From Buxus sempervirens (taxonomy: Eukaryota > Streptophyta > Magnoliopsida > Buxales > Buxaceae), in assembly GCA_947561395.2 (NCBI GenBank), contig OX387183.1, positions 42,948,901 to 43,012,900 on the forward strand: a stretch of 64,000 bases of DNA, in the 5' to 3' direction. Position 1 is the first letter of the stretch, and every line of letters starts with the position of its first letter. A program made the translations under genes and the position numbers. Shown here in pieces: positions 1-64,000 of this stretch. The notes below the pieces were generated by a model. It was not told where the DNA came from. It saw only the letters and a list, made by a program, of their open reading frames with translations, and did not search any database.

Positions 1-1805
1 ATTCTGGCAGAGCAATGAGGTATCTAAAGTTCAACTTATTGCGTGCAAGTGCCCATCACTGAAATGAAGTATTTCTCCAAAAGTTTTTTTTTCTTTTTTT
101 TGTACAAATGATTTTAAAAGAGAGGCGAGACCAGTGACCATGGTGAACTGTCTTGCTAGCTTGAGGTGTTTCGAGACAACGTGCTCGACACGCAATCCCA
201 TGAGATTCTCGACTTGTGCCAACGAAGGCTTTGCAGAGGTTTAGAAAATTGAAGGGCATCTCGAGGGATGTTCTCCCTTTCCCAGTTTTTTGGTTTTCTC
301 TCACCTTGACCCAATTTTTCAGGGTGGTTTCAAGATTTTGCAATTGAAGGTTTTTCCCTTTTTCTTTTCCCTTGGGTTAGTGTTTGCCCCGGCTTGGGGG
401 TCTTTGGCCGACTTGTGCATCATGTCCCATAGATCCGAGAGGTCTTCACATTTAGGACGAAACATTGGCTCGGTTTTAAATCTGAGAAATGAAGGGATAT
501 AAGGCCCAAATTCTTATCTTTTCATTTTCAGGTTTTGCTCTGTGTCTTTCCAAAGCTCGTTCTTCTTTTTAAATTCCTTTATCATTAATCTGGATGAATC
601 CCATTGTCACATTTTCTGCAATCAGAAAGGACTTTTTGATAGGACGAAACGAAGGCTGAGGTTTTTAGTTTATGAAAGAAAGGGAATATGGCTCAAAGTT
701 TCTTTGTAAATGGGTCGAGTCATGTTCCACAATTTTCTTGGCTGCTTGGGCTTTGCCATTACCTTTTGCTTTCCTCCATTTTCCTTTTTGAGGTCTTTTG
801 TGGCCTTCGCATTTTTCTTTTGCTTTTGCTCTATCGTTTTTTGATTTTTCTGTCCTTTGCTCTGGGATCATCTTGACTTTTTGCCTTGATTAGCAAGTCC
901 TAGTGTATTTCCTACTTTCTTTTTCTATTCTTTGTTTCTGCTCATTCAGGTCTTCTCTTCTTTACCCAGTGCCAGATTTAGGGCTCATGACTCAGTGGGT
1001 TAGAAGAAAGAAAATTAGGCTCAAGTGGTTTGACTAGAGATATGACTTTAAAAACTTGGGAAATAAAGCAAGGATGGCCTTTCATCCTTTTGCAGAAGTT
1101 GTGACAACTTGGAATGCTTATGCAAAATTATTCAAGAATCTATTTATCCTTTTCATTTTCTTTTGTAGCTTTGCCCAAGTGTGGGGTGGCTAGACACAAC
1201 ACGGGTATTTGAACAACACGATCAAGCCCAAAGTGTTTTGACTAGCGATTCTTAAAATTCAGGATGCATGAAGGATGGCCTCTCATCCTTTCTTAGAGAC
1301 ATGATGTTAAAGCTGGCCTCAGCCCTTAACTGGTTCTTGTACTTTCACTTTCTTTCTTTCTTTTCTCTCGAGGATCGCCCCGCCTTATTGCAAAGATAGG
1401 TTGTTAGGAGGGAAATTATGGTCTGGATCAGGAAATGATTGCCTTTGGCTCGGCCAAGGTTCTCATGGGACAGTGTACTGCACCCAGCTAAAGACATCTT
1501 TGAGCAACTTAGCATTCTTTCCATGATCATGGTCATTGCCAAAAGGGGTGTGTTCTCAGAGCAGTGTCATCACCGATCAACACTTGTATTTTTTCAAAAG
1601 GTATTTTCTTTTCTTTTCGTGTTTTTCAAAAGGTTTTTTACAAAAGGTTGTATGAAAGTAAAAAGCATTTAAAATATTTACAAAACAAATACTCCTAGCA
1701 GGGATACTTGGTGCAAAAAGCAAAGTTCAACTTATCCTGGTCATGGTAGACTTGAAGATTTTGGATTTCGGGATTGCTCTCTACCCCGCATTTTTACCAA
1801 CTTGT
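1..1805 (-). other. Non-coding 3' region of the gag-only element
   Basis: No gene is seen in this 1.8 kb. It is pyrimidine-rich on the plus strand and shares phrases with 18360-18740 and 58740-58870, the stretches that follow pol in the other Tat elements. This suggests it lies between the coding part and a 3' LTR beyond the left edge. Confidence 0.5.
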
Positions 1806-3115
1806 TCAGCTGGTGCCACTTGAAGACGCCCGATTGTGGTCAGGGAGAGGATTCGTGGTAATGGCCGCAGGAGGAGTCGAAACCGGAGGATCGACTGAGA
1901 TACGTTTGCTGTCGATTAGGTCTTGCACATCATGCTTCAAGTCCCAGCAGCGGTTGGTGTGATGACCGGGAGCTCCCATATGATACTCACATCACTCATT
2001 GGGGTTGTAGGAGTGACTATTGGCCGGTTGGTGCGTTGGCGGCTTCTTTTGCGGGTATCCCTTCTTCAGCAGCGTTGGCAGCAGTTCTGTCAACGGGTAA
2101 GGGAGAGGTGTGAACACCCTATTCCATCTTGCTTGCATTTCTTCTCTGGACCGCCTCGGCTGTCCTGCAAATTGTGCTCCCTAGCCATTGTTCTGATTCT
2201 CTCTTCTATCGGGTGCCGAAAAGTGGAAAGGCGGATTCTGTTGGACGTAGTTGACAGCTTCGTCCTCTTTCTTTCTATCCATGCCCCTTCCACTAACAGG
2301 GGTCCTTCTTTGCTCAGTTGCAAAGCCAGCCACTCTTCCAGACTTCACCCCATCTTCTATTCTGTCTGCTACCACCACAAGATCAGCAAAGTTCATAGCA
2401 AACTGCCCCAGTAGAAGCGTATAGTATGGTTGCCCCAATGTCGAGATAAATAGTGTCACCATCTCTTTCTCCAACATGGGCGGTTGGACCATTCCGGCCA
2501 TTTCTCGCCATCTCTTGGCATACTCACGGATGGATTCAGTACCCTTTTTAGTCATTGTAAGCACCTCATTTTTGCGCTCCCAAAAGAGCCGGAAATACAA
2601 AACTCGGCTAAAAAGTCAAACCCTGAGGGTCGAAAGTTGACTTTTTGATCAAGTGAAAATTGGAAACCTTGCTTTATCTCAATGGATAGAGAATCCCGAC
2701 ACGAGTCCAACGCAACTGAGTTTGCTGGAATCGGAGTCCGGATGAGGGTTCTGCGGGCAGTCAAACTTGAGGATGAGCCGAAAGTTGACTTTTTCTCGAA
2801 CCCCGTGCCAAGTGCTTAGCCCTATGTCATTTGATAGAGGGCTCCGATATGAGTCTAACGCAATTGAGTTTGCTCAAATCGGAGTTCGGATGAAGGAGAT
2901 ATGAGCTGTCGAAGTTTCCAAGCAGTAAAACCGGAAACTACACACGTGGCGCAGGAACTGCCCACGTGGCAGCCAACGCAGCAAAATATCTCGGGGACTA
3001 AATCTCAAATATCCAAAAATCATCAAATATCTCAGGGACTAAACCAAAATTCCCAGGAGGCAATCCGTAGATATCCAAAAGTGTCGAATCGGTCAAGTCG
3101 AGGGGCAAATCCGTA

Positions 3116-3360
3116 ATTTTTCGATTTAAATGCCGGATACACTTGCCCCTCTTCATATCCGGACTCAAATGTCAGATACAAAGATTTGCTCGGCGAGATT
3201 CGCGTCGATTCCCCGACAAATTCGCGGCCGCATTAAATTTTTGAAATAATTTTGTTTGTATCCGGCATAAATTCAGTGTATCCGGCATTAAATGCCGGAT
3301 ACAAAGGACATGTAGTGTATCTGGCATTTAATGCCGGATACATTAAAATTGCCTATAAAA
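3116..3360 (+). promoter_or_regulatory. Dyad array and TATA box of the 3.2 kb solo LTR
   Basis: Near-palindromic 25-bp dyads lie at 3278-3302 and 3317-3341, 39 bp apart, with an extra half-site at 3258. A more degraded pair on the same 39-bp period starts at 3116 and 3155. The last dyad ends 12 bp before TATAAAA at 3354-3360. The arrangement marks the U3 promoter of this LTR. Binding of a protein is inference. Confidence 0.7.
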
Positions 3361-4622
3361 GCACAGCAGCAACCTCTGGTCGGGGGTTGGCTTCTTTTGC
3401 GATTTTTCCCACCTCCTTCCCCCATTTTTCCTCCTCCGAAACCTTCCCTCTCCAACCCTTTTTGGCCTCCATAACCTCCCCACCGCATCCCAAGACTACC
3501 CAACCCTTGCCTTTTTCTTCTTCTCCATCTTCTCTATTGAAACCAGAAGAAAGCTTGCTGCTGTTGCTGCTGGAGGAAGGATTTCCAGCACCTGTTTCCA
3601 CTTCAAAGGAGCTTCATACATCGTTCCAAAACCCCTTCACACCTCAGGTATGGTTTCTTGTATCATTTTACATTACATAAGTGGAAATGAGCCATTAAGG
3701 TAATATTTGATCCACCCTTCACCTGGAGTTGTTATCTTTGTATCATTCTCGTATGTTTGTTCCTACTTGGCCATACGGAGGCCTCCAAGGTAAGAGATAG
3801 GGTACGTATAACTTTAGGGAGAGGATGAGGGATCGTCCATGTGCTCGCATGTCCCTCAAGCTACCGTTTCGGGTTTGGTTTTAAGCATTCATGGGAGGAT
3901 CTTGTTCCTTCTTAGAATGTGATCTTTTGTATCCCTATGTGCAACCCCCTACTTTCCTTTCTTCGTCTTTTTAATTGAAATGCATGAATGTAGTTAGTAT
4001 GATCTTGTTGTAAATTACATATGTTGCATGCTAGGTTGGGTCTTTGTTTTGTGTGCATGCAGCTTAGTTGTTAATCCTTGCATGTTAGAACCAACCCTCC
4101 CTTGAAATATGTCTTTCCTCATCGCTAGGACCACACGAGCGTCTTATTTCTCTTGCTGTTTTGTGCAATCTGCCCATCCAAACCCCAGGCATAACTGCTG
4201 TTTTTTCTTTAATCATGCATGTCACTGATTATGTGCACTGATTTTGTATTAATTCCTTGCTATCTTTGGTGTGTGTATGCAAACATGCTCCCCCACCCCC
4301 TTTGGCTGTGGCCATATCTTCGTAGGAGCACCGGATCACTCTTGGTAGCATGCCTTCCCACTTAGCACCTGCTGTTCTCGGCAAATCCCCCACTCATGCA
4401 CCCCACTAACCCATCTGCCAGCATGTATGCCCATACCCCATGTCCTTTAGCTTGCATCATTGGCTTTGCTAGAGAAACCCCAAAGGAAGGCCAAATGAGG
4501 CCTCTCTCGCAAACCTGAACCAATGTGGGCCCATCCAGGGGCCCACACAGCTTGTAGAAAGACCCCAAGGAGCCCACAGACGCATCCCAACTGGCAGAAC
4601 CCCAAAAAAGGCAATTATGTGG

Positions 4623-4686
4623 TGATCCGGCAACTCAGGCCGGATCACCTAAAGCTTGTGTGTATCTGGCAACTAAAGCCGGATAC
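4623..4686 (+). promoter_or_regulatory. Second dyad pair in the solo LTR
   Basis: Two further dyads, one beginning TGATCCGG at 4623 and one beginning GTATCTGG at 4662, again exactly 39 bp apart, each with the matching inverted half-site. No close TATA box is seen after this pair. Confidence 0.6.
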
Positions 4687-6701
4687 ATACAGAAATATAA
4701 TTTTTTGTGTCTTCTTGATCCTTGGCCGAATTTGGTGATGATTTGAACCAAACCAAGTGAACCAATAGGATCCGGAAACCCAACATGGGACCTGGACCAC
4801 GGTTCAATTCGGAAACACTAGTGGGCCTTCCAACGAGGCCCACCAAGCCCGGAAACCCAACTTGGGACCTGGACCACCAGTCCAAAATTGGAAACACTTG
4901 TGGGCCTTCCAACGGGGCCCACCAAGCCCGATGAATTCCAAGGCATGCAAATAAGTAAGATTAAAAAAAGTGAACTAATTGTATCGGGTGGGCCTAACCC
5001 AATGCGGCCCACCCGAACCTTAATGTATGGAATTGGTGTGTTTACATGCGTGGTTTGGCCGAGACCTAGGGCAAGGGCCTATCGGACCCGCCAAAGCCCA
5101 TTAACCGAACCAGGGAAGGGTGCAAACCCTAAACCTCAAAGAACTGGGCTTTCAAGCCCAAAACTAGACCACGGGCCCCAAGCCCAAGGTGTAGTGCATT
5201 TTTGGCAAAATTAAACAAGATAAACTAAAAAACATCTTGGCAACCATCATGGGCCCACCTAGGGGCCCGCAAATCAATGTAGACCCGCTTATTGTATGAA
5301 AATCCCACAAGCCTGCAATTTGAACAAATTAAGTAAAATTAATGCACCTAACCAAAGCCCAAAGGGCCTCCTAGGATAGACCGAGGCCCACAAGGGCACA
5401 TGGGCTCACCCAAGCCCACCAAGCCAACCGTGGGCCTTCCAACGGGGCCCACCCCATCAGACTCAGATCACCTAAATCAAGCAAGATAAAATCAATTAAA
5501 GGGATCCACACCACTCAGGAGGTCCCGACAGACTTAACCCAATCGCATATCGGATTAGGAATCGGGTAAGACCAAGCAAGCTGACTCAAACCAGGGAACC
5601 CACGGGACCCATCATCCGACGGGGTGGATTGGGGTGTCTACGGACTTCCCCAGACCACAATCGAGAACCGACTTAGAATCTCAAGCCACAGACCAGACTA
5701 ATTGACAAGATTAGGCACCCAGGTGTCCGCCTGCACCCCATCAGGCGGTGGCGATTCCGAACTTTCCGGTGCGGCGTTCCCGACTTGCGCACAGTCATCT
5801 TTCGTAATTCCATCCAAGTGGGTAGGACCTCTGTGTTGAACTTGAAGTGTTCAAGGAACATGCTAGCCAGGTCGTCCTAAGTCCAGATCTGGTTCCTGTC
5901 CAAACTGGCGAACCATTTCTGCGCTGAGCCTATCAACGAACGCTGGAAGAATTGAATCATAATTCTCTCATCATAGGCGTATTGACACATGTCCCCATAG
6001 TATGCCCTGAGGTGAGACAATGGGTACCCATCTCCATTGAACTTCACAAAGTCTAGGCACCTGAACTTTAGCGGAAGTTGTAGATTAGGGAAGAATCCTA
6101 GTCTATCCAATGAGGCTTGCTTCGGCATAGGACCTTGGTTCACATTCCGCATATGTTCTTTTAGAATTTGCACATCCGTTTGCACCTGGGCTGAGATACC
6201 TGCTGCTTCCCGTGCTCGGTACCATTCTTCTTCTTCGTGCCCCATTCATTGTGGTATTACTTGCCGTGGTGGTACGGCCAGGGGTGCCGGGATTTGTAAG
6301 GGCTGCTCCGGTTGACCTGGCAAACAATGTGGGATCTGTGGTTCTGGCGGCTGTAGGTTCAACTGTGGGAGAACTGGTGGTGGTTGCTCTAGCTGTGGTT
6401 GTTGTACCGGAGGTACTGGCTGCTGTGGCGGAGGTACCACTGGTGGTGGCTGTACAAGCTGCTGCGGTGCTTGCATTCTCTCCATTTGCTGCATCATGGA
6501 AATCATCATGGTGGTCATGTTGGCCATCTGCTGATTAAGGCCAGCGATCACAGGGTGGCCTTCCAAGTCCTCTTGCCCATGAGGCGGGAGAGGTGGCGCT
6601 TGCTCGAGTCCTTCAGCAGGATCCATTTGTAATCTTCTTCTTGAACGTAGGAGGTATGGGCTGCGATACGCAATCTTGGTACCTAGAGTGAAAAGAGACA
6701 A

Positions 6702-9654
6702 GTCAGTATAAAGAATGCATATTATAATGAAATATAATGCATGTCTGTGCAGATTAACTGTAATTATTTTCCTTTATTTGATTCCCTTTCAACAGCCACT
6801 TCGGAGGTTAGGGAAGAAGGTTTATTTTAACCATCACTTCGGAGGTAATGATTTTCTCTCAATTGCCACTTCGGAGGCGAGGATTTCTTTTTGACCACCA
6901 CTTCGGAGGTAAGGAAATAAGGTTTTGTTTTGATTTTCAGAAACTGCAAGAGTTGATTTCCAAATATTGGTGCATGTCAATGGGTCAGTCCCTGTGTTTG
7001 ATCTCCAGGAACTGCAAGAGCTGATTTCTGAAGTTTTTAGAGACTGCAAGAGTTGATTTCTAAGAAACTCGAGGAGTTGATTTCTGAGAAACTCAAGGAG
7101 TTAATTTCTGAGAAACTGTAGGAGTTGATTTCTGAGAAACTGTAGGAGTTGATTTCTGGGAAACTGTGAGAGTTGATTTCCAAGAAACTCGAGGAGTTAA
7201 TTTCTGAGAAACTCTAGGAGTTGATTTCTGAGAAACTGTAGGAGTTGATTTCTGAGAAACTCCGAGGAGGTGATTTTTGGGAAATTGCGAGAGTTCTTTT
7301 CCAAGAAACTCGAGGAGTTGATTCCTGAGAAACTCTAGGAGTTGATTCCTGAGAAACTCGAGGAGTTGATTTCTGAGGAACTCTAGGAGTTGATTTCTGA
7401 GAAACTCGAGAGTTGATTTCCAAGAAACTCGAGGAGTTGATTTCTGAGAAACTCCGAGGAGGTGATTTCTAGGAAACTGCGAGAGTTGATTTCCAAGAAA
7501 CTCGAGGATTTGATTTCTGAGAAACTCTAGGAGTTTATTTCTGAGAAACTGTAGGAGTTGATTTCTGGGAAACTGCGAGAGTTGATTTCCAAGAAACTCG
7601 AGGAGTTGATTTCTGAGAAACTTTAGGAGTTGATTTATGAGAAACTTGAGGAGTTGATTTCTGGGAAATTGTAAGAGTTGATTTCCAAGAAACTCGAGGA
7701 GTTGGTTTTTGAGATTTTTTTGGAATTTGAATTAATCTTCACTTTAATCTCTTGTTAGCCGCTATCTGAGGGCAAGGGGAAAGTCCCTGTTTTTGGTTCC
7801 AGAAACTGCAAGAGTTGATTTCTGAAATTTTTTGGAATTTTCAAGAATTAATTTTCACTTTGATCTCTTTTTAGCCGCTATCTGGGGGTAAGGGGAGAGT
7901 CCCTGTTTTTATTTTAGAAACTGCAAGAATTGATTTCCATTTGGGAAACTCCAAGGGTTGATTTCTGATTTTGGGAAAGTCCCAGCTTTTGGGGGAGTCC
8001 CAGCTTTTGGGGAACACCAAGTAATTTCTTAGGGCCATAGAGCCAAGAAATGGTGGTGACCAAGATTTTAGATAAGCAATTGCAATTTTGACACATTTGA
8101 TCTCTCTTTTGATTTGAAACTTCTTTTCTTTCTTTATACTTTCAATTTGATTGATGGCCATTAGCCAGGACCAAACTCATCCTTGATTCTTTCAATTCAT
8201 TATTTTGGGTTGGGTTACAACCGACTGATTCCATAATCTTGCACAAATTTAAAGCCAAGGTTAACTGATATTACCATTCAAAAACCTATATCCAGAATAT
8301 GGGAATTTACATCAAAAAGGATGTGTGCACAGCCCTAAAAAGGTTGGTGCCCCGCGGGGCACGACTTCTAGACACACTTGTGTATGGAAGCACAGCTGAG
8401 TCCCGGTCAGCTTTTCTTCCATCTGTTCTTTCATCTGCTTTTGACTTTAGGTATCAAACCAAAAGAATTTACAATTTGCCAGCGAGGGCGAAAATTACAC
8501 GATATTCACAGAAATCTGCAAAGAATTTCATCCTTAAGGCTGTTGGGAGCCAAAAGGAAGGATACGAATTTGCTTCAAGGCGGGTAGGCAAAACTCCTAA
8601 ATCTAGGGTTCAGTGCCCCTGCTTTGATCTGGCATGCTTTCATCTGATTGTATGATCTGGCCGGCTTTCATCTGCTCAAAAGGCCGATCCGGACTCAGGG
8701 TGCTTCCAGCGGACTCAAATGGGTCAAGGCTCACAGCTCGTAGGACTCTATGCATGGATCTGGGGTGGTTCCCCTGATCGAAGTTAGGTTGGTTTCCAAA
8801 ATTAGGGCTAAGGCAGCCCATAATCTAGGGTTTACTCCATTTGATGCAAAAAGCGGGGGTCGTTGCCCCTGATGGACTCTTGGGTTTTAATTTGATTTTT
8901 CCCTTCTTATTTCATCATTCACAATTCCTTACAATCCCAAAACGTGGTTCATTCAGAAGCGTTAGGTGGGGAAGGATACCCAACCCGAGACATATGCCTA
9001 CAAGGGTCTGGACCAGTACTGGATCCTCGCGTGCCACGATAAGAAACCTGTGGTGCTAATGGACTCTAGAAAACTGGGGGGATCGGTTTACCCTGCTTTC
9101 CCCGGCAAGCCACGAGAGCGCAGGTGCTAATACTATCCCAAGAGTCAGTTCATAGGAATCAGAAGGGTAGGCTACTAGAGAGATCTAGGTTTTGGAAAAG
9201 AAGATGCAATATCTGCTCTCATTCATTTGGGGTCGGATCATCCACGCAGTTCCCCTCATGCGTGTCACCCCACGTAGTTTATCACAAATTTGAAAATCTA
9301 TCCACGGTGTGGTGGTGTGCCCATGTGTGCAGTTGAGCTGAGTGCTGTGTCTAATCGGGTAAGATTTGACTGGATTTTGTTGATAAAGGAGTTTTTACCG
9401 TCTCGTATAGTAAGGTGCAGAATTGGCACGCAATACAATGTTTCGGGAGAGTCCCCAGGTAAGTGGAAGGTCGCAGGGGACCGCTTAAATTCCACTTTCC
9501 TTAGGCGATTATCATGTCCTTATGACAGGACTCCCCAGAATACGCAGTTGCGTGTATTTCACGTCTTACTAAGCAAGGTAGTAAAAAACCCTAAAATTGA
9601 CTAACCCCTCTTGGGTTGACTCATTCTAACCAGGGGTTCTATTGGGCTAACTTA
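6702..9654 (-). other. Leader region of the gag-only element
   Basis: About 3 kb between the primer binding site and gag with no convincing coding sequence. The part nearest gag is a degenerate tandem array (listed separately) with less regular related units up to about 8.0 kb. The rest, 8.1-9.65 kb, is unique-looking sequence without recognisable features. Confidence 0.55.
6940..7715 (-). repeat. Tandem array, about 24-bp unit, in the leader
   Basis: Degenerate units of roughly 24 bp built on GAAACTCGAGGAGTTGATTT, about 27 to 30 copies, differing by substitutions and 1-2 bp length changes. The more weakly repeated flanks at 6.83-6.93 kb contain CACTTCGGAGG phrases. Leader-located tandem arrays are common in large Tat/Ogre-type elements. 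Confidence 0.85.
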
Positions 9655-9672
9655 TCCCCAGCAGAGTCTCCA
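9655..9672 (-). other. Primer binding site (gag-only element)
   Basis: Minus-strand TGGAGACTCTGCTGGGGA directly follows the LTR end. It differs at one or two positions from the PBS at 13615 and 47819, implying the same or a related tRNA primer. Confidence 0.7.
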
Positions 9673-9675
9673 GGC

Positions 9676-10540
9676 TGTGCGTGCTTGACTTCGGGTGTCG
9701 CATTGGGTAAAAATGGGAATTTGGAGTCGCCACCGCCTGATGGGGTGCAGGGGGACACCTGGGTGCCTAGATTTTCTATTAGACTGGTCTGCGGCTTAGA
9801 GATTCTAAGTAAGTTCTCGGTTGCGGTCTGGGGAAGTCCGTAGACACCCTAGTCCACCCTGTCAAATGACGGGTCCCATAGGTTTCCCTGGTTTGAGTCA
9901 ACTTTGGTTTCTCACTCACCCGATTCCTATTCCAGCATGCTCTTTTGGTTAAGTCTGGCGGGATCGCCAAAGTGGTGTGGGTCCCTTTACTTGATTTTAT
10001 CTTCTTAGCTTAAAGTGAAGTGAGTCTGATTGGGTGGGCCCCGTTGGAGGGCCATGGATTCCTTGGTGGGCCAAGTGTGGTCCACATGTTCCCTTGGCGA
10101 GCCTCGGTCTAAGCTTGTGAGGCCCTTTGGGCTTTGGTTCAATGAGTTGGTTTTATCTTGAAATTCAAGTTTGATTATTTAATGATTTTCATGCCAAAAT
10201 GGGCCGAGATGGCTTTGCGGGCCTCTGAGTGGGCCCACAGTTGTTTGCCAAATGATTAGGGATTATCTTGCTTAAGTTTCCAAAATGGGCCAGGCCTTGG
10301 GCTTGGGGCCCTTTACCTGGGCTTGGGCTTGAACGCTGAAGACTTCCGGGGTTAGGGTTTTGAAACCCTAACCTTGCTCGGTTTTGTGGGCTTAGTGGGC
10401 CTGACAGGCCCTACCCGTGGTCTCGGCCAAACCATATCTAAATCTAAGCATGCTTCCAGAATCGGGCATTGGCGGGCCTCAAAGGGTCTGGCACGCTCAA
10501 TTCTTTTAATTATCTTATTTAAGCACAATTTAATGGTTCA
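9676..10540 (-). mobile_element. Partial 5' LTR of the gag-only element
   Basis: Starting next to the PBS, this stretch matches the inverted U5 half of the 3.2 kb solo LTR (GGCGGTGGCGA, GTCTACGGACTTCCCC, repeated GGGCCC-rich phrases). Similarity fades around 10.5 kb, so only part of the LTR is present. The right limit is approximate. Confidence 0.6.
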
Positions 10541-10823
10541 GGCTGGGGGACAACTTTTTATTCATTCCAAGAAAAAAAATGCCTTAAGAATTACAATTTC
10601 AGTTAACCTATTTGATCATATGGTATTTAAGCCTTTTATTCCTTTTCTTTCTAAACAAACACCAAGCCTTCGTTTCGTCCCATTCATAAGTCCCCTTGGA
10701 TTAAGAAATTTTGAATTAAGGTAGTTTTGACTACATAGTTTCTGGTGATGAAGGATTAAAAAAAGAAAAAGAAAATAAAAAATGGAGAAAATGTAGTGAA
10801 AACCCAGAAGGGTGCTATATGGC
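10541..10823. other. Left flank of the composite element
   Basis: AT-rich sequence without a gene. A GCCTTCGTTTCGTCCCATT phrase resembles the post-pol regions of the Tat elements and 29.73 kb, so this piece may belong to the same older element as 26231-26436 and 29403-34415, split by later insertions. The last five bases, ATGGC, are the left TSD of the composite element. Confidence 0.4.
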
Positions 10824-11393
10824 TGTAGACACCCCAAAATTGCACGATTTTTGATAAATCTTGAAGGAGAGAAATATTTTATGGGAATTTTCAATTCTTT
10901 GCATTGGGTTTGAGATACTTAACCCATTTGAATCCAAAACCATAAAGGAAAAGGCCTGAATTCAATCTTTTGTGCAAAGTCAAACTTTTTCCGGTTGAAT
11001 TTTGTTGACTTTTGACCCCAAAAATGAAATATTTTTTAAAGCAAGATTTCAAGATAATTTTTCCCGGTAATCTGGTTTTTAGCAATGTTATTGCATAAAT
11101 GAATTTTTTGAGATTTTAAATCTTGACGAATACCAGGGTTTTAACATATTGAACCTTTTTTCCAGACCTGAAAAATCAGAATTTTGCCTAGAACTGGAAA
11201 GTTGACTTTTTATTCACTTGGAATTTGGGTCTGGAACTATTTTTAATGGATTCAAATGGGGGGGTGTTTGCTTATTTACATGTAATATCTTAAGTAAATG
11301 GAGATTAAAAAATATGAGGACATTTACTTAAACGATGTTACATGTAAATAAGTATTGCCTGTGTTAAAATTCGAAAAAAAGGCTTTTTTCCTT

Positions 11394-11535
11394 GTATTCG
11401 GCAACTCAGGCCGGATACAAGTGTCCTTCTTTGTATCCGGTGGACAATGCCGGATACAAGTAGACCTCAGTGTATCCGGCATCATAGACCGGATACATTA
11501 AGGTACTTGTGTATCCTGCCTGACATGTCGGATAC
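11394..11535 (+). promoter_or_regulatory. Four-dyad array, 39-bp period (left LTR U3)
   Basis: Four 25-bp dyads start at 11394, 11433, 11472 and 11511, that is exactly every 39 bp, each of the form GTATCCGG-N9-CCGGATAC with few mismatches. The array sits about 168 bp upstream of the TATA box at 11703. Confidence 0.8.
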
Positions 11536-11702
11536 GCTAGTTTTGCTCAAAATTAGGGTTTTCCGAGAGCTTTTCACTTTTACCATCATATCCCTCATTA
11601 AATGAGGGGAAATCTCGGAAATAGCCTTAGGGTTAAGGTTGATGGGCTATAGACATTATGTTGTATCTACCATTCTCACCAACCCTAACCCTAACCTTTG
11701 CC

Positions 11703-11710
11703 TATAAATA
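11703..11710 (+). promoter_or_regulatory. LTR TATA box
   Basis: TATAAATA within GCCTATAAATAGGAG, conserved in the related LTRs (24314 and 45928 on plus; near 15945 on minus). It probably sets the start of the element's RNA. Confidence 0.7.
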
Positions 11711-13614
11711 GGAGACTCCTCCTTAAGCAAATGGCACTCAACTCTTGTTTTGAATTCTCGCAAAGAAGAACTCCAAGAGAAGAAGAAAACCGCTGAGGAA
11801 TCGCTTCCAGAACTCAAGTAAGCCTCAACTTTTCTTTTTATTTTGTCTTTACATTCCTAGATCTAGATCTCTTCTTCTACCTTTCTGTAGTGTAAAGCCT
11901 TGTTTGTATGTGTGGAAATCCTTCCCCGGCTCAAAGTATCTCAAGACTTCCCTAGCCGTAAAACGTGAAGGCGGATCTAGGAGAAACGAGACTGGGGATT
12001 GACCCTAGTGCTAGAACCCATGTAGCATAAGGCCTTTTTGATTGATTGTAAACCGTTCCATATTCAAAGTACCCTTGATTATCTTGAAGAACCGTGTTTA
12101 ACGGGGAGAGAGAACAGAGGGAAACGATAATGGAACGGAACCCTAGGCTGTCTTAGAACCCTATTTGGATGAATATGTATGCATGCTATTGATCTCGTTT
12201 GGTTTTTTTACACTTGCACATACATATCACTATTTTGGCGGGATAGGCTCATATTTGGGGTTTATTGCATTTATTGTGATAAATCTCAAATAAATGACCT
12301 CAATCAATTCTGGAATGCCTTTTGGATGATTTTTAAAGTATTTGTGTTCATCTTCCACGAATCACATATTTGTATCAATTTTCGGATTTTGTTTTTTCTT
12401 CAAGAATGGCTTAGCTTAACAGCACCTGTACCCTTACTTCAGACGCTCATAACTTCATCGTCCGGATGAATTTTAGAGCAATTATAGAACCATGGGAAAG
12501 GTGAGACTGTCTAGTTTATGTCCACCAAATTTCATGAATTTCCATCAAGCGGATTTTTGACACCTCTCTGTCGAAGTTAAGTGGACAGTTCAGGTTCAAG
12601 TACAAAACTTGTCACTTCGACGGACCGCCATGTGTTCGTTTTAAATCCGATTCGAGTGATTTTTGTTTCTGAGTATTCCTTTATGAGTCTATTTTCTAAT
12701 CCAGTTGGTCCCATAATTTGTGGATTCCATTTGAATTATTGGTAGCCGATTTACTCAGAACTGTTCATTTATACTTTTCTGGGTAAATCTGTGATCTTCG
12801 GGGCCTGTTCGGGAGACCACCCAAGGCACATCCGAAGGGATTTTTGTATGAGGCTAGTTGTTGTTGAAATATGGTCATACAGACTTCAATCACACCAAAT
12901 TTCGTGGATTTTTATGTAGTGGATTTTTCTAGACAATTTTCCAAAGTTGCCCACTTATCACTTTTAAAAATCCCCAGCAGCAACTTCAAAGGAGCATAAC
13001 TCCTAGGATTTCTATCGGAATGAAGTGAAATTTTGCATGAGACCCTTATTTACTGTAATCTTTCAAATGGATTTGGTTTGGTTCAATTTAATATTGGATT
13101 TGAATGATTTTAAGGCAAATGGCATACTTTTTACCAAACTTCCCGGATTTGATTCAACTTGGTTTTGAGCAACTTGTGCTTTGATTTCCATCTTTTTGTG
13201 GTATTCCAGAAATGATATTGACATAAGAGAGGATCTAGAATCCATTTAGATCTTCATGTGAAAATATCATACATTTGACATTTTTCAAGGTTTTTTATGG
13301 TGTTTAGCAAGCTTTCTTACTTTCTTTATGCATGAACATACACTTGGCTACCACTTCGTGTGGATGAATGGGGGTGACTAACACCTTCCCCCGTTCATAA
13401 TCTAATCCCCTTACCCATCTCTGGATTTAATTTTTAAGGAGGGTTATTTTTACCCTAGAATTGGCATTTTTGCACTTTTTGATGATTTTTAAATATTTTG
13501 GTGTCCATTCTCACCCCAAAATCATGAATGGTGGCGACTCTCCCATTTTTATTTCGAGCCCCGTGTGTTGACGGAGGGATGATCACACCGGTGATTTTTC
13601 CCATGTCTCACAAC

Positions 13615-13632
13615 TGGCGACTCTGCTGGGGA
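13615..13632 (+). other. Primer binding site of the composite element
   Basis: TGGCGACTCTGCTGGGGA, two bases after the LTR end. The same sequence occurs at 47819 and, inverted, at 14015-14032. The primer tRNA was not identified from the sequence. Confidence 0.8.
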
Positions 13633-13929
13633 TTTGTGGATTTAAGCCATTTTGTGTATATTCATGCTTTTTCTTTACTTTTGAATGCTTGCTATTTTTT
13701 TACTTTATTGGTGTATATTGGTGTACTCTAAATCTGATTGGGATGCTTTTAAAATTTGACATTGATAAAGGCATGTGTGTATGGTTAGATTATGCTTAGG
13801 ATCATGTTTATGGCCTTACCTTGTTGTGCATGCCTACTTGTTTTTTTGTGTATCTTGTTTTAAGAGGTTTTAGTACCATGTCATCTCTCCAACTCAAGAT
13901 AATGCCATTTCTGTCATAAATGAGATGGC
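13633..13929 (+). other. Short leader fragment
   Basis: About 300 bp resembling the start of the leader at 47837 onward (shared TGTATATTCATGCTTTTTCTT). No gene. Confidence 0.6.
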
Positions 13930-14014
13930 CAAAGTAGCAGGATACTTTGGCCAGCCTTAGGAGTATGCGGATCAGGCAGGCCCTTTCAGATGAGGTCATT
14001 TCCTTCTTGACTGA
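13930..14014 (+). mobile_element. Fragment of the antisense DUF7745-type gene
   Basis: About 85 bp nearly identical to 17661-17745 within exon 2 of the antisense gene (GGATACTTTGGCCAGCC onward). It ends directly at the inverted primer binding site, with a short shared GATCCC at the join. Confidence 0.8.
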
Positions 14015-14034
14015 TCCCCAGCAGAGTCGCCAGT

Positions 14035-16345
14035 TGTGAGACATGGGAAAAATCACCGGTGTGATCATCCCTCCGTCAACACACGGGGATCGAAATAAAA
14101 ATGGGAGAGTCGCCACCATTCATGATTTTGGGGTGAGAATGGACACCAAAATATTTAAAAATCATCAAAAAGTGCAAAAATGCCAATTCTAGGGTAAAAA
14201 TAACCCTCCTTAAAAATTAAATCCAGAGATGGGTAAGGGGATTAGATTATGAACGGGGGAAGGTGTTAGTCACCCCCATTCATCCACACGAAGTGGTAGC
14301 CAAGTGTATGTTCATGCATAAAGAAAGTAAGAAAGCTTGCTAAACACCATAAAAAACCTTGAAAAATGTCAAATGTATGATATTTTCACATGAAGATCTA
14401 AATGGATTCTAGATCCTCTCTTATGTCAATATCATTTCTGGAATACCACAAAAAGATGGAAATCAAAGCACAAGTTGCTCAAAACCAAGTTGAATCAAAT
14501 CCGGGAAGTTTGGTAAAAAGTATGCCATTTGCCTTAAAATCATTCAAATCCAATATTAAATTGAACCAAACCAAATCCATTTGAAAGATTACAGTAAATA
14601 AGGGTCTCATGCAAAATTTCACTTCATTCCGATAGAAATCCTAGGAGTTATGCTCCTTTGAAGTTGCTGCTGGGGATTTTTAAAAGTGATAAGTGGGCAA
14701 CTTTGGAAAATTGTCTAGAAAAATCCACTACATAAAAATCCACGAAATTTGGTGTGATTGAAGTCTGTATGACCATATTTCAACAACAACTAGCCTCATA
14801 CAAAAATCCCTTCGGATGTGCCTTGGGTGGTCTCCCGAACAGGCCCCGAAGATCACAGATTTACCCAAAAAAGTACAAATGAACAGTTCTGAGTAAATCG
14901 GCTACCAATAATACAAATGGAATCCCAAAATTATGAAACCAATTGGATTTGAAAATAGACTCATAAAGGAGTACTCAAAAACAAAAATCACTCGAATCAG
15001 ACTTAAATCGAACACATGGCGCTCTATCGAAGTGACAAGTTCTGTATTTGAACCTGAACTGTCAACTCAACTTCGACAGAGAGGTGTCAAAAATCCGCTT
15101 GATAGAAATTTGTGAAATTTGGTGGACAAAAACTAGACAGCCTCACCTTTCCCATGGTTCTGGAATTGCCCCAAAATTCATCCGAATGATGAAGTTATGG
15201 GCGTCCGAAGTAAGGGTACAGGTGCTGTCAAGTTAAGCCATTCTTGAAGAAAAAACCAAATCTGAAAATTGATACAAATATGTGATTCGTGCAAGATGAA
15301 CACAAATACTTTAGAAATCATCCAAAAGGCATTCCAGAATTGATTGAGGCCATTTATTTGAGATTTATCATAATAAATGCAATAAACCCCAAATATGAGC
15401 CTATCCCGCCAAAATAGTGATATGTATGTGCAAGTGTAAAAAAACCGAACAAGATCAATAGCATGCATACATATTCATCCCAATAGGGTTCTAAGACAGC
15501 CTAGGGTTCCGTTCCATTATCGTTTCCCTCTGTTCTCTCTCCCCGTTAAACACGGTTCTTCAAGATAATCAAGGGTACTTTGAATATGGAACGGTTTATA
15601 ATCAATCAAAAAGGCCTTATGCTACATGGGTTCTAGCACTAGGGTCAATCCCCAGTCTCGTTTCTCCTAGATCCGCCTTCACGTTTTACGGCTAGGGGAA
15701 TCTTGAGATACTTTGAGCCGGGGAAGGATTTCCACACATACAAACAAGGCTTTACACTACAGAAAGGTCGAAGAAGAGATCTAGATCTAGGAATGTAAAG
15801 ATAGAAAATAAAAAGAAAAGTTGAGGCTTACCTGAGTTCTGGAGGCGATTCCGCAGCGGTTTTCTTCTTCTCTTGGAGTTCTTCTTTGGGAGAATTCAAA
15901 ACAAAAGTTGAGTGCCCTTTGCTTAAGGAGGAGCCTCCTATTTATAGGCGAAGGCTAGGGTTAGGGTTGGTGAGAATGGTAGACACAACATAATGTCTAT
16001 AGCCCACCAACCTTAATCCTAAGGTTATTTCCGCGATTTCCACTCATTTAATGTGGGATATGATGGTAAAAGTGAAAAGCTCTCGGAAAACCCTAATTTT
16101 GAGCAAAACTTATGTATCCGGTATATCAGACCGGATACACATGGGCCTTAAGGTATCCGGTACATGGCACCGGATACACTAAGCACTGCTTGTATCCGGT
16201 ACTTGTTACCGGATACGAAAAGGCCTGCTTGTATCCGGCTTGAGTTACCGGATACAGGTAAAAATTCATTTTCTTCAATTTCTGTGCTGGCTTTCCATGA
16301 GATAATGATTTTTTATGATTGTTTGTGCAATTTGGGGTGTCTACA
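14035..16345 (-). mobile_element. Inner inverted LTR with PBS and polypurine tract at its two ends
   Basis: 2.31 kb LTR in minus orientation, an inverted repeat of the left outer LTR. On its 3' side (14015-14032) is the inverted PBS, and on its 5' side (16346-16362) a polypurine tract (minus strand GCAAAGAGGGGCAGT). An LTR with a PPT before it and a PBS after it is the arrangement of a one-LTR circle or a tandem junction, not of either end of a simple element. Confidence 0.85.
16114..16255 (-). promoter_or_regulatory. Four-dyad array, 39-bp period (inner LTR U3)
   Basis: Dyads at 16114-16138, 16153-16177, 16192-16216 and 16231-16255, exactly 39 bp apart. The N9 centres differ from those of the other arrays while the GTATCCGG and CCGGATAC arms are kept. 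Confidence 0.8.
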
Positions 16346-16362
16346 ACTGCCCCTCTTTGCGG
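16346..16362 (-). other. Polypurine tract
   Basis: Minus strand reads CGCAAAGAGGGGCAGT directly before the LTR start TGTAGACACC. A closely similar tract, AAAGAGGGGCAGC, precedes the different LTR at 32228. Confidence 0.75.
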
Positions 16363-16944
16363 GAGCTGCGAAGCAGTGAGCTGCAAAGAGTAGACAAGCC
16401 CAAATTGCATTTCATTGAGCATGATTTGCTCGGTTCAATTCAATTTTTGTAGAAAACAATTTTCGGGTGGAAATTTGCCAAAAAGCCCTAACTTTAAGGG
16501 GGCATCTCTCCAATAATTCTTAAATTCCACTGAGCTCTCGTGGCTATGAAGTGGATTTTAAGCCCAAAAATAGGATTTTTTGAAAAACTGATTTTTTATC
16601 AAACCAAGTTGAAAATTGAGTGGATATCATCCTTTTGACCAGGCACATTTCCCCAAGGTTGCCCTAAATTCCACCGAGCTCTCGTGGCTGTGAGGTGGAT
16701 TTTAAGGCAAAAATAGGGATTTTGAGAAAATAGTAAGAATTATAGCACAAGTTTGCTCTTTTTATTTTTTTTTCTTTTCTTTTATTTTTATTTTTCTTTT
16801 TCTCTTTTTTTTTCTCTTTTTTTTTTTCATTTCCTTTTCTGTCTTTTTTTTTTTCTATTTTTTCCTGTTTTTTTCTATTTTTTCTGTTTTTTTCTGTTTT
16901 TTTTTTTTTTTACAATGTGCTGACATATCTCTCTTCCTTTGCAG
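16363..16944 (+). other. Non-coding stretch before antisense exon 2
   Basis: Contains two similar CCGAGCTCTCGTGGCT-type phrases and then about 170 bp of T-rich sequence ending in a TTTGCAG splice-acceptor-like signal at 16944. The first exon seen in the other copy at 60.4-61.1 kb is not found here. Confidence 0.6.
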
Positions 16945-17829
16945 CTTTGGCTACTTGATCATTTGAGCCAGGTTGAAGAGATCAATCGACACTTCTTCCC
17001 GAGTCTGAAAGTCCCGTTCTTGATGAGCAACAGGGGGTGCCCCGATATTCCAGGGGGCAAACAGGGCTGGTTTACTTTCTTGGGCTCACTTCAGGAGGAC
17101 CAGGTGAGATGGCCTGGCACTTATCAGCCCAATGCAGCGACAGTGATTAGCTTCCGTGACCGCAACTTTTTGATCCTAGCGGGCCTGAAGCATGCAGTGC
17201 TGTATCTTCCTTTGCGGGTCCTTCGTCAGTTCCGTGCGACCCAGGGGATTATCATCCCATGTGGATATGAGGATCGTCTTGGGCCCCTTTCTATGAAGCT
17301 GAATGCCTGGTTGAGGAAGGAGTGGTCCTATGTCCGCTTCATGCATGGTCCAGTCTTCTCAGAAGCCCATGTGAAGGATTATCTCTTCTGGATTAAGGAA
17401 CAGATACAGACTCAGGCCCCGGTACCCGAAGATCCTCCTGTAGTCTTGGCTCCCACCTATGAGGACATTCTAGAGTCTGAGCGGGCTTCTCATAAGCGGC
17501 TTCAGCAGATATGGGTACGGGAGGCCCAGGAGCTCAGGATACAAGGCACTTATCTGGAGAGGCAGCTTGAGGAGCAGATCTCACACCGTATTGCCGTGGA
17601 AGAGAAGTTGGAGGAGCAGAGGCAGGCCCGTCGCTTCGAGGTCCGTATGATCCGGCAGAAGTACCAGGATACTTTGGCCAGCCTTAGGAGTATGCGGATC
17701 AGGCAGGCCCTTTCAGATGAGGTCATTTCCTTCTTGAGTGATCCCGCTGCAGAGGGGGCTTCAGGAGTTATTGCAGCTCAGGCAGCTCGGATTCGGGAGC
17801 TTGAGGAGCGGCTAGGAGACAGAGACTAG
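16945..17829 (+). mobile_element. Antisense extra gene, second exon (DUF7745-type)
   Basis: Runs opposite to the gag-pol part beside it. It opens LWLLDHLSQVEEINRHF after a consensus acceptor and ends LGDRD with a stop at 17829, about 294 codons. The first half carries a DRNFLILAGLKH then LYLPLRVLRQFRATQG motif typical of the plant DUF7745 family. The second half is a charged helical coil ending RIRELEERLGD. It is highly similar to the exon at 59380-60258. Extra ORFs, sometimes antisense, are known in Tat-lineage elements. Function is not known. The call rests on motif resemblance. Confidence 0.7.
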
Positions 17830-18778
17830 CTTTATTTCCTGCATTATTATTTTTTTTCTACCTTTGTACCAAAGCAAACTCCAATAGTGGAAAGACAAAG
17901 GATTTAATTCAAAATAAAATTTTTATATTATTGGCCTCAGAATGCTCAGATGCTTGTAAAAACAAAGGTTTTATGAAAAGTATTTGATTTATCATCACTG
18001 GCCAAAGTATAATTTTTCCTTTTTATATTTATTTTTGTATTTTTTGAAATTTGGTCCATGCACTTAATCACCTATAATTAAAGGAATTAAAACCAGGTTA
18101 AATAATGAAAAGGGTAGTCCACAAAATACTGAGGGCTCAGAACCGTCCATCTTAGGACCTTTAGAGTCATTCCCAAGTGCCAAAACTGCTCCATTCTGCT
18201 CATGCCAACTTTGCTTAAGGCTCAGATCCCCATGATCAACTCAACCTCTGATTTTCTTATTTTTTTCTTTTTGCCTTTTTGCCAATATTGCCCCTAGCGC
18301 CAGTTACGGTTTTCACTAGGGCCGGCTTCTGAATTCCGTCATCACCCATCTTACTCTGATATTTGAATCTACAAGCTAAGATCACCGAGGGCTTAAAAAT
18401 AGGACGAAATAAAGGCTAGGCTCAGTTTATGAAAGAAAGGGTATTAAAGGCCCAAAATTTTTCAAGTGCGGAGATAGGCCAACCGGATTTACAGTCATGA
18501 TAAATTTACCCATTTTTCCCCAAATTGCATTTTTTGCATCTATTTTCACACTCGGCTTTCATTTGCCATTTCCATTGCTTTTCCTCTCTTTTTCTTTTTC
18601 TTCCCTTACTTTGCCATAATTGGCTTTGCCCCAATTTGTTTTGCCCCCAATTTAAGACTGTAAATCCGGTTTGGGTTTATCAAAGAAACGAACCAGCTCA
18701 ACTTGGCTAGACTAGGGATTAAAATTTTTGAAGGAAATAAAGAAAAATGGCCTGGGATCATTTCCTAGAAATATTCAC
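17830..18778 (-). other. Non-coding region between pol and the antisense gene
   Basis: About 950 bp that is the inverted counterpart of 58422-59379 in the large element. It contains T- and A-rich runs and phrases shared with 1-1700. The pol and antisense genes converge into it, so it may hold the 3' ends of both transcripts. No gene seen. Confidence 0.6.
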
Positions 18779-21700
18779 TCAAGGGAAATACCTTTTTACC
18801 GCATCAGAGTTAATGGGCTCAGGAAAATCTGACCCATCCATTTCTGCTAAGATGAGTGCTCCCCCTGATAGGACTTTCTTGACGACATATGGGCCTTTCC
18901 AATTGGGCTTGAAATTACCACGACGATCTTCCAAAAATGGTAGAATTTTCTTTAGCACCAGGTTTCCTTCTTGGAAAGTTCTGGGCCTCACTTTCTTATT
19001 GTAAGCCCGAGCCATTCTCTTCTGGTACAACTGTCCATGGCAAAGCGCTTTCAACCGCTTTTCTTCTATCAGGTTAAGTTGATCATGTCTCGACTGGACC
19101 CATTCGGCTTCTTCTAGTTCTGCTTCCATGAGCACTCGGAGTGATGGGATCTCCACTTCCACGGGCAAGACTGCTTCCATCCCATAAACTAGGGAGTATG
19201 GGGTTGCCCTAGTTGAAGTCCGGATCGAGGTTCTGTAGGCATGTAGAGCAAGTGGCAGCATTTCATGCCAATCCTTGTAGCTCACTACCATCTTCTGAAT
19301 GATTTTCTTTATGTTCTTGTTTGCTGCTTCCACTGCTCCATTCATCTTTGGCCTATACGGAGCTGACTTATGATGGGTGATCTGAAACTGCTCACACATT
19401 TTCTTCATGTCCTTGTTCTTAATATTTGAAGCATTGTCTGATACTATGGCACTTGGCAGTCCATAGCGACAAATGATATTGTGCTTCAAAAATTTAATAA
19501 CATGGTTGCTAGTGATGTTTGCATATGAGGCTGCTTCCACCCACTTAGTGAAATAGTCGATCGCCACCAGGATGAATCTGTGCCCGTTCGATGCCTTAGG
19601 GGAGATCATGCCGATGACATCTATGCCCCACATAGAGAAGGGCCAGGGTGATGTCATGTTGTGCAGCTCACCTGGGGGTGCATGCTTATTATCTGCATAT
19701 ATCTGACATTGGTGGCACCTTTTGACATGTACACAACAATCATGCTCCATGGTCGTCTAGTAGTATCCCAGCCTCAGGATCTTCTTAGCTAGCATGTGCC
19801 CACCCATATGGGGCCCACAGACTCCTCCATGTACCGTCTCGATCAACCTTTCCGATTCAGCCTTGGCTATGCATCTTAGCAGAATGTCGTTATTTGACCT
19901 CTTGTACACATGTCCACCACTTAACAGAAACTGACCTGCCAACCTCTGTATTGTCCTCTTCTCAGTAGCAGTGGCATTCTCTGGCAGACTCCGATTGTTC
20001 AAGAAATTTTTGATATCTTGAAACCACGGAGCTTCTTCTTCTGGTGCTCCCTCTAGAACGAGACAGTAAGCCGGTTCATCTCTAACCTCAATTTCCAGCG
20101 GTCTGATGTCTACTCCTTCTGGTATGCTGACCATTGAAGCCAAGGTTGCTAGAGCGTCGGCAAACTGATTCTTGGCCCTTGGCATATAGTTGAAGGAAAT
20201 TCGAGTGAAATTTGTGCTTATTTCTTCCAAGTACTGGTGATAGGGGATCAATTTGTGATCCTTTGTTTTCCACTCACCAGTTGTTTAGAAGATGATAAGA
20301 CTCGAATCCCCGTATACGTCAAGTTCCTCTACTCCATGATCCATGGCTGCTTGCAATCCAATTATGCATGCCTCATATTCTGCTATGTTATTGGTGCACT
20401 GGAATCTCAGCTTTACTGCAATCGGGATGTGTGAACCATCTGGTTTAACCAAGACTGCCTCTATTCCGTTCCCATTCATATTGGCGGCCCCATCAAAGAA
20501 CATCTGCCAAGAACCCTCATTGTCCTCCTCTTCAGTGTACAGAATTGCCTCATCTGGGAAGTTGGTCTTCAAGGGTTGATATTCTGGCAGAGGATGTGCA
20601 GCCAGGTGATCAGCTATGGCTTGACCCTTGATCGCCTTCTGGGTGATGTATGTGAGGTCAAACTCGGACAATAGTAGTTGCCACTTTGCCGTCCTGCCAG
20701 TCAGTGCCGGTTTCTCAAATAAATATTTCAGCGGGTCCATCCGGGATATCAATAGTGTGGAGTGACTAAGGAAATAATGCCTTAGCCTCTGAGTGGCCCA
20801 CACTAGAGCACAACAAGTCTTCTCCAATGATGAGTACTTAGCTTCATATTCTGTGAATTTTTTACTCAGATAGTAAATTGCCCTTTCTTTTCTACCAGTC
20901 TCATCATGTTGCCCCAAGACACATCCCATCGACGTTTCCAACACTGACAAGTACAGGATCAGCGGTCTTCCTGGAGTTGGTGGCACTAGCACAGGTGGGT
21001 TTAGCAAATACCTCTTTATTGTGTCAAATTCCTGCTGGCAGTCCTCATTCCAGACCGTCGTGTTATCTTTCCTCAAAAGTTTGAAAATTGGTTCACAGAT
21101 AGCAGTGAGCTGTGCTATAAACCGGATTATGTATTGAATCCTTCCAAAAAAGCCCCTGACCTCCTTCTCGGTTCTGGGTGCTGGCATTTCAATTATGGCC
21201 TTGGCTTTAGCCGGGTCAATTTCAATTCCTCTTCGGCTCACTATAAACCCCAGTAATTTCCCTGATGTAGCCCCAAAGGCGCACTTAGCCGGGTTAAGCC
21301 GTAGACTATACTTCCTGAGCCAATCAAACACTTTCTTCAGATTAATCAAGTGGTCCTCCTCTTTGCATGATTTGGCAATCATATCGTCCACATAGACCTC
21401 CATCTCCTTGTGGATCATGTCATGGAATAGTGCAGTCATGGCCCGCTGGTATGTTGCCCCAGCGTTTTTAAGCCCAAATGGCATGACAGTATAGTGGAAT
21501 GTGCTCCAAGGTGTGATAAATGCTGTTTTCTCTTGATCTTCCTTAGCCATCTTGATCTGATTATATCCTGAGAAGCCATCCATGAAAGAGAACAGGCTAT
21601 GTACCGCAGTATTATCGACCAGAATGTCGATGTGTGGAAGCGGAAAATCGTCCTTTGGGCTTGCCCTGTTTAATTCTCTATAATCCACGCACATCCGGAC

Positions 21701-23895
21701 TTTCCCGTCCTTCTTTGGTACCGGTACTATGTTTGCAAGCCACTCCGGGTACGTAGAGACTGCCAAAAATCCGGCTTGAAATTGTTTGACCACTTCGTCC
21801 TTGACTTTCAGAGTCCACTCAGGTTTCAATCTTCTCAGCTTCTGCTTAATTGGCTTAACCCCTGGCAAAATTGGCAACTTGTGCACCACCATGTCTGTGT
21901 CCAACCCCGGCATATCCCGATACGACCAAGCAAACACATCCTTGTAATCTGCCAAGAACTGTGACATTTCATTTTTCTGCACATCAGACAAGCATGACCC
22001 GATTTTCACAATTTTTGGGTCATCTTCAGTCCCAAGGTTTATGGATATGGTCTCCTCAATATTAGGTTGGACCCCCTTTTCATGACATTCTAATTGGTAT
22101 TCAATTTCTTTTGGAACGTCTTCTCCTTCGATCTCGATCTCTTCTTCGATCCCCATAAGGTCAAAGTCGAGCTCGAAGTCGAAGTCGTATTCAACCTGGT
22201 CCAATTCGGTCTGATTATATGGTTCATAAGTGGTTTGGACCTTTTTGAAAAAATTAAATTTCCTAGAAAAAATAGAAAAATCTTTTTGGTTTTTTTGCGG
22301 GCCTTCTAAACATAATTCCTTTAAAGACGAAGGCCCATTAGAACCTTCAGGGAAATGGCAATCCACTATTGGAGGTTTTTTTTTTTGGAAGCCGCGTCAG
22401 TTTGCCGAACTAATGCTGCTTCAAAGGTAAGGGGAGTTTCCTCCCAATTGTTTAATACAAAATTTTTGGGCGCAGGGGAAATAGGGAAAGCCTGCTCCTC
22501 AAACCCAGAATCCGGTGCCATCATCACCGGGTGGGTACTGCCCTTTTCTGCTACGGGGCCCAATCCAGAAATGACCTCCTCTGGAATCTTGACTGCGGCC
22601 TAGTCAATGAACGGCAGTTCCATGTCTGCCCCTGTCTTTTCGCCTTCCGTCATGGCGAAGAAGGCCCTAACATCTTCAGAATAGTCCAACTGCCGCTCGG
22701 GCTGTGGCCCAGGCCCATCTGCTGCTTCCAGTATTGGAGAGGGGTTATAGGGTTGTAGGGCCGTAACAAAAGGCTTTTGAAATGGGTTAATGTTTCGGTA
22801 TGGAGGCTTGGACTGGTCCATGGGAGGAGTTATTTGGATTATATAGGAGGGCTTTGGAAAGTTCACCCTCAGATGCGGGAGTTTTCCTTTGCTTCTGCTC
22901 TCCCCTTATTCGTGCTTCATTCTCCTCCAGCGTCTGGGCTTGAAGCCCAACCCTACCTTGGAGATCAGTTTCTTAGCCGTGATTGGCTCCACCATCCCTT
23001 GCAGATTGATCCCCACGCCTTTCCCTGGGTGAAAGTGGTATTTCTCCATCACTTTCTTGACCATTTTTTCTGCAGTGGTCCCCTTTTCCTTCTTTTTCTC
23101 ACACCCCCAGGTATGTAATTGACCGCCTCAAATTGAAATGAGTGGAACGCAATCTTGTCGACAGTTAGATCCACATTGATCAAGGGTACATCAGGTGACA
23201 CAATGTGTGGCACCAAGTTTTCAGCTAGGACTGTTATCACCCTTTGCCCTTTTATGTACTTCACTCTTTGGTGGAGCGTGGATGGTATTGCCCTAGCAGA
23301 GTGTATCCACGGCCTTCCTAGGAGTAGATTGAATGCTGTGGGTATATCCATCACTTCAAATGTGATGTTAAAGATATTCGGCCCAATTGTGACCGGCAGT
23401 TCAATCTCCCCTAGGGAGTAGGTCTTGGAGCTATCAAAAGCCCTCACTATCCGCCCATTTCGTTTGATCCTTGACTGGTCCAGACCCAGCTTGGTAAAAG
23501 TGATTAACGGGCAAACGTTTAACACCGACCCGTTGTCAATTAGTACCCGTGCAATCATGCAGCCCTTACAAAGCATAGTGATGTGCAAAGGGTCAACGTG
23601 ATAGCACCCACCTGGGCTGATCTCACCCTCTGAGAAACTTATCACGTTGTGTGACAAGATTTGACCAACCATTTTACCAAGTTGGTCTGGATCAATGGTC
23701 TGGGATACATGTGCACTCTGTAGCACCCTCAACAATGCATCCCTATGCTTTTCAGAATTCAGCAAAAGGCCCAGTATTGAAATCTGGGCCGGGACCTTGT
23801 TTAGCTGATCCACAAGATTGAATTCACTCTTTTTTATTATTTTTATGAGGTTGGCTGCCTCATTTTCTGCACCCTGGGGGGTGTCTTCTCCGAGT
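18779..23895 (-). mobile_element. pol and part of gag-protease, composite element
   Basis: Minus-strand coding of a Tat-lineage element. In order from 23.9 kb down: end of gag, an aspartic-protease-like part (VLIDNGSVLNVCPL), a G-patch-like part near 22.8 kb, reverse transcriptase (FMDGFSGYNQIK, YVDDMI), the standard RNase H, a second RNase H opening MFFDGAANMNGNG, and integrase (zinc-finger CHQCQIY, then GIDVIG, SDNAS). It closely matches 53.3-58.4 kb. Dual RNase H assigns it to the Tat lineage. The 5' part of gag is not present next to the right LTR. Fossil, about two to four breaks. Confidence 0.9.
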
Positions 23896-26225
23896 TGTAG
23901 ACACCCCAAAATTGCACGAGTTTTGATAAATCTTGAAGGAGAGATATTTTATTGGAATTTTCAGTTCTTTGCATTGGGTTTGAGATACTTAACCCATTTG
24001 AATCCAAAACGGAAAAGGAAAAGGCCCGAATTCAATCTTTTGTGCAAAGACAAACTTTTTCCGGTTGAATTTTGTTGACTTTTGACCCCAGAAAATGAAA
24101 TATTTTTTAAAGCCAGATTTCAAGATTTTTTACATGGGTTCTAGCACTAGGGTACATGGGTTCTAGCACCAGAAAATCAAGAATTGGAGAGATGCCATCT
24201 CTCCAATTCTAGGGTAAAAATAGCATCTATGACAGCCTTAGGGTTAAGGTTGGTGGGCTATAGACATTATATTGTGTCTACCATTCTCACCAACCCTAAC
24301 CCTAGCCTTTGCCTATAAATAGGAGACTCCTCCTTAAGCAAATGGCACTCAACTCTTGTTTTAAATTCTCGCAAAGAAGAACTCCAAGAGAAGATGAAAA
24401 CCACTGCGGAATCGCCTCCAGAACTCAGGTAAGCCTCAACTTTTCTTTTTATTTTCTGTCTTTACATTCCTAGATCTAGATCTCTTCTTCTACCTTTCTG
24501 TAGTGTAAAGCCTTGTTTGTATGTGTGGAAATCCTTCCCCGGCTCAAAGTATCTCAAGACTTCCCTAGCCGTAAAACGTGAAGGCGGATCTAGGAGAAAC
24601 GAGACTGGGGATTGACCCTAGTGCTAGAACCCATGTAGCATAAGGCCTTTTTGATTGATTGTAAACCGTTCCATATTCAAAGTACCCTTGATTATCTTGA
24701 AGAACCGTGTTTAACGGGGAGAGAGAACAGAGGGAAACGATAATGGAACGGAACCCTAGGCTGTCTTAGAACCCTATTTGGATGAATATGTATGCATGAT
24801 ATTGATCTTGTTTGGTTTTTTTACACTTGCACATACATATCACTATTTTGGCGGGATAGGCTCATATTTGGGGTTTATTGCATTTATTGTGATAAATCTC
24901 AAATAAATGGCCTCAATCAATTCTGGAATGCCTTTTGGATGATTTTTAAAGTATTTGTGTTCATCTTGCACGAATCACATATTTGTATCAATTTTCTGAT
25001 TTGGTTTTTTCTTCAAGAATGGCTTAGCTTAACAGCACCTGTACCCTTACTTCGGATGCTCATAACTTCATTGTCCGGATGAATTTTAGAGCGATTGCAG
25101 AACCATGGGAAATGTGAGACTGTCTAGTTTATGTCCACCAAATTTCATGAATTTCCATCAAGCGGATTTTTGACACCTCTCTGTCGAAGTTAAGTGGACA
25201 GTTCAGGTTCAAGTACAGAACTTGTCACTTCGACGGACCGCCATGTGTTCGTTTTAAATCCGATTCGAGTGATTTTTGTTTCTGAGTATTCCTTTATGAT
25301 TCTATTTTCTAATCCAGTTGGTTTCATAATTTTTGGATTCCATTTGAATTATTGGTAGCCGATTTACTCAGAACTATTCATTTATACTTTTCTGGGTAAA
25401 TCTGTGATCTTCGGGGCCTGTTCGGGAGACCACCCAAGGCACATCCGGAGGGATTTCTGTATGAGGCTAGTTTCTTTTGAAAGATGGCCATACAGACTTC
25501 AATCACACCAAATTTCGTGGATTTTTATCTAGTGGATATTTCTAGAAAATTTTCCAAAGTTGCCCACTCATCACTTTTAAAAATCCCCAGCAGCAATTTC
25601 AAAGGAGCATAACTCCTAGGATTCTTATCGGAATGAAATGAAATTTTGCATGAGACTCTTATTTACCCTAATATTTCAAATGGATTTGGTTTGCTTCAAT
25701 TTAATATTGGATTTGAATGATTTTAAGGCAAATGGCATACTTTTTACCAAACTTCCCGGATTTGATTCAACTTGGTTTTGAGCAACTTGTGCTTTGATTT
25801 CCATCCTTTTGTGGTATTCCAGAAATGATATTGACATAAGAGAGGATCTAGAATCCATTTGGATCTTCATGTGAAAATATCATACATTTGACATTTTTCA
25901 AGGTTTTTCATGATGTTTAGCAAGCTTTCTTACTTTCTTTATGCATGAACATACACTTGGCTACCACTTCGTGTGGATGAATGGGGGTGCCTAACACCTT
26001 CCGCCGTTCATAATCTAATCCCCTTACCCATCTCTGGATTTAATTTTTAAGTAGGGTTATTTTTACCCTAGAATTGGCATTTTTGCACTTTTTGATGATT
26101 TTTAAATATTTTGGTGTCCATTCTCACCCCAAAATCATGAATGGTGGCGACTCTCCCATTTTTATTTCGAGCCCCGTGTGTTGAAGGAGGGATGATCACA
26201 CCGGTGATTTTTCCCATGTCTCACA
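23896..26225 (+). mobile_element. Right outer LTR of the composite element
   Basis: 2.33 kb, begins TGTAGACACCCC, ends TCTCACA and is followed by the TSD ATGGC. It abuts gag sequence rather than a polypurine tract. It is shorter than the left LTR: its U3 is a patchwork of short LTR-derived pieces and has no dyad array, while the TATA region (24314) and everything downstream match well. Confidence 0.9.
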
Positions 26226-26230
26226 ATGGC

Positions 26231-26436
26231 AAATAATCAGCTATCTACAAGAAGGAAATTGTTAGGGAGGAAAGTCCAAAATTGGCATAGATCTAGGTGA
26301 AGTCCTCATGTTGGTGGTTATTTTGAAATATAGTCACCCTTCAAGTGATTCAGGAAAATTCTCTTTCCAAGACTGGAGCAACATACTAAGAACTATGATA
26401 TGAAGCATCTGTGAACAAGTCGATGGCCATCAAAAT
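26231..26436. other. Sequence between composite element and Tekay-like LTR
   Basis: About 200 bp without recognisable coding. It continues the left flank at 10823 across the composite element's insertion point. Confidence 0.4.
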
Positions 26437-29402
26437 TGTAACGCCCCGAACCCGGGTCAGTGCAAACCGGCACCTGACCCGAACCCGGTTCGTTACTATA
26501 ACAACCCGAATTTAGTTCAACAACCAAATCCGAGGTGTTACTGGCCCATATCAAATACATCATCAATAATATACCAGACCAAAGAATTAAAATCCATTCA
26601 CTTTATTATACTATCAGAGTTGCGGAAACAAGTATGTGCGGAAGTGTAGTCTAAAATCCTCAAATAAACATTTAAGTTGATCATCAATCATTAATATCAA
26701 AGTCTGGTAAAATAAAATGGTTACTATCTCTCTCATCTCTCTAGTACATCAAATCCAAATGAAAAATAGTCTATCAAATATGACTAAGTCTAAATCAATC
26801 ATCCACCTCAAACAAGATCCGGATAAAAGTAATCCTCCGGTGTATACTCAGCTACCTCTCCCTGGAAATCACTAAGATCCCCCTATCGCGTATCAGCTGA
26901 AAAATGAAATAAAAGTAAGGTGAGAGACGAATATCCCAGTAGGTAACACATGCATGATTAAACAGTTAATATAAGTAATGTATCAGTTTATGCACGATTA
27001 AACAATATCGACTAATCAGGCTTGTATAATCATTCATATCATTCATGAATACAAAACAGTTTGATAAACAGTTCTAGAAATGAATTTCAGCAAGTTTTAA
27101 TATAAGAATCCAATAACCAAATCAATAACATAATTCATACTTTGATAGGATGCACTAAGCAGTCACATCCGATCAATATCTCAATCACATGCCTCCAACA
27201 TGTATACAATAATAATATCAAGTGTTGTGATTTCAGTGTCATTTGTAGGACTCAAAAAGATAGATAAACCTTTTGAGATGATTCTTAACCAATTGCTATA
27301 CCATTGTGCGACTTAGGAGCAATGCTACTAATGATACTCAAGTCCCATGCAGCGCAGCTTAGACAAGAGCTGTAGTCACTGACTTATTGCACACGTACCC
27401 ATCAGAGTTGGCATGTACCACCAGCATGCAGCACCAGAATCAATACATGGAGATGGTCACTTATCCACATGTACAGGGAATCACCAGCGGCTCACCGGGG
27501 TATCCCTCCAAACATAGAACCTTCCCAGACAAACTAACTTGCAAAGGAAGCGCGTCGCGTATAGGAGTAACTCAACCCAAATGACATATCCCTCAACTAT
27601 CTAGCTACAACAATGTATCCATAACCAGCTATGCCCACTAGACTCCAAAATTCCCTAAGATATAATATTTCTATAAAGGTTGGTGCCTAGCAGCATATAA
27701 AGGTTAAATCTGTCAATTACTTCAATATTCGGTCATCTGAGTTCTGAATTCTCTTTATAAAGATTTCTGGTTTATAGTGTTATTTAGAAGATGTTCTAGT
27801 AATTATATACTAGTTAGGTTTTCCAAAAACTAAGTTTCTCCATTTCTTTCAAAGTTTGGCAACTAATGTCCTCAATATCTTCCTAATTTATTTTTCTATA
27901 AAACATGGAATTAGATAATTTATTTTAGTCTTAAAACATCTTATTTAATCATTAAAATTGTCTAAAAATAGTTTGGAATTGAATCAGGGTGTGAAATTAC
28001 GAAAGTTTGCAAAATCTAAACAGAGCGCCTAGGATCGCCCTGGCGGTCTATGGTCGGTGGTAGTTCAAAATCGAACACCGACGATACGTCTTCCAGCGGT
28101 CTTCGGCGGTCTACGGTTTATAACTAGCGCCGATGATCACCGACGATCGCCGAGCACAGTCGAGGTCAGCGGTCGTTCGGAAACGAACATAATCAGTTCC
28201 AAAACGTGATTTTTCTCGTCTAAACTCATTCTAACATATTTATAACATCACTATTTAACTATATACATCATTACATATCATAAAAACATGCTTTTCAGAT
28301 TAAACGAATGTAAATCGAAACACGAAGGTAAAACGGTGTCACCTACCTCTTTTCCACGATTGTTTCTCCTTCCCTCTCTAAACAATGATTCACACAGGTG
28401 CGAGGTACTCCCTAGGTTATGAAAAACACAAAACCAGCACCCTTCCTTCTTCTTCTTCTTCTTCTCCTTCGGTCGCTCGGTTTGTCGCTTGCGGCTGTTC
28501 AATATGTGTGAAAAGACAACGAATAAGTTTTTGGTTATTTTAATAGGTATTTATACTCTCTGATCCCATGTATCTCACATACACAAAACTCATAGACACG
28601 CCCAATCAGAATACGTACCTCGATATCTCATGATCAAACGGTCAAATTTGCGTCTAATTCTGGATCTCCACTAATTAGATCATCCCCTACAATAATAAAA
28701 TATTTGCATCAATTATAACTCCCAATAATATTATTTATTAATTTAATTTATTATTTAAGGAAAATTCGGGGTTTACATCCTCCCCTCCTAAAAGAAAAAT
28801 TGTCCTCGAAATTTACCTTGTGGTTCTGGAAATAGGTTAGGATACTTTCTCTGCATTTCCGATTCCAATTCCCAAGTAGCTTCCTCAGTTATGCGATTCT
28901 ACCAAAGTACTTTCAAAAGTGGAATTACCTTAGTACGAAGAACTTGCTCCTTCCTGTCCAAAATCTCAACTGGATGCTCCTCATAAGTCAAGTCCCCTTG
29001 CACTACTATCGGCTCATGCTGAATGATATGAGTAGGGTCATGCACGTACTTCCTCCACATAGAAACATGGAATACGTCATGAACTCCTTCCAACTATGTA
29101 GGCAAAACCAACCTGTATGCTACTGGTCCCACTGTACCCTTAATCTCAAACGGACCTATATATCGTGGAGCCAACTTGCCTTTCTTTCCAAACCTCTTAA
29201 ACCCACGAGATGGTGATATCTTCAGAAATACCAAATCACCAACTTCAAAATGCAAGTCTCTTCTTCTGGTATCTGCATAGCTCTTCTGACGACTCTGGGT
29301 AGTAAGCATATTCTGCCTAATCTAATTCACCTTCTCAATGCTATCTTGTACAATTTGCGGCCCAATAAGTTGTCTTTCTCCAACTTCCACCCAGTACACT
29401 GG
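26437..29402 (-). mobile_element. 3' end of a Tekay-like chromovirus (Ty3/gypsy)
   Basis: The LTR occupies 26437-28777 on the minus strand, starting TGTAAACCCCGAA and ending GGGGCGTTACA. The plus-strand left end TGTAACGCCCC is typical of Tekay/Del LTRs. A polypurine tract (TTAGGAGGGGAGGA) lies just upstream, then the C-terminal part of integrase at 28899-29402 with YWVEVGERQLIGPQ, RQKSYADTRRRDLHFEVGD, FGKKGKLAPRYIGPFEI and VFHVSMWRKY motifs. Only the 3' end of the element remains. Fossil, with at least two breaks in the surviving coding part. Older than the Tat elements nearby, judging by decay. Confidence 0.85.
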
Positions 29403-30599
29403 GGAAACAGGGTGAACCCCAGGAAACGAGAATGAGAAAAAGGAACTAGGACAATCCCTTGAAAAAAGGCAAAAACAAGAACTGGGGCAAACCCCCAAAA
29501 GAAAAGTCAAAGATTGGGATAAAGAACCCAAGAAAGAAAGAAGAAGAGAAAAGAACAAAGATAGAAAAGAAGAAAAAACTACCAAGAAAAGTTGGGTACA
29601 AAGTTGAGGAGACAAAAGATGAAGCAAGCCCTAACAAGAAAAATGGACAGAATATGGCCTTTACCCCACTCATCAATTTTGAGCCTCTATACCATTTCTT
29701 CTGGACCCTTGAACCCAGCCTACGTTTCATCCTATTATGAAGTCCTTTCTGATTACAAAGAATGTAACACTGAATCTCAGACGAATTGGAAATTACGGAA
29801 CCAAAAGGACAAAAGAACTTTAGCTAGACATAATGGTTATCCATAGAATGAAACTATATAGGGTTTGAGCCAGTTTATCCTTCATTTCTGAACACTGGAA
29901 CCAAAGCCTACATTTTGTTCTACTGATAAGTCCTCTCTGGTCATTGGATCATGATCCGTGGAAATTGATAGGACCCTCAGACTGGGGCAAGACACCGAAC
30001 CTGAGAGAAGGAACCAATTGGGAGAAAAACCATTCCATAACGCTCAGACTAGGGTGGGGAAAGAAAAAACAAGAGAGGAAAGCAAAAGAGCTGGGGAAAG
30101 GGCAGTGCCAAAGAAACCCCTTGGACCAAAACAATTCCCCTCATTTCAACCCGGGGCATGCTATTGAAGGCAAAAAATTGTTGAGACCCTCGCAGGGCGT
30201 GCCGGGAGGAACCACTTCATAAGTCTAAATGAGATTGTTGGGTGACTTACCCAAAGATTACTGGTCTTGTCGTGGACTCACTTTAAAGAGGAAACTCCAA
30301 ACTCTTAATGAATTCCCAAGAGATTTTAATCAAAGAGAAATTGCTTGAATTTATATGTAATTTTGATAATAAACAGATGAAGTCCAATTGACTGAACTCC
30401 ACATGAACTTTTGCATGTACTGACAAAACTTGAAACAGACAGACAAAGCCACCATAGCGCATCTCACATGTTGGGTGAGAGACAGAATCATCGCAATGTA
30501 GTCACACATTGAACGCAGAAGAAATCCATCATAGTGTACTCATACATCGGATGCAAGACAAAGATATCCCCAGCACATCTCACATGCCGGACAAAGATT

Positions 30600-31480
30600 G
30601 AATGAGCAAGGTGTCTCCCAACCCTAAGGAGCAAGATGTGTCCCAAAATTGAAGAATTAAGGGGCAAGATGCCTCCCAAAAAGCAAGACATAAGGAGCAA
30701 TGCTTCTCCTAAGACAGAAGGAGGAAGGTGCCTTCCGACCCTAAGGATCAAGATGTCTCCCAAAATTGAAGAATTAAGGAGCAAAGGGTCTCCCAACCAC
30801 AGAGAGCAAGGCGTCTCTCAAGACTGAAAGGGCAAGGCGTCCCTGGAGCAAGGTGACTCCGAAATTAAGAAGCAAGGCGTCTCTCAACCACAGAGAGGAA
30901 AGTGTCTCTCAAGACTGAAAGGGCAAGGCGTACCTGGAGCAAAGTGACTCCGAAACTAATGGAGAAAAGCATCTCTCAAGACTGAAAGGGCAAGGCGTCC
31001 CTGGAGCAAGGCAACTCCTAAACTAATGGAGCAAGGTGTCTCCCAAGATTGAAAACCTTCGGAGCAAGGCGTCTCCCACATCTAAATGGACACGGAAATG
31101 TGTCTTTAAGGAGCAAGGCATCTCCCACATCTAAATGAACACAGAAATGTGTCTCTAAGGAGCAAGACATCTCCCACATCTGAATGACACCAAAATCTGT
31201 CCCTAAGGAGCAAGTTGTCTCCCACATCTGAATGACACGAAAATGTGTTCCTAAGGAGCAAGGCGTCTCCCACATCTGAATGACACAAAAATGTGTCCTT
31301 AAGGAGCAAGGCATCTCCCAAGACTGAAGGACATGGCGTCCTTGGAGCAAAGAATCTCCAAACCGCAAAAAAGTTGAGGCCAAAGCCTCCGGATTGATGA
31401 ACAATGAGCAAAGACGTGTAAAGGAGCAGAGTGTCTCCCAAAACTGAAGGACAAGGTGTCCCTAGGAGCAAGGTGCCTCC
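30600..31480 (+). repeat. Degenerate tandem array before the polypurine tract
   Basis: Units built on GGAGCAAGGCGTCTCCCA recur more than 20 times. From 31060 to 31320 they form a regular block of about 46-60 bp repeats that each add a TCTGAATGACAC/GTGTCC-type segment. Non-coding. Confidence 0.8.
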
Positions 31481-31734
31481 GCAAAGTTGAACAAGATATT
31501 CCCATTCCTGAAAATGATAGAGAATCAAGGCATGAAGAAGAAGACAAAATGAATAACTGCTGGGCAAATGGCCCCTTTTGTAATTTTCATTTTCCTTCTT
31601 TTGTATCATAGGATTTGGACCAGGATTCGAAGCTCTTTGGTGTGCTGGATAGCAGTGACTCTTAAACCCTTTAGAAGCCAAATAGAGTTAAGGGGTAGTG
31701 TACCTACATGGGGGATAAAAAACTTCAAACTTAA

Positions 31735-31860
31735 AAAACAAAACAAAAAACAAAACAAAACAAACAAAAAAACAAAACAAAACAAACAAAAAAAAACAAA
31801 AAAAACAAAAAAAACAAACAAAAAAAAAACAAACAAAAAAAAAACAAAAAAACAAAACGA
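31735..31860 (+). repeat. A/C-only low-complexity tract
   Basis: About 125 bp made almost wholly of A runs separated by single C (AAAAC-type simple sequence). Confidence 0.9.
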
Positions 31861-32227
31861 GAAAAAAGAAAAAGTGAAAAGATAAAAGAAGAAGTCAAAA
31901 GTCAGTGGAAAAAACAAGTGGAAAAGAACACTATTGAAGCACTTTTGCATCAACGCCGAAACAAGTCAGTGAGTCTAAGTCAAACCCATCTTTTTTAATT
32001 TAAACTAAAAAAGTGGAACAATTCCAAACGCCCAATGGCAAGGAAAATCCCCAAAACTTGGAAGTGAGCTAAAGCAACACGGAGCTTGCACCGGCGCTTC
32101 CGCATCTTTGAAAACATTAAAGGACCTGACTCATCGGTTATGTCAACAGAAATGCAAAGTGCAAAAATAGGGTTCTTTTTATTCTTTGTCATTCATCATC
32201 ACGGTGACTCTGACAAAGAGGGGCAGC

Positions 32228-34415
32228 TGTCAGCTCCCCATTTTTGCACCATAGAATTTCCTAAGAAGCATATCTTAAACCGGCATATATGTGAGCACGT
32301 AAATCGAGGTTTTTATAGTTTACCTATCTTTTTGAAATAAAAAGCCCATAATAAAGAGAATTCTGAGTCGATTCCAATGCACCAAATCGTGCTCAAATCG
32401 GATCTCAGATAGCTAAGTTATGAATAAAAGAAAAAAAGGGTAGTTTGGGGATTTTTATAAAACCGAAATTGGATGCCACATGGGAGCCACATGTACGCCA
32501 TGTTGGCTGCCATATAACCAATGATAAATTAAAATTTTTGGGGTTCTTATAGTAAATAAGTAAGTTTCCTAATGGGGTTTGTTATGCAAATAAATAAAAA
32601 ATTTAATAACAAAGTTAATAAAAGTTTTAAGATTAAAAGAAAATAAAAAAAATATAAACAAAGAGAAATGAGTTAGACGAATTGGTTCAACTCATATTCT
32701 CTTGAGATATTGAGACTAAGCTTAAAAAAATATAAGCCTAAAAAATATGGGACAAAATAGACTTTGACCAAACCTAAATGAATGATGGTGTTTAAGAGAG
32801 GAAGAGGAAAAGTTAGGGGTTAAAGAGAGGAAGAGGAGGAGTTAGGGGTTTAGGTGTTTAAGAAAGAAAGAGGAGAAGTTAAGGAAAGGAGAGGTTTAGG
32901 AGAGGAAAAGGAAAGGTTAGGGGTTAAGAAGTTGAAGGGGTGAGAATTCTCTATAAAAAGGCTTGAAGTTGGGAGCAAAAGGTGAGGGGAGTAAGTAAGA
33001 GAGTTTTTTGAAAAAAAAACAGCAAGTAGGAAGAAGTGGAGAAAAGAAGAGGGACGTCCACTAGCAAGGAGGGAGAAAGAAAAACTATTGTTCATGACAC
33101 ACCAAGGTTCCAAGACCTGATTTAAAGTGTCAATCCATAACAGTTGAGTCATTTGTTTAATACATTGTATGAGACCTCTCTTTCATTAAAATTTTTGAGA
33201 TGAGATTACATGATTGGTGACAGACATGGATATATGTTTGATGGCTTTGGTAATTTTATCATGTAAGAAAAAAAAAAGACAAAGATGTAAAGTCTGAGTT
33301 TTTTCTACATTAGACTAGCACCTGTTTTCCAGATAAACCAATTTTTTTTACCTAGTTCTAGTTTGAGTCAAGTCTGGAGTCCTTCATGAGATTTGTGGTA
33401 TATTTATTTTAGTTTAATGTAAAAATATGCTTGAGACCCTATACTATGAGTAGGTATTTTATTTTTAATTTTCTTTGGTTCAGATTTTCACAGGGAGATG
33501 TCTGACAGAAAATTTTGTAGCTTTATATCTCTTAAATGAAAATGAATTTTTTAAAACTGCTGTAGGTTATTTTAGTGTTTAAAGTTATGATTCTAGGGAA
33601 TCAGATTTCGCATAATTTGGTTAAGAATTGAGGGAGATATGAATCTTTGAATGCGGATAGCGCAGTAGTTCAGATTGTTTCACTTTTTTTTTTCCTTTGT
33701 TTATTGTGATTTTCTTACTTACATTTGTTTTGTTTTATTTTTTTTATTTTACTACATGACATGTAACATAGTGGCCCTCCATTCTCTCAATGTAGATATG
33801 TTACTATGTAATAGAGTCTAAAACATTTTATTGGAAGTGGGTGCATCAGCCCCCATTTCTTATTCTTTTTAATTTGGGTTTCTTTGCTTTAGAATTCTTA
33901 TGTGCATCTAAGATGTAGTATAGCAATCCCCCACTCCTCTAATCCCTTGTATATATGAGAAAGATAAAATTTAAAAAAACGAAAAAAGAAAAGAATAATA
34001 AAAAAATAATAAATAAATAAATATTTTTTTTGAAATAACCAAGTACATTGCTCCATGTTGAAATATTTGATTTGTATTTCTTTATTTTGGATTTTTTTAT
34101 ATGTATCATATGTATTATAATTTGTATAGGATGTAGCAAAGCAACCCCCATTCCTCCAATATTTGTACACATGTGATCATTAAAAAAAATATATAAAAGA
34201 TAACAGATAAAAAAATTAAATAATAGTAAATCAGCCCAAATATAATCCAACTGATTTAAGGGAACCTATTTCGGTGGGGCAACCCAGGGTGTTTAAGGAC
34301 TTTCCTGGGTTGTAATCGGGTCATTTATCCGGAATCACTGGTGCAGACCAAAAAATCAAACAAGGTGTCTACCTGCACCATTTCAAGTAGTGGTGACTCC
34401 ATAAAACATGTAACA
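32228..34415 (+). mobile_element. 3' LTR of the Tat-like remnant
   Basis: 2.19 kb, starting TGTCAGCTCCCCATTTTTGC directly after the purine tract AAAGAGGGGCAGC. It includes a CTATAAAAAGG TATA-like box near 32950 and a GGTGTCTACCTGCACC phrase near the end, also found near the end of the solo LTR at 5.7 kb. No GTATCCGG dyads were seen in it. Confidence 0.65.
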
Positions 34416-35373
34416 CGTTTTTTTTTTTGCGCACACTTGAGGTGCGCATAAATACCTTCTTTCTATTTCAAGTTCACTAGCTTCTAAATAAAAAACGTTT
34501 TGTTTCCTGTAGTCTTTCTCTCATACAACCCTTCTAATTTCTTCCATAAAGAATGTTCCAAGGATTCATTACTGGCATGATGAAAAACACTATCATCTAA
34601 CCATTGTTGGATAAACCCAACTGTTTTGCGATCAAGTTTCTTCCTTTCATCATCATCCATACCCTTTGGTTTGGCTTCATTACCTTCTACGGGTGCATAC
34701 AAGTCCTTACGATATAGCAAGTCCGTCATTTTGGCTTTCCATATCATAGAGTTGCTTCCATTCAAGCTAATCATACGACTTGTCCTTGCTTCCATTGAAT
34801 TACAAATAAAAAAACACACACACAAGCTTGTGCGCTTTGGTACCACGTGACGGGAAAACACTTACCCTTTCCCTTTGTCTGCAAGTCAATAGATATACAC
34901 CCCAAGTAGAGATAACAATGCGGAATTATAAATAACAAAATGAAGCAATCCAAACCACAAAGAACACACCAGATTTTTATGTGGAAAACCCTTCAATGTG
35001 AAGGGAAAAACCACAGGACCTAGTCCAATCAAGAAACTTCCACTGCGTAGAATAATGGGGTTACACAAGTTGTCTCTATAGTATACTAGAGAGTACCAAC
35101 AGCATCAAGAGACAAACCCTGTTGGTTTACATGAAACTAAACCAATGAGGACTATAGAAAAGTACCTCAAAAACAATGTCTTCGGACACACCAGATAATA
35201 CTTTAAACCTGTGATTAGAATCACCACAAGTTCGGCAATCAACCTTCACAATTTCAGCTCAATCGGCATAGAGAAGAAGCTTGAAATGGTGGATCAAAAG
35301 AGGCTTCAAGAACCTTTCAAGTTGCTGTATTTTTTCTACAGAGAAAAAATAGCCACACTCCTTCAAAGACCAA

Positions 35374-36490
35374 GGTACCATTTGGTAAGGCTTTTCAGAA
35401 GTGCTTTTTTTGCTTTTGGAAGCAAAAAAATTGTTTTCGAAAGCAAAAGTGTTGTTTGGTTATGCACACATGAAGCAATTTATAAGAAGTAAAAAAGCAA
35501 TTTCATTGCTTTTCAAGAGAAGCATAGAAATGTTGCTTCTCACTTTAACCATAAATTTACTTTCTTGCCTCTAAAACCCTCGACACAAAACTAGACTTGG
35601 AAAAAATCAACCCTGTCTGAATCCAACCAAAATAAACAGGTTCGGGTTGACCTGTGTAATAGTTGGGTTGGTTTCAGGTAGGGGATTTAGTAACCCGTTC
35701 GTATTCGAGTCAACTTGAATCTAGCCTAATAATGATCCGTTTAACTCGATAAAGACCCATTTAAACCGATAACGACCCGTTTAATTCGATAATGACCCGT
35801 TTAACCCAATAATGATTCATTTAACCCGATAATGACCTGTTTAACCTTATAATGACTCGTTTAACCCGATAATGATCCGTTTAATCTGATAATGACCCGT
35901 TTAACCTTATAATGACTCGTTTAACTCGATAATGACCCGTTTAACCTTATAATGACTCGCTTAACTCGATAATGACCCGCTTAATCGAATAATGATTAGT
36001 TTAACTCGATAATTACCCGTTTAACTCGATAGTGACCCATTTAACCTGATAATGACCCGTTTAACCCTAAATTGTATCACTAATTCACATTATTTTTTAT
36101 TGGTGTATTTTTATAATTAAAAAAAATATATTAATCGGGTTGATGGGTTGAACCTGATTATTGGGGAATTGGGTTCGGCTTTGGGTTTTCCGAACCCACC
36201 AATAAACGGATTTAACTTGAACCGACCCCCTGATTATTACTCAACTCATTAGAATATACGTCAAGTATATTCTTAAGTAGAATGCATCAACTATTTACAT
36301 AGTTTTATATGATAGCATAAAAGTAATTTATATGCTTTTGTAGTTACCAAACATACTTTTTTGCTTCTTAGCAGCAAAGCGAAATTTTACCAAACAGCTT
36401 TGCTTAATAAAAGATCTTTTGAAAAGCAGAAAAGTACCTTTTTGCTTTCTTGCTTTTGAAAGGAAAGCAAAAACGTTACCAAACGGAACC
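35374..36490. mobile_element. Harbinger-like non-autonomous TIR element inside the Copia LTR
   Basis: The left end GGTACCATTTGGTAAGG and the inverted right end GGTTCCGTTTGGTAACG form an imperfect terminal inverted repeat. CAA lies immediately outside each end, a possible 3-bp TSD. Both ends carry clusters of GCTTTTG/CAAAAGC. No transposase is seen. The TIR style and 3-bp duplication fit PIF/Harbinger (Tourist-like) elements better than hAT. The flanking sequence continues as Copia LTR on both sides. Confidence 0.65.
35735..36070 (+). repeat. 20-bp minisatellite inside the TIR element
   Basis: About 16 copies of a 20-bp unit, consensus GATAATGACCCGTTTAACCC, with frequent C/T changes. The flanking stretches contain GGGTTGA/GAACC phrases of similar composition. 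Confidence 0.9.
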
Positions 36491-36711
36491 CAACTGTCTT
36501 CCTTTTCTCCAAAGAGAGGCTTCAAATGTGGTCAAAGGTGCAATCAGTGCACACCAAGTCCCCACATATGTCTAACCTTTCCCATGTAACCATAATCTTG
36601 AAAATGAGAGATTGCCATTCCCATGTAACTAATCCCACAAGGACCCCACCACAAATGGTTCCACATAGGTCCCTCCCCACCTCCAAATGAGGAGGGACTC
36701 CCAACATGCAC

Positions 36712-37809
36712 ATGGTAGGGTCTGCTGCAGGATCATTGCGATAGACGAATCCATCGCCTAACTAACATAAGAAGTCTTCTAGTCCTCCCTTTTTTTTCCC
36801 TCATATTTACATTCTTGTCGCCTTCTCTGCTTTGAAACTCTCTTCCCCTCCTTGAAGCTCTTACCTACCACGATCTATTGAAGAACAGCACCTATTACAA
36901 GCTTTAATTTAAAGTTTAAACTACTTGATGGATTCAACACGCAACGTCACGTTGTAATACATACTGTTAAAGATTTCATCCATGGTAACAGATAAATAAT
37001 CTGTGAGAGAATTGGTCACAATAGCATGGAGCCTTTTGTAAAGAAAAATAGCATGGATAGGTACAGCATTTTACGTGGAGCCCAGTTTTACGCGTGGCAA
37101 TTTTGACTTGAAAGAGTCAAGATCACAAAGGTAGGTTATGTACATCACTGCCAGGTAGGTGTTTCGAGCAACCCTCTCCCTATCTAGTAGATGCATTAAG
37201 TTTAAATTCATTGAATAATCATTTTGTCTATCAAAAAATTTCTTTTTGGTAACGCTGTCTATCCAAAATTTCTCTTAGCTTATATCAAATACCTTCTTCA
37301 ATAGAGAAAGGACAAGATAATGTTCAAAACCGGCCGTAACTCGCTTTACGGCTATATTGACTGAAATGGCAATTGAGCTGCAACTTGCTTTGTTAGAAAA
37401 AGACGTGGTCTATCTTACTCTATGGAGAAACTGATGCTATCCCATGGACAATTTCTGCTCCATTTCGTATAAGACATTCTTTTTTTTGTATAAGACATTC
37501 AATATTGACTGCAACTACACTTTTCATTTAATTTGTCAAACTCATTATTTTAGTATTTAAGTTACGTCTAAAACAATATTTAACAAATAAATTAAATAGC
37601 ACAAGAAGAGGAGCCGGATTATTAGAAATATATATACTACACGCACAACCTCTATATAAATCAAACAGAACTTCCTGTTGAAATAATCAATCCTTCTCCT
37701 TGTCCATCACCCCATCAGGAGATAACAGAGTGAGAAAGGATTCCTCATTTTCTTCTTCAGATTTTCTGCTTTTATACCGGGAGGTATTTGTTCAAAGAAA
37801 AGAATAGCT
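36712..37809 (+). promoter_or_regulatory. Upstream region of the PUP locus with TATA box
   Basis: Non-repetitive, AT-rich sequence between the Copia LTR and the PUP start codon. TATATAAA at 37653-37660 lies about 150 bp before the ATG, a reasonable core promoter and 5' leader. No other gene is seen in this 1.1 kb. Confidence 0.5.
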
Positions 37810-38552
37810 ATGACTGTTGATAATACACTTGAGGAAGGTCTCCTTGGTTATGATGAATCCTGCAAGAGAAAACTCACAGACGACGCAATTGGATCCACTA
37901 CAAAAATATGGTGTTCAGCGGTGGGAGATTAGAAATTTTTAGCAGCGGTCTTTTAATGACCGCTACTAAAAGTTATATTTTTTATTTTAATCTTCCCGAC
38001 TTCTCTCCAACTCTCTTCACCTCTCCATATTCTCTTCAGTCTCTCTCCTTCAGTAACTTTGTCTCTTTCTCCCGTCTTCCACCTCTCTATCTTCTCTCCA
38101 GGCCTCCAAGAAGGTAAGTAACTGATCGATGATCACCTTCGGCTATTTTTAACGTCTTCTCTGCAAATAAGAAGTCATGTTCAAGATATCCTGTTAATAC
38201 ATTATGCATTTTATATCCAATCTCTAGTGCCTTTTTCCTTTTTAATTTCCTCTTCCAGTTTTCTCCTGCATTCGATCGATGTAGTTATTTCGTCTTGACG
38301 TTGATCAAATTAAGATAATGTTTTCTGCTCTTGAAATCTCTACTTGAAGTGTAAAATTGTCCCGTGACTCCAGAACAAATCGATCGATTAGGTTATTTCT
38401 CTTCCGTAATTAATAATTAAATTCGTGAGTTATGCTTTCCGATCAAAAACAAGAACAGAAATGTAGAAACAATGCTTGTCGTTTTCTGATCGATAGCTGA
38501 ATGTCTGTATGTGGACAATCGGACAGTTCACAAAGAAGTAACTTTCGTTTAA

Positions 38553-38555
<3 letters not shown>

Positions 38556-38609
<54 letters not shown>
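38556..38609 (+). repeat. (CT)n microsatellite
   Basis: About 27 uninterrupted CT units roughly 150 bp upstream of the ERL-like ATG, probably in its captured 5' leader. Confidence 0.95.
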
Positions 38610-38614
<5 letters not shown>

Positions 38615-38757
38615 ATTCACGCCAAAAGTCTGCTCGCATCTCTCTCATTGAACCAGAGCTCTGCTTCTAACAGCGGATCCGCCTTCCTCTCGCTTTGTGA
38701 TTGCTTAGTTCATTTGCTTTCTTCCGCTTGTCATCTCTGTTTTGTTTGGACACGACA

Positions 38758-39600
38758 ATGGAGAAGATTTTGTGGTTACGAAGAAGGAGGAAGCTTCTGC
38801 TGTTTTCAGTATCGGCAGTGCTTTTGTTGCTCTTCCCGGTAATTGCTTTGCCACTTGGTGACGAAGGTGAGGGCTTCTCACACATTTTCTACTATGCATG
38901 TACTCAGTCGCTTCGTCTTTGATCTTTTTCTTAATCGTTTTGCCAGTTTTAGTAAGTTGGAGTTGGTTCGGTAGCTCAATAGAGACCGTGTTTGAGATTT
39001 ATGAGTAAAATATTCGAAAATCCTCTTTTGAGAAATTTGGGGTTAAGTCGTACTGTAGAACGACGTTTAGAGCCATTCTCTGTGATCATATGAGTATGGT
39101 TTTATTCTATTCATTGTATGTTTAACTTTTTGACATTTGTCGGAATAATGGCATTGCAAGAAAAGCGATGATGCTGATTAAGGCGTCTTTTGGCAATGTG
39201 GCTATCGTGCTTCTCGACTGGGACGATACGCGTGATGGTGATCACTGCTCCTGGCAAGGAGTCTCTTGCGACAACGTCAATTATTCTGTTGTCTCTCTGT
39301 AAGTGTTTACTTTTTCTTGGTTCTTCAAACCCCATTTGCTCTTCCCTTTGTTCAGTGCATTCTTTTTCTTGGTTCTTTGATTTTGATGGTGTCATGTTTT
39401 ATCTGGAAAGGAATCTCTCAAATTTTAATATAGGTGGTGAGATTTCTCCCGCCATTGGAGAGTTGAGGAACTTGCAATTCATGTACGTTTTCTTTCAATT
39501 GTTTGGCCATTTTGCTTGCTTTTCGATTCTATTTATTAAGCCATTCTCTCTTACCCCTTTCTCTCTCAAATTGCAGTGATGTTGTTGCAGTGTCGGATAA
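38758..39600 (+). pseudogene. ERL: Captured 5' fragment of an ERECTA-LIKE receptor kinase
   Basis: ERL kinases are plasma-membrane LRR receptors controlling stomatal patterning and organ growth. Exon 1 (38758-38866) encodes a signal peptide (MEKILWLRRRRKLLLF then a hydrophobic core, ending LGDEG). Exon 2 (about 39160-39298) encodes the LRR N-cap with LLDWDDTRDGDHCSWQG and CDNVNYSVVSL. Exon 3 (39411-39482) is the first LRR, with NLSNFNIGGEISPAIGEL. Exon borders match the family's LRR-by-LRR introns. Exon 4 starts after an acceptor at 39576 but loses resemblance after the first residues. The exon 2 acceptor reads CAA where CAG is needed to keep the frame. Retained introns show DNA-level capture. 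No kinase domain is present, so it is not a functional receptor. Confidence 0.85.
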
Positions 39601-39763
39601 GAGGTTTTGTTATTCTGCTTAGCCGACATACAAGCTGCTAAAGCTCGAGAGTGTTGTTGGCATTGGGCAAGGTTTTCTGTCTTGTGCTTATTTTCCTTTT
39701 AACCAGTCTTATTGATCTGTCTTATTGGTGCTACATGGGCATGACCACTCATGGAAACCAAAG

Positions 39764-39832
39764 AGAGAGAGAGAGAGAGGAGGGAGGGGGAGAGGGAAAG
39801 AGAGAGAGAGAGAGAGAGAGGAGGGCAGTTGC
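39764..39832 (+). repeat. GA-rich microsatellite
   Basis: Interrupted GAGA/GGGA repeats of about 70 bp, just left of the solo LTR. Confidence 0.9.
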
Positions 39833-39845
39833 GGTGAAGGGATAG

Positions 39846-41657
39846 TGTGAGACATGGGAAAAATCAATTCAATGACTTCCTGATCATCACACGGGATTGG
39901 TTAAAAACACAGAGTCGCCATCATTCTGTTTAGATGTGAATGGACACCAAAATATCAAATAAGCACAAAATGCAAATTTAGGGTAAAAATAACCCTATTA
40001 AAAAAAAAGAGATGGGTAAGGGAATTAGGTTATGAACATGGGAAGGTGTTAGGCACCCCTATTCATCCACACAAGGTAGTTGCCAGGTATTGTTCATGTT
40101 TTTCAAAGGAAAAAAGGCTTGCCACAAAAATCATAAAACATCACCAAAAGACAAAAGTGTATGGTTTTTTCATGCGAATAGCCTGATTGATCGATTCAAA
40201 ACTTTCAAATATGATCATACCATTCCTAGGGTTTCATGTTTAAAATAAAATTGAGATAAAATCAAATAAAACCAATCTAAAGTGAAAACTTCAAAAATCT
40301 GGCTTCAAGTTAAACTCTGGAAATCTAGAAAAATATGATTTTTATAAAATATTGCAAAATTGAACTTGAACAGTTCAGAACATAGATATAGCCCAAATTT
40401 CATATTAGATCAAGAAATCAAAACCAAAAATACCCACGTTGATGAAGAATATCAAAATGGGAGAACTTAGACCGTAGGGTCTTCTCTCAAAAGTGAAAAA
40501 TGACTCAAAAACCACATCATGAAACCCTAGAAGTCACTTTCAGGCTTCTGAATACAGATCTATTATATAGATCATGATAGATCCAGGATCTTAGCCTAAT
40601 ATCACAAAAATCACGAAAACAGTGCTGTAGGTGCAAAAGTGGTGAAAATCTCAATTTTGGGAGAAAAAAAGGATTTCATGCTATAAACATCATGGATTCA
40701 TATGATTCATTCAGATTCAATCACAAGATCATTAAAACATTAGCAGGATATTCAAAACATCCACATCTCACAGATTAGAGCACATGGGGGTCTACTCTAC
40801 GGATCCACCTGTTCTCTTTTCCCCTAGCTCTCTCTTCACGTTTTACAGATAGAGAGGATTCTTGAGGTACTTGGAGATAGGTTTGGTAATACCAACACAA
40901 TCAAAGGCCTTATTCTATAAAAAAAGAGAAAAAAAAAACAGATTATGGGGTTCTATTCTAGGGATTCACTTGTTCCCCTTTCCCCTAGCTCTCTCTTCAC
41001 GTTTTACGGCTAGAGAGGATTCTTGAGGTACTTGGAGGCAGGTTTGGTAATACAATTATAAACCAGGCTTTATTCTACAGCAATGGAGAAGATCCTATTA
41101 TCTCTAGAATTGATGACAGAAAATAAAAGGGAAAAGGGACTTACCTGGATTGAGCAAGCAAAGCAGCAGGGATTCCTTTCTTCACTTGGAGCTCCTTAGA
41201 CTTCAAATTTTCGTGGTCTTTTGCTTAAGGATCTCACCTCTATTTATAGGCAAACCCAGGGGTAAGGCTGGTCCAGAGGGATATACCATGATTCACCAGA
41301 TTGGATTGAAAAATAGGGATAATGCCCATCCATGGCCAACAAGGATAATTCGAATGAAAAAATAAATAAATTCGCTCACCAAGAGATATATTTGGATGTA
41401 GATAAGGCTCAGAAATCGAGCAAAGATCAAATTCGCACAAATCTCCTGTGCTCGTATATACATTGCGGGCAAGTGGTGTCCGCATTCTTATTACAGGCAC
41501 AGTATGTCCATATATAAAATCCGGGCGCGACCAACCCGTAGGTACAATACGGGTATTGCTTAAATGATTGAATTTTATGCATTTTTGGTCTGTTTTAAAT
41601 CCCAATTACATGTTTTCATTATTTTCTCATTTTGTAGTGCAATTTGGGGTGTCTACA
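39846..41657 (-). mobile_element. Solo LTR inside the CACTA element
   Basis: 1.81 kb, minus orientation, starting TGTAGACACCCCAAATTGC at 41657 and ending CCCATGTCTCACA at 39846. It shares its ends and several internal phrases with the main Tat LTRs but is more diverged and shorter. Flanks GATAG (39841-39845) and GACAG (41658-41662) agree at four of five bases, consistent with an aged TSD. It contains two similar copies of a block ending in CTCTCTTCACGTTTTAC (40800-40920 and 40960-41090). Confidence 0.85.
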
Positions 41658-42919
41658 GACAGGTCACGGGAGCATGTGGCATGGGCATGGGCGGAGGCAG
41701 GGGGCAGGTCACAGTGGTGCAGGGGCGTGCGCTAAATAAAATTTTTTTTAAAAGCATAACATAATTACAGCGGTCACTAAACCGCCGTTAAAGCTATCAA
41801 AGACCGCCGCAAAAAGATTTAGCGACAGTCCTTTCATCGGCGAACAACTGTCAAGCCACGTAGTTTTTAGGGGCGGTCTTTGACCGCCGGTAAAGCTGTT
41901 CATTTTTGTTGTGATCAAGATCATCCCGCCTTGCCAAATGGGCACTCATTCTTCTTAACTGCGCATTTATCACCATCGGTAACATGGCGCCATTGATAAC
42001 CAGAATCTACTACCTGCACGGAGGTAATCGGAAATGGTTGTGTAGTGGGTTACAAACTGTGGGATTTCCTCTACTGCTCGTCCCCATTGCAATCTTATAC
42101 ATTCGAGATCGCATGTCAGGTGTCAGAAACGTTGCCTCACCAAAGCTAATGGCGTTCAGTGCTTTAATAGGACTCGTTACAGGCGCAATCGGCATTTCTT
42201 ACTCCTATGGTTTGTTGCTTCTTCCTGTATCAACATCCACACTCATCATGTCCACCAACCTGGTTTTCACGGCTTTCTTCGCCAAATTTATGGTGGGGCA
42301 GAAATTCACTCGCCTTTCCATTCTTGCAATTGTATTGATGACGATGGGTGCAGCCGTGGTGGTGATTGGCAGGGAGGGTGCTTCCAATTCTGGCTTGTCT
42401 AATGGCACATACATGTTGGGATTCTTCCTGACGATCATAACCGCAGCATTAACTGGTTTTACGTTACCGTGCAGCGAGTATGCCTTTGCTACGAGCACGA
42501 AGACCAGTACTTACTCTGTTGTTTTGCAGTTTTTGGCTGGCAGTACTTTCGTTGGCACCATCGTATCCACTATTTGGATGCTTATAAGCAAGGATTTCCA
42601 GGCAATTCCGAGAGAAGCCAGTGAGTTCGGGTTGGGCACGACGATGTACTATTTGCTACTGGCTTCAGCTGCGATGGCCTGGCCAATGCTGATGCTGGGT
42701 AACTACAGACTGGTCTTCTGCACGTCATCTTTGTTTGCTGGACATTTTGGGGCTTTGATGGTTCCTCTCGCAGAGGTTGCTGCAATCATCATGTTCAATG
42801 AGTAATTCACGAGAGAGAAAAGCTACTCATTCATTCTCTGCCTATTAGGCTTCACCTCTTACTTCTATGGAATCTACAGGGAAAGCGAGCAGCAGAAGCA
42901 AGCGCCCATCTTATCGTAG

Positions 42920-43200
42920 CATAAGTCCAAAAAAAAACGGAATTGACTTGATTTTTTTATTTTTTGTACTTTTCCCAACATGTACAGTTGTATTATCAGA
43001 TTTAATGAGATTTTTTTTCCTTACTTTTGTTCAATTAATTTAATAGTATGGATAATAGCATAGTATTTTGTTCGGGACTCAGGTTCTATATGGTTACAAA
43101 AGCATCTCAATAATTAGGGTTTTCTTAAAAAGAAAAAAGAAGTTAGCAACAGAAAAAAATATTATTGTTAAATAGGTTCCATTTGTGTATCAGTTGTCCT
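42920..43200. other. 3' flank of the PUP pseudogene
   Basis: AT-rich sequence with no coding. A probable 3' untranslated region of the former gene; no clear polyadenylation site could be chosen. Confidence 0.4.
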
Positions 43201-43204
43201 GGAC

Positions 43205-45180
43205 ATAATATTCCATTATGTCCATGCTTGTATCCCACGACGTATATGCATATATCTACGTTGACCATGCTTGTATCTCACGATGACTATGCTTGTCTCC
43301 CATGATGATTGTACTTGCAACCCATCATGATCATACCTATATCCCACAATAATCGTTCTTGTATCCCATGATTATTGTACTCGTATCACATAATGACTTA
43401 TATCCCACGAATACTGCGGTTGTACCCCCACAATGATTATGCTTGTATCCCATGAATATTGTGCGTGTATCCTAGAAGCAACCTAATTTGAATTGGATGA
43501 GAGCAAAAAAAGTGAGACTAAGACTTTATATTAGTCTTGGTGCTATAGCCTTTAAACCTATACCCAACTTAGGAGGAAATTTTGAAATTAAGAGTGAGCC
43601 ATGCCTTGTCTTTGAGATGAAGCGACAGGAGCACCATCTGTGGAGGCCACGGAAACAAAGTGGCAATCCATGAGTAAACCTCTAATCAACACATGCGCAA
43701 TTAGGGGACAAAGCACATTAAACTCAGCTTGTAGGATACAAGCACATTCAACCCATTTCAAGCACATTGTGACGGGTTTACTATTATATACGGAATGAGA
43801 ATATGAAAGTTACATTACTAAACTACTTGACAAGCTTTGAATTTATATATCTTGAAGTGAGTTGAATGTGCTTGTATCCTACTATGATAACACTTGTATC
43901 CCGGTAAGATTGTGCTTGTATCCTAGTATAATAACGTTTGTATCCTCATGTAATTGTACTTGTATCCCCAATTGCTTGTGTTTGTATTCTTATGTGATTG
44001 TGTTTGTATCCTCGTTTGAATGTGATTGCATCATACTATGGTAATGCTTGTATCCCGGTAAGATTATGCTTGTATCTTACTATAATAACGCTTGTATCAC
44101 AATATGATTGTGCTTATATCCCCAATTGCTTGTGTTTTTATCCACTTAAGATTTTGCTTGTATCCCCAGATGATTGTGCTTGTATCCTTATATAATTGTG
44201 CTTGTATCCCCTTAAGATTGTGTTTGCATCCCCATATGATTGTACTTGTATCTTCTTAAAATTGTGCTTGTATCCTCATATGATTGTGCTTGTATTCCCT
44301 TAAGATTGCGTTTTTATCCCCATATGAGTGTACTTGTATCCTTATATGATTGTACTTGTATCCCTATATGATTGTGCTTGTATCCTCATATGATTGTACT
44401 TGTATCCCCTTAAGATTGTATTTGTATCCCTATATGATTGTGTTTGTATTCCCATATGATTGTGCTTGTATCCTCATATGATTGTACTTGTATCCCCTTA
44501 AGATTGTGTTTGTATCCCCATGTGATTGTGCTTGTATCCTCATATGATTGTGCTTGCATCCCCATATGATTGTACTTGTATCCTCTTAAGATTGTGCTTA
44601 TATCCCCATATGATTGTACGTGTATCCCCTTAAGATTGTGCTTATATCCTTATATGATTGTGCTTGTATCCCCATATGATTGTACTTGTATCCTCTTAAG
44701 ATTGTGCTTGTATCCCCATATGATTGTACGTGTATCCCCTTAAGATTGTGCTTGTATCCTCATATGATTGTGCTTGTATCCCCATATGATTGTACTTGTA
44801 TCCTCTTAAGATTGTGCTTGTATCTCCATATGATTGTACTTGTATCCTCTTAAGATTGTGCTTGTATCCCCATATGATTGTACGTGTATCCCCTTATGAT
44901 TGTACTTGTATCCTCTTAAGATTGTGCTTGTATTTCCATATGATTGTACTTGTATCCTCTTAAGATTGTGCTTGTATCTCCATATGATTGTACTTGTATC
45001 CCTATATGATTGTGCTTGTATCCTATAGAATCATACTTGTGGATATTACTATGTTCATAAGCATACTCTTTCTGTATATAAGCACAAATCTTAAGGGGAT
45101 TTAAGATCATTGATATAGGGATACAAGCACAATCATCAGGGGATACACATACATTCAATGAGTAGATTGATACAAGACTT
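43205..45180 (+). repeat. 22-bp minisatellite
   Basis: Units of about 22 bp with consensus CTTGTATCCCCATATGATTGTG, alternating with a CTTGTATCCTCTTAAGATTGTG variant. A degenerate block at 43205-43475 and a regular block at 43868-45030 (about 50 copies) flank 390 bp of unique sequence. A few units occur inverted (ATACAAGCACA) at about 43735 and 45060-45180. Many ATG and TATCCC words arise from the repeat, and the apparent reading frames are not genes. Confidence 0.9.
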
Positions 45181-45539
45181 GTGTTTAGGAATAGAGTAAG
45201 TGGACTTGGCAAATTACAATCAACCTTCATGTTCTTCTATTGGTAATAATGATGTCCAATAATTTTATTTTACTCCTTAGCTTCACATTGTCGAGGTGGT
45301 GTAATAGCTATTGAAAGATGCCCAACATCCTTCTTGCATGTTCATGCTCTTTTTCCAATAATTTACGTCTGAGCTTTTATGAGATGCTTATGTTTTGACC
45401 GTGTTATTCCTCACAAAAGATTCCCCGGTCCTCAACTTTCCTCGTCCTTCACTCCAATGAGCCATGGCACCCCCGGCATGGGGCATATGCCCCCACCGCC
45501 TCGTGCCGCATGGGGCACACGGGGGCACCCCGAGGGGCC
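45181..45539. other. Unique sequence left of the large Tat element
   Basis: No gene recognised. GC-rich towards the end. The five bases GGGCC (45535-45539) next to the LTR should be the left TSD; the right copy would lie outside the window. Confidence 0.5.
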
Positions 45540-45629
45540 TGTAGACACCCCAAATTGCACAAACAATCATCAAAAATCATTATCTCCTGGAAAGCCAGCA
45601 CAGAATTTGAAGAAAATAAACTTTTACCT

Positions 45630-45771
45630 GTATCCGGATACTCAATCCGGATACAAGTACTCCTTCCTGTATCCGGATACTCATACCGGATACATGTGGG
45701 CCTTAGCGTATCCGGTACCATGTACCGGATACCTTAAGGCCCTTTGTTATCCGGTCTGACATACCGGATAC
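45630..45771 (+). promoter_or_regulatory. Four-dyad array, 39-bp period (5' LTR U3)
   Basis: Dyads start at 45630, 45669, 45708 and 45747. All keep TATCCGG and CCGGATA arms, with different N9 centres. About 155 bp upstream of the TATA box. Confidence 0.8.
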
Positions 45772-45927
45772 CTTAAGTTTGCTCAAAATTAGGGTTTTCC
45801 GAGAGCTTTTCACTTTTACCATCATGTCCCTCATTAAATGAGGGGAAATCGCGGAAATAACCTTAGGGTTTAGGTTGGAGGGGTTCTAGACATTAAGTTG
45901 TGTCTACCAATGACCTTAGCCCTTGCC

Positions 45928-45935
45928 TATAAATA
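45928..45935 (+). promoter_or_regulatory. LTR TATA box
   Basis: TATAAATA within GCCTATAAATAGGAG, at the same place as in the other related LTRs. Confidence 0.7.
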
Positions 45936-47818
45936 GGAGCCTCCTCCTTGAGCAAATGGCACACAACTCTTGTTTTGAATTCTCGCAAAGAAGAACTCCA
46001 AGAGAAGAAGAAAACCGCTGTGGAATCGCCTTCAGCACTCAAGTAAGCCTCAACTTTTCTTTTTATTTCCTGTCTTTACATTCCTAGATCTAGATCTCTT
46101 CTTCTACCTTTCTGTAGTGTAAAGCCTTGTTTGCATGTGTGGAAATCCTTCCCCGGCTCAAAGTATCTCAAGACTCCCCTAGCCGTAAAACGTGAAGGCG
46201 GATCTAGGAGAAACGAGACTGGGGATTGACCCTAGTGCTAGAACCTATGTAGCATAAGGCCTTTTTGATTGATTGTAAACCGTTCCATATTCAAAGTACC
46301 CTTGATTATCTTAAAGAGAACAGAGGGAAACGATAATGGAACGGAACCCTAGGCTATGCTAGAACCTATTTTGTTGAATCTATATGCATGTTGTATTGAT
46401 CTTGTTTGGGTTTTTACACTTGCACATACATATCACTATTTTGGTGGGATAGGTTCATATTTGGGGTTTATTGCATTTATTGTAATAAAGTTCAAATAAA
46501 TGACCTCAATAAAATTCTGGAGTATTTTAAAATGCTTTTCAAAGGTTTTGGATTCATCTCACACGAATCACACACTTTTTATCAATTTTCGGATTTGGTT
46601 TTACTCAAAAGTGGCTTAGCTTGACAGCACCTGTACCCTTACTTCGGACGCCCATAACTTCATCATCCGGATGAATTTTGGGGTGATTCCAGAACCATGG
46701 GAAAGGTGAGGCTGTCTAGTTTATGTCCACCAAATTTCATGAATTTCTATCGAACGGAGTTTTGACACTTCTCTGTCGAAGTTAAGTGGACAGTTCAGGT
46801 CCAAGTACAGAACTTGTCACTTCGACGGACCGCCATGTGTTCGTTTTAAGTCTGATTCGAGTGGTTTTTATTTCTGAGTACTCCTTTTTGAGTATATTTT
46901 CAAATCCAGTTGGTTTCATAATTTTTGGATTCCATTTGAATTATTGGTAGCCGATTTACTCAGAACTGCTCATTTGCATTTTTCTGGGTAAATCTGTGAT
47001 CTTCGGGGCCTGTTCGGGAGACCACCCAAGGCACATCCGAAGGGATTTTTGTATGAGGCTAGTTTCTCTGGAAAGATGGCCATACAGACTTCAATCACAC
47101 CAAATTTCACGGATTTCTATGTAGTGGATATTTCTAGACAATTTTCCAAAGTTGCCCACTTACCACTTTTAAAAATCCCCAACAGCAACTTCAAAGGAGC
47201 ATAACTCCTAGATTGTTCATCGGAATGAAGTAAAATTTTGCATGAGACTCTTATTTACCCTAATCTTTCAAATGGATTTGGTTTGGTTCAATTCAGAATT
47301 GGATTTGGATGATTTTAAGGCAAATGGCGTACTTTTTACCAAAATTCCCGGATTTGCCTCAACTTGGTTTTGGCCACTTTTACTTTGATTTCCATCTTTT
47401 GAAATACTCCCGAAGTGATATTGACATAAGAGAGGATCTAAAATCCATTTAGATCTTCATGTGAAAATATCATACATTGTTCCTTTTTCAAGGCTTTTTC
47501 ATGATTTTTAGCAAGCTCCTTATTTTCTTTTTAGCATGAACATACACTTGGCAACCACTTCGTGTGGATGAGTGGGGGTGCCTAACACCTTCCCCCGTTC
47601 ATAATCTAATCCCCTTACCCATCTCTGGATTTGATTTTCAAGTAGGGTTATTTTTACCCTAGAATTTGTCTTTTGGCTATTTTTGCCTACTTTTGTATCT
47701 TTGGTGTCCATTCTCACCCCAAAATCATGAATGGTGGCGACTCTCCCAATTTTTGCGTTGAGCCCGTGTGTTGACGGAGGGATGATCACTCCGGTGATTT
47801 TTTCCCATGTCTCACAAC

Positions 47819-47836
47819 TGGCGACTCTGCTGGGGA
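47819..47836 (+). other. Primer binding site
   Basis: TGGCGACTCTGCTGGGGA, two bases after the LTR end. Identical to 13615-13632. Confidence 0.85.
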
Positions 47837-49600
47837 CTTGTGGATTTAAGCCTATTTGTGTATATTCATGCTTTTTCTTCACTTTTGAATGCTTGCTATT
47901 TTGCTTATTTTGTGAATATTGTTGTATCTTAAATCTGAATGGGATGTTTAAAATTTTTCATGGATAAGGGCATGGTCATGTTGCTTGATTTGGTTTAAGG
48001 GAAAAACCCACATTGTTATATGACTTTTGCTATATTATGTGTTAGCATGGGTTTTGGGGTTAGAATGCCATGAAAAATATACAATGTTGGAAATCTGGAA
48101 ATTTCAGGTTTGTCTTGGGTATTCAAGCATGTTTCCCATGAATAAAGTTTTTTTTGTGCTTAATGTGTGCTTTATGCCATGCTTGGGATTTTGGGGTATA
48201 AGGGATGCACTTTTGAGCATGAAAAATCTGGAAATTTTAATGTATTTTGGGGAGATCTCAAGCATATTTTACCTCATTGAAACACTTTGGTATCATGTCA
48301 AGTAATGCTAAAATTTTAGGCTCCAATTTGGGGTAGAAATGGTACACTTTGAGCACGAAAAAGAGCATGAAATCTGGAATTTTAGGAATGCTTTTGGGAT
48401 TTCAAGCATGCTTCCATGGTTTAATTGTTGTTTGTACAAATGACATGTTTTGTATAACACTTTTTGGGCATGTAATATTTTTTGTGCATATTTAGTTGTT
48501 TTGGTGCTTGCTTGCTGGTATTTAGCTTCATTATTTTGTCATATATGCCTTGGCTTGAAATTGAATGCATGGCTACGAAAAAGAGTGGCAAGGGGCTGGG
48601 ACGTTGTGAATGTTACCACAATTTTAAATTGCACTTGAAACAATTTGCACAGCGTACCCTTTACCTATTAGGAAGTTGAACCATAAATGTGTGTAGTTTG
48701 GCGCACCGAGGTCGTGACTTCGGAAAGCGAAAGTGAAAACATTTACCTTAGAATTTGGGTCAATGATGTGATGACAATGGGATCTGTGATTCTATTCCGG
48801 GCATCACTAGACTTGAGTTCTAAGTTGCCAATTAAGCCAAAACCCAAAAACCATACGCTTGAAGGTGGAGAAACACGTTTTCGGCTAAAAGCATACAATT
48901 GCGTTTGGTGAATTGAGTGTAAATGTGGGAAGGCCGTTTGCATGTTTTACAGGCCAAGGTATAATGTGAATACCATATTGAATGAAGGTAATACAAGGTG
49001 GCAAGGTAAAGCCATGTTCTTTTCATAAATTTGGGGAATTTTGCAAGTATGATGTCCAAGCCCAATTTGGGGCAAGTTTTGAAGGTCAAATTAAGGTGAA
49101 CATCAATTGGGAATGAAAAAAATCAAATCTGGTGAAAAAATGAGGCAAAAAGGGCCATTTCGGCAATAACCGGTAACTCAGGCCGGTTAATAACAACTCT
49201 GTTCATATCCGGTATATACTTCCGGATATAAAGGCATATGCGTGAATCCGGTTATGATGACCGGATACAATAAGGCATATTCTTATTCGGAATATTATAC
49301 CGGATACGTTCAAAAAATGCACAAATCGGCTGTTCAGCCCAAATTTTCAAAATAAAATGCCTAAAACACTGTGGATCATCCTTAGGAACCCCGAAAAGAA
49401 CATAAAAAAAATGTTCCAAAATACAAAAAAACAAAAAAAAAAACAAAAAAGAATAAAATAAAATATTCTTTCAGGATTTAACCTAAGTTTGAAAATCAAA
49501 GAGGAAACCAAGGTGTCATATTTTTTGACACCAACTCAACTCAAACATGTGTTAGTCAAACTTTTGAACTTGAAAACTGAGAAAATTCAGCAAATTTGAA
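47837..49600 (+). other. Leader region of the large element, first part
   Basis: No coding sequence recognised in 1.8 kb. Three similar blocks around 48.03-48.45 kb share GGAAATTT and TTTGAGCA phrases. A four-dyad array is at 49166-49307. Confidence 0.6.
49166..49307 (+). promoter_or_regulatory. Four-dyad array, 39-bp period (leader)
   Basis: Dyads start at 49166, 49205, 49244 and 49283, exactly every 39 bp. This copy is the most diverged (ATAACCGG, ATATCCGG, GAATCCGG and TTATTCGG left arms), but right arms CCGGATA are kept in three of four. There is no gene or clear TATA box close by. Confidence 0.65.
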
Positions 49601-49618
49601 GAGAAAAAAAAAAACCTT

Positions 49619-50915
49619 TGGTTGGTTATTTTTATCAATCAAATCAAAACATTTGTGGGATACTTGGAAGCCCTAGAATATTCCAAGACACCTTTGGTTG
49701 TTTATTTTTATCAATCAAATCAAAACATTTGTGGGATACTTGGAAGCCCTAGAATATTCCAAGACACCTTTGGTTGGTTATTTTTATCAATCAAATCAAA
49801 ACATTTGTGGGATACTTGGAAGCCCTAGAATATTCCAAGACACCTTTGGTTGGTTATTTTTATCAATCAAATCAAAAAATTTGGGACCCTTGGAAGCCCT
49901 AGAATATTCCATGAAAACCTTGGTTGGTTATTTTTATCAATCAAATCAAAAAAAAATTGGGATACTTGGAAGCCCTAGAATATTCCATGAAAACCTTGGT
50001 TGGTTATTCTTATCAATCAAATCAAAAAAAAATTGGGACCCTTGGAAGCCCTAGAATATTCCATGAAAACCTTGGTTGGTTATTTTTATCAATCAAACCA
50101 AAAAAAAAAAAAATTTGGGACCCTTGGAAGCCCTAGAATATTCCATGAAAACCTTGGTTGGTTATTTTTATCAATCAAATCAAAAAAAAATTTGGGACCC
50201 TTGGAAGCCCTAGAATATTCCATGAAAACCTTGGTTGGTCCTTTTTACCAATCAAGTCAAAAAAAGTGGGACCTCTGGAAGCCCTAGAATATTCCATGAA
50301 CCCTTGATTGGTCTCCTTTTTACCAATCAAATCAAATCAAAAATTGGGACCCTTGGAAGTCCTAGAATATTCCATAAAAAACCCTTGATTGGTCTCCTTT
50401 TTACCAATCAAGTCAAAAAAAATCGGGACCCTTGGAAGCCCTAGAATATTCCATAAAAACCTTGGTTGGTTATTTTTATCAATCAAATAAAAAAAAATTT
50501 GGGACCCTTGGAAGCCCTAGAATATTCCATGAAAACCTTGGTTGGTTATTCTTATCAATCAAATCAAAAAAAATTGGGACCCTTGGAAGCCCTAGAATAT
50601 TCCATGAAAACCTTGGTTGGTTATTTTTATCAATCAAACCAAAAAAAAAAAAATTTGGGACCCTTGGAAGCCCTAGAATATTCCATGAAAACCTTGGTTG
50701 GTTATTTTTATCAATCAAATCAAAAAAAAATTTGGGACCCTTGGAAGCCCTAGAATATTCCATGAAAACCTTGGTTGGTTATTTTTATCAATCAAATCAA
50801 AAAATTGGGACCCTTGGAAGCCCTAGAATATTCCATGAAAACCTTGGTTGGTTATTTTTATCAATCAAATCAAAAAAAAATTGGGACCCTGGGAAGCCCT
50901 AGAATATTCCAACAC
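49619..50915 (+). repeat. Tandem array, about 76-bp unit, 17 copies
   Basis: Each unit contains GGTTGGTTATTTTTATCAAT, an A-run of 4-13 bases, GGGACCCTTGGAAGCC and CTAGAATATTCCATGAAAA. The first units have GGGATACTTGG. A run of consecutive variants at about 49.99-50.22 kb recurs in the same order at about 50.53-50.76 kb, showing duplication of a multi-unit block. An A-rich tract closes the array at 50.96 kb. Confidence 0.95.
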
Positions 50916-51130
50916 AAAATCAAAACAACAAAAAAAAAAAAAAAAAAAAAAAAACAACAAAATTTTTTTTGGACTGGTGTTCACCTGACCTATCTGTCTA
51001 CATGTATAAGGGTGTGTTTCAAATTAAATTGAAGCTGACTTATGTCTTTGTTTTTCTTAGTCAGGTACATTCAACCCAGGTGCACTTATTTGCAGTCATT
51101 GCTCCCGTGACCAGATCCAAAGCAAGAGCC

Positions 51131-54100
51131 ATGAATACTGAAGAGAACCAAGCCCAAGCTACCATCCCCACTCAGGACTTTACTCAGCTGCAGGAGCAAG
51201 TGGCCGGTCTGGCCAAAATTCTGGGAGACTTACTGGCGGCTCAAGCCCAGCAGGCCCAAGCCCAAAATCAGGCGTCGACTTCTCATCCGGCACCACCACC
51301 TCAGGCCTATATTCCGCCTCCGGCTCAGCCCATGCCTGAGCCCATTTCTGAACCAGTCCCTGAACCCATTCTGATCAGGGAAAATACAGTAGAGTCTGAG
51401 AAAGAGCTAGAAAAAGAAAAGGCTAGGGATGAGATGGAAAAGAAAATGCTGCTCAGGATAGAGAGGATCCAGGCGGAGTTGAAGGAAGTGAAGGGGGGAG
51501 GCAGCCATGCAGGCACCACCTTCGAGGACCTATGCATGTACCCGGACGTCTGTCTACCGGCTAAGTTCAGGTGCCCAGACTTCGATAAATTTGATGGCAC
51601 GGGCTGCCCATTGAGCCATCTGAAATTATACTGCGGGGCCCTGTGCCAGTTTGGCCGGGATGATGGCATACTGATCCAACTCTTTCAAAGGAGTCTAACC
51701 GGGTCAGCCCTTCGGTGGTTCGCTACAGTGGACCATGGAAGAATCAGGAGGTGGAAGGACCTAGCCGACGCTTTCCTGGACCAATATAAGTTCAACTCTG
51801 AGATCGTGCCGGACCGGTACGACATGATGAGGATGACCAAGGGGAAGGATGAACCGGTACGGCAGTACGCCAAGAGATGGAGAGAGGCCGCCTCCCAGGT
51901 CAGGCCACCTATGCAAGAGCCGGAGATGATCTCCACATTTCTGGGCACACTGGGCCAGCCCTTCTACAACCATCTGGTGGGTCAGATAACCACCAACTTT
52001 GCAGCCCTGGTACAGGTAGCGGACCGGATTGAAGAAGGGGTCAGGTCAGGACGGCTGATAGACTACTCTACTCTGACTGGGCAGTCTGAGTCCTCGGCCT
52101 CCATGGCCCAGAAGAAAGGGGCCGGATTCAAAAAGACGGGGGCCCGAAAGGAAGGGGAGGTGAACCTAGTCCAGGCTCCTCCGGCCAAGAAGCCACTGCA
52201 CGTCAGCATCTCTGCACCCCAACAGGCCCAGCAGGCCCAGCAGTTGTACCAGACCCCGCTGAATGTCAACTTCTCCCCTTCTGTGCCAGCTAACACAAGG
52301 AGGACTTTTTCTAAGGAGGAGCGGGATGCCTGGTTCGCAGCAAGAAAGAACCGGGTTTTCACCCCTCTACCCATATCGCTGTCCCAACTACTGCCAACCC
52401 TGCTGAAAGGGGAATACTTGACTCTGAAGGAGCCTAACCCAAATGCCCCGAAGGGGAGAAATTTTGACACATCGGTCACCTGTGATTTCCACATGGGTGC
52501 ACCGGGGCATTCTACCGATAACTGCTGGGTGCTGAAGCATGCGGTCCAGGACCTATTGGACCAGAAGGCTTTGGTCTTTAACACTGCTGCACCGGCCCCG
52601 TCCGGGAATGATATTGGGCAGAACCCTCTGCCGTACCACAATGGGGCAGGCGCATCCAACTCCATCACTGCCATATTCACCACGAGAAGGGCCTTTGACC
52701 CATCTCAGCTTATAGCCCCTGTGGGGACTACAGTCCAGGTCCGATTCTTCCCAGAGGAGGACGAAGAGGAGATCAACATGGTCTCCCAAAAAAATAATCT
52801 TGCTGCTGAGGACATAAGCTCCTCCTTAAACCGGGTCTCTTCTCTGATGGCCCAGATAAATACTGCAAGGCCCCCACTGGTCTTCAATTGCAGTCCACCC
52901 ATTTGCTCCCCATCCAAGCCGTCTAAGGCTCCACTGGTCATCAATCTTCACCCCACCACTGCTTCCATCACTTCTTCTGTCCCCACAAATTCCAAACTTC
53001 AACCCTTGGTTGTAAATATGCAGCCAGCCCATACTATCCCTAAACCGGCTCATACATCCTGGTCCAAACTCCAGCCATTAGTGGTTAACATCCCTAAACT
53101 ATCCTATTCTGAGGCCGCTGTACCATGGAATTACAGCGAGGGAATCACGGCTACGGTTCCAACGGTTAGAAACCTGAACCAGGAGGAGGTGAACCTCATG
53201 ACGAGGTCGGGGAGATGTGCAGGGGGTGAAGAGAAAGAAAAAGAGACAGAAGTAAAGAAAGAAAAAAAAGAAAATGAAGAAAAAAGAAAACAGAAGGGAA
53301 AAAATAAAGTGGGAGAAGACACCCCCCAGGGTGCAGAAAATGAGGCAGCAGACCTCATAAAAATAATAAAGAAAAGTGAATTCAATCTTGTGGATCAGCT
53401 AAACAAGGTCCCGGCCCAGATTTCAATACTGGGCCTTTTGCTGAATTCCGAAAAGCATAGGGATGCATTGTTAAGGGTGCTACAGAGTGCACACGTATCC
53501 CAGACCATCGATCCAGACCAGCTTGGCAAAATGGTTGGTCAAATCTTGTCACATAATGTGATAAGTTTCTCAGAAGGTGAGATCAGCCCAGGTGGGTGTT
53601 ATCATGTGGACCCTTTGCACATCACTGTGCTTTGTAAGGGCTGTATGGTTGCACGGGTTTTAATTGACAACGGGTCAGCGTTAAACGTTTGCCCGTTAAT
53701 CACTTTTACCAAGCTGGGTCTGGACCAGTCAAGGATCAAAAGAAATGGGCGGATAGTAAGGGCTTTTGATAGCTCCAAGACCCACTCCCTAGGGGAGATT
53801 GAACTGCCGGTCACAATTGGGCCGAATATCTTTAACATCACATTTGAGGTGATGGATATACCCGCAGCCTTCAATCTGCTCCTAGGAAGGCCGTGGATAC
53901 ATTCGGCTAGGGCAATACCATCCACGCTCCACCAAAGGGTGAAATATGTAAGAGGGCAAAGGGTGATAACAGTCCTAGCCAAAAACTTGGTGCCGCCCAT
54001 TGTGTCACCTGATGTACCATTAATCAATGTGGACTTGACTGTCGACAAGATTGCATTCCACTCATTTCAATTTGAGGCGGTAAATTACATACCTGGGGGT

Positions 54101-54154
54101 GTGAGAAAAAGAAAGAAAAGGGGACCACTGCAGAAAGGATGGTCAAGAAAGTGA
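51131..54154 (+). mobile_element. gag-protease of the large element
   Basis: Encodes capsid and protease. The ATG at 51131 (MNTEENQAQATIP) follows an acceptor-like TTTTTCTTAG at 51060. Parts: a Pro/Gln-rich N-terminus, a charged coil near 51.4 kb, capsid core (AKFRCPDFDKFDGTGCP, IQLFQRSLTGSALRWF, RQYAKRWREAASQVRP, TFLGTLGQPFYNHL), a zinc-knuckle-like FHMGAPGHSTDNCW near 52.5 kb, a Lys/Glu-rich linker at 53.2-53.3 kb, and a protease-like part with VLIDNGSALNVCPL near 53.66 kb and NLLLGRPWIH near 53.88 kb. The frame is open throughout. Confidence 0.88.
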
Positions 54155-57100
54155 TGGAGAAATACCACTTTCACCCAGGGAAAGGCCTGGGGATCAATCT
54201 GCAAGGGATGGTGGAGCCAATCACGGCTAAGAAACTGATCCCCAAGGGAGGGTTGGGCTTCAAGCCCAGAGGCTGGAGAAGAATGAAATATGAAGAAGGG
54301 GAGAGCAGAAGCAAAGGAAAACTCCCGCATCTGAGGGTGAACTTTCCAAAACCCTCCTACATAATCCAAATTTCTCCTCCCATGGACCAGTCCAAGCCTC
54401 CATACCGAAACATTAACCCATTTCAAAAGCCTTTTGTTTCGGCCCTACAACCCTATAACCCATCTCCAATACTGGGAGCAACAGATGGGCCTGGACCACA
54501 GCCCGAGCAGCAGGTGGACTTTTCTGAAGATGTTGGTGCATTCTTCGCCATGACGGAAGGCGAAAAGACAAGGGCAGACATGGAACTGCCGTTTATTGAC
54601 TGGGCCGCTGTAAAGGTTCCAGGCAAGGTCATTTCTGAACTGGGCCCCGTAGCAGAAAAGGGCAGTACCCACCCGGTGATGATGGCATCGGATGCTGGGC
54701 TTGAGGAGCAGGCTTTCCCTATTTCCCCTGCTCCCCAAAATTTTGTACTGAACAATTGGGAGGAAACTCCCCTTACCTTTGAAGCAGCGTTAGTTCGGCA
54801 AACTGACGCGGCTTCCAAAAAAAAACTCCAATAGTGGAATGCCATTTCCCTGAAGGTTCTAATGGGCCATCGTCTTCAGGGGAATTATGTTTAGAAGGCC
54901 CACAAAAAACCCAAAAAGATTTTTCTATTTTTTCTAGAAAATTTAAATTTTTCAAAAAGGTCCAAACCACTTATGAACCATATAATCAGACCGAATTGGA
55001 CCAGGTTGAATATGACTTCGACCTTGAGCTCGACTTTGATCTCATGGGGATCGAAGAAGAGATCGAGGTCGAAGAAGAAGACGTTCCAAAAGAAATTGAA
55101 TACCAATTGGAACGTCATGAAAAGGGGGTCCAACCTAATATTGAGGAGACCATATCCATAAACCTTGGGACCAAAGATGACCCAAAAATTGTGAAAATCG
55201 GGTTGTGCTTGTCTGCTGTGCAGAAAAATGAAATGTCACAGTTCTTGGCAGACTATAAAGATGTGTTTGCTTGGTCGTATCGGGACATGCCGGGGTTGGA
55301 CACTGACATGGTGGTGCACAAGTTGCCAATTTTGCCAGGGGTTAAGCCGATTAAGCAGAAGCTGAGAAGATTGAAGCCTGAATGGACCTTGAAGGTCAAG
55401 GACGAAGTGGTCAAACAATTTCAAGCCGGATTTTTGGCAGTCTCTACGTACCCGGAGTGGCTCGCAAACATAGTACCGGTACCAAAGAAGGACGGGAAGG
55501 TCCGAATGTGCGTAGACTATAGAGACTTGAACAGGGCAAGCCCAAAGGACGATTTTCTGCTTCCACACATCGACATTCTGGTCGATAATACTGCGGTACA
55601 TAGCCTGTTTTCCTTCATGGATGGTTTATCGGGATATAATCAGATCAAGATGGCTAAGGAGGATCAAGAGAAAACAGCATTTATCACACCTTGGAGCACA
55701 TTCCACTATACAGTCATGCCGTTTGGGCTTAAGAACGCTGGGGCAACATACCAGCGGGCCATGACTGCACTATTTCATGACATGATCCATAAGGAGATGG
55801 AAGTCTACGTGGATGATATGATTGTCAAATCATGCAAAGAGGAGGACCACTTGATCAATCTGAAGAAAGTATTCGATCGGCTCAGGAAGTACAGTCTACG
55901 GCTTAACCCGGCTAAGTGCATCTTTGGGGCTACATCAGGGAAATTACTGGGGTTTATAGTGAGCTGAAGAGGAATTGAAATTGACCCGGCTAAAGCCAAG
56001 GCCATAATTGAAATGCCAGCACCCCGAACCGAGAAGGAGGTTTGTGGTTTTCTTGGAAGGATTCAATACATAAGCCGGTTCATAGCACAGCTCACTGCTA
56101 TCTGTGAACCGATTTTCAAGCTTCTAAGGAAAGATAACCCTACGGTCTGGAATGAGGACTGCCAGCAGGCATTTGACACAATAAAGAGGTATTTGCTAAA
56201 CCCACCTGTGCTAGTGCCACCAACTCCAGGAAGACCACTGATCCTGTACTTGTCAGTGTTGGAAACGTCGATGGGATGTGTCTTGGGGCAACATGATGAG
56301 ACTGGTAGAAAAGAAAGGGCAATTTACTATCTGAGTAAAAAATTCACAGAATATGAAGCTAAGTACTCATCATTGGAGAAGACTTGCTGTGCTCTAGTGT
56401 GGGCCACTCAGAGGCTAAGGCATTATTTCCTTAGTCACTCCACACTATTGATATCCCGGATGGACCCGCTGAAATATTTATTTGAGAAACCAGCACTGAC
56501 TGGCAGGACGGCAAAGTGGCAACTACTATTGTCCGAGTTTGACCTCACATACATCACCCAGAAGGCGATCAAGGGTCAAGCCATAGCTGATCACCTGGCT
56601 GCACATCCTCTGCCAGAATATCAACCCTTGAAGACCAACTTCCCAGATGAGGCAATTCTGTACACTGAAGAGGAGGACAATGAGGGTTCTTGGCAGATGT
56701 TCTTTGATGGGGCCGCCAATATGAATGGGAACGGAATAGGGGCACTCTTGGTTAAACCAGATGGTTCACACATCCCGATTGCAGTAAAGCTGAGATTCCA
56801 GTGCACCAATAACATAGCAGAATATGAGGCATGCATAATTGGATTGCAAGCAGCCATGGATCATGGAGTAGAGGAACTTGACGTATACGGGGATTCGAGT
56901 CTTATCATCTTCCAAACAACTGGTGAGTGGAAAACCAAGGATCACAAATTGATCCCCTATCACCAGTATTTGGAAGAAATAAGCACCAATTTCACTCGAA
57001 TTTCCTTCAACTATATGCCAAGGGCCAAAAATCAGTTTTCGGATGCTCTAGCAACCTTGGCTTCAATGGTCAGCATACCAGAAGGGGTAGACATCAAACC

Positions 57101-58421
57101 ACTGGAAATTGAGGTCCGAGATGAACCAGCTTATTGTCTCGTTCTAGAGGGAGCACCAGAAGAAGAAGCTCCGTGGTTTCAAGATATCAAAAATTTCTTG
57201 AACAATCGGAGTTTGCCAGAAAATGCCACTGCTACTGAGAAGAGGACAATACAGAGATTGGCTGGTCAATTTCTGCTAAGTGGTGGACATGTGTACAAGA
57301 GGTCACATAATGACATTCTGCTAAGATGCGTAGCCAAGGCTGAATCGGAAAGGTTAATCGAGACGGTACATGGAGGAGTCTGTGGGCCCCATATGAGTGG
57401 ACACATGTTGGCTAAGAAGGTCCTGAGTCTAGGATATTACTGGACGACCATGGAGCATGATTGCTGTATACATGTTAGGAGGTGCCATCAATGCCAAATA
57501 TATGCAGATAACAAGCATGCACCCCCAGGCGAGCTGCACAACATGACATCACCCTGGCCCTTCTCCATGTGGGGCATAGATGTCATTGGCATGATTTCAC
57601 CTAAGGCATCAAACGGACATAGATTCATCCTGGTGGCCATTGACTATTTCACTAAGTGGGTGGAAGCAGCTTCATATGCGAACATCACAAGCAACCATGT
57701 TATTAAATTTTTGAAGCACAATATCATTTGTCGCTATGGACTGCCAAGTGCCATAGTATCAGACAATGCTTCAAATATTAAGAACAAGGACATGAAGAAA
57801 ATGTGTGAACAGTTTCAGATCACCCACCACAAGTCAGCTCCGTATAGACCAAAGATGAACGGGGCATTGGAAGCAGCCAACAAGAATATAAAGAAAATCA
57901 TTCAGAAGATGGTAGTAAGTTACAAAGATTGGCATGAAATGCTACCACTTGCTCTACATGCCTACAGAACCTCGATCCGAACTTCAACTGGGGCAACCCC
58001 GTACTCCCTAGTCTATGGGATGGAAGCAGTCTTACCCGTGGAAGTGGAAATCCCATCACTCCGAGTGCACATGGAAACAGAACTAGAAGAAGCCGAATGG
58101 GTCCAGTCGAGACATGATCAACTTAACCTGATAGAAGAAAAGCGGTTGAAAGCGCTTTGCCATGGACAGTTGTACCAGAAGAGAATGGCCCGGGCCTACA
58201 ATAAGAAAGTGAGGCCCAGAACTTTCCAAGAAGGAAACTTAGTGCTAAAGAAAATTCTACCATTTTTGGAAGATCCTCGTGGTAAGTTCAAGCCCAATTG
58301 GGAAGGCCCATATGTCGTCAAGAAAGTCCTATCAGGGGGAGCAATCATCTTAGCAGAAATGGATGGGTCAGATTTTCCTGAGCCCATTAACTCTGATGCG
58401 GTAAAAAGGTATTTTCCTTGA
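54139..58421 (+). mobile_element. G-patch and pol region of the large element
   Basis: Starts overlapping the end of gag-protease in another frame. In order: a G-patch-like part (FHPGKGLGINLQG then KGGLGFKP) near 54.2 kb; an acidic linker; reverse transcriptase (PEWLANIVPVPKKDGKVRMC, FMDGLSGYNQIK, YVDDMI) at about 55.2-56.1 kb; RNase H (YLSVLETSMGCVLGQ) at 56.2-56.6 kb; a second RNase H (MFFDGAANMNGNG, EYEACIIGL, YGDSSLI) at 56.7-57.1 kb; and integrase (CHQCQIY, GIDVIG, SDNAS, HLKSAPYRP-like) at 57.3-58.4 kb, ending AVKRYFP. Change of frame between gag-pro and pol is usual for this group. Nearly whole, about one to three breaks. Confidence 0.9.
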
Positions 58422-59379
58422 GTGAATATTTCTAGAAAATGATCCGAGGCCATTTTTCTTTATTTCCTTCAAAAATTTTAATCCCTAGTCTAGCCAAGTT
58501 GAGCCGGCTCGTTTCTTTGATAAACCCAAACCGGATTTACAGTCTTAAATTGGGGCAAAGCCAAGTGGGGCAAAGCCAAGTGGGGCAAAGTAAGGAAAGA
58601 AAAAGAAAAAGAGAGGAAAAGCAATGGAAATGGCAAATGAAAGCCAAGTGTGAAAAAGATGCAAAAAAATGCAATTTAGGGGAAAAATGGTTAAATTCAT
58701 CATGACTGTAAGTCCGGTTGACCTATTTCCACACTTGAAAATTTTTTGGGCCTTTAATACCCTTTCTTTCATAAACTGAGCCTAGCCTTTATTTCGTCCT
58801 ATGTTTAAGCCCTCGGTGATCTTAGCTTGTTCATTTAAATATCAGAGTAAGATGGGTGATGACGGAATTCAGAAGCCGGCCCTAGTGAAAACCGTAACTG
58901 GCGCTAGGGGCAATATTGGCAAAAAGGCAAAAAGAAAAAAAATAAGAAAAATGAAAGAAAATCAGAGGTTGAGTTGATCATGGAAATCTGAGATTGAAGC
59001 AAAATCGGCATGAGCAGAATGGGGCAGTTTTGGCAGTTGGGGATGACTCTAAAGGTCCTAAGATGGACGGTTCTGATCCCTCAGTATTTTGTGGACTACC
59101 CTTTTCATTATTTAACCTGGTTCTAATTCCTTTAATTATAGGTGATTAAGTGCATGGATCAAATTTCAAAAAAATACAAAAAAAAAATATAAAAAGGAAA
59201 AATTATACTTTGGCCAGTGATGAGAAATCAAATACTTTTCATAAAACCTTTGTTTTTACAAGCATCTGAGCATTCTGAGGCCCATAATATAAAAACTTTA
59301 TTTTGAATTAAATCCTTCGTATTTCCACTATTGGAGTTCAATTTTGTACAAAGGTATGAAAAATGTGCAGGAAATAAAG
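58422..59379. other. Non-coding region between convergent pol and antisense gene
   Basis: 960 bp with no gene. It contains three GGGGCAAAGCCAAGT-type repeats near 58.55 kb, an A-rich stretch near 59.17 kb, and the inverted counterpart of 17830-18778. Transcripts from both sides would end here. Confidence 0.65.
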
Positions 59380-61072
59380 CTAGTCTCCTAGCTGCTCCTC
59401 AAGCTCCCGAATCCGAGCTGCCTGAGCTGCAATGACTCCTGAAGCCCCCTCTGTAGCGGGATCACTCAAGAAGGAAATGACCTCATCTGAAAGGGCCTGC
59501 TTGATCCTCATACTCCTAAGGCTGGCCAAAGTAGCCTGGTACTTCTGCCGGATCATGCGGACCTCGAAGCAACGGGCCTGCCTCTGCTCCTCCAGCTTCT
59601 CTTCCGCGGCAATACGGCGTGAGATCTGCTCCTCAAGCTGCCTCTCCGGATAAGCGCCCTGTATCCTGAGCTCCTGGGCCTCCCGTACCCATATCTGCTG
59701 AAGCCGCTTATGAGAAGCCCGCTCAGACTCTAGAATGTCCTCATAAGTGGGAGCCAAGACTACTGGAGGATCTTCGGGTATTGGGGCCTGAGTCTGTATC
59801 TGCTCCTTGATCCAGAAGAGATAATCCTTCACATGGGCTTTTGAGAAGACTGGACCATGCATAAAGCGGACATAAGACCACTCCTTCATCAACCAGGCAT
59901 TCAACTTCATAGAAAGGGGCCCAAGACGATCCTCATATCCACATGGGATGATAATCCCCTGGGTCACACGGAACTGATGAAGGACCCGCAGAGGAAGATA
60001 CAGCATTGCATGCTTCAGGCCCGCTAGGATCAGAAAGTTGCGGTCACGGAAGCTAATCACTGTCTCTACATTAGGCTGATAAGTACCAGGCCATCTCACC
60101 TGGTCATCCTGAAGCGAGCCCAAGAAAGTGAACCAGCCCTGTTTGCCCCCTGGAATATCGGGGCACCCCCTGTTGCTCATCAAGAGAGGGACTTTTAGAC
60201 TCGGGAAGAAGTGTCGATTGATCTCTTCAATCTGGCTCAAATGATCAAGGAGCCAAAGCTGCAAAGGAAGAGAGATGTATCAGCACATTATATAGAAAAA
60301 AAAAAAGAAGCAAAAAAGGCAAAAAGAAGGCCAAGAAGCAAGAAAAAAAAAACTTTTTTACCTGCAGGATCTGGGCACATGCTAGGAAGCGTTTCGACTT
60401 CCTATTGTAGCAGTCGGTTAAGGCCTGATATATCCCAGCTAAAATCATAGGGGCCAACCTCTCCCGCTCCCTAACCTGGCATATCACGGAAATCAAGGCC
60501 AAGTCCACCTCATCATCATCCCGTGGGAAAAGCAACTGGTTGACCACTATCAGGGTCAACGCATTGAATCGGGCCTCCTTATCTTCCCCCCTCAAAAGCT
60601 TCTCAGTCAAAAAAGCCTTAGATAGGGTCAAAAGGGTGTCAGAATCCCCCAAGTCCTTCTTCCCTATGCCCAAAAAAGTAGAAGCTTCCTTCTTGTAACT
60701 GGGCCTAAGAGGTGGATTCACCACCTTCTCATCAAACCTCAGGCCCAGGATGGTTTCCACCTCTTCAATGGTTGGGGTCATCTCATGGGTCCCAAAACGG
60801 AACAAGTTGAGATCAGGAACCCGATGACCAATCATGGCCTCTATAATCTCCCACCTAAAGGGAACCTTGGGAATGAGCAGGGTATGGCCTAGATTAGTAG
60901 AACCCCATCTCCTCTCCTCATCTAGGGTCATAGAGTTAACCCACCTTGTGTAAAAGGAATCCACAGGGTTGTACCTAGTGAGATTTTGGGGTTTTGATCT
61001 AAAAGGCTGTTTTGCAGGGGAGGCAGTGTGGACAGACAATAATGGGGCAGAAGATGATCCGGATTCCATTGG
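59380..61072 (-). CDS. Antisense extra gene of the Tat element, DUF7745-type, two exons
   Basis: Opposite in strand to gag-pol. Exon 1 runs from the ATG at 61072 (MESGSSSAPLLSVHTAS) to 60362; a 103-bp GT-AG intron (60361-60259, donor CAG/GTAAAA, acceptor TTTGCAG) separates it in phase 0 from exon 2 (60258-59380). The total is about 529 codons. Exon 1 has RYNPVDSFYTRWVNSM and FGTHEMTPTIEEVETILGL; exon 2 has RDRNFLILAGLKH and LYLPLRVLHQFRVTQG, the pattern of plant DUF7745 proteins, which are common in and near retroelements. The last third is a charged coil ending RIRELEEQLGD. The biochemical role is unknown. The promoter has a dyad array 12 bp from a TATA box. The second copy at 16.9 kb keeps only exon 2. 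Confidence 0.78.
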
Positions 61073-61180
61073 ATTTGACGGGAGCAAGCTAGAACTCAAG
61101 AGGAGGAAGAAAAAGGCGAAAAAGGGGGTTTCTAAACTCAAAAACTCGTAAAAAATGCTCAAATCCCGAGGCAGGTTGCA

Positions 61181-61186
61181 TTTATA
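61181..61186 (-). promoter_or_regulatory. TATA box of the antisense DUF7745-type gene
   Basis: Minus strand GCTATAAATGC, about 110 bp before the ATG at 61072 and 12 bp after the last dyad of the array. Confidence 0.65.
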
Positions 61187-61198
61187 GCATCTTTTAAC

Positions 61199-61339
61199 AT
61201 ATCCGATAACTCAGACCGGATACAAAGGCTTTAGTAATATCCGGATAAGTATACCGGATACAGAGGATTCCATGAATATCCGGTATGACATACCGCATAC
61301 AAAGACCAATCAATGTATCCGGTATGTCAGACCGGATAC
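61199..61339 (-). promoter_or_regulatory. Four-dyad array upstream of the antisense gene
   Basis: Dyads at 61199-61223, 61237-61261, 61276-61300 and 61315-61339 (spacings 38, 39 and 39 bp), of the same GTATCCGG-N9-CCGGATAC form as in the LTRs. Gap to the TATA box: 61187-61198, 12 bp, the same as in the solo LTR at 3341-3354. Confidence 0.8.
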
Positions 61340-61560
61340 CGAGAAAAAATGCAAAAAAAGAGCTAAGGATGAAAAAATCCGAATTTTTTACCTGTTTTAC
61401 CTGCTTACATGTCATAATTGCATAAAATTGAGAGCAAAAGATGTGCAAGACATGATAGAATGAATAAAAAGTTTTTTTCATATATATCTGGAAGTTTTGT
61501 ACAGGGATGATGATATAAATACATGAAAATGAAAAAATCCTAATCTACTCCTATGCAGGA
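61340..61560. other. Spacer between the two antisense genes
   Basis: About 220 bp of AT-rich sequence holding the 3' end of the upstream PMD gene. No LTR end is visible here. Confidence 0.5.
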
Positions 61561-64000
61561 TCATCCCCCGCGTCCTCGGCCACGTCCACCTCTACGGCCT
61601 CTCCCCCAAAGTGCTCGGCCTCTAGAGTATGCAAGGATCCGCTCGGCTGCATGGCGAGGATGCCGACCTACCACCTGCTGAAGCTGATACTCCAAGCAAT
61701 AATCCTCGAGATCTGGGGGAGGAGCAGAAGCAGAATCTGGGGAAGAAGCCTCGGGCTCAGCAGCAACCGGCCCAACTGGGCCCTCATCCAAAGCATCCTC
61801 TGCTCTCGCAGCTCCAGAAGGCCCAGCATCAGCAGCAGAGGGGCCAGGATCAGAAGTAGCTGAGTCCACAGAAAAGAGAAAAATCAGAAGACTCAGATAT
61901 AAGGAAGAATAAAAGAGGAGAATTAAAAGAAGATCATACCAGGAATGTCTGCAGAAGGAGCAGGAGGATCCGGCTCGTCAAGACCAGCCGCTGGGGCATC
62001 CTCGGGATCAGAGGCCCGAGCAGGAGATGGGTCAGGAATCAGGAAATCATGCTCAAAGAAGGCATCCTGATCATGGACCGGGCCCTGCACAAGTCAAACA
62101 AGCATATCAGAATAGCAGAAACAGGAAAATGAAAGAAAAGAAAATATAAGAAGGCCAGATACCTATCTAGCCTGGAGCTCAGCAACTAAGGCCTCCAGCT
62201 CCCTGATCCGGGCATCCCGCTGGGCCACGACCGCATCATGCTCCGCGATCATATCATCGATCGCAGCCCGCTGGCTCTCGAACCGGTCCCGGATAGTATT
62301 CAGCTCGTGTACCTGCCAACAAGAACAGAAGAAGGGTCAGAAATGCATCAGGGAGGAAAAAAAGATGAAAATATAAAGAGTACAAGACTTACGGTGTCCT
62401 CATGGATCCGGATACAGATCCCGCCAATCTCGGTCACCCCGGCACGAGTGGGTCGATCCATCAAGCATCCGATAGACACCCTCTGGAACCACTCGTCGTA
62501 ATCTCCGGCTACTGTGAGCCCCTCTGCATCCAGGAAATGATCGAACTGATCTACATCAAAACCTGGGAGGAGTGTGTCGGGACCCACAGGAGGAGGAGGG
62601 ACGGGGATGCGAAGTGCGCTGGTGTACTGGAAGTACAGACACTCTCCTAAGTACATCACCCTACCAAGCCTCCCGAGGAAGCACTGGTAGGGCTGACGTC
62701 GTCGATCTCTATCGAAGGCGTCCTGTACCGCCATCTCACGAGCCACCCCAACATCCACGTCATCAAATCGGGACAGAAGGAGCTGCAAAAAAGGGAAACT
62801 ATCAGGTACAGTCAAAATACAGGACAGGAAATAAAAGAAAAGGAAAAGGCTTACATCAGATCGGCGGGCACGGTCTAAGTGCACCCGGGCAGTGCGAGGC
62901 TGGCTCCTATCGGCATCTCGAACCTGGGCCGACCATCGCAGGGCCACAGAAAAATCTGCAACCTCAGGAACCGGAGAGGGGCGGAATAAGGTCATATAGG
63001 TGTACATGAACACCTGGCAAAAGAAAAATCAGTCAAGAAAAGATAAAGCCTAATGAATTAAACCAGACAGATGAATGCAATACCTGTAGAATCTGCCAGA
63101 AGAACCGGCTGCTAACTCCATCGCCTCTCGGGGATGCCAGACCTCGAATTGCACGGCACAACCCGGCCAAGATGGTCCCATAAATGAGTCGGCCCCATGC
63201 CAGCTGGCGGGTCTGATGGAAATCTCTCAAGGCATCCAAGAAAAGTGGGCTGACACCGGTGGTATCCTCAGGAAAGAAGCAGCTCCCCAACATCAGCAGG
63301 AATACATGTCGGAAGATCGGTGCAAAGGCTGTATCCTCCACAGAGATGGTCTCATGCCTCCTCTCGAAATGTCGAGCCAGACTCTCCCGCAGCCAACTAA
63401 TGGAGAGCCGGCCACTCCGCCCATCCCAAGCAGTAGGAGGCAGGGCCTGATATCCCAGAAGAAGTCCCATATCCTCCGCAGAAGGCCGCTCCAAGACAAT
63501 GGTCCGCCCCGTCAGAGGAATGCCAGTAATCATCACAAAATCAGAGGGGCGGATCCCCAGCTCCACGTCTGGCAGATGAAATGACTGCGTCTCCGGGAAA
63601 TATCTCTCCATCATGGCAAAAATAAGTGGACGGTCGGCTCTGAATGAGGGAATACTGAGGAAGTGATCCAGGTGGCACCTCCCAAACTCCCGCCTGAGTG
63701 CCGGAGAAAGTGACTGTGCCAACTCACTGAATCTCCCCCAGCTGCCTCGCAAGTGGGAAGAGTGATAGGGAAGCGGCACATCTGCCCTGATGCACATGGA
63801 AGGATGGCTATCCAAGCCATGGAGGAGCTCTGTATCCTGAACAGAGGCCCTCAACTCCTCAGAGACCCCGGCCAGAGCCACAGCAACCCCCTCCTGAGCC
63901 GTATCTCTGGCTCTGCCTCGGCCTCTGCCACGGCCTCTCTCGCCCTCAAGGGCCTGATCCTGAACTCTGCCTCTGCCTCGGCCTCGACCTCGAGCAGGTG
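61561..64000 (-). CDS. Plant-mobile-domain (PMD) gene, six exons seen, start outside window
   Basis: Exons on the minus strand: beyond 64000 to 63084; 63013-62855; 62782-62393; 62312-62172; 62084-61940; 61859-61561 (stop 61563-61561). All joins keep phase. Exon 1 begins in an Arg-Gly-rich stretch and carries the PMD core: FHLPDVELGIRPSDFVMITG, FLLMLGSCFFPEDTTG, LAWGRLIYGTILAGLCRAI and SRFFWQILQ. PMD proteins such as MAIN and MAIL1 act in the nucleus in gene expression and transposon silencing, and the domain is also widespread inside plant transposons. Exon 4 is a coil with RIRELEALVAELQ; exon 5 is acidic; exon 6 is Pro/Ala/Ser-rich and ends in a second RG-rich tail (GRGRRGGRGRGRGG). Intron 4 seems to use a GC donor (CAG/GCTAGA). 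It may be the second antisense gene of the Tat element or a separate element's gene. Confidence 0.75.

Follow-up and report, generated by a model that had tools for sequence, protein, structure and literature searches.

Arrayed CCG-N11-CGG dyads at LTRs and antisense DUF7745 genes of plant retrotransposons as candidate operators of an element-encoded dimer

Arrays of short palindromic dyads occur in the LTRs, the leader and the antisense-gene promoters of Tat/Ogre-type retrotransposons, at many promoters directly upstream of the TATA box, and different families carry different words in one CCG-N11-CGG frame. We hold with moderate confidence that these arrays are operators for a symmetric dimer. 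This dimer would most likely be encoded by the elements, would probably be the PMD/DUF7745 product of their antisense genes, and would control those antisense genes as well.

The host element and its dyad arrays

The window that we analysed is a stretch of 64,000 nucleotides (C3:42,948,901-43,012,900) in a plant assembly of 676.5 Mb. An array at 61 kb, located at the promoter of an antisense gene, sits inside a + strand LTR retrotransposon (the host element), which has the following features in the window.

45540..47816, + strand: 5' LTR, which begins TGTAGACACC and runs to the PBS
47819, + strand: PBS, TGGCGACTCTGCTGGGGAC, seen in the sequence
50903..58421, + strand: gag-pol reading frames, several ORFs, with RT, RNase H, RVT_3 (a second RNase H) and integrase
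60362..61069, - strand: exon 1 of the antisense DUF7745/PMD gene, 236 codons, splice sites predicted by eye
59380..60258, - strand: exon 2 of the same gene, 292 codons and stop, C-terminal part coiled-coil-like by eye
61180..61186, - strand: TATAAAT box of the antisense gene, 12 bp past the proximal dyad and 16 bp past its last CGG
63084..63998, - strand: PMD exon of a second antisense gene (PF10536, E 4.3e-14)

The 3' LTR begins 2,038 bases beyond the window end. Within window positions 55968-58418 the Pfam domains are RT_RNaseH (87-191), RVT_3 (246-364) and rve (531-628). An additional RNase H between RNase H and integrase marks the Ogre/Retand branch of Tat (Ty3/gypsy) according to PMC6317226; the host element has this arrangement and we therefore place it in that branch. 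It also has the extra PMD ORF of Ogre, with matches to PF24924 and PF10536 in its antisense genes. A PBS complementary to tRNA-Arg is a further mark of Ogre; that of the host element reads TGGCGACTCTGCTGGGGAC. Transposase_28 (PF04195), a mark of Retand, was absent from the antisense pieces scanned, which were the exons within the window apart from small ones. In the leader, 17 copies of a 76-bp repeat (49611-50911) lie between the dyad array and gag.

Seven dyad arrays were found in the window:

61199-61223, 61237-61261, 61276-61300 and 61315-61339, - strand: four dyads GTATCCGG-N9-CCGGATAC upstream of the antisense DUF7745 gene, steps 38, 39 and 39
3278..3341, + strand: proximal dyads of an Ogre-type 3.2 kb LTR, TATAAAA at 3354, gap 12 bp
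4623..4686, + strand: second dyad pair of the 3.2 kb LTR, the first dyad TGATCCGG...CCGGATCA altered in both arms, no TATA within 600 bp
11394..11535, + strand: four-dyad array in a further LTR copy, TATA 167 bp off
16114..16255, - strand: four-dyad array in an inverted LTR copy, TATA 167 bp off
45630..45771, + strand: four-dyad array in the 5' LTR of the host element, steps 39, 39 and 39, LTR TATA at 45928, 156 bp off
49166..49307, + strand: four-dyad array in the leader (PBS to gag), first dyad ATAACCGG...CCGGTTAA, no TATA within 600 bp

At the antisense gene, one of the four dyads is exact and the remaining three carry 1-2 arm mismatches. As stated in the preliminary description of this DNA, 12 bases separate the proximal dyad, at 61199, from the TATAAAT that reads from 61186, and the dyad ending at 3341 in the 3.2 kb LTR is likewise 12 bases from its TATAAAA at 3354. 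The geometry that it saw as shared by two promoters is thus present at both; however, in the LTR of the host element itself 156 bp separate array and TATA, and more sites exist than these. The 12-bp geometry is that of two of the seven window arrays; the TATA is 156-167 bp from three others, and none lies within 600 bp of the last two. The 3.2 kb LTR had been taken for a different, unrelated-looking family. It is Ogre-type and not entirely unrelated; one full-length relative has a DUF7745 ORF in sense orientation.

The host element carries arrays at five places, namely both LTRs, the leader, the DUF7745 promoter and the second antisense gene. The 3' LTR array is at L013:2128-2269. At the second antisense gene there are two dyads (L013:1441-1504), which lie 1.4 kb beyond the end of the window, roughly 1.2 kb upstream of a start codon assigned by eye; this first codon (L013:223) is itself outside the window, and further exons, again by eye, extend down to about 61560.

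The whole window contains 24 dyad matches with at most 3 mismatches compared to 0.05 expected in shuffles, and the genome contains 52,258 with at most 2 mismatches compared to 89 for a reversed control, which excludes chance. When loops and spacers of the 61 kb array were compared together with those of the four other four-dyad arrays, the collinear order ranked 2, 9, 3 and 6 of 24 orders (same orientation); this is only suggestive of collinearity in dyad order. The array flanks beside the TATA, partly of low complexity, are likewise suggestive of homology.

Several other observations were made in the window. A piece of a purine permease-like gene lies between elements (41915-42805; PF16913, E 7.1e-74). 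At 13932-14032 an inverted LTR and PBS are fused directly to a DUF7745 gene fragment (matching 17659-17754), and this join is a rearranged or deletion derivative. The LTR copy at 23896-26230 is without the dyad region that the 10.8 kb copy has. A 22-bp tandem repeat at 43201-45040 contains GTATCC 40 times, with 33 of 39 intervals equal to 22 or 44 bp. The offset from the right arm of one dyad to the left arm of the next is also 22 bp, possibly by coincidence.

TATA spacing and other words across the genome

Dyads at random genomic positions would have argued against a promoter module. All 90 exact dyads that we examined, from 96 distinct ones listed from the start of contig C1, are in LTR-retrotransposon arrays; 89 were assigned to classes by script (L070 and L071 being put by hand into the LTR class) and one, L080, by eye. 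In the examined loci a flank signature classified 94 of 108 arrays, and the other 14 were taken, by eye, for truncated or diverged arrays of those classes. Of 231 steps from one dyad to the next in these loci, 220 measure exactly 39 bp.

The combination CCGGATAC-N(0-30)-TATAAA occurs 3,450 times in the genome compared to 336 in the control. Among 100 listed, the gap from dyad to TATA is 11 bp in 47 and 12 bp in 45 (92/100), and 41 of the 47 distinct spacers have a length of 11 or 12. Eight antisense loci (L014-L021), chosen by dyad position with the TATA not known beforehand, all have four dyads and a TATA at 12 bp, followed downstream by a match to DUF7745 exon 1, while the ninth candidate (L022) is an Ogre-type LTR with its TATA at 11 bp. 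Seven loci selected for dyad and TATA (L059-L065) have the antisense arrangement, with four dyads detected in six and three in one. In the LTR class of the host element the TATA is at 155-156 or 166-167 bp. From the genome counts and L014-L021 we infer, in agreement with the preliminary description, that one module is common to LTR and antisense-gene promoters and that its TATA spacing is fixed in many copies.

Arrays at the other places of the element recur as well. In other copies, the leader has 3-4 dyads in seven of seven and the second antisense gene has two dyads in seven of eight (one was detected in the eighth, L046). The first leader dyad reads ATAACCGG...CCGGTTAA, with the arms altered alike, at 49166 in the window and in five of the seven other copies (L033, L034, L036, L037 and, in reverse complement, L039); it was not detected in L035 and L038. 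The remaining leader dyads mostly retain ATCCGG. Arms of the type GTATCCGA and/or TCGGATAC are present on several dyads and in more than one array in L054, L057 and L058, and these may represent a further word. Among public viral contigs, eight had one exact dyad each and none had a relative of the window pol.

To sample DUF7745 genes without regard to the motif, we took 10 of the first 14 entries matching profile positions 18-20 to 200-203 in a PF24924 list, for which 118 of 5,751 candidates were scored. CCG-N11-CGG dyads were present at all 10. The GTATCCGG dyads were present at only one (L094), with the TATA again at 12 bp, and the simple link between DUF7745 genes and this dyad that had been proposed earlier is not supported: the motif does not track protein identity. 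Six of the genes, whose regions are related copies, carry GCCCGTA-N7-TACGGGC dyads that follow one another at 28 or 27 bp, two have AACCGCA dyads (28, 41, 28) and one has AACCGAA dyads (38, 39). All four words are CCG-N11-CGG. Across the 10 promoters, k = 11 accounts for 21 occurrences of CCG-Nk-CGG, and no other k from 3 to 25 has more than two; every region has at least one exact dyad, and shuffles reach its count in 0-22 of 500 (L087 being the weakest). Genome-wide there are 47,405 GCCCGTA dyads compared to 495 in the control, and 13,121 AACCGCA dyads compared to 66. An exact AACCGCA dyad also lies 335-337 bp upstream of two PF24924 matches on C1 (10600809 and 14559809), the sole ones listed for C1 between 4.1 and 17.9 Mb.

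The LTRs that carry the GCCCGTA word in L044 and L062 have two plus three dyads and a TATA 14 bp past the last. Measured from the last CGG, the TATA is 16 bp away in both of these, in the 3.2 kb LTR of the window, in L031 and in the antisense promoter. The distance is 15 bp in L055 (where a second TATA-like match gives 10) and 24 bp in the DUF7745 promoter L084. Upstream of its array, L062 shares 67-71% identity with the GTATCCGG-type LTRs L031, L053 and L066. This identity, with the 16-bp distance from CGG to TATA kept across words, indicates at the sequence level that homologous LTRs keep their layout with every dyad recoded. The preliminary description had put forward an element-encoded, VANC-like factor as a hypothesis. 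Such a putative factor gains support from a motif that is recoded between related families with its geometry fixed.

The relation between word and protein is less simple. An LTR and a DUF7745 promoter of the same element were seen to share a word for GTATCCGG only. The DUF7745 protein of the Ogre-type ORF1, which is only 38% identical, shares GTATCCGG, whereas relatives that are 75-85% identical use other words (comparing one protein per word). In the Ogre-type element L055/L056 a sense DUF7745 ORF lies between LTR and gag, and the LTR dyads end 11 bp before the TATA. We also considered whether every TATA-proximal array might drive a DUF7745 gene. This was not borne out, as the array-bearing LTR was not followed by a match to the window DUF7745 exons in L057 or in 10 kb of L053. 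One possibility for the mismatch between GTATCCGG and DUF7745 identity is that few residues set specificity; otherwise another protein, such as the second PMD, sets it, families borrow the factor of one another, or the dyads are read by a host factor family.

The last possibility deserves consideration although we find it unlikely. Heat-responsive LTRs hijack heat-shock factors, and the elements could in the same way use host transcription factors that bind the dyads, with GARP or MYB-type factors reading GGATA or GATAC as candidates. A single word common to two element classes with DUF7745 proteins 38% identical is consistent with a host factor, and a TATA-proximal site fits an ordinary activator. 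However, CCG-N11-CGG and the array layout are common to at least four words, and between homologous LTRs every dyad has been exchanged. A set of host paralogues following precisely this rule is conceivable, though a less simple explanation.

Constraint on the arms

Between 10 elements, the arms of the LTR array diverge by 2.9%, the N9 loops by 24.4% and the spacers by 24.6%, compared to 9.7% for the left flank, 6.7% for the right flank and 7.4% for the LTR body. Loops and spacers thus diverge mostly about three times faster than flanks. Gap cells in this alignment amount to 0 in the array and in the left flank, 3.2% in the right flank and 5.8% in the body. In one LTR subtype (seven elements) the variable columns number 27 of 78 in loops and spacers, 9 of 80 in the left flank and 4 of 64 in the arms; in the other, represented by one pair, divergence is 8.3% in loops and 9.5% in spacers, close to the 8.7% of the left flank. 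When 5' and 3' LTRs were compared in eight pairs, 3 of 624 loop and spacer sites, 4 of 512 arm sites and 28 of 4,429 body sites differed. There being no excess of loop or spacer change between the two LTRs of these eight elements, hypermutation of the loops after insertion is ruled out. Taken together, the divergence between elements and the 5'/3' LTR comparison indicate that arms and step are held while the remainder is mostly replaced from one element generation to the next, not through in-place mutation.

These rates bear on the idea that the arrays mark silencing, as CCGG-rich targets of DNA methylation or small RNAs that are either by-products or a copy-number brake. The consensus dyad contains two CpG/CHG sites, and tandem targets can attract RdDM in VANDAL elements (PMC10398659). 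Small-RNA targeting would, however, be expected on the loops and spacers too, yet divergence is fastest there in most comparisons, and we consider this explanation improbable. CpG retention in LTRs did not differ clearly between arms and the rest.

A change in one arm frequently has its counterpart in the other. In 354 dyads, which come from related copies and are non-independent, T2 to G was matched in 10 compared to 0.68 expected, T4 to A in 7 compared to 0.50 and G8 to A in 12 compared to 2.29, and the outer pair of the N9 was symmetric in 231 compared to 135.7 expected. The changes T4 to G and G1 to T were also often matched. Changes of G1 to A were not matched between arms in the same dyads (2 compared to 2.79 expected). 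CpG decay at C6 affected 13 left arms, 13 right arms and no dyad in both; this contrast is weak and is no clear departure from independence, because only 0.48 were expected. A family-specific change of the N9 outer pair (C-G or T-A) involves few families and is not claimed.

Covariation at several arm positions could also reflect hairpins in genomic RNA, with a role in packaging, dimerisation or stability, or DNA cruciforms, and the arrays of the leader, the antisense region and the 3' LTR would, from their location, fall within the full-length sense transcript. On the other hand, an 11-12 bp lock to TATA would be meaningless for RNA, and the dyads of the antisense and Ogre promoters are upstream of the transcript that would start from the TATA; hairpins are therefore very improbable. 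Reverse-complement loops were found in two of the 10 elements (E6 dyad 1 and E9 dyad 3), and dyad loops in exact reverse complement also occur at L029:212, L030:183, L051:208 and L052:191. In sequence terms these would be a sign of strand switching between arms. Most improbable of all is an absence of function, with palindromes kept by template switching in reverse transcription and TATA spacing inherited from one ancestral promoter: the loop inversions in two of 10 elements do show strand switching and the flanks of several arrays are alike, but 41 of 47 distinct dyad-TATA spacers stay 11 or 12 long, CCG-N11-CGG is kept by different words, and the 5' and 3' LTRs of one insertion have no extra loop or spacer change (3/624 compared to 28/4,429 in the body).

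A putative element-encoded regulator and known systems

The antisense gene in the window matches DUF7745 (E 1.1e-16) and PMD (E 4e-11), and Pfam scans of the antisense pieces returned only PMD/DUF7745 and no DUF1985. Among intact copies only, dN/dS is 0.06-0.17 for exon 1 (six comparisons) and 0.16-0.53 for exon 2 (five comparisons). Purifying selection acts on exon 1. Of 17 DUF7745 loci, seven retain an exon 1 that is intact and ungapped, and many copies are broken. A PDB sequence search with exon 1 gave no relative, a single-sequence structure model of it was unusable (pLDDT 37), and a set of 5.8 billion proteins contained one distant match only. PMD is reported in 57% of Ogre elements (PMC6317226), and the PMD-A clades are Gypsy-encoded only (PMC5418596).

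We propose that each dyad is bound by a symmetric dimer, which would read CCG-N11-CGG and flanking bases, and that several dimers would cooperate in a fixed register, at many promoters directly upstream of TATA. Cooperative binding of this kind, at the DNA level, is suggested by palindromic arms with matched changes, free loops, and a fixed step and TATA distance. Because all dyads are recoded within one invariant frame, the factor would seem to evolve with the element. The antisense genes are obvious candidates for it, since their protein is conserved, the same operators stand at their own promoters and the protein has a coiled-coil tail (by eye). The regulator would thus probably be a PMD/DUF7745-family product of the antisense genes; its targets would be the LTR, the leader and the promoters of those genes, where it could serve as activator and anti-silencer or as autoregulator. 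Altering the flanking bases of the dyads together within a family may give private control circuits, and families with a common word could cross-regulate or parasitise one another.

A broader model can be offered tentatively for the Tat/Ogre lineages as a whole. PMD/DUF7745 dimers might read CCG-N11-CGG with a lineage-specific flanking word, the regulator coming from antisense or ORF1 units that bear the same operator; families might recode tens of thousands of sites, and others might free-ride on a shared word.

Papillomavirus E2 sites and the EBNA1 family of repeats are likewise arrayed palindromes, some beside TATA, that are bound by a virus-encoded dimer. The arrays described here differ in being in plant retroelements, in using several private words and in having a binding protein that is putative. 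Searches of an open-licence library, which misses most subscription papers, turned up no description of operator arrays of this kind.

Among retrotransposons, Grande gene23 is antisense and transcribed from its own promoter, with a regulatory role proposed (PMC7264820), and a DNA-binding role has been proposed for the antisense ORFs of Retand, which carry TRP28 (PMC11963269). The genes studied here are PMD/DUF7745 and not TRP28, and the sections of those two papers that we cite describe no operator array, TATA-locked palindromes or family recoding. The PMD ORFs of Ogre/Tat (PMC6317226, PMC5418596) are a further parallel, although no cis sites are tied to PMD in the accessible parts of these papers; they do speculate on an anti-silencing use of MULE-captured PMD. 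The PMD host genes MAIN and MAIL1 act in silencing (PMC5418596), and they might be derived from a regulator of this kind or share kinship with it. The antisense PMD genes of plant Gypsy elements, so far unexplained, gain a concrete, testable role with cis sites in the same element, and several motif families are supplied for swap comparisons.

A close comparison is with VANC proteins and VANDAL elements. PMC5735166 and PMC10398659 also describe non-coding arrays of a short motif, family-specific motifs and rapid turnover of the repeats, and here too one short motif is arrayed in the non-coding parts of the element and differs between families. VANDALs are DNA transposons, whereas the hosts here are LTR retrotransposons, and VANC proteins carry DUF1985 (PMC5735166, PMC10398659) where the proteins encoded here are DUF7745/PMD. 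VANC21 motifs have the same orientation, in contrast to the inverted dyads here, which follow one another at 39 or about 28 bp and often stand at a fixed TATA distance. VANC binds its motif and removes DNA methylation, while binding and anti-silencing are proposals here. If the proposal is true, LTR retrotransposons would have a self-encoded, lineage-coded control circuit, like that of VANC in DNA transposons.
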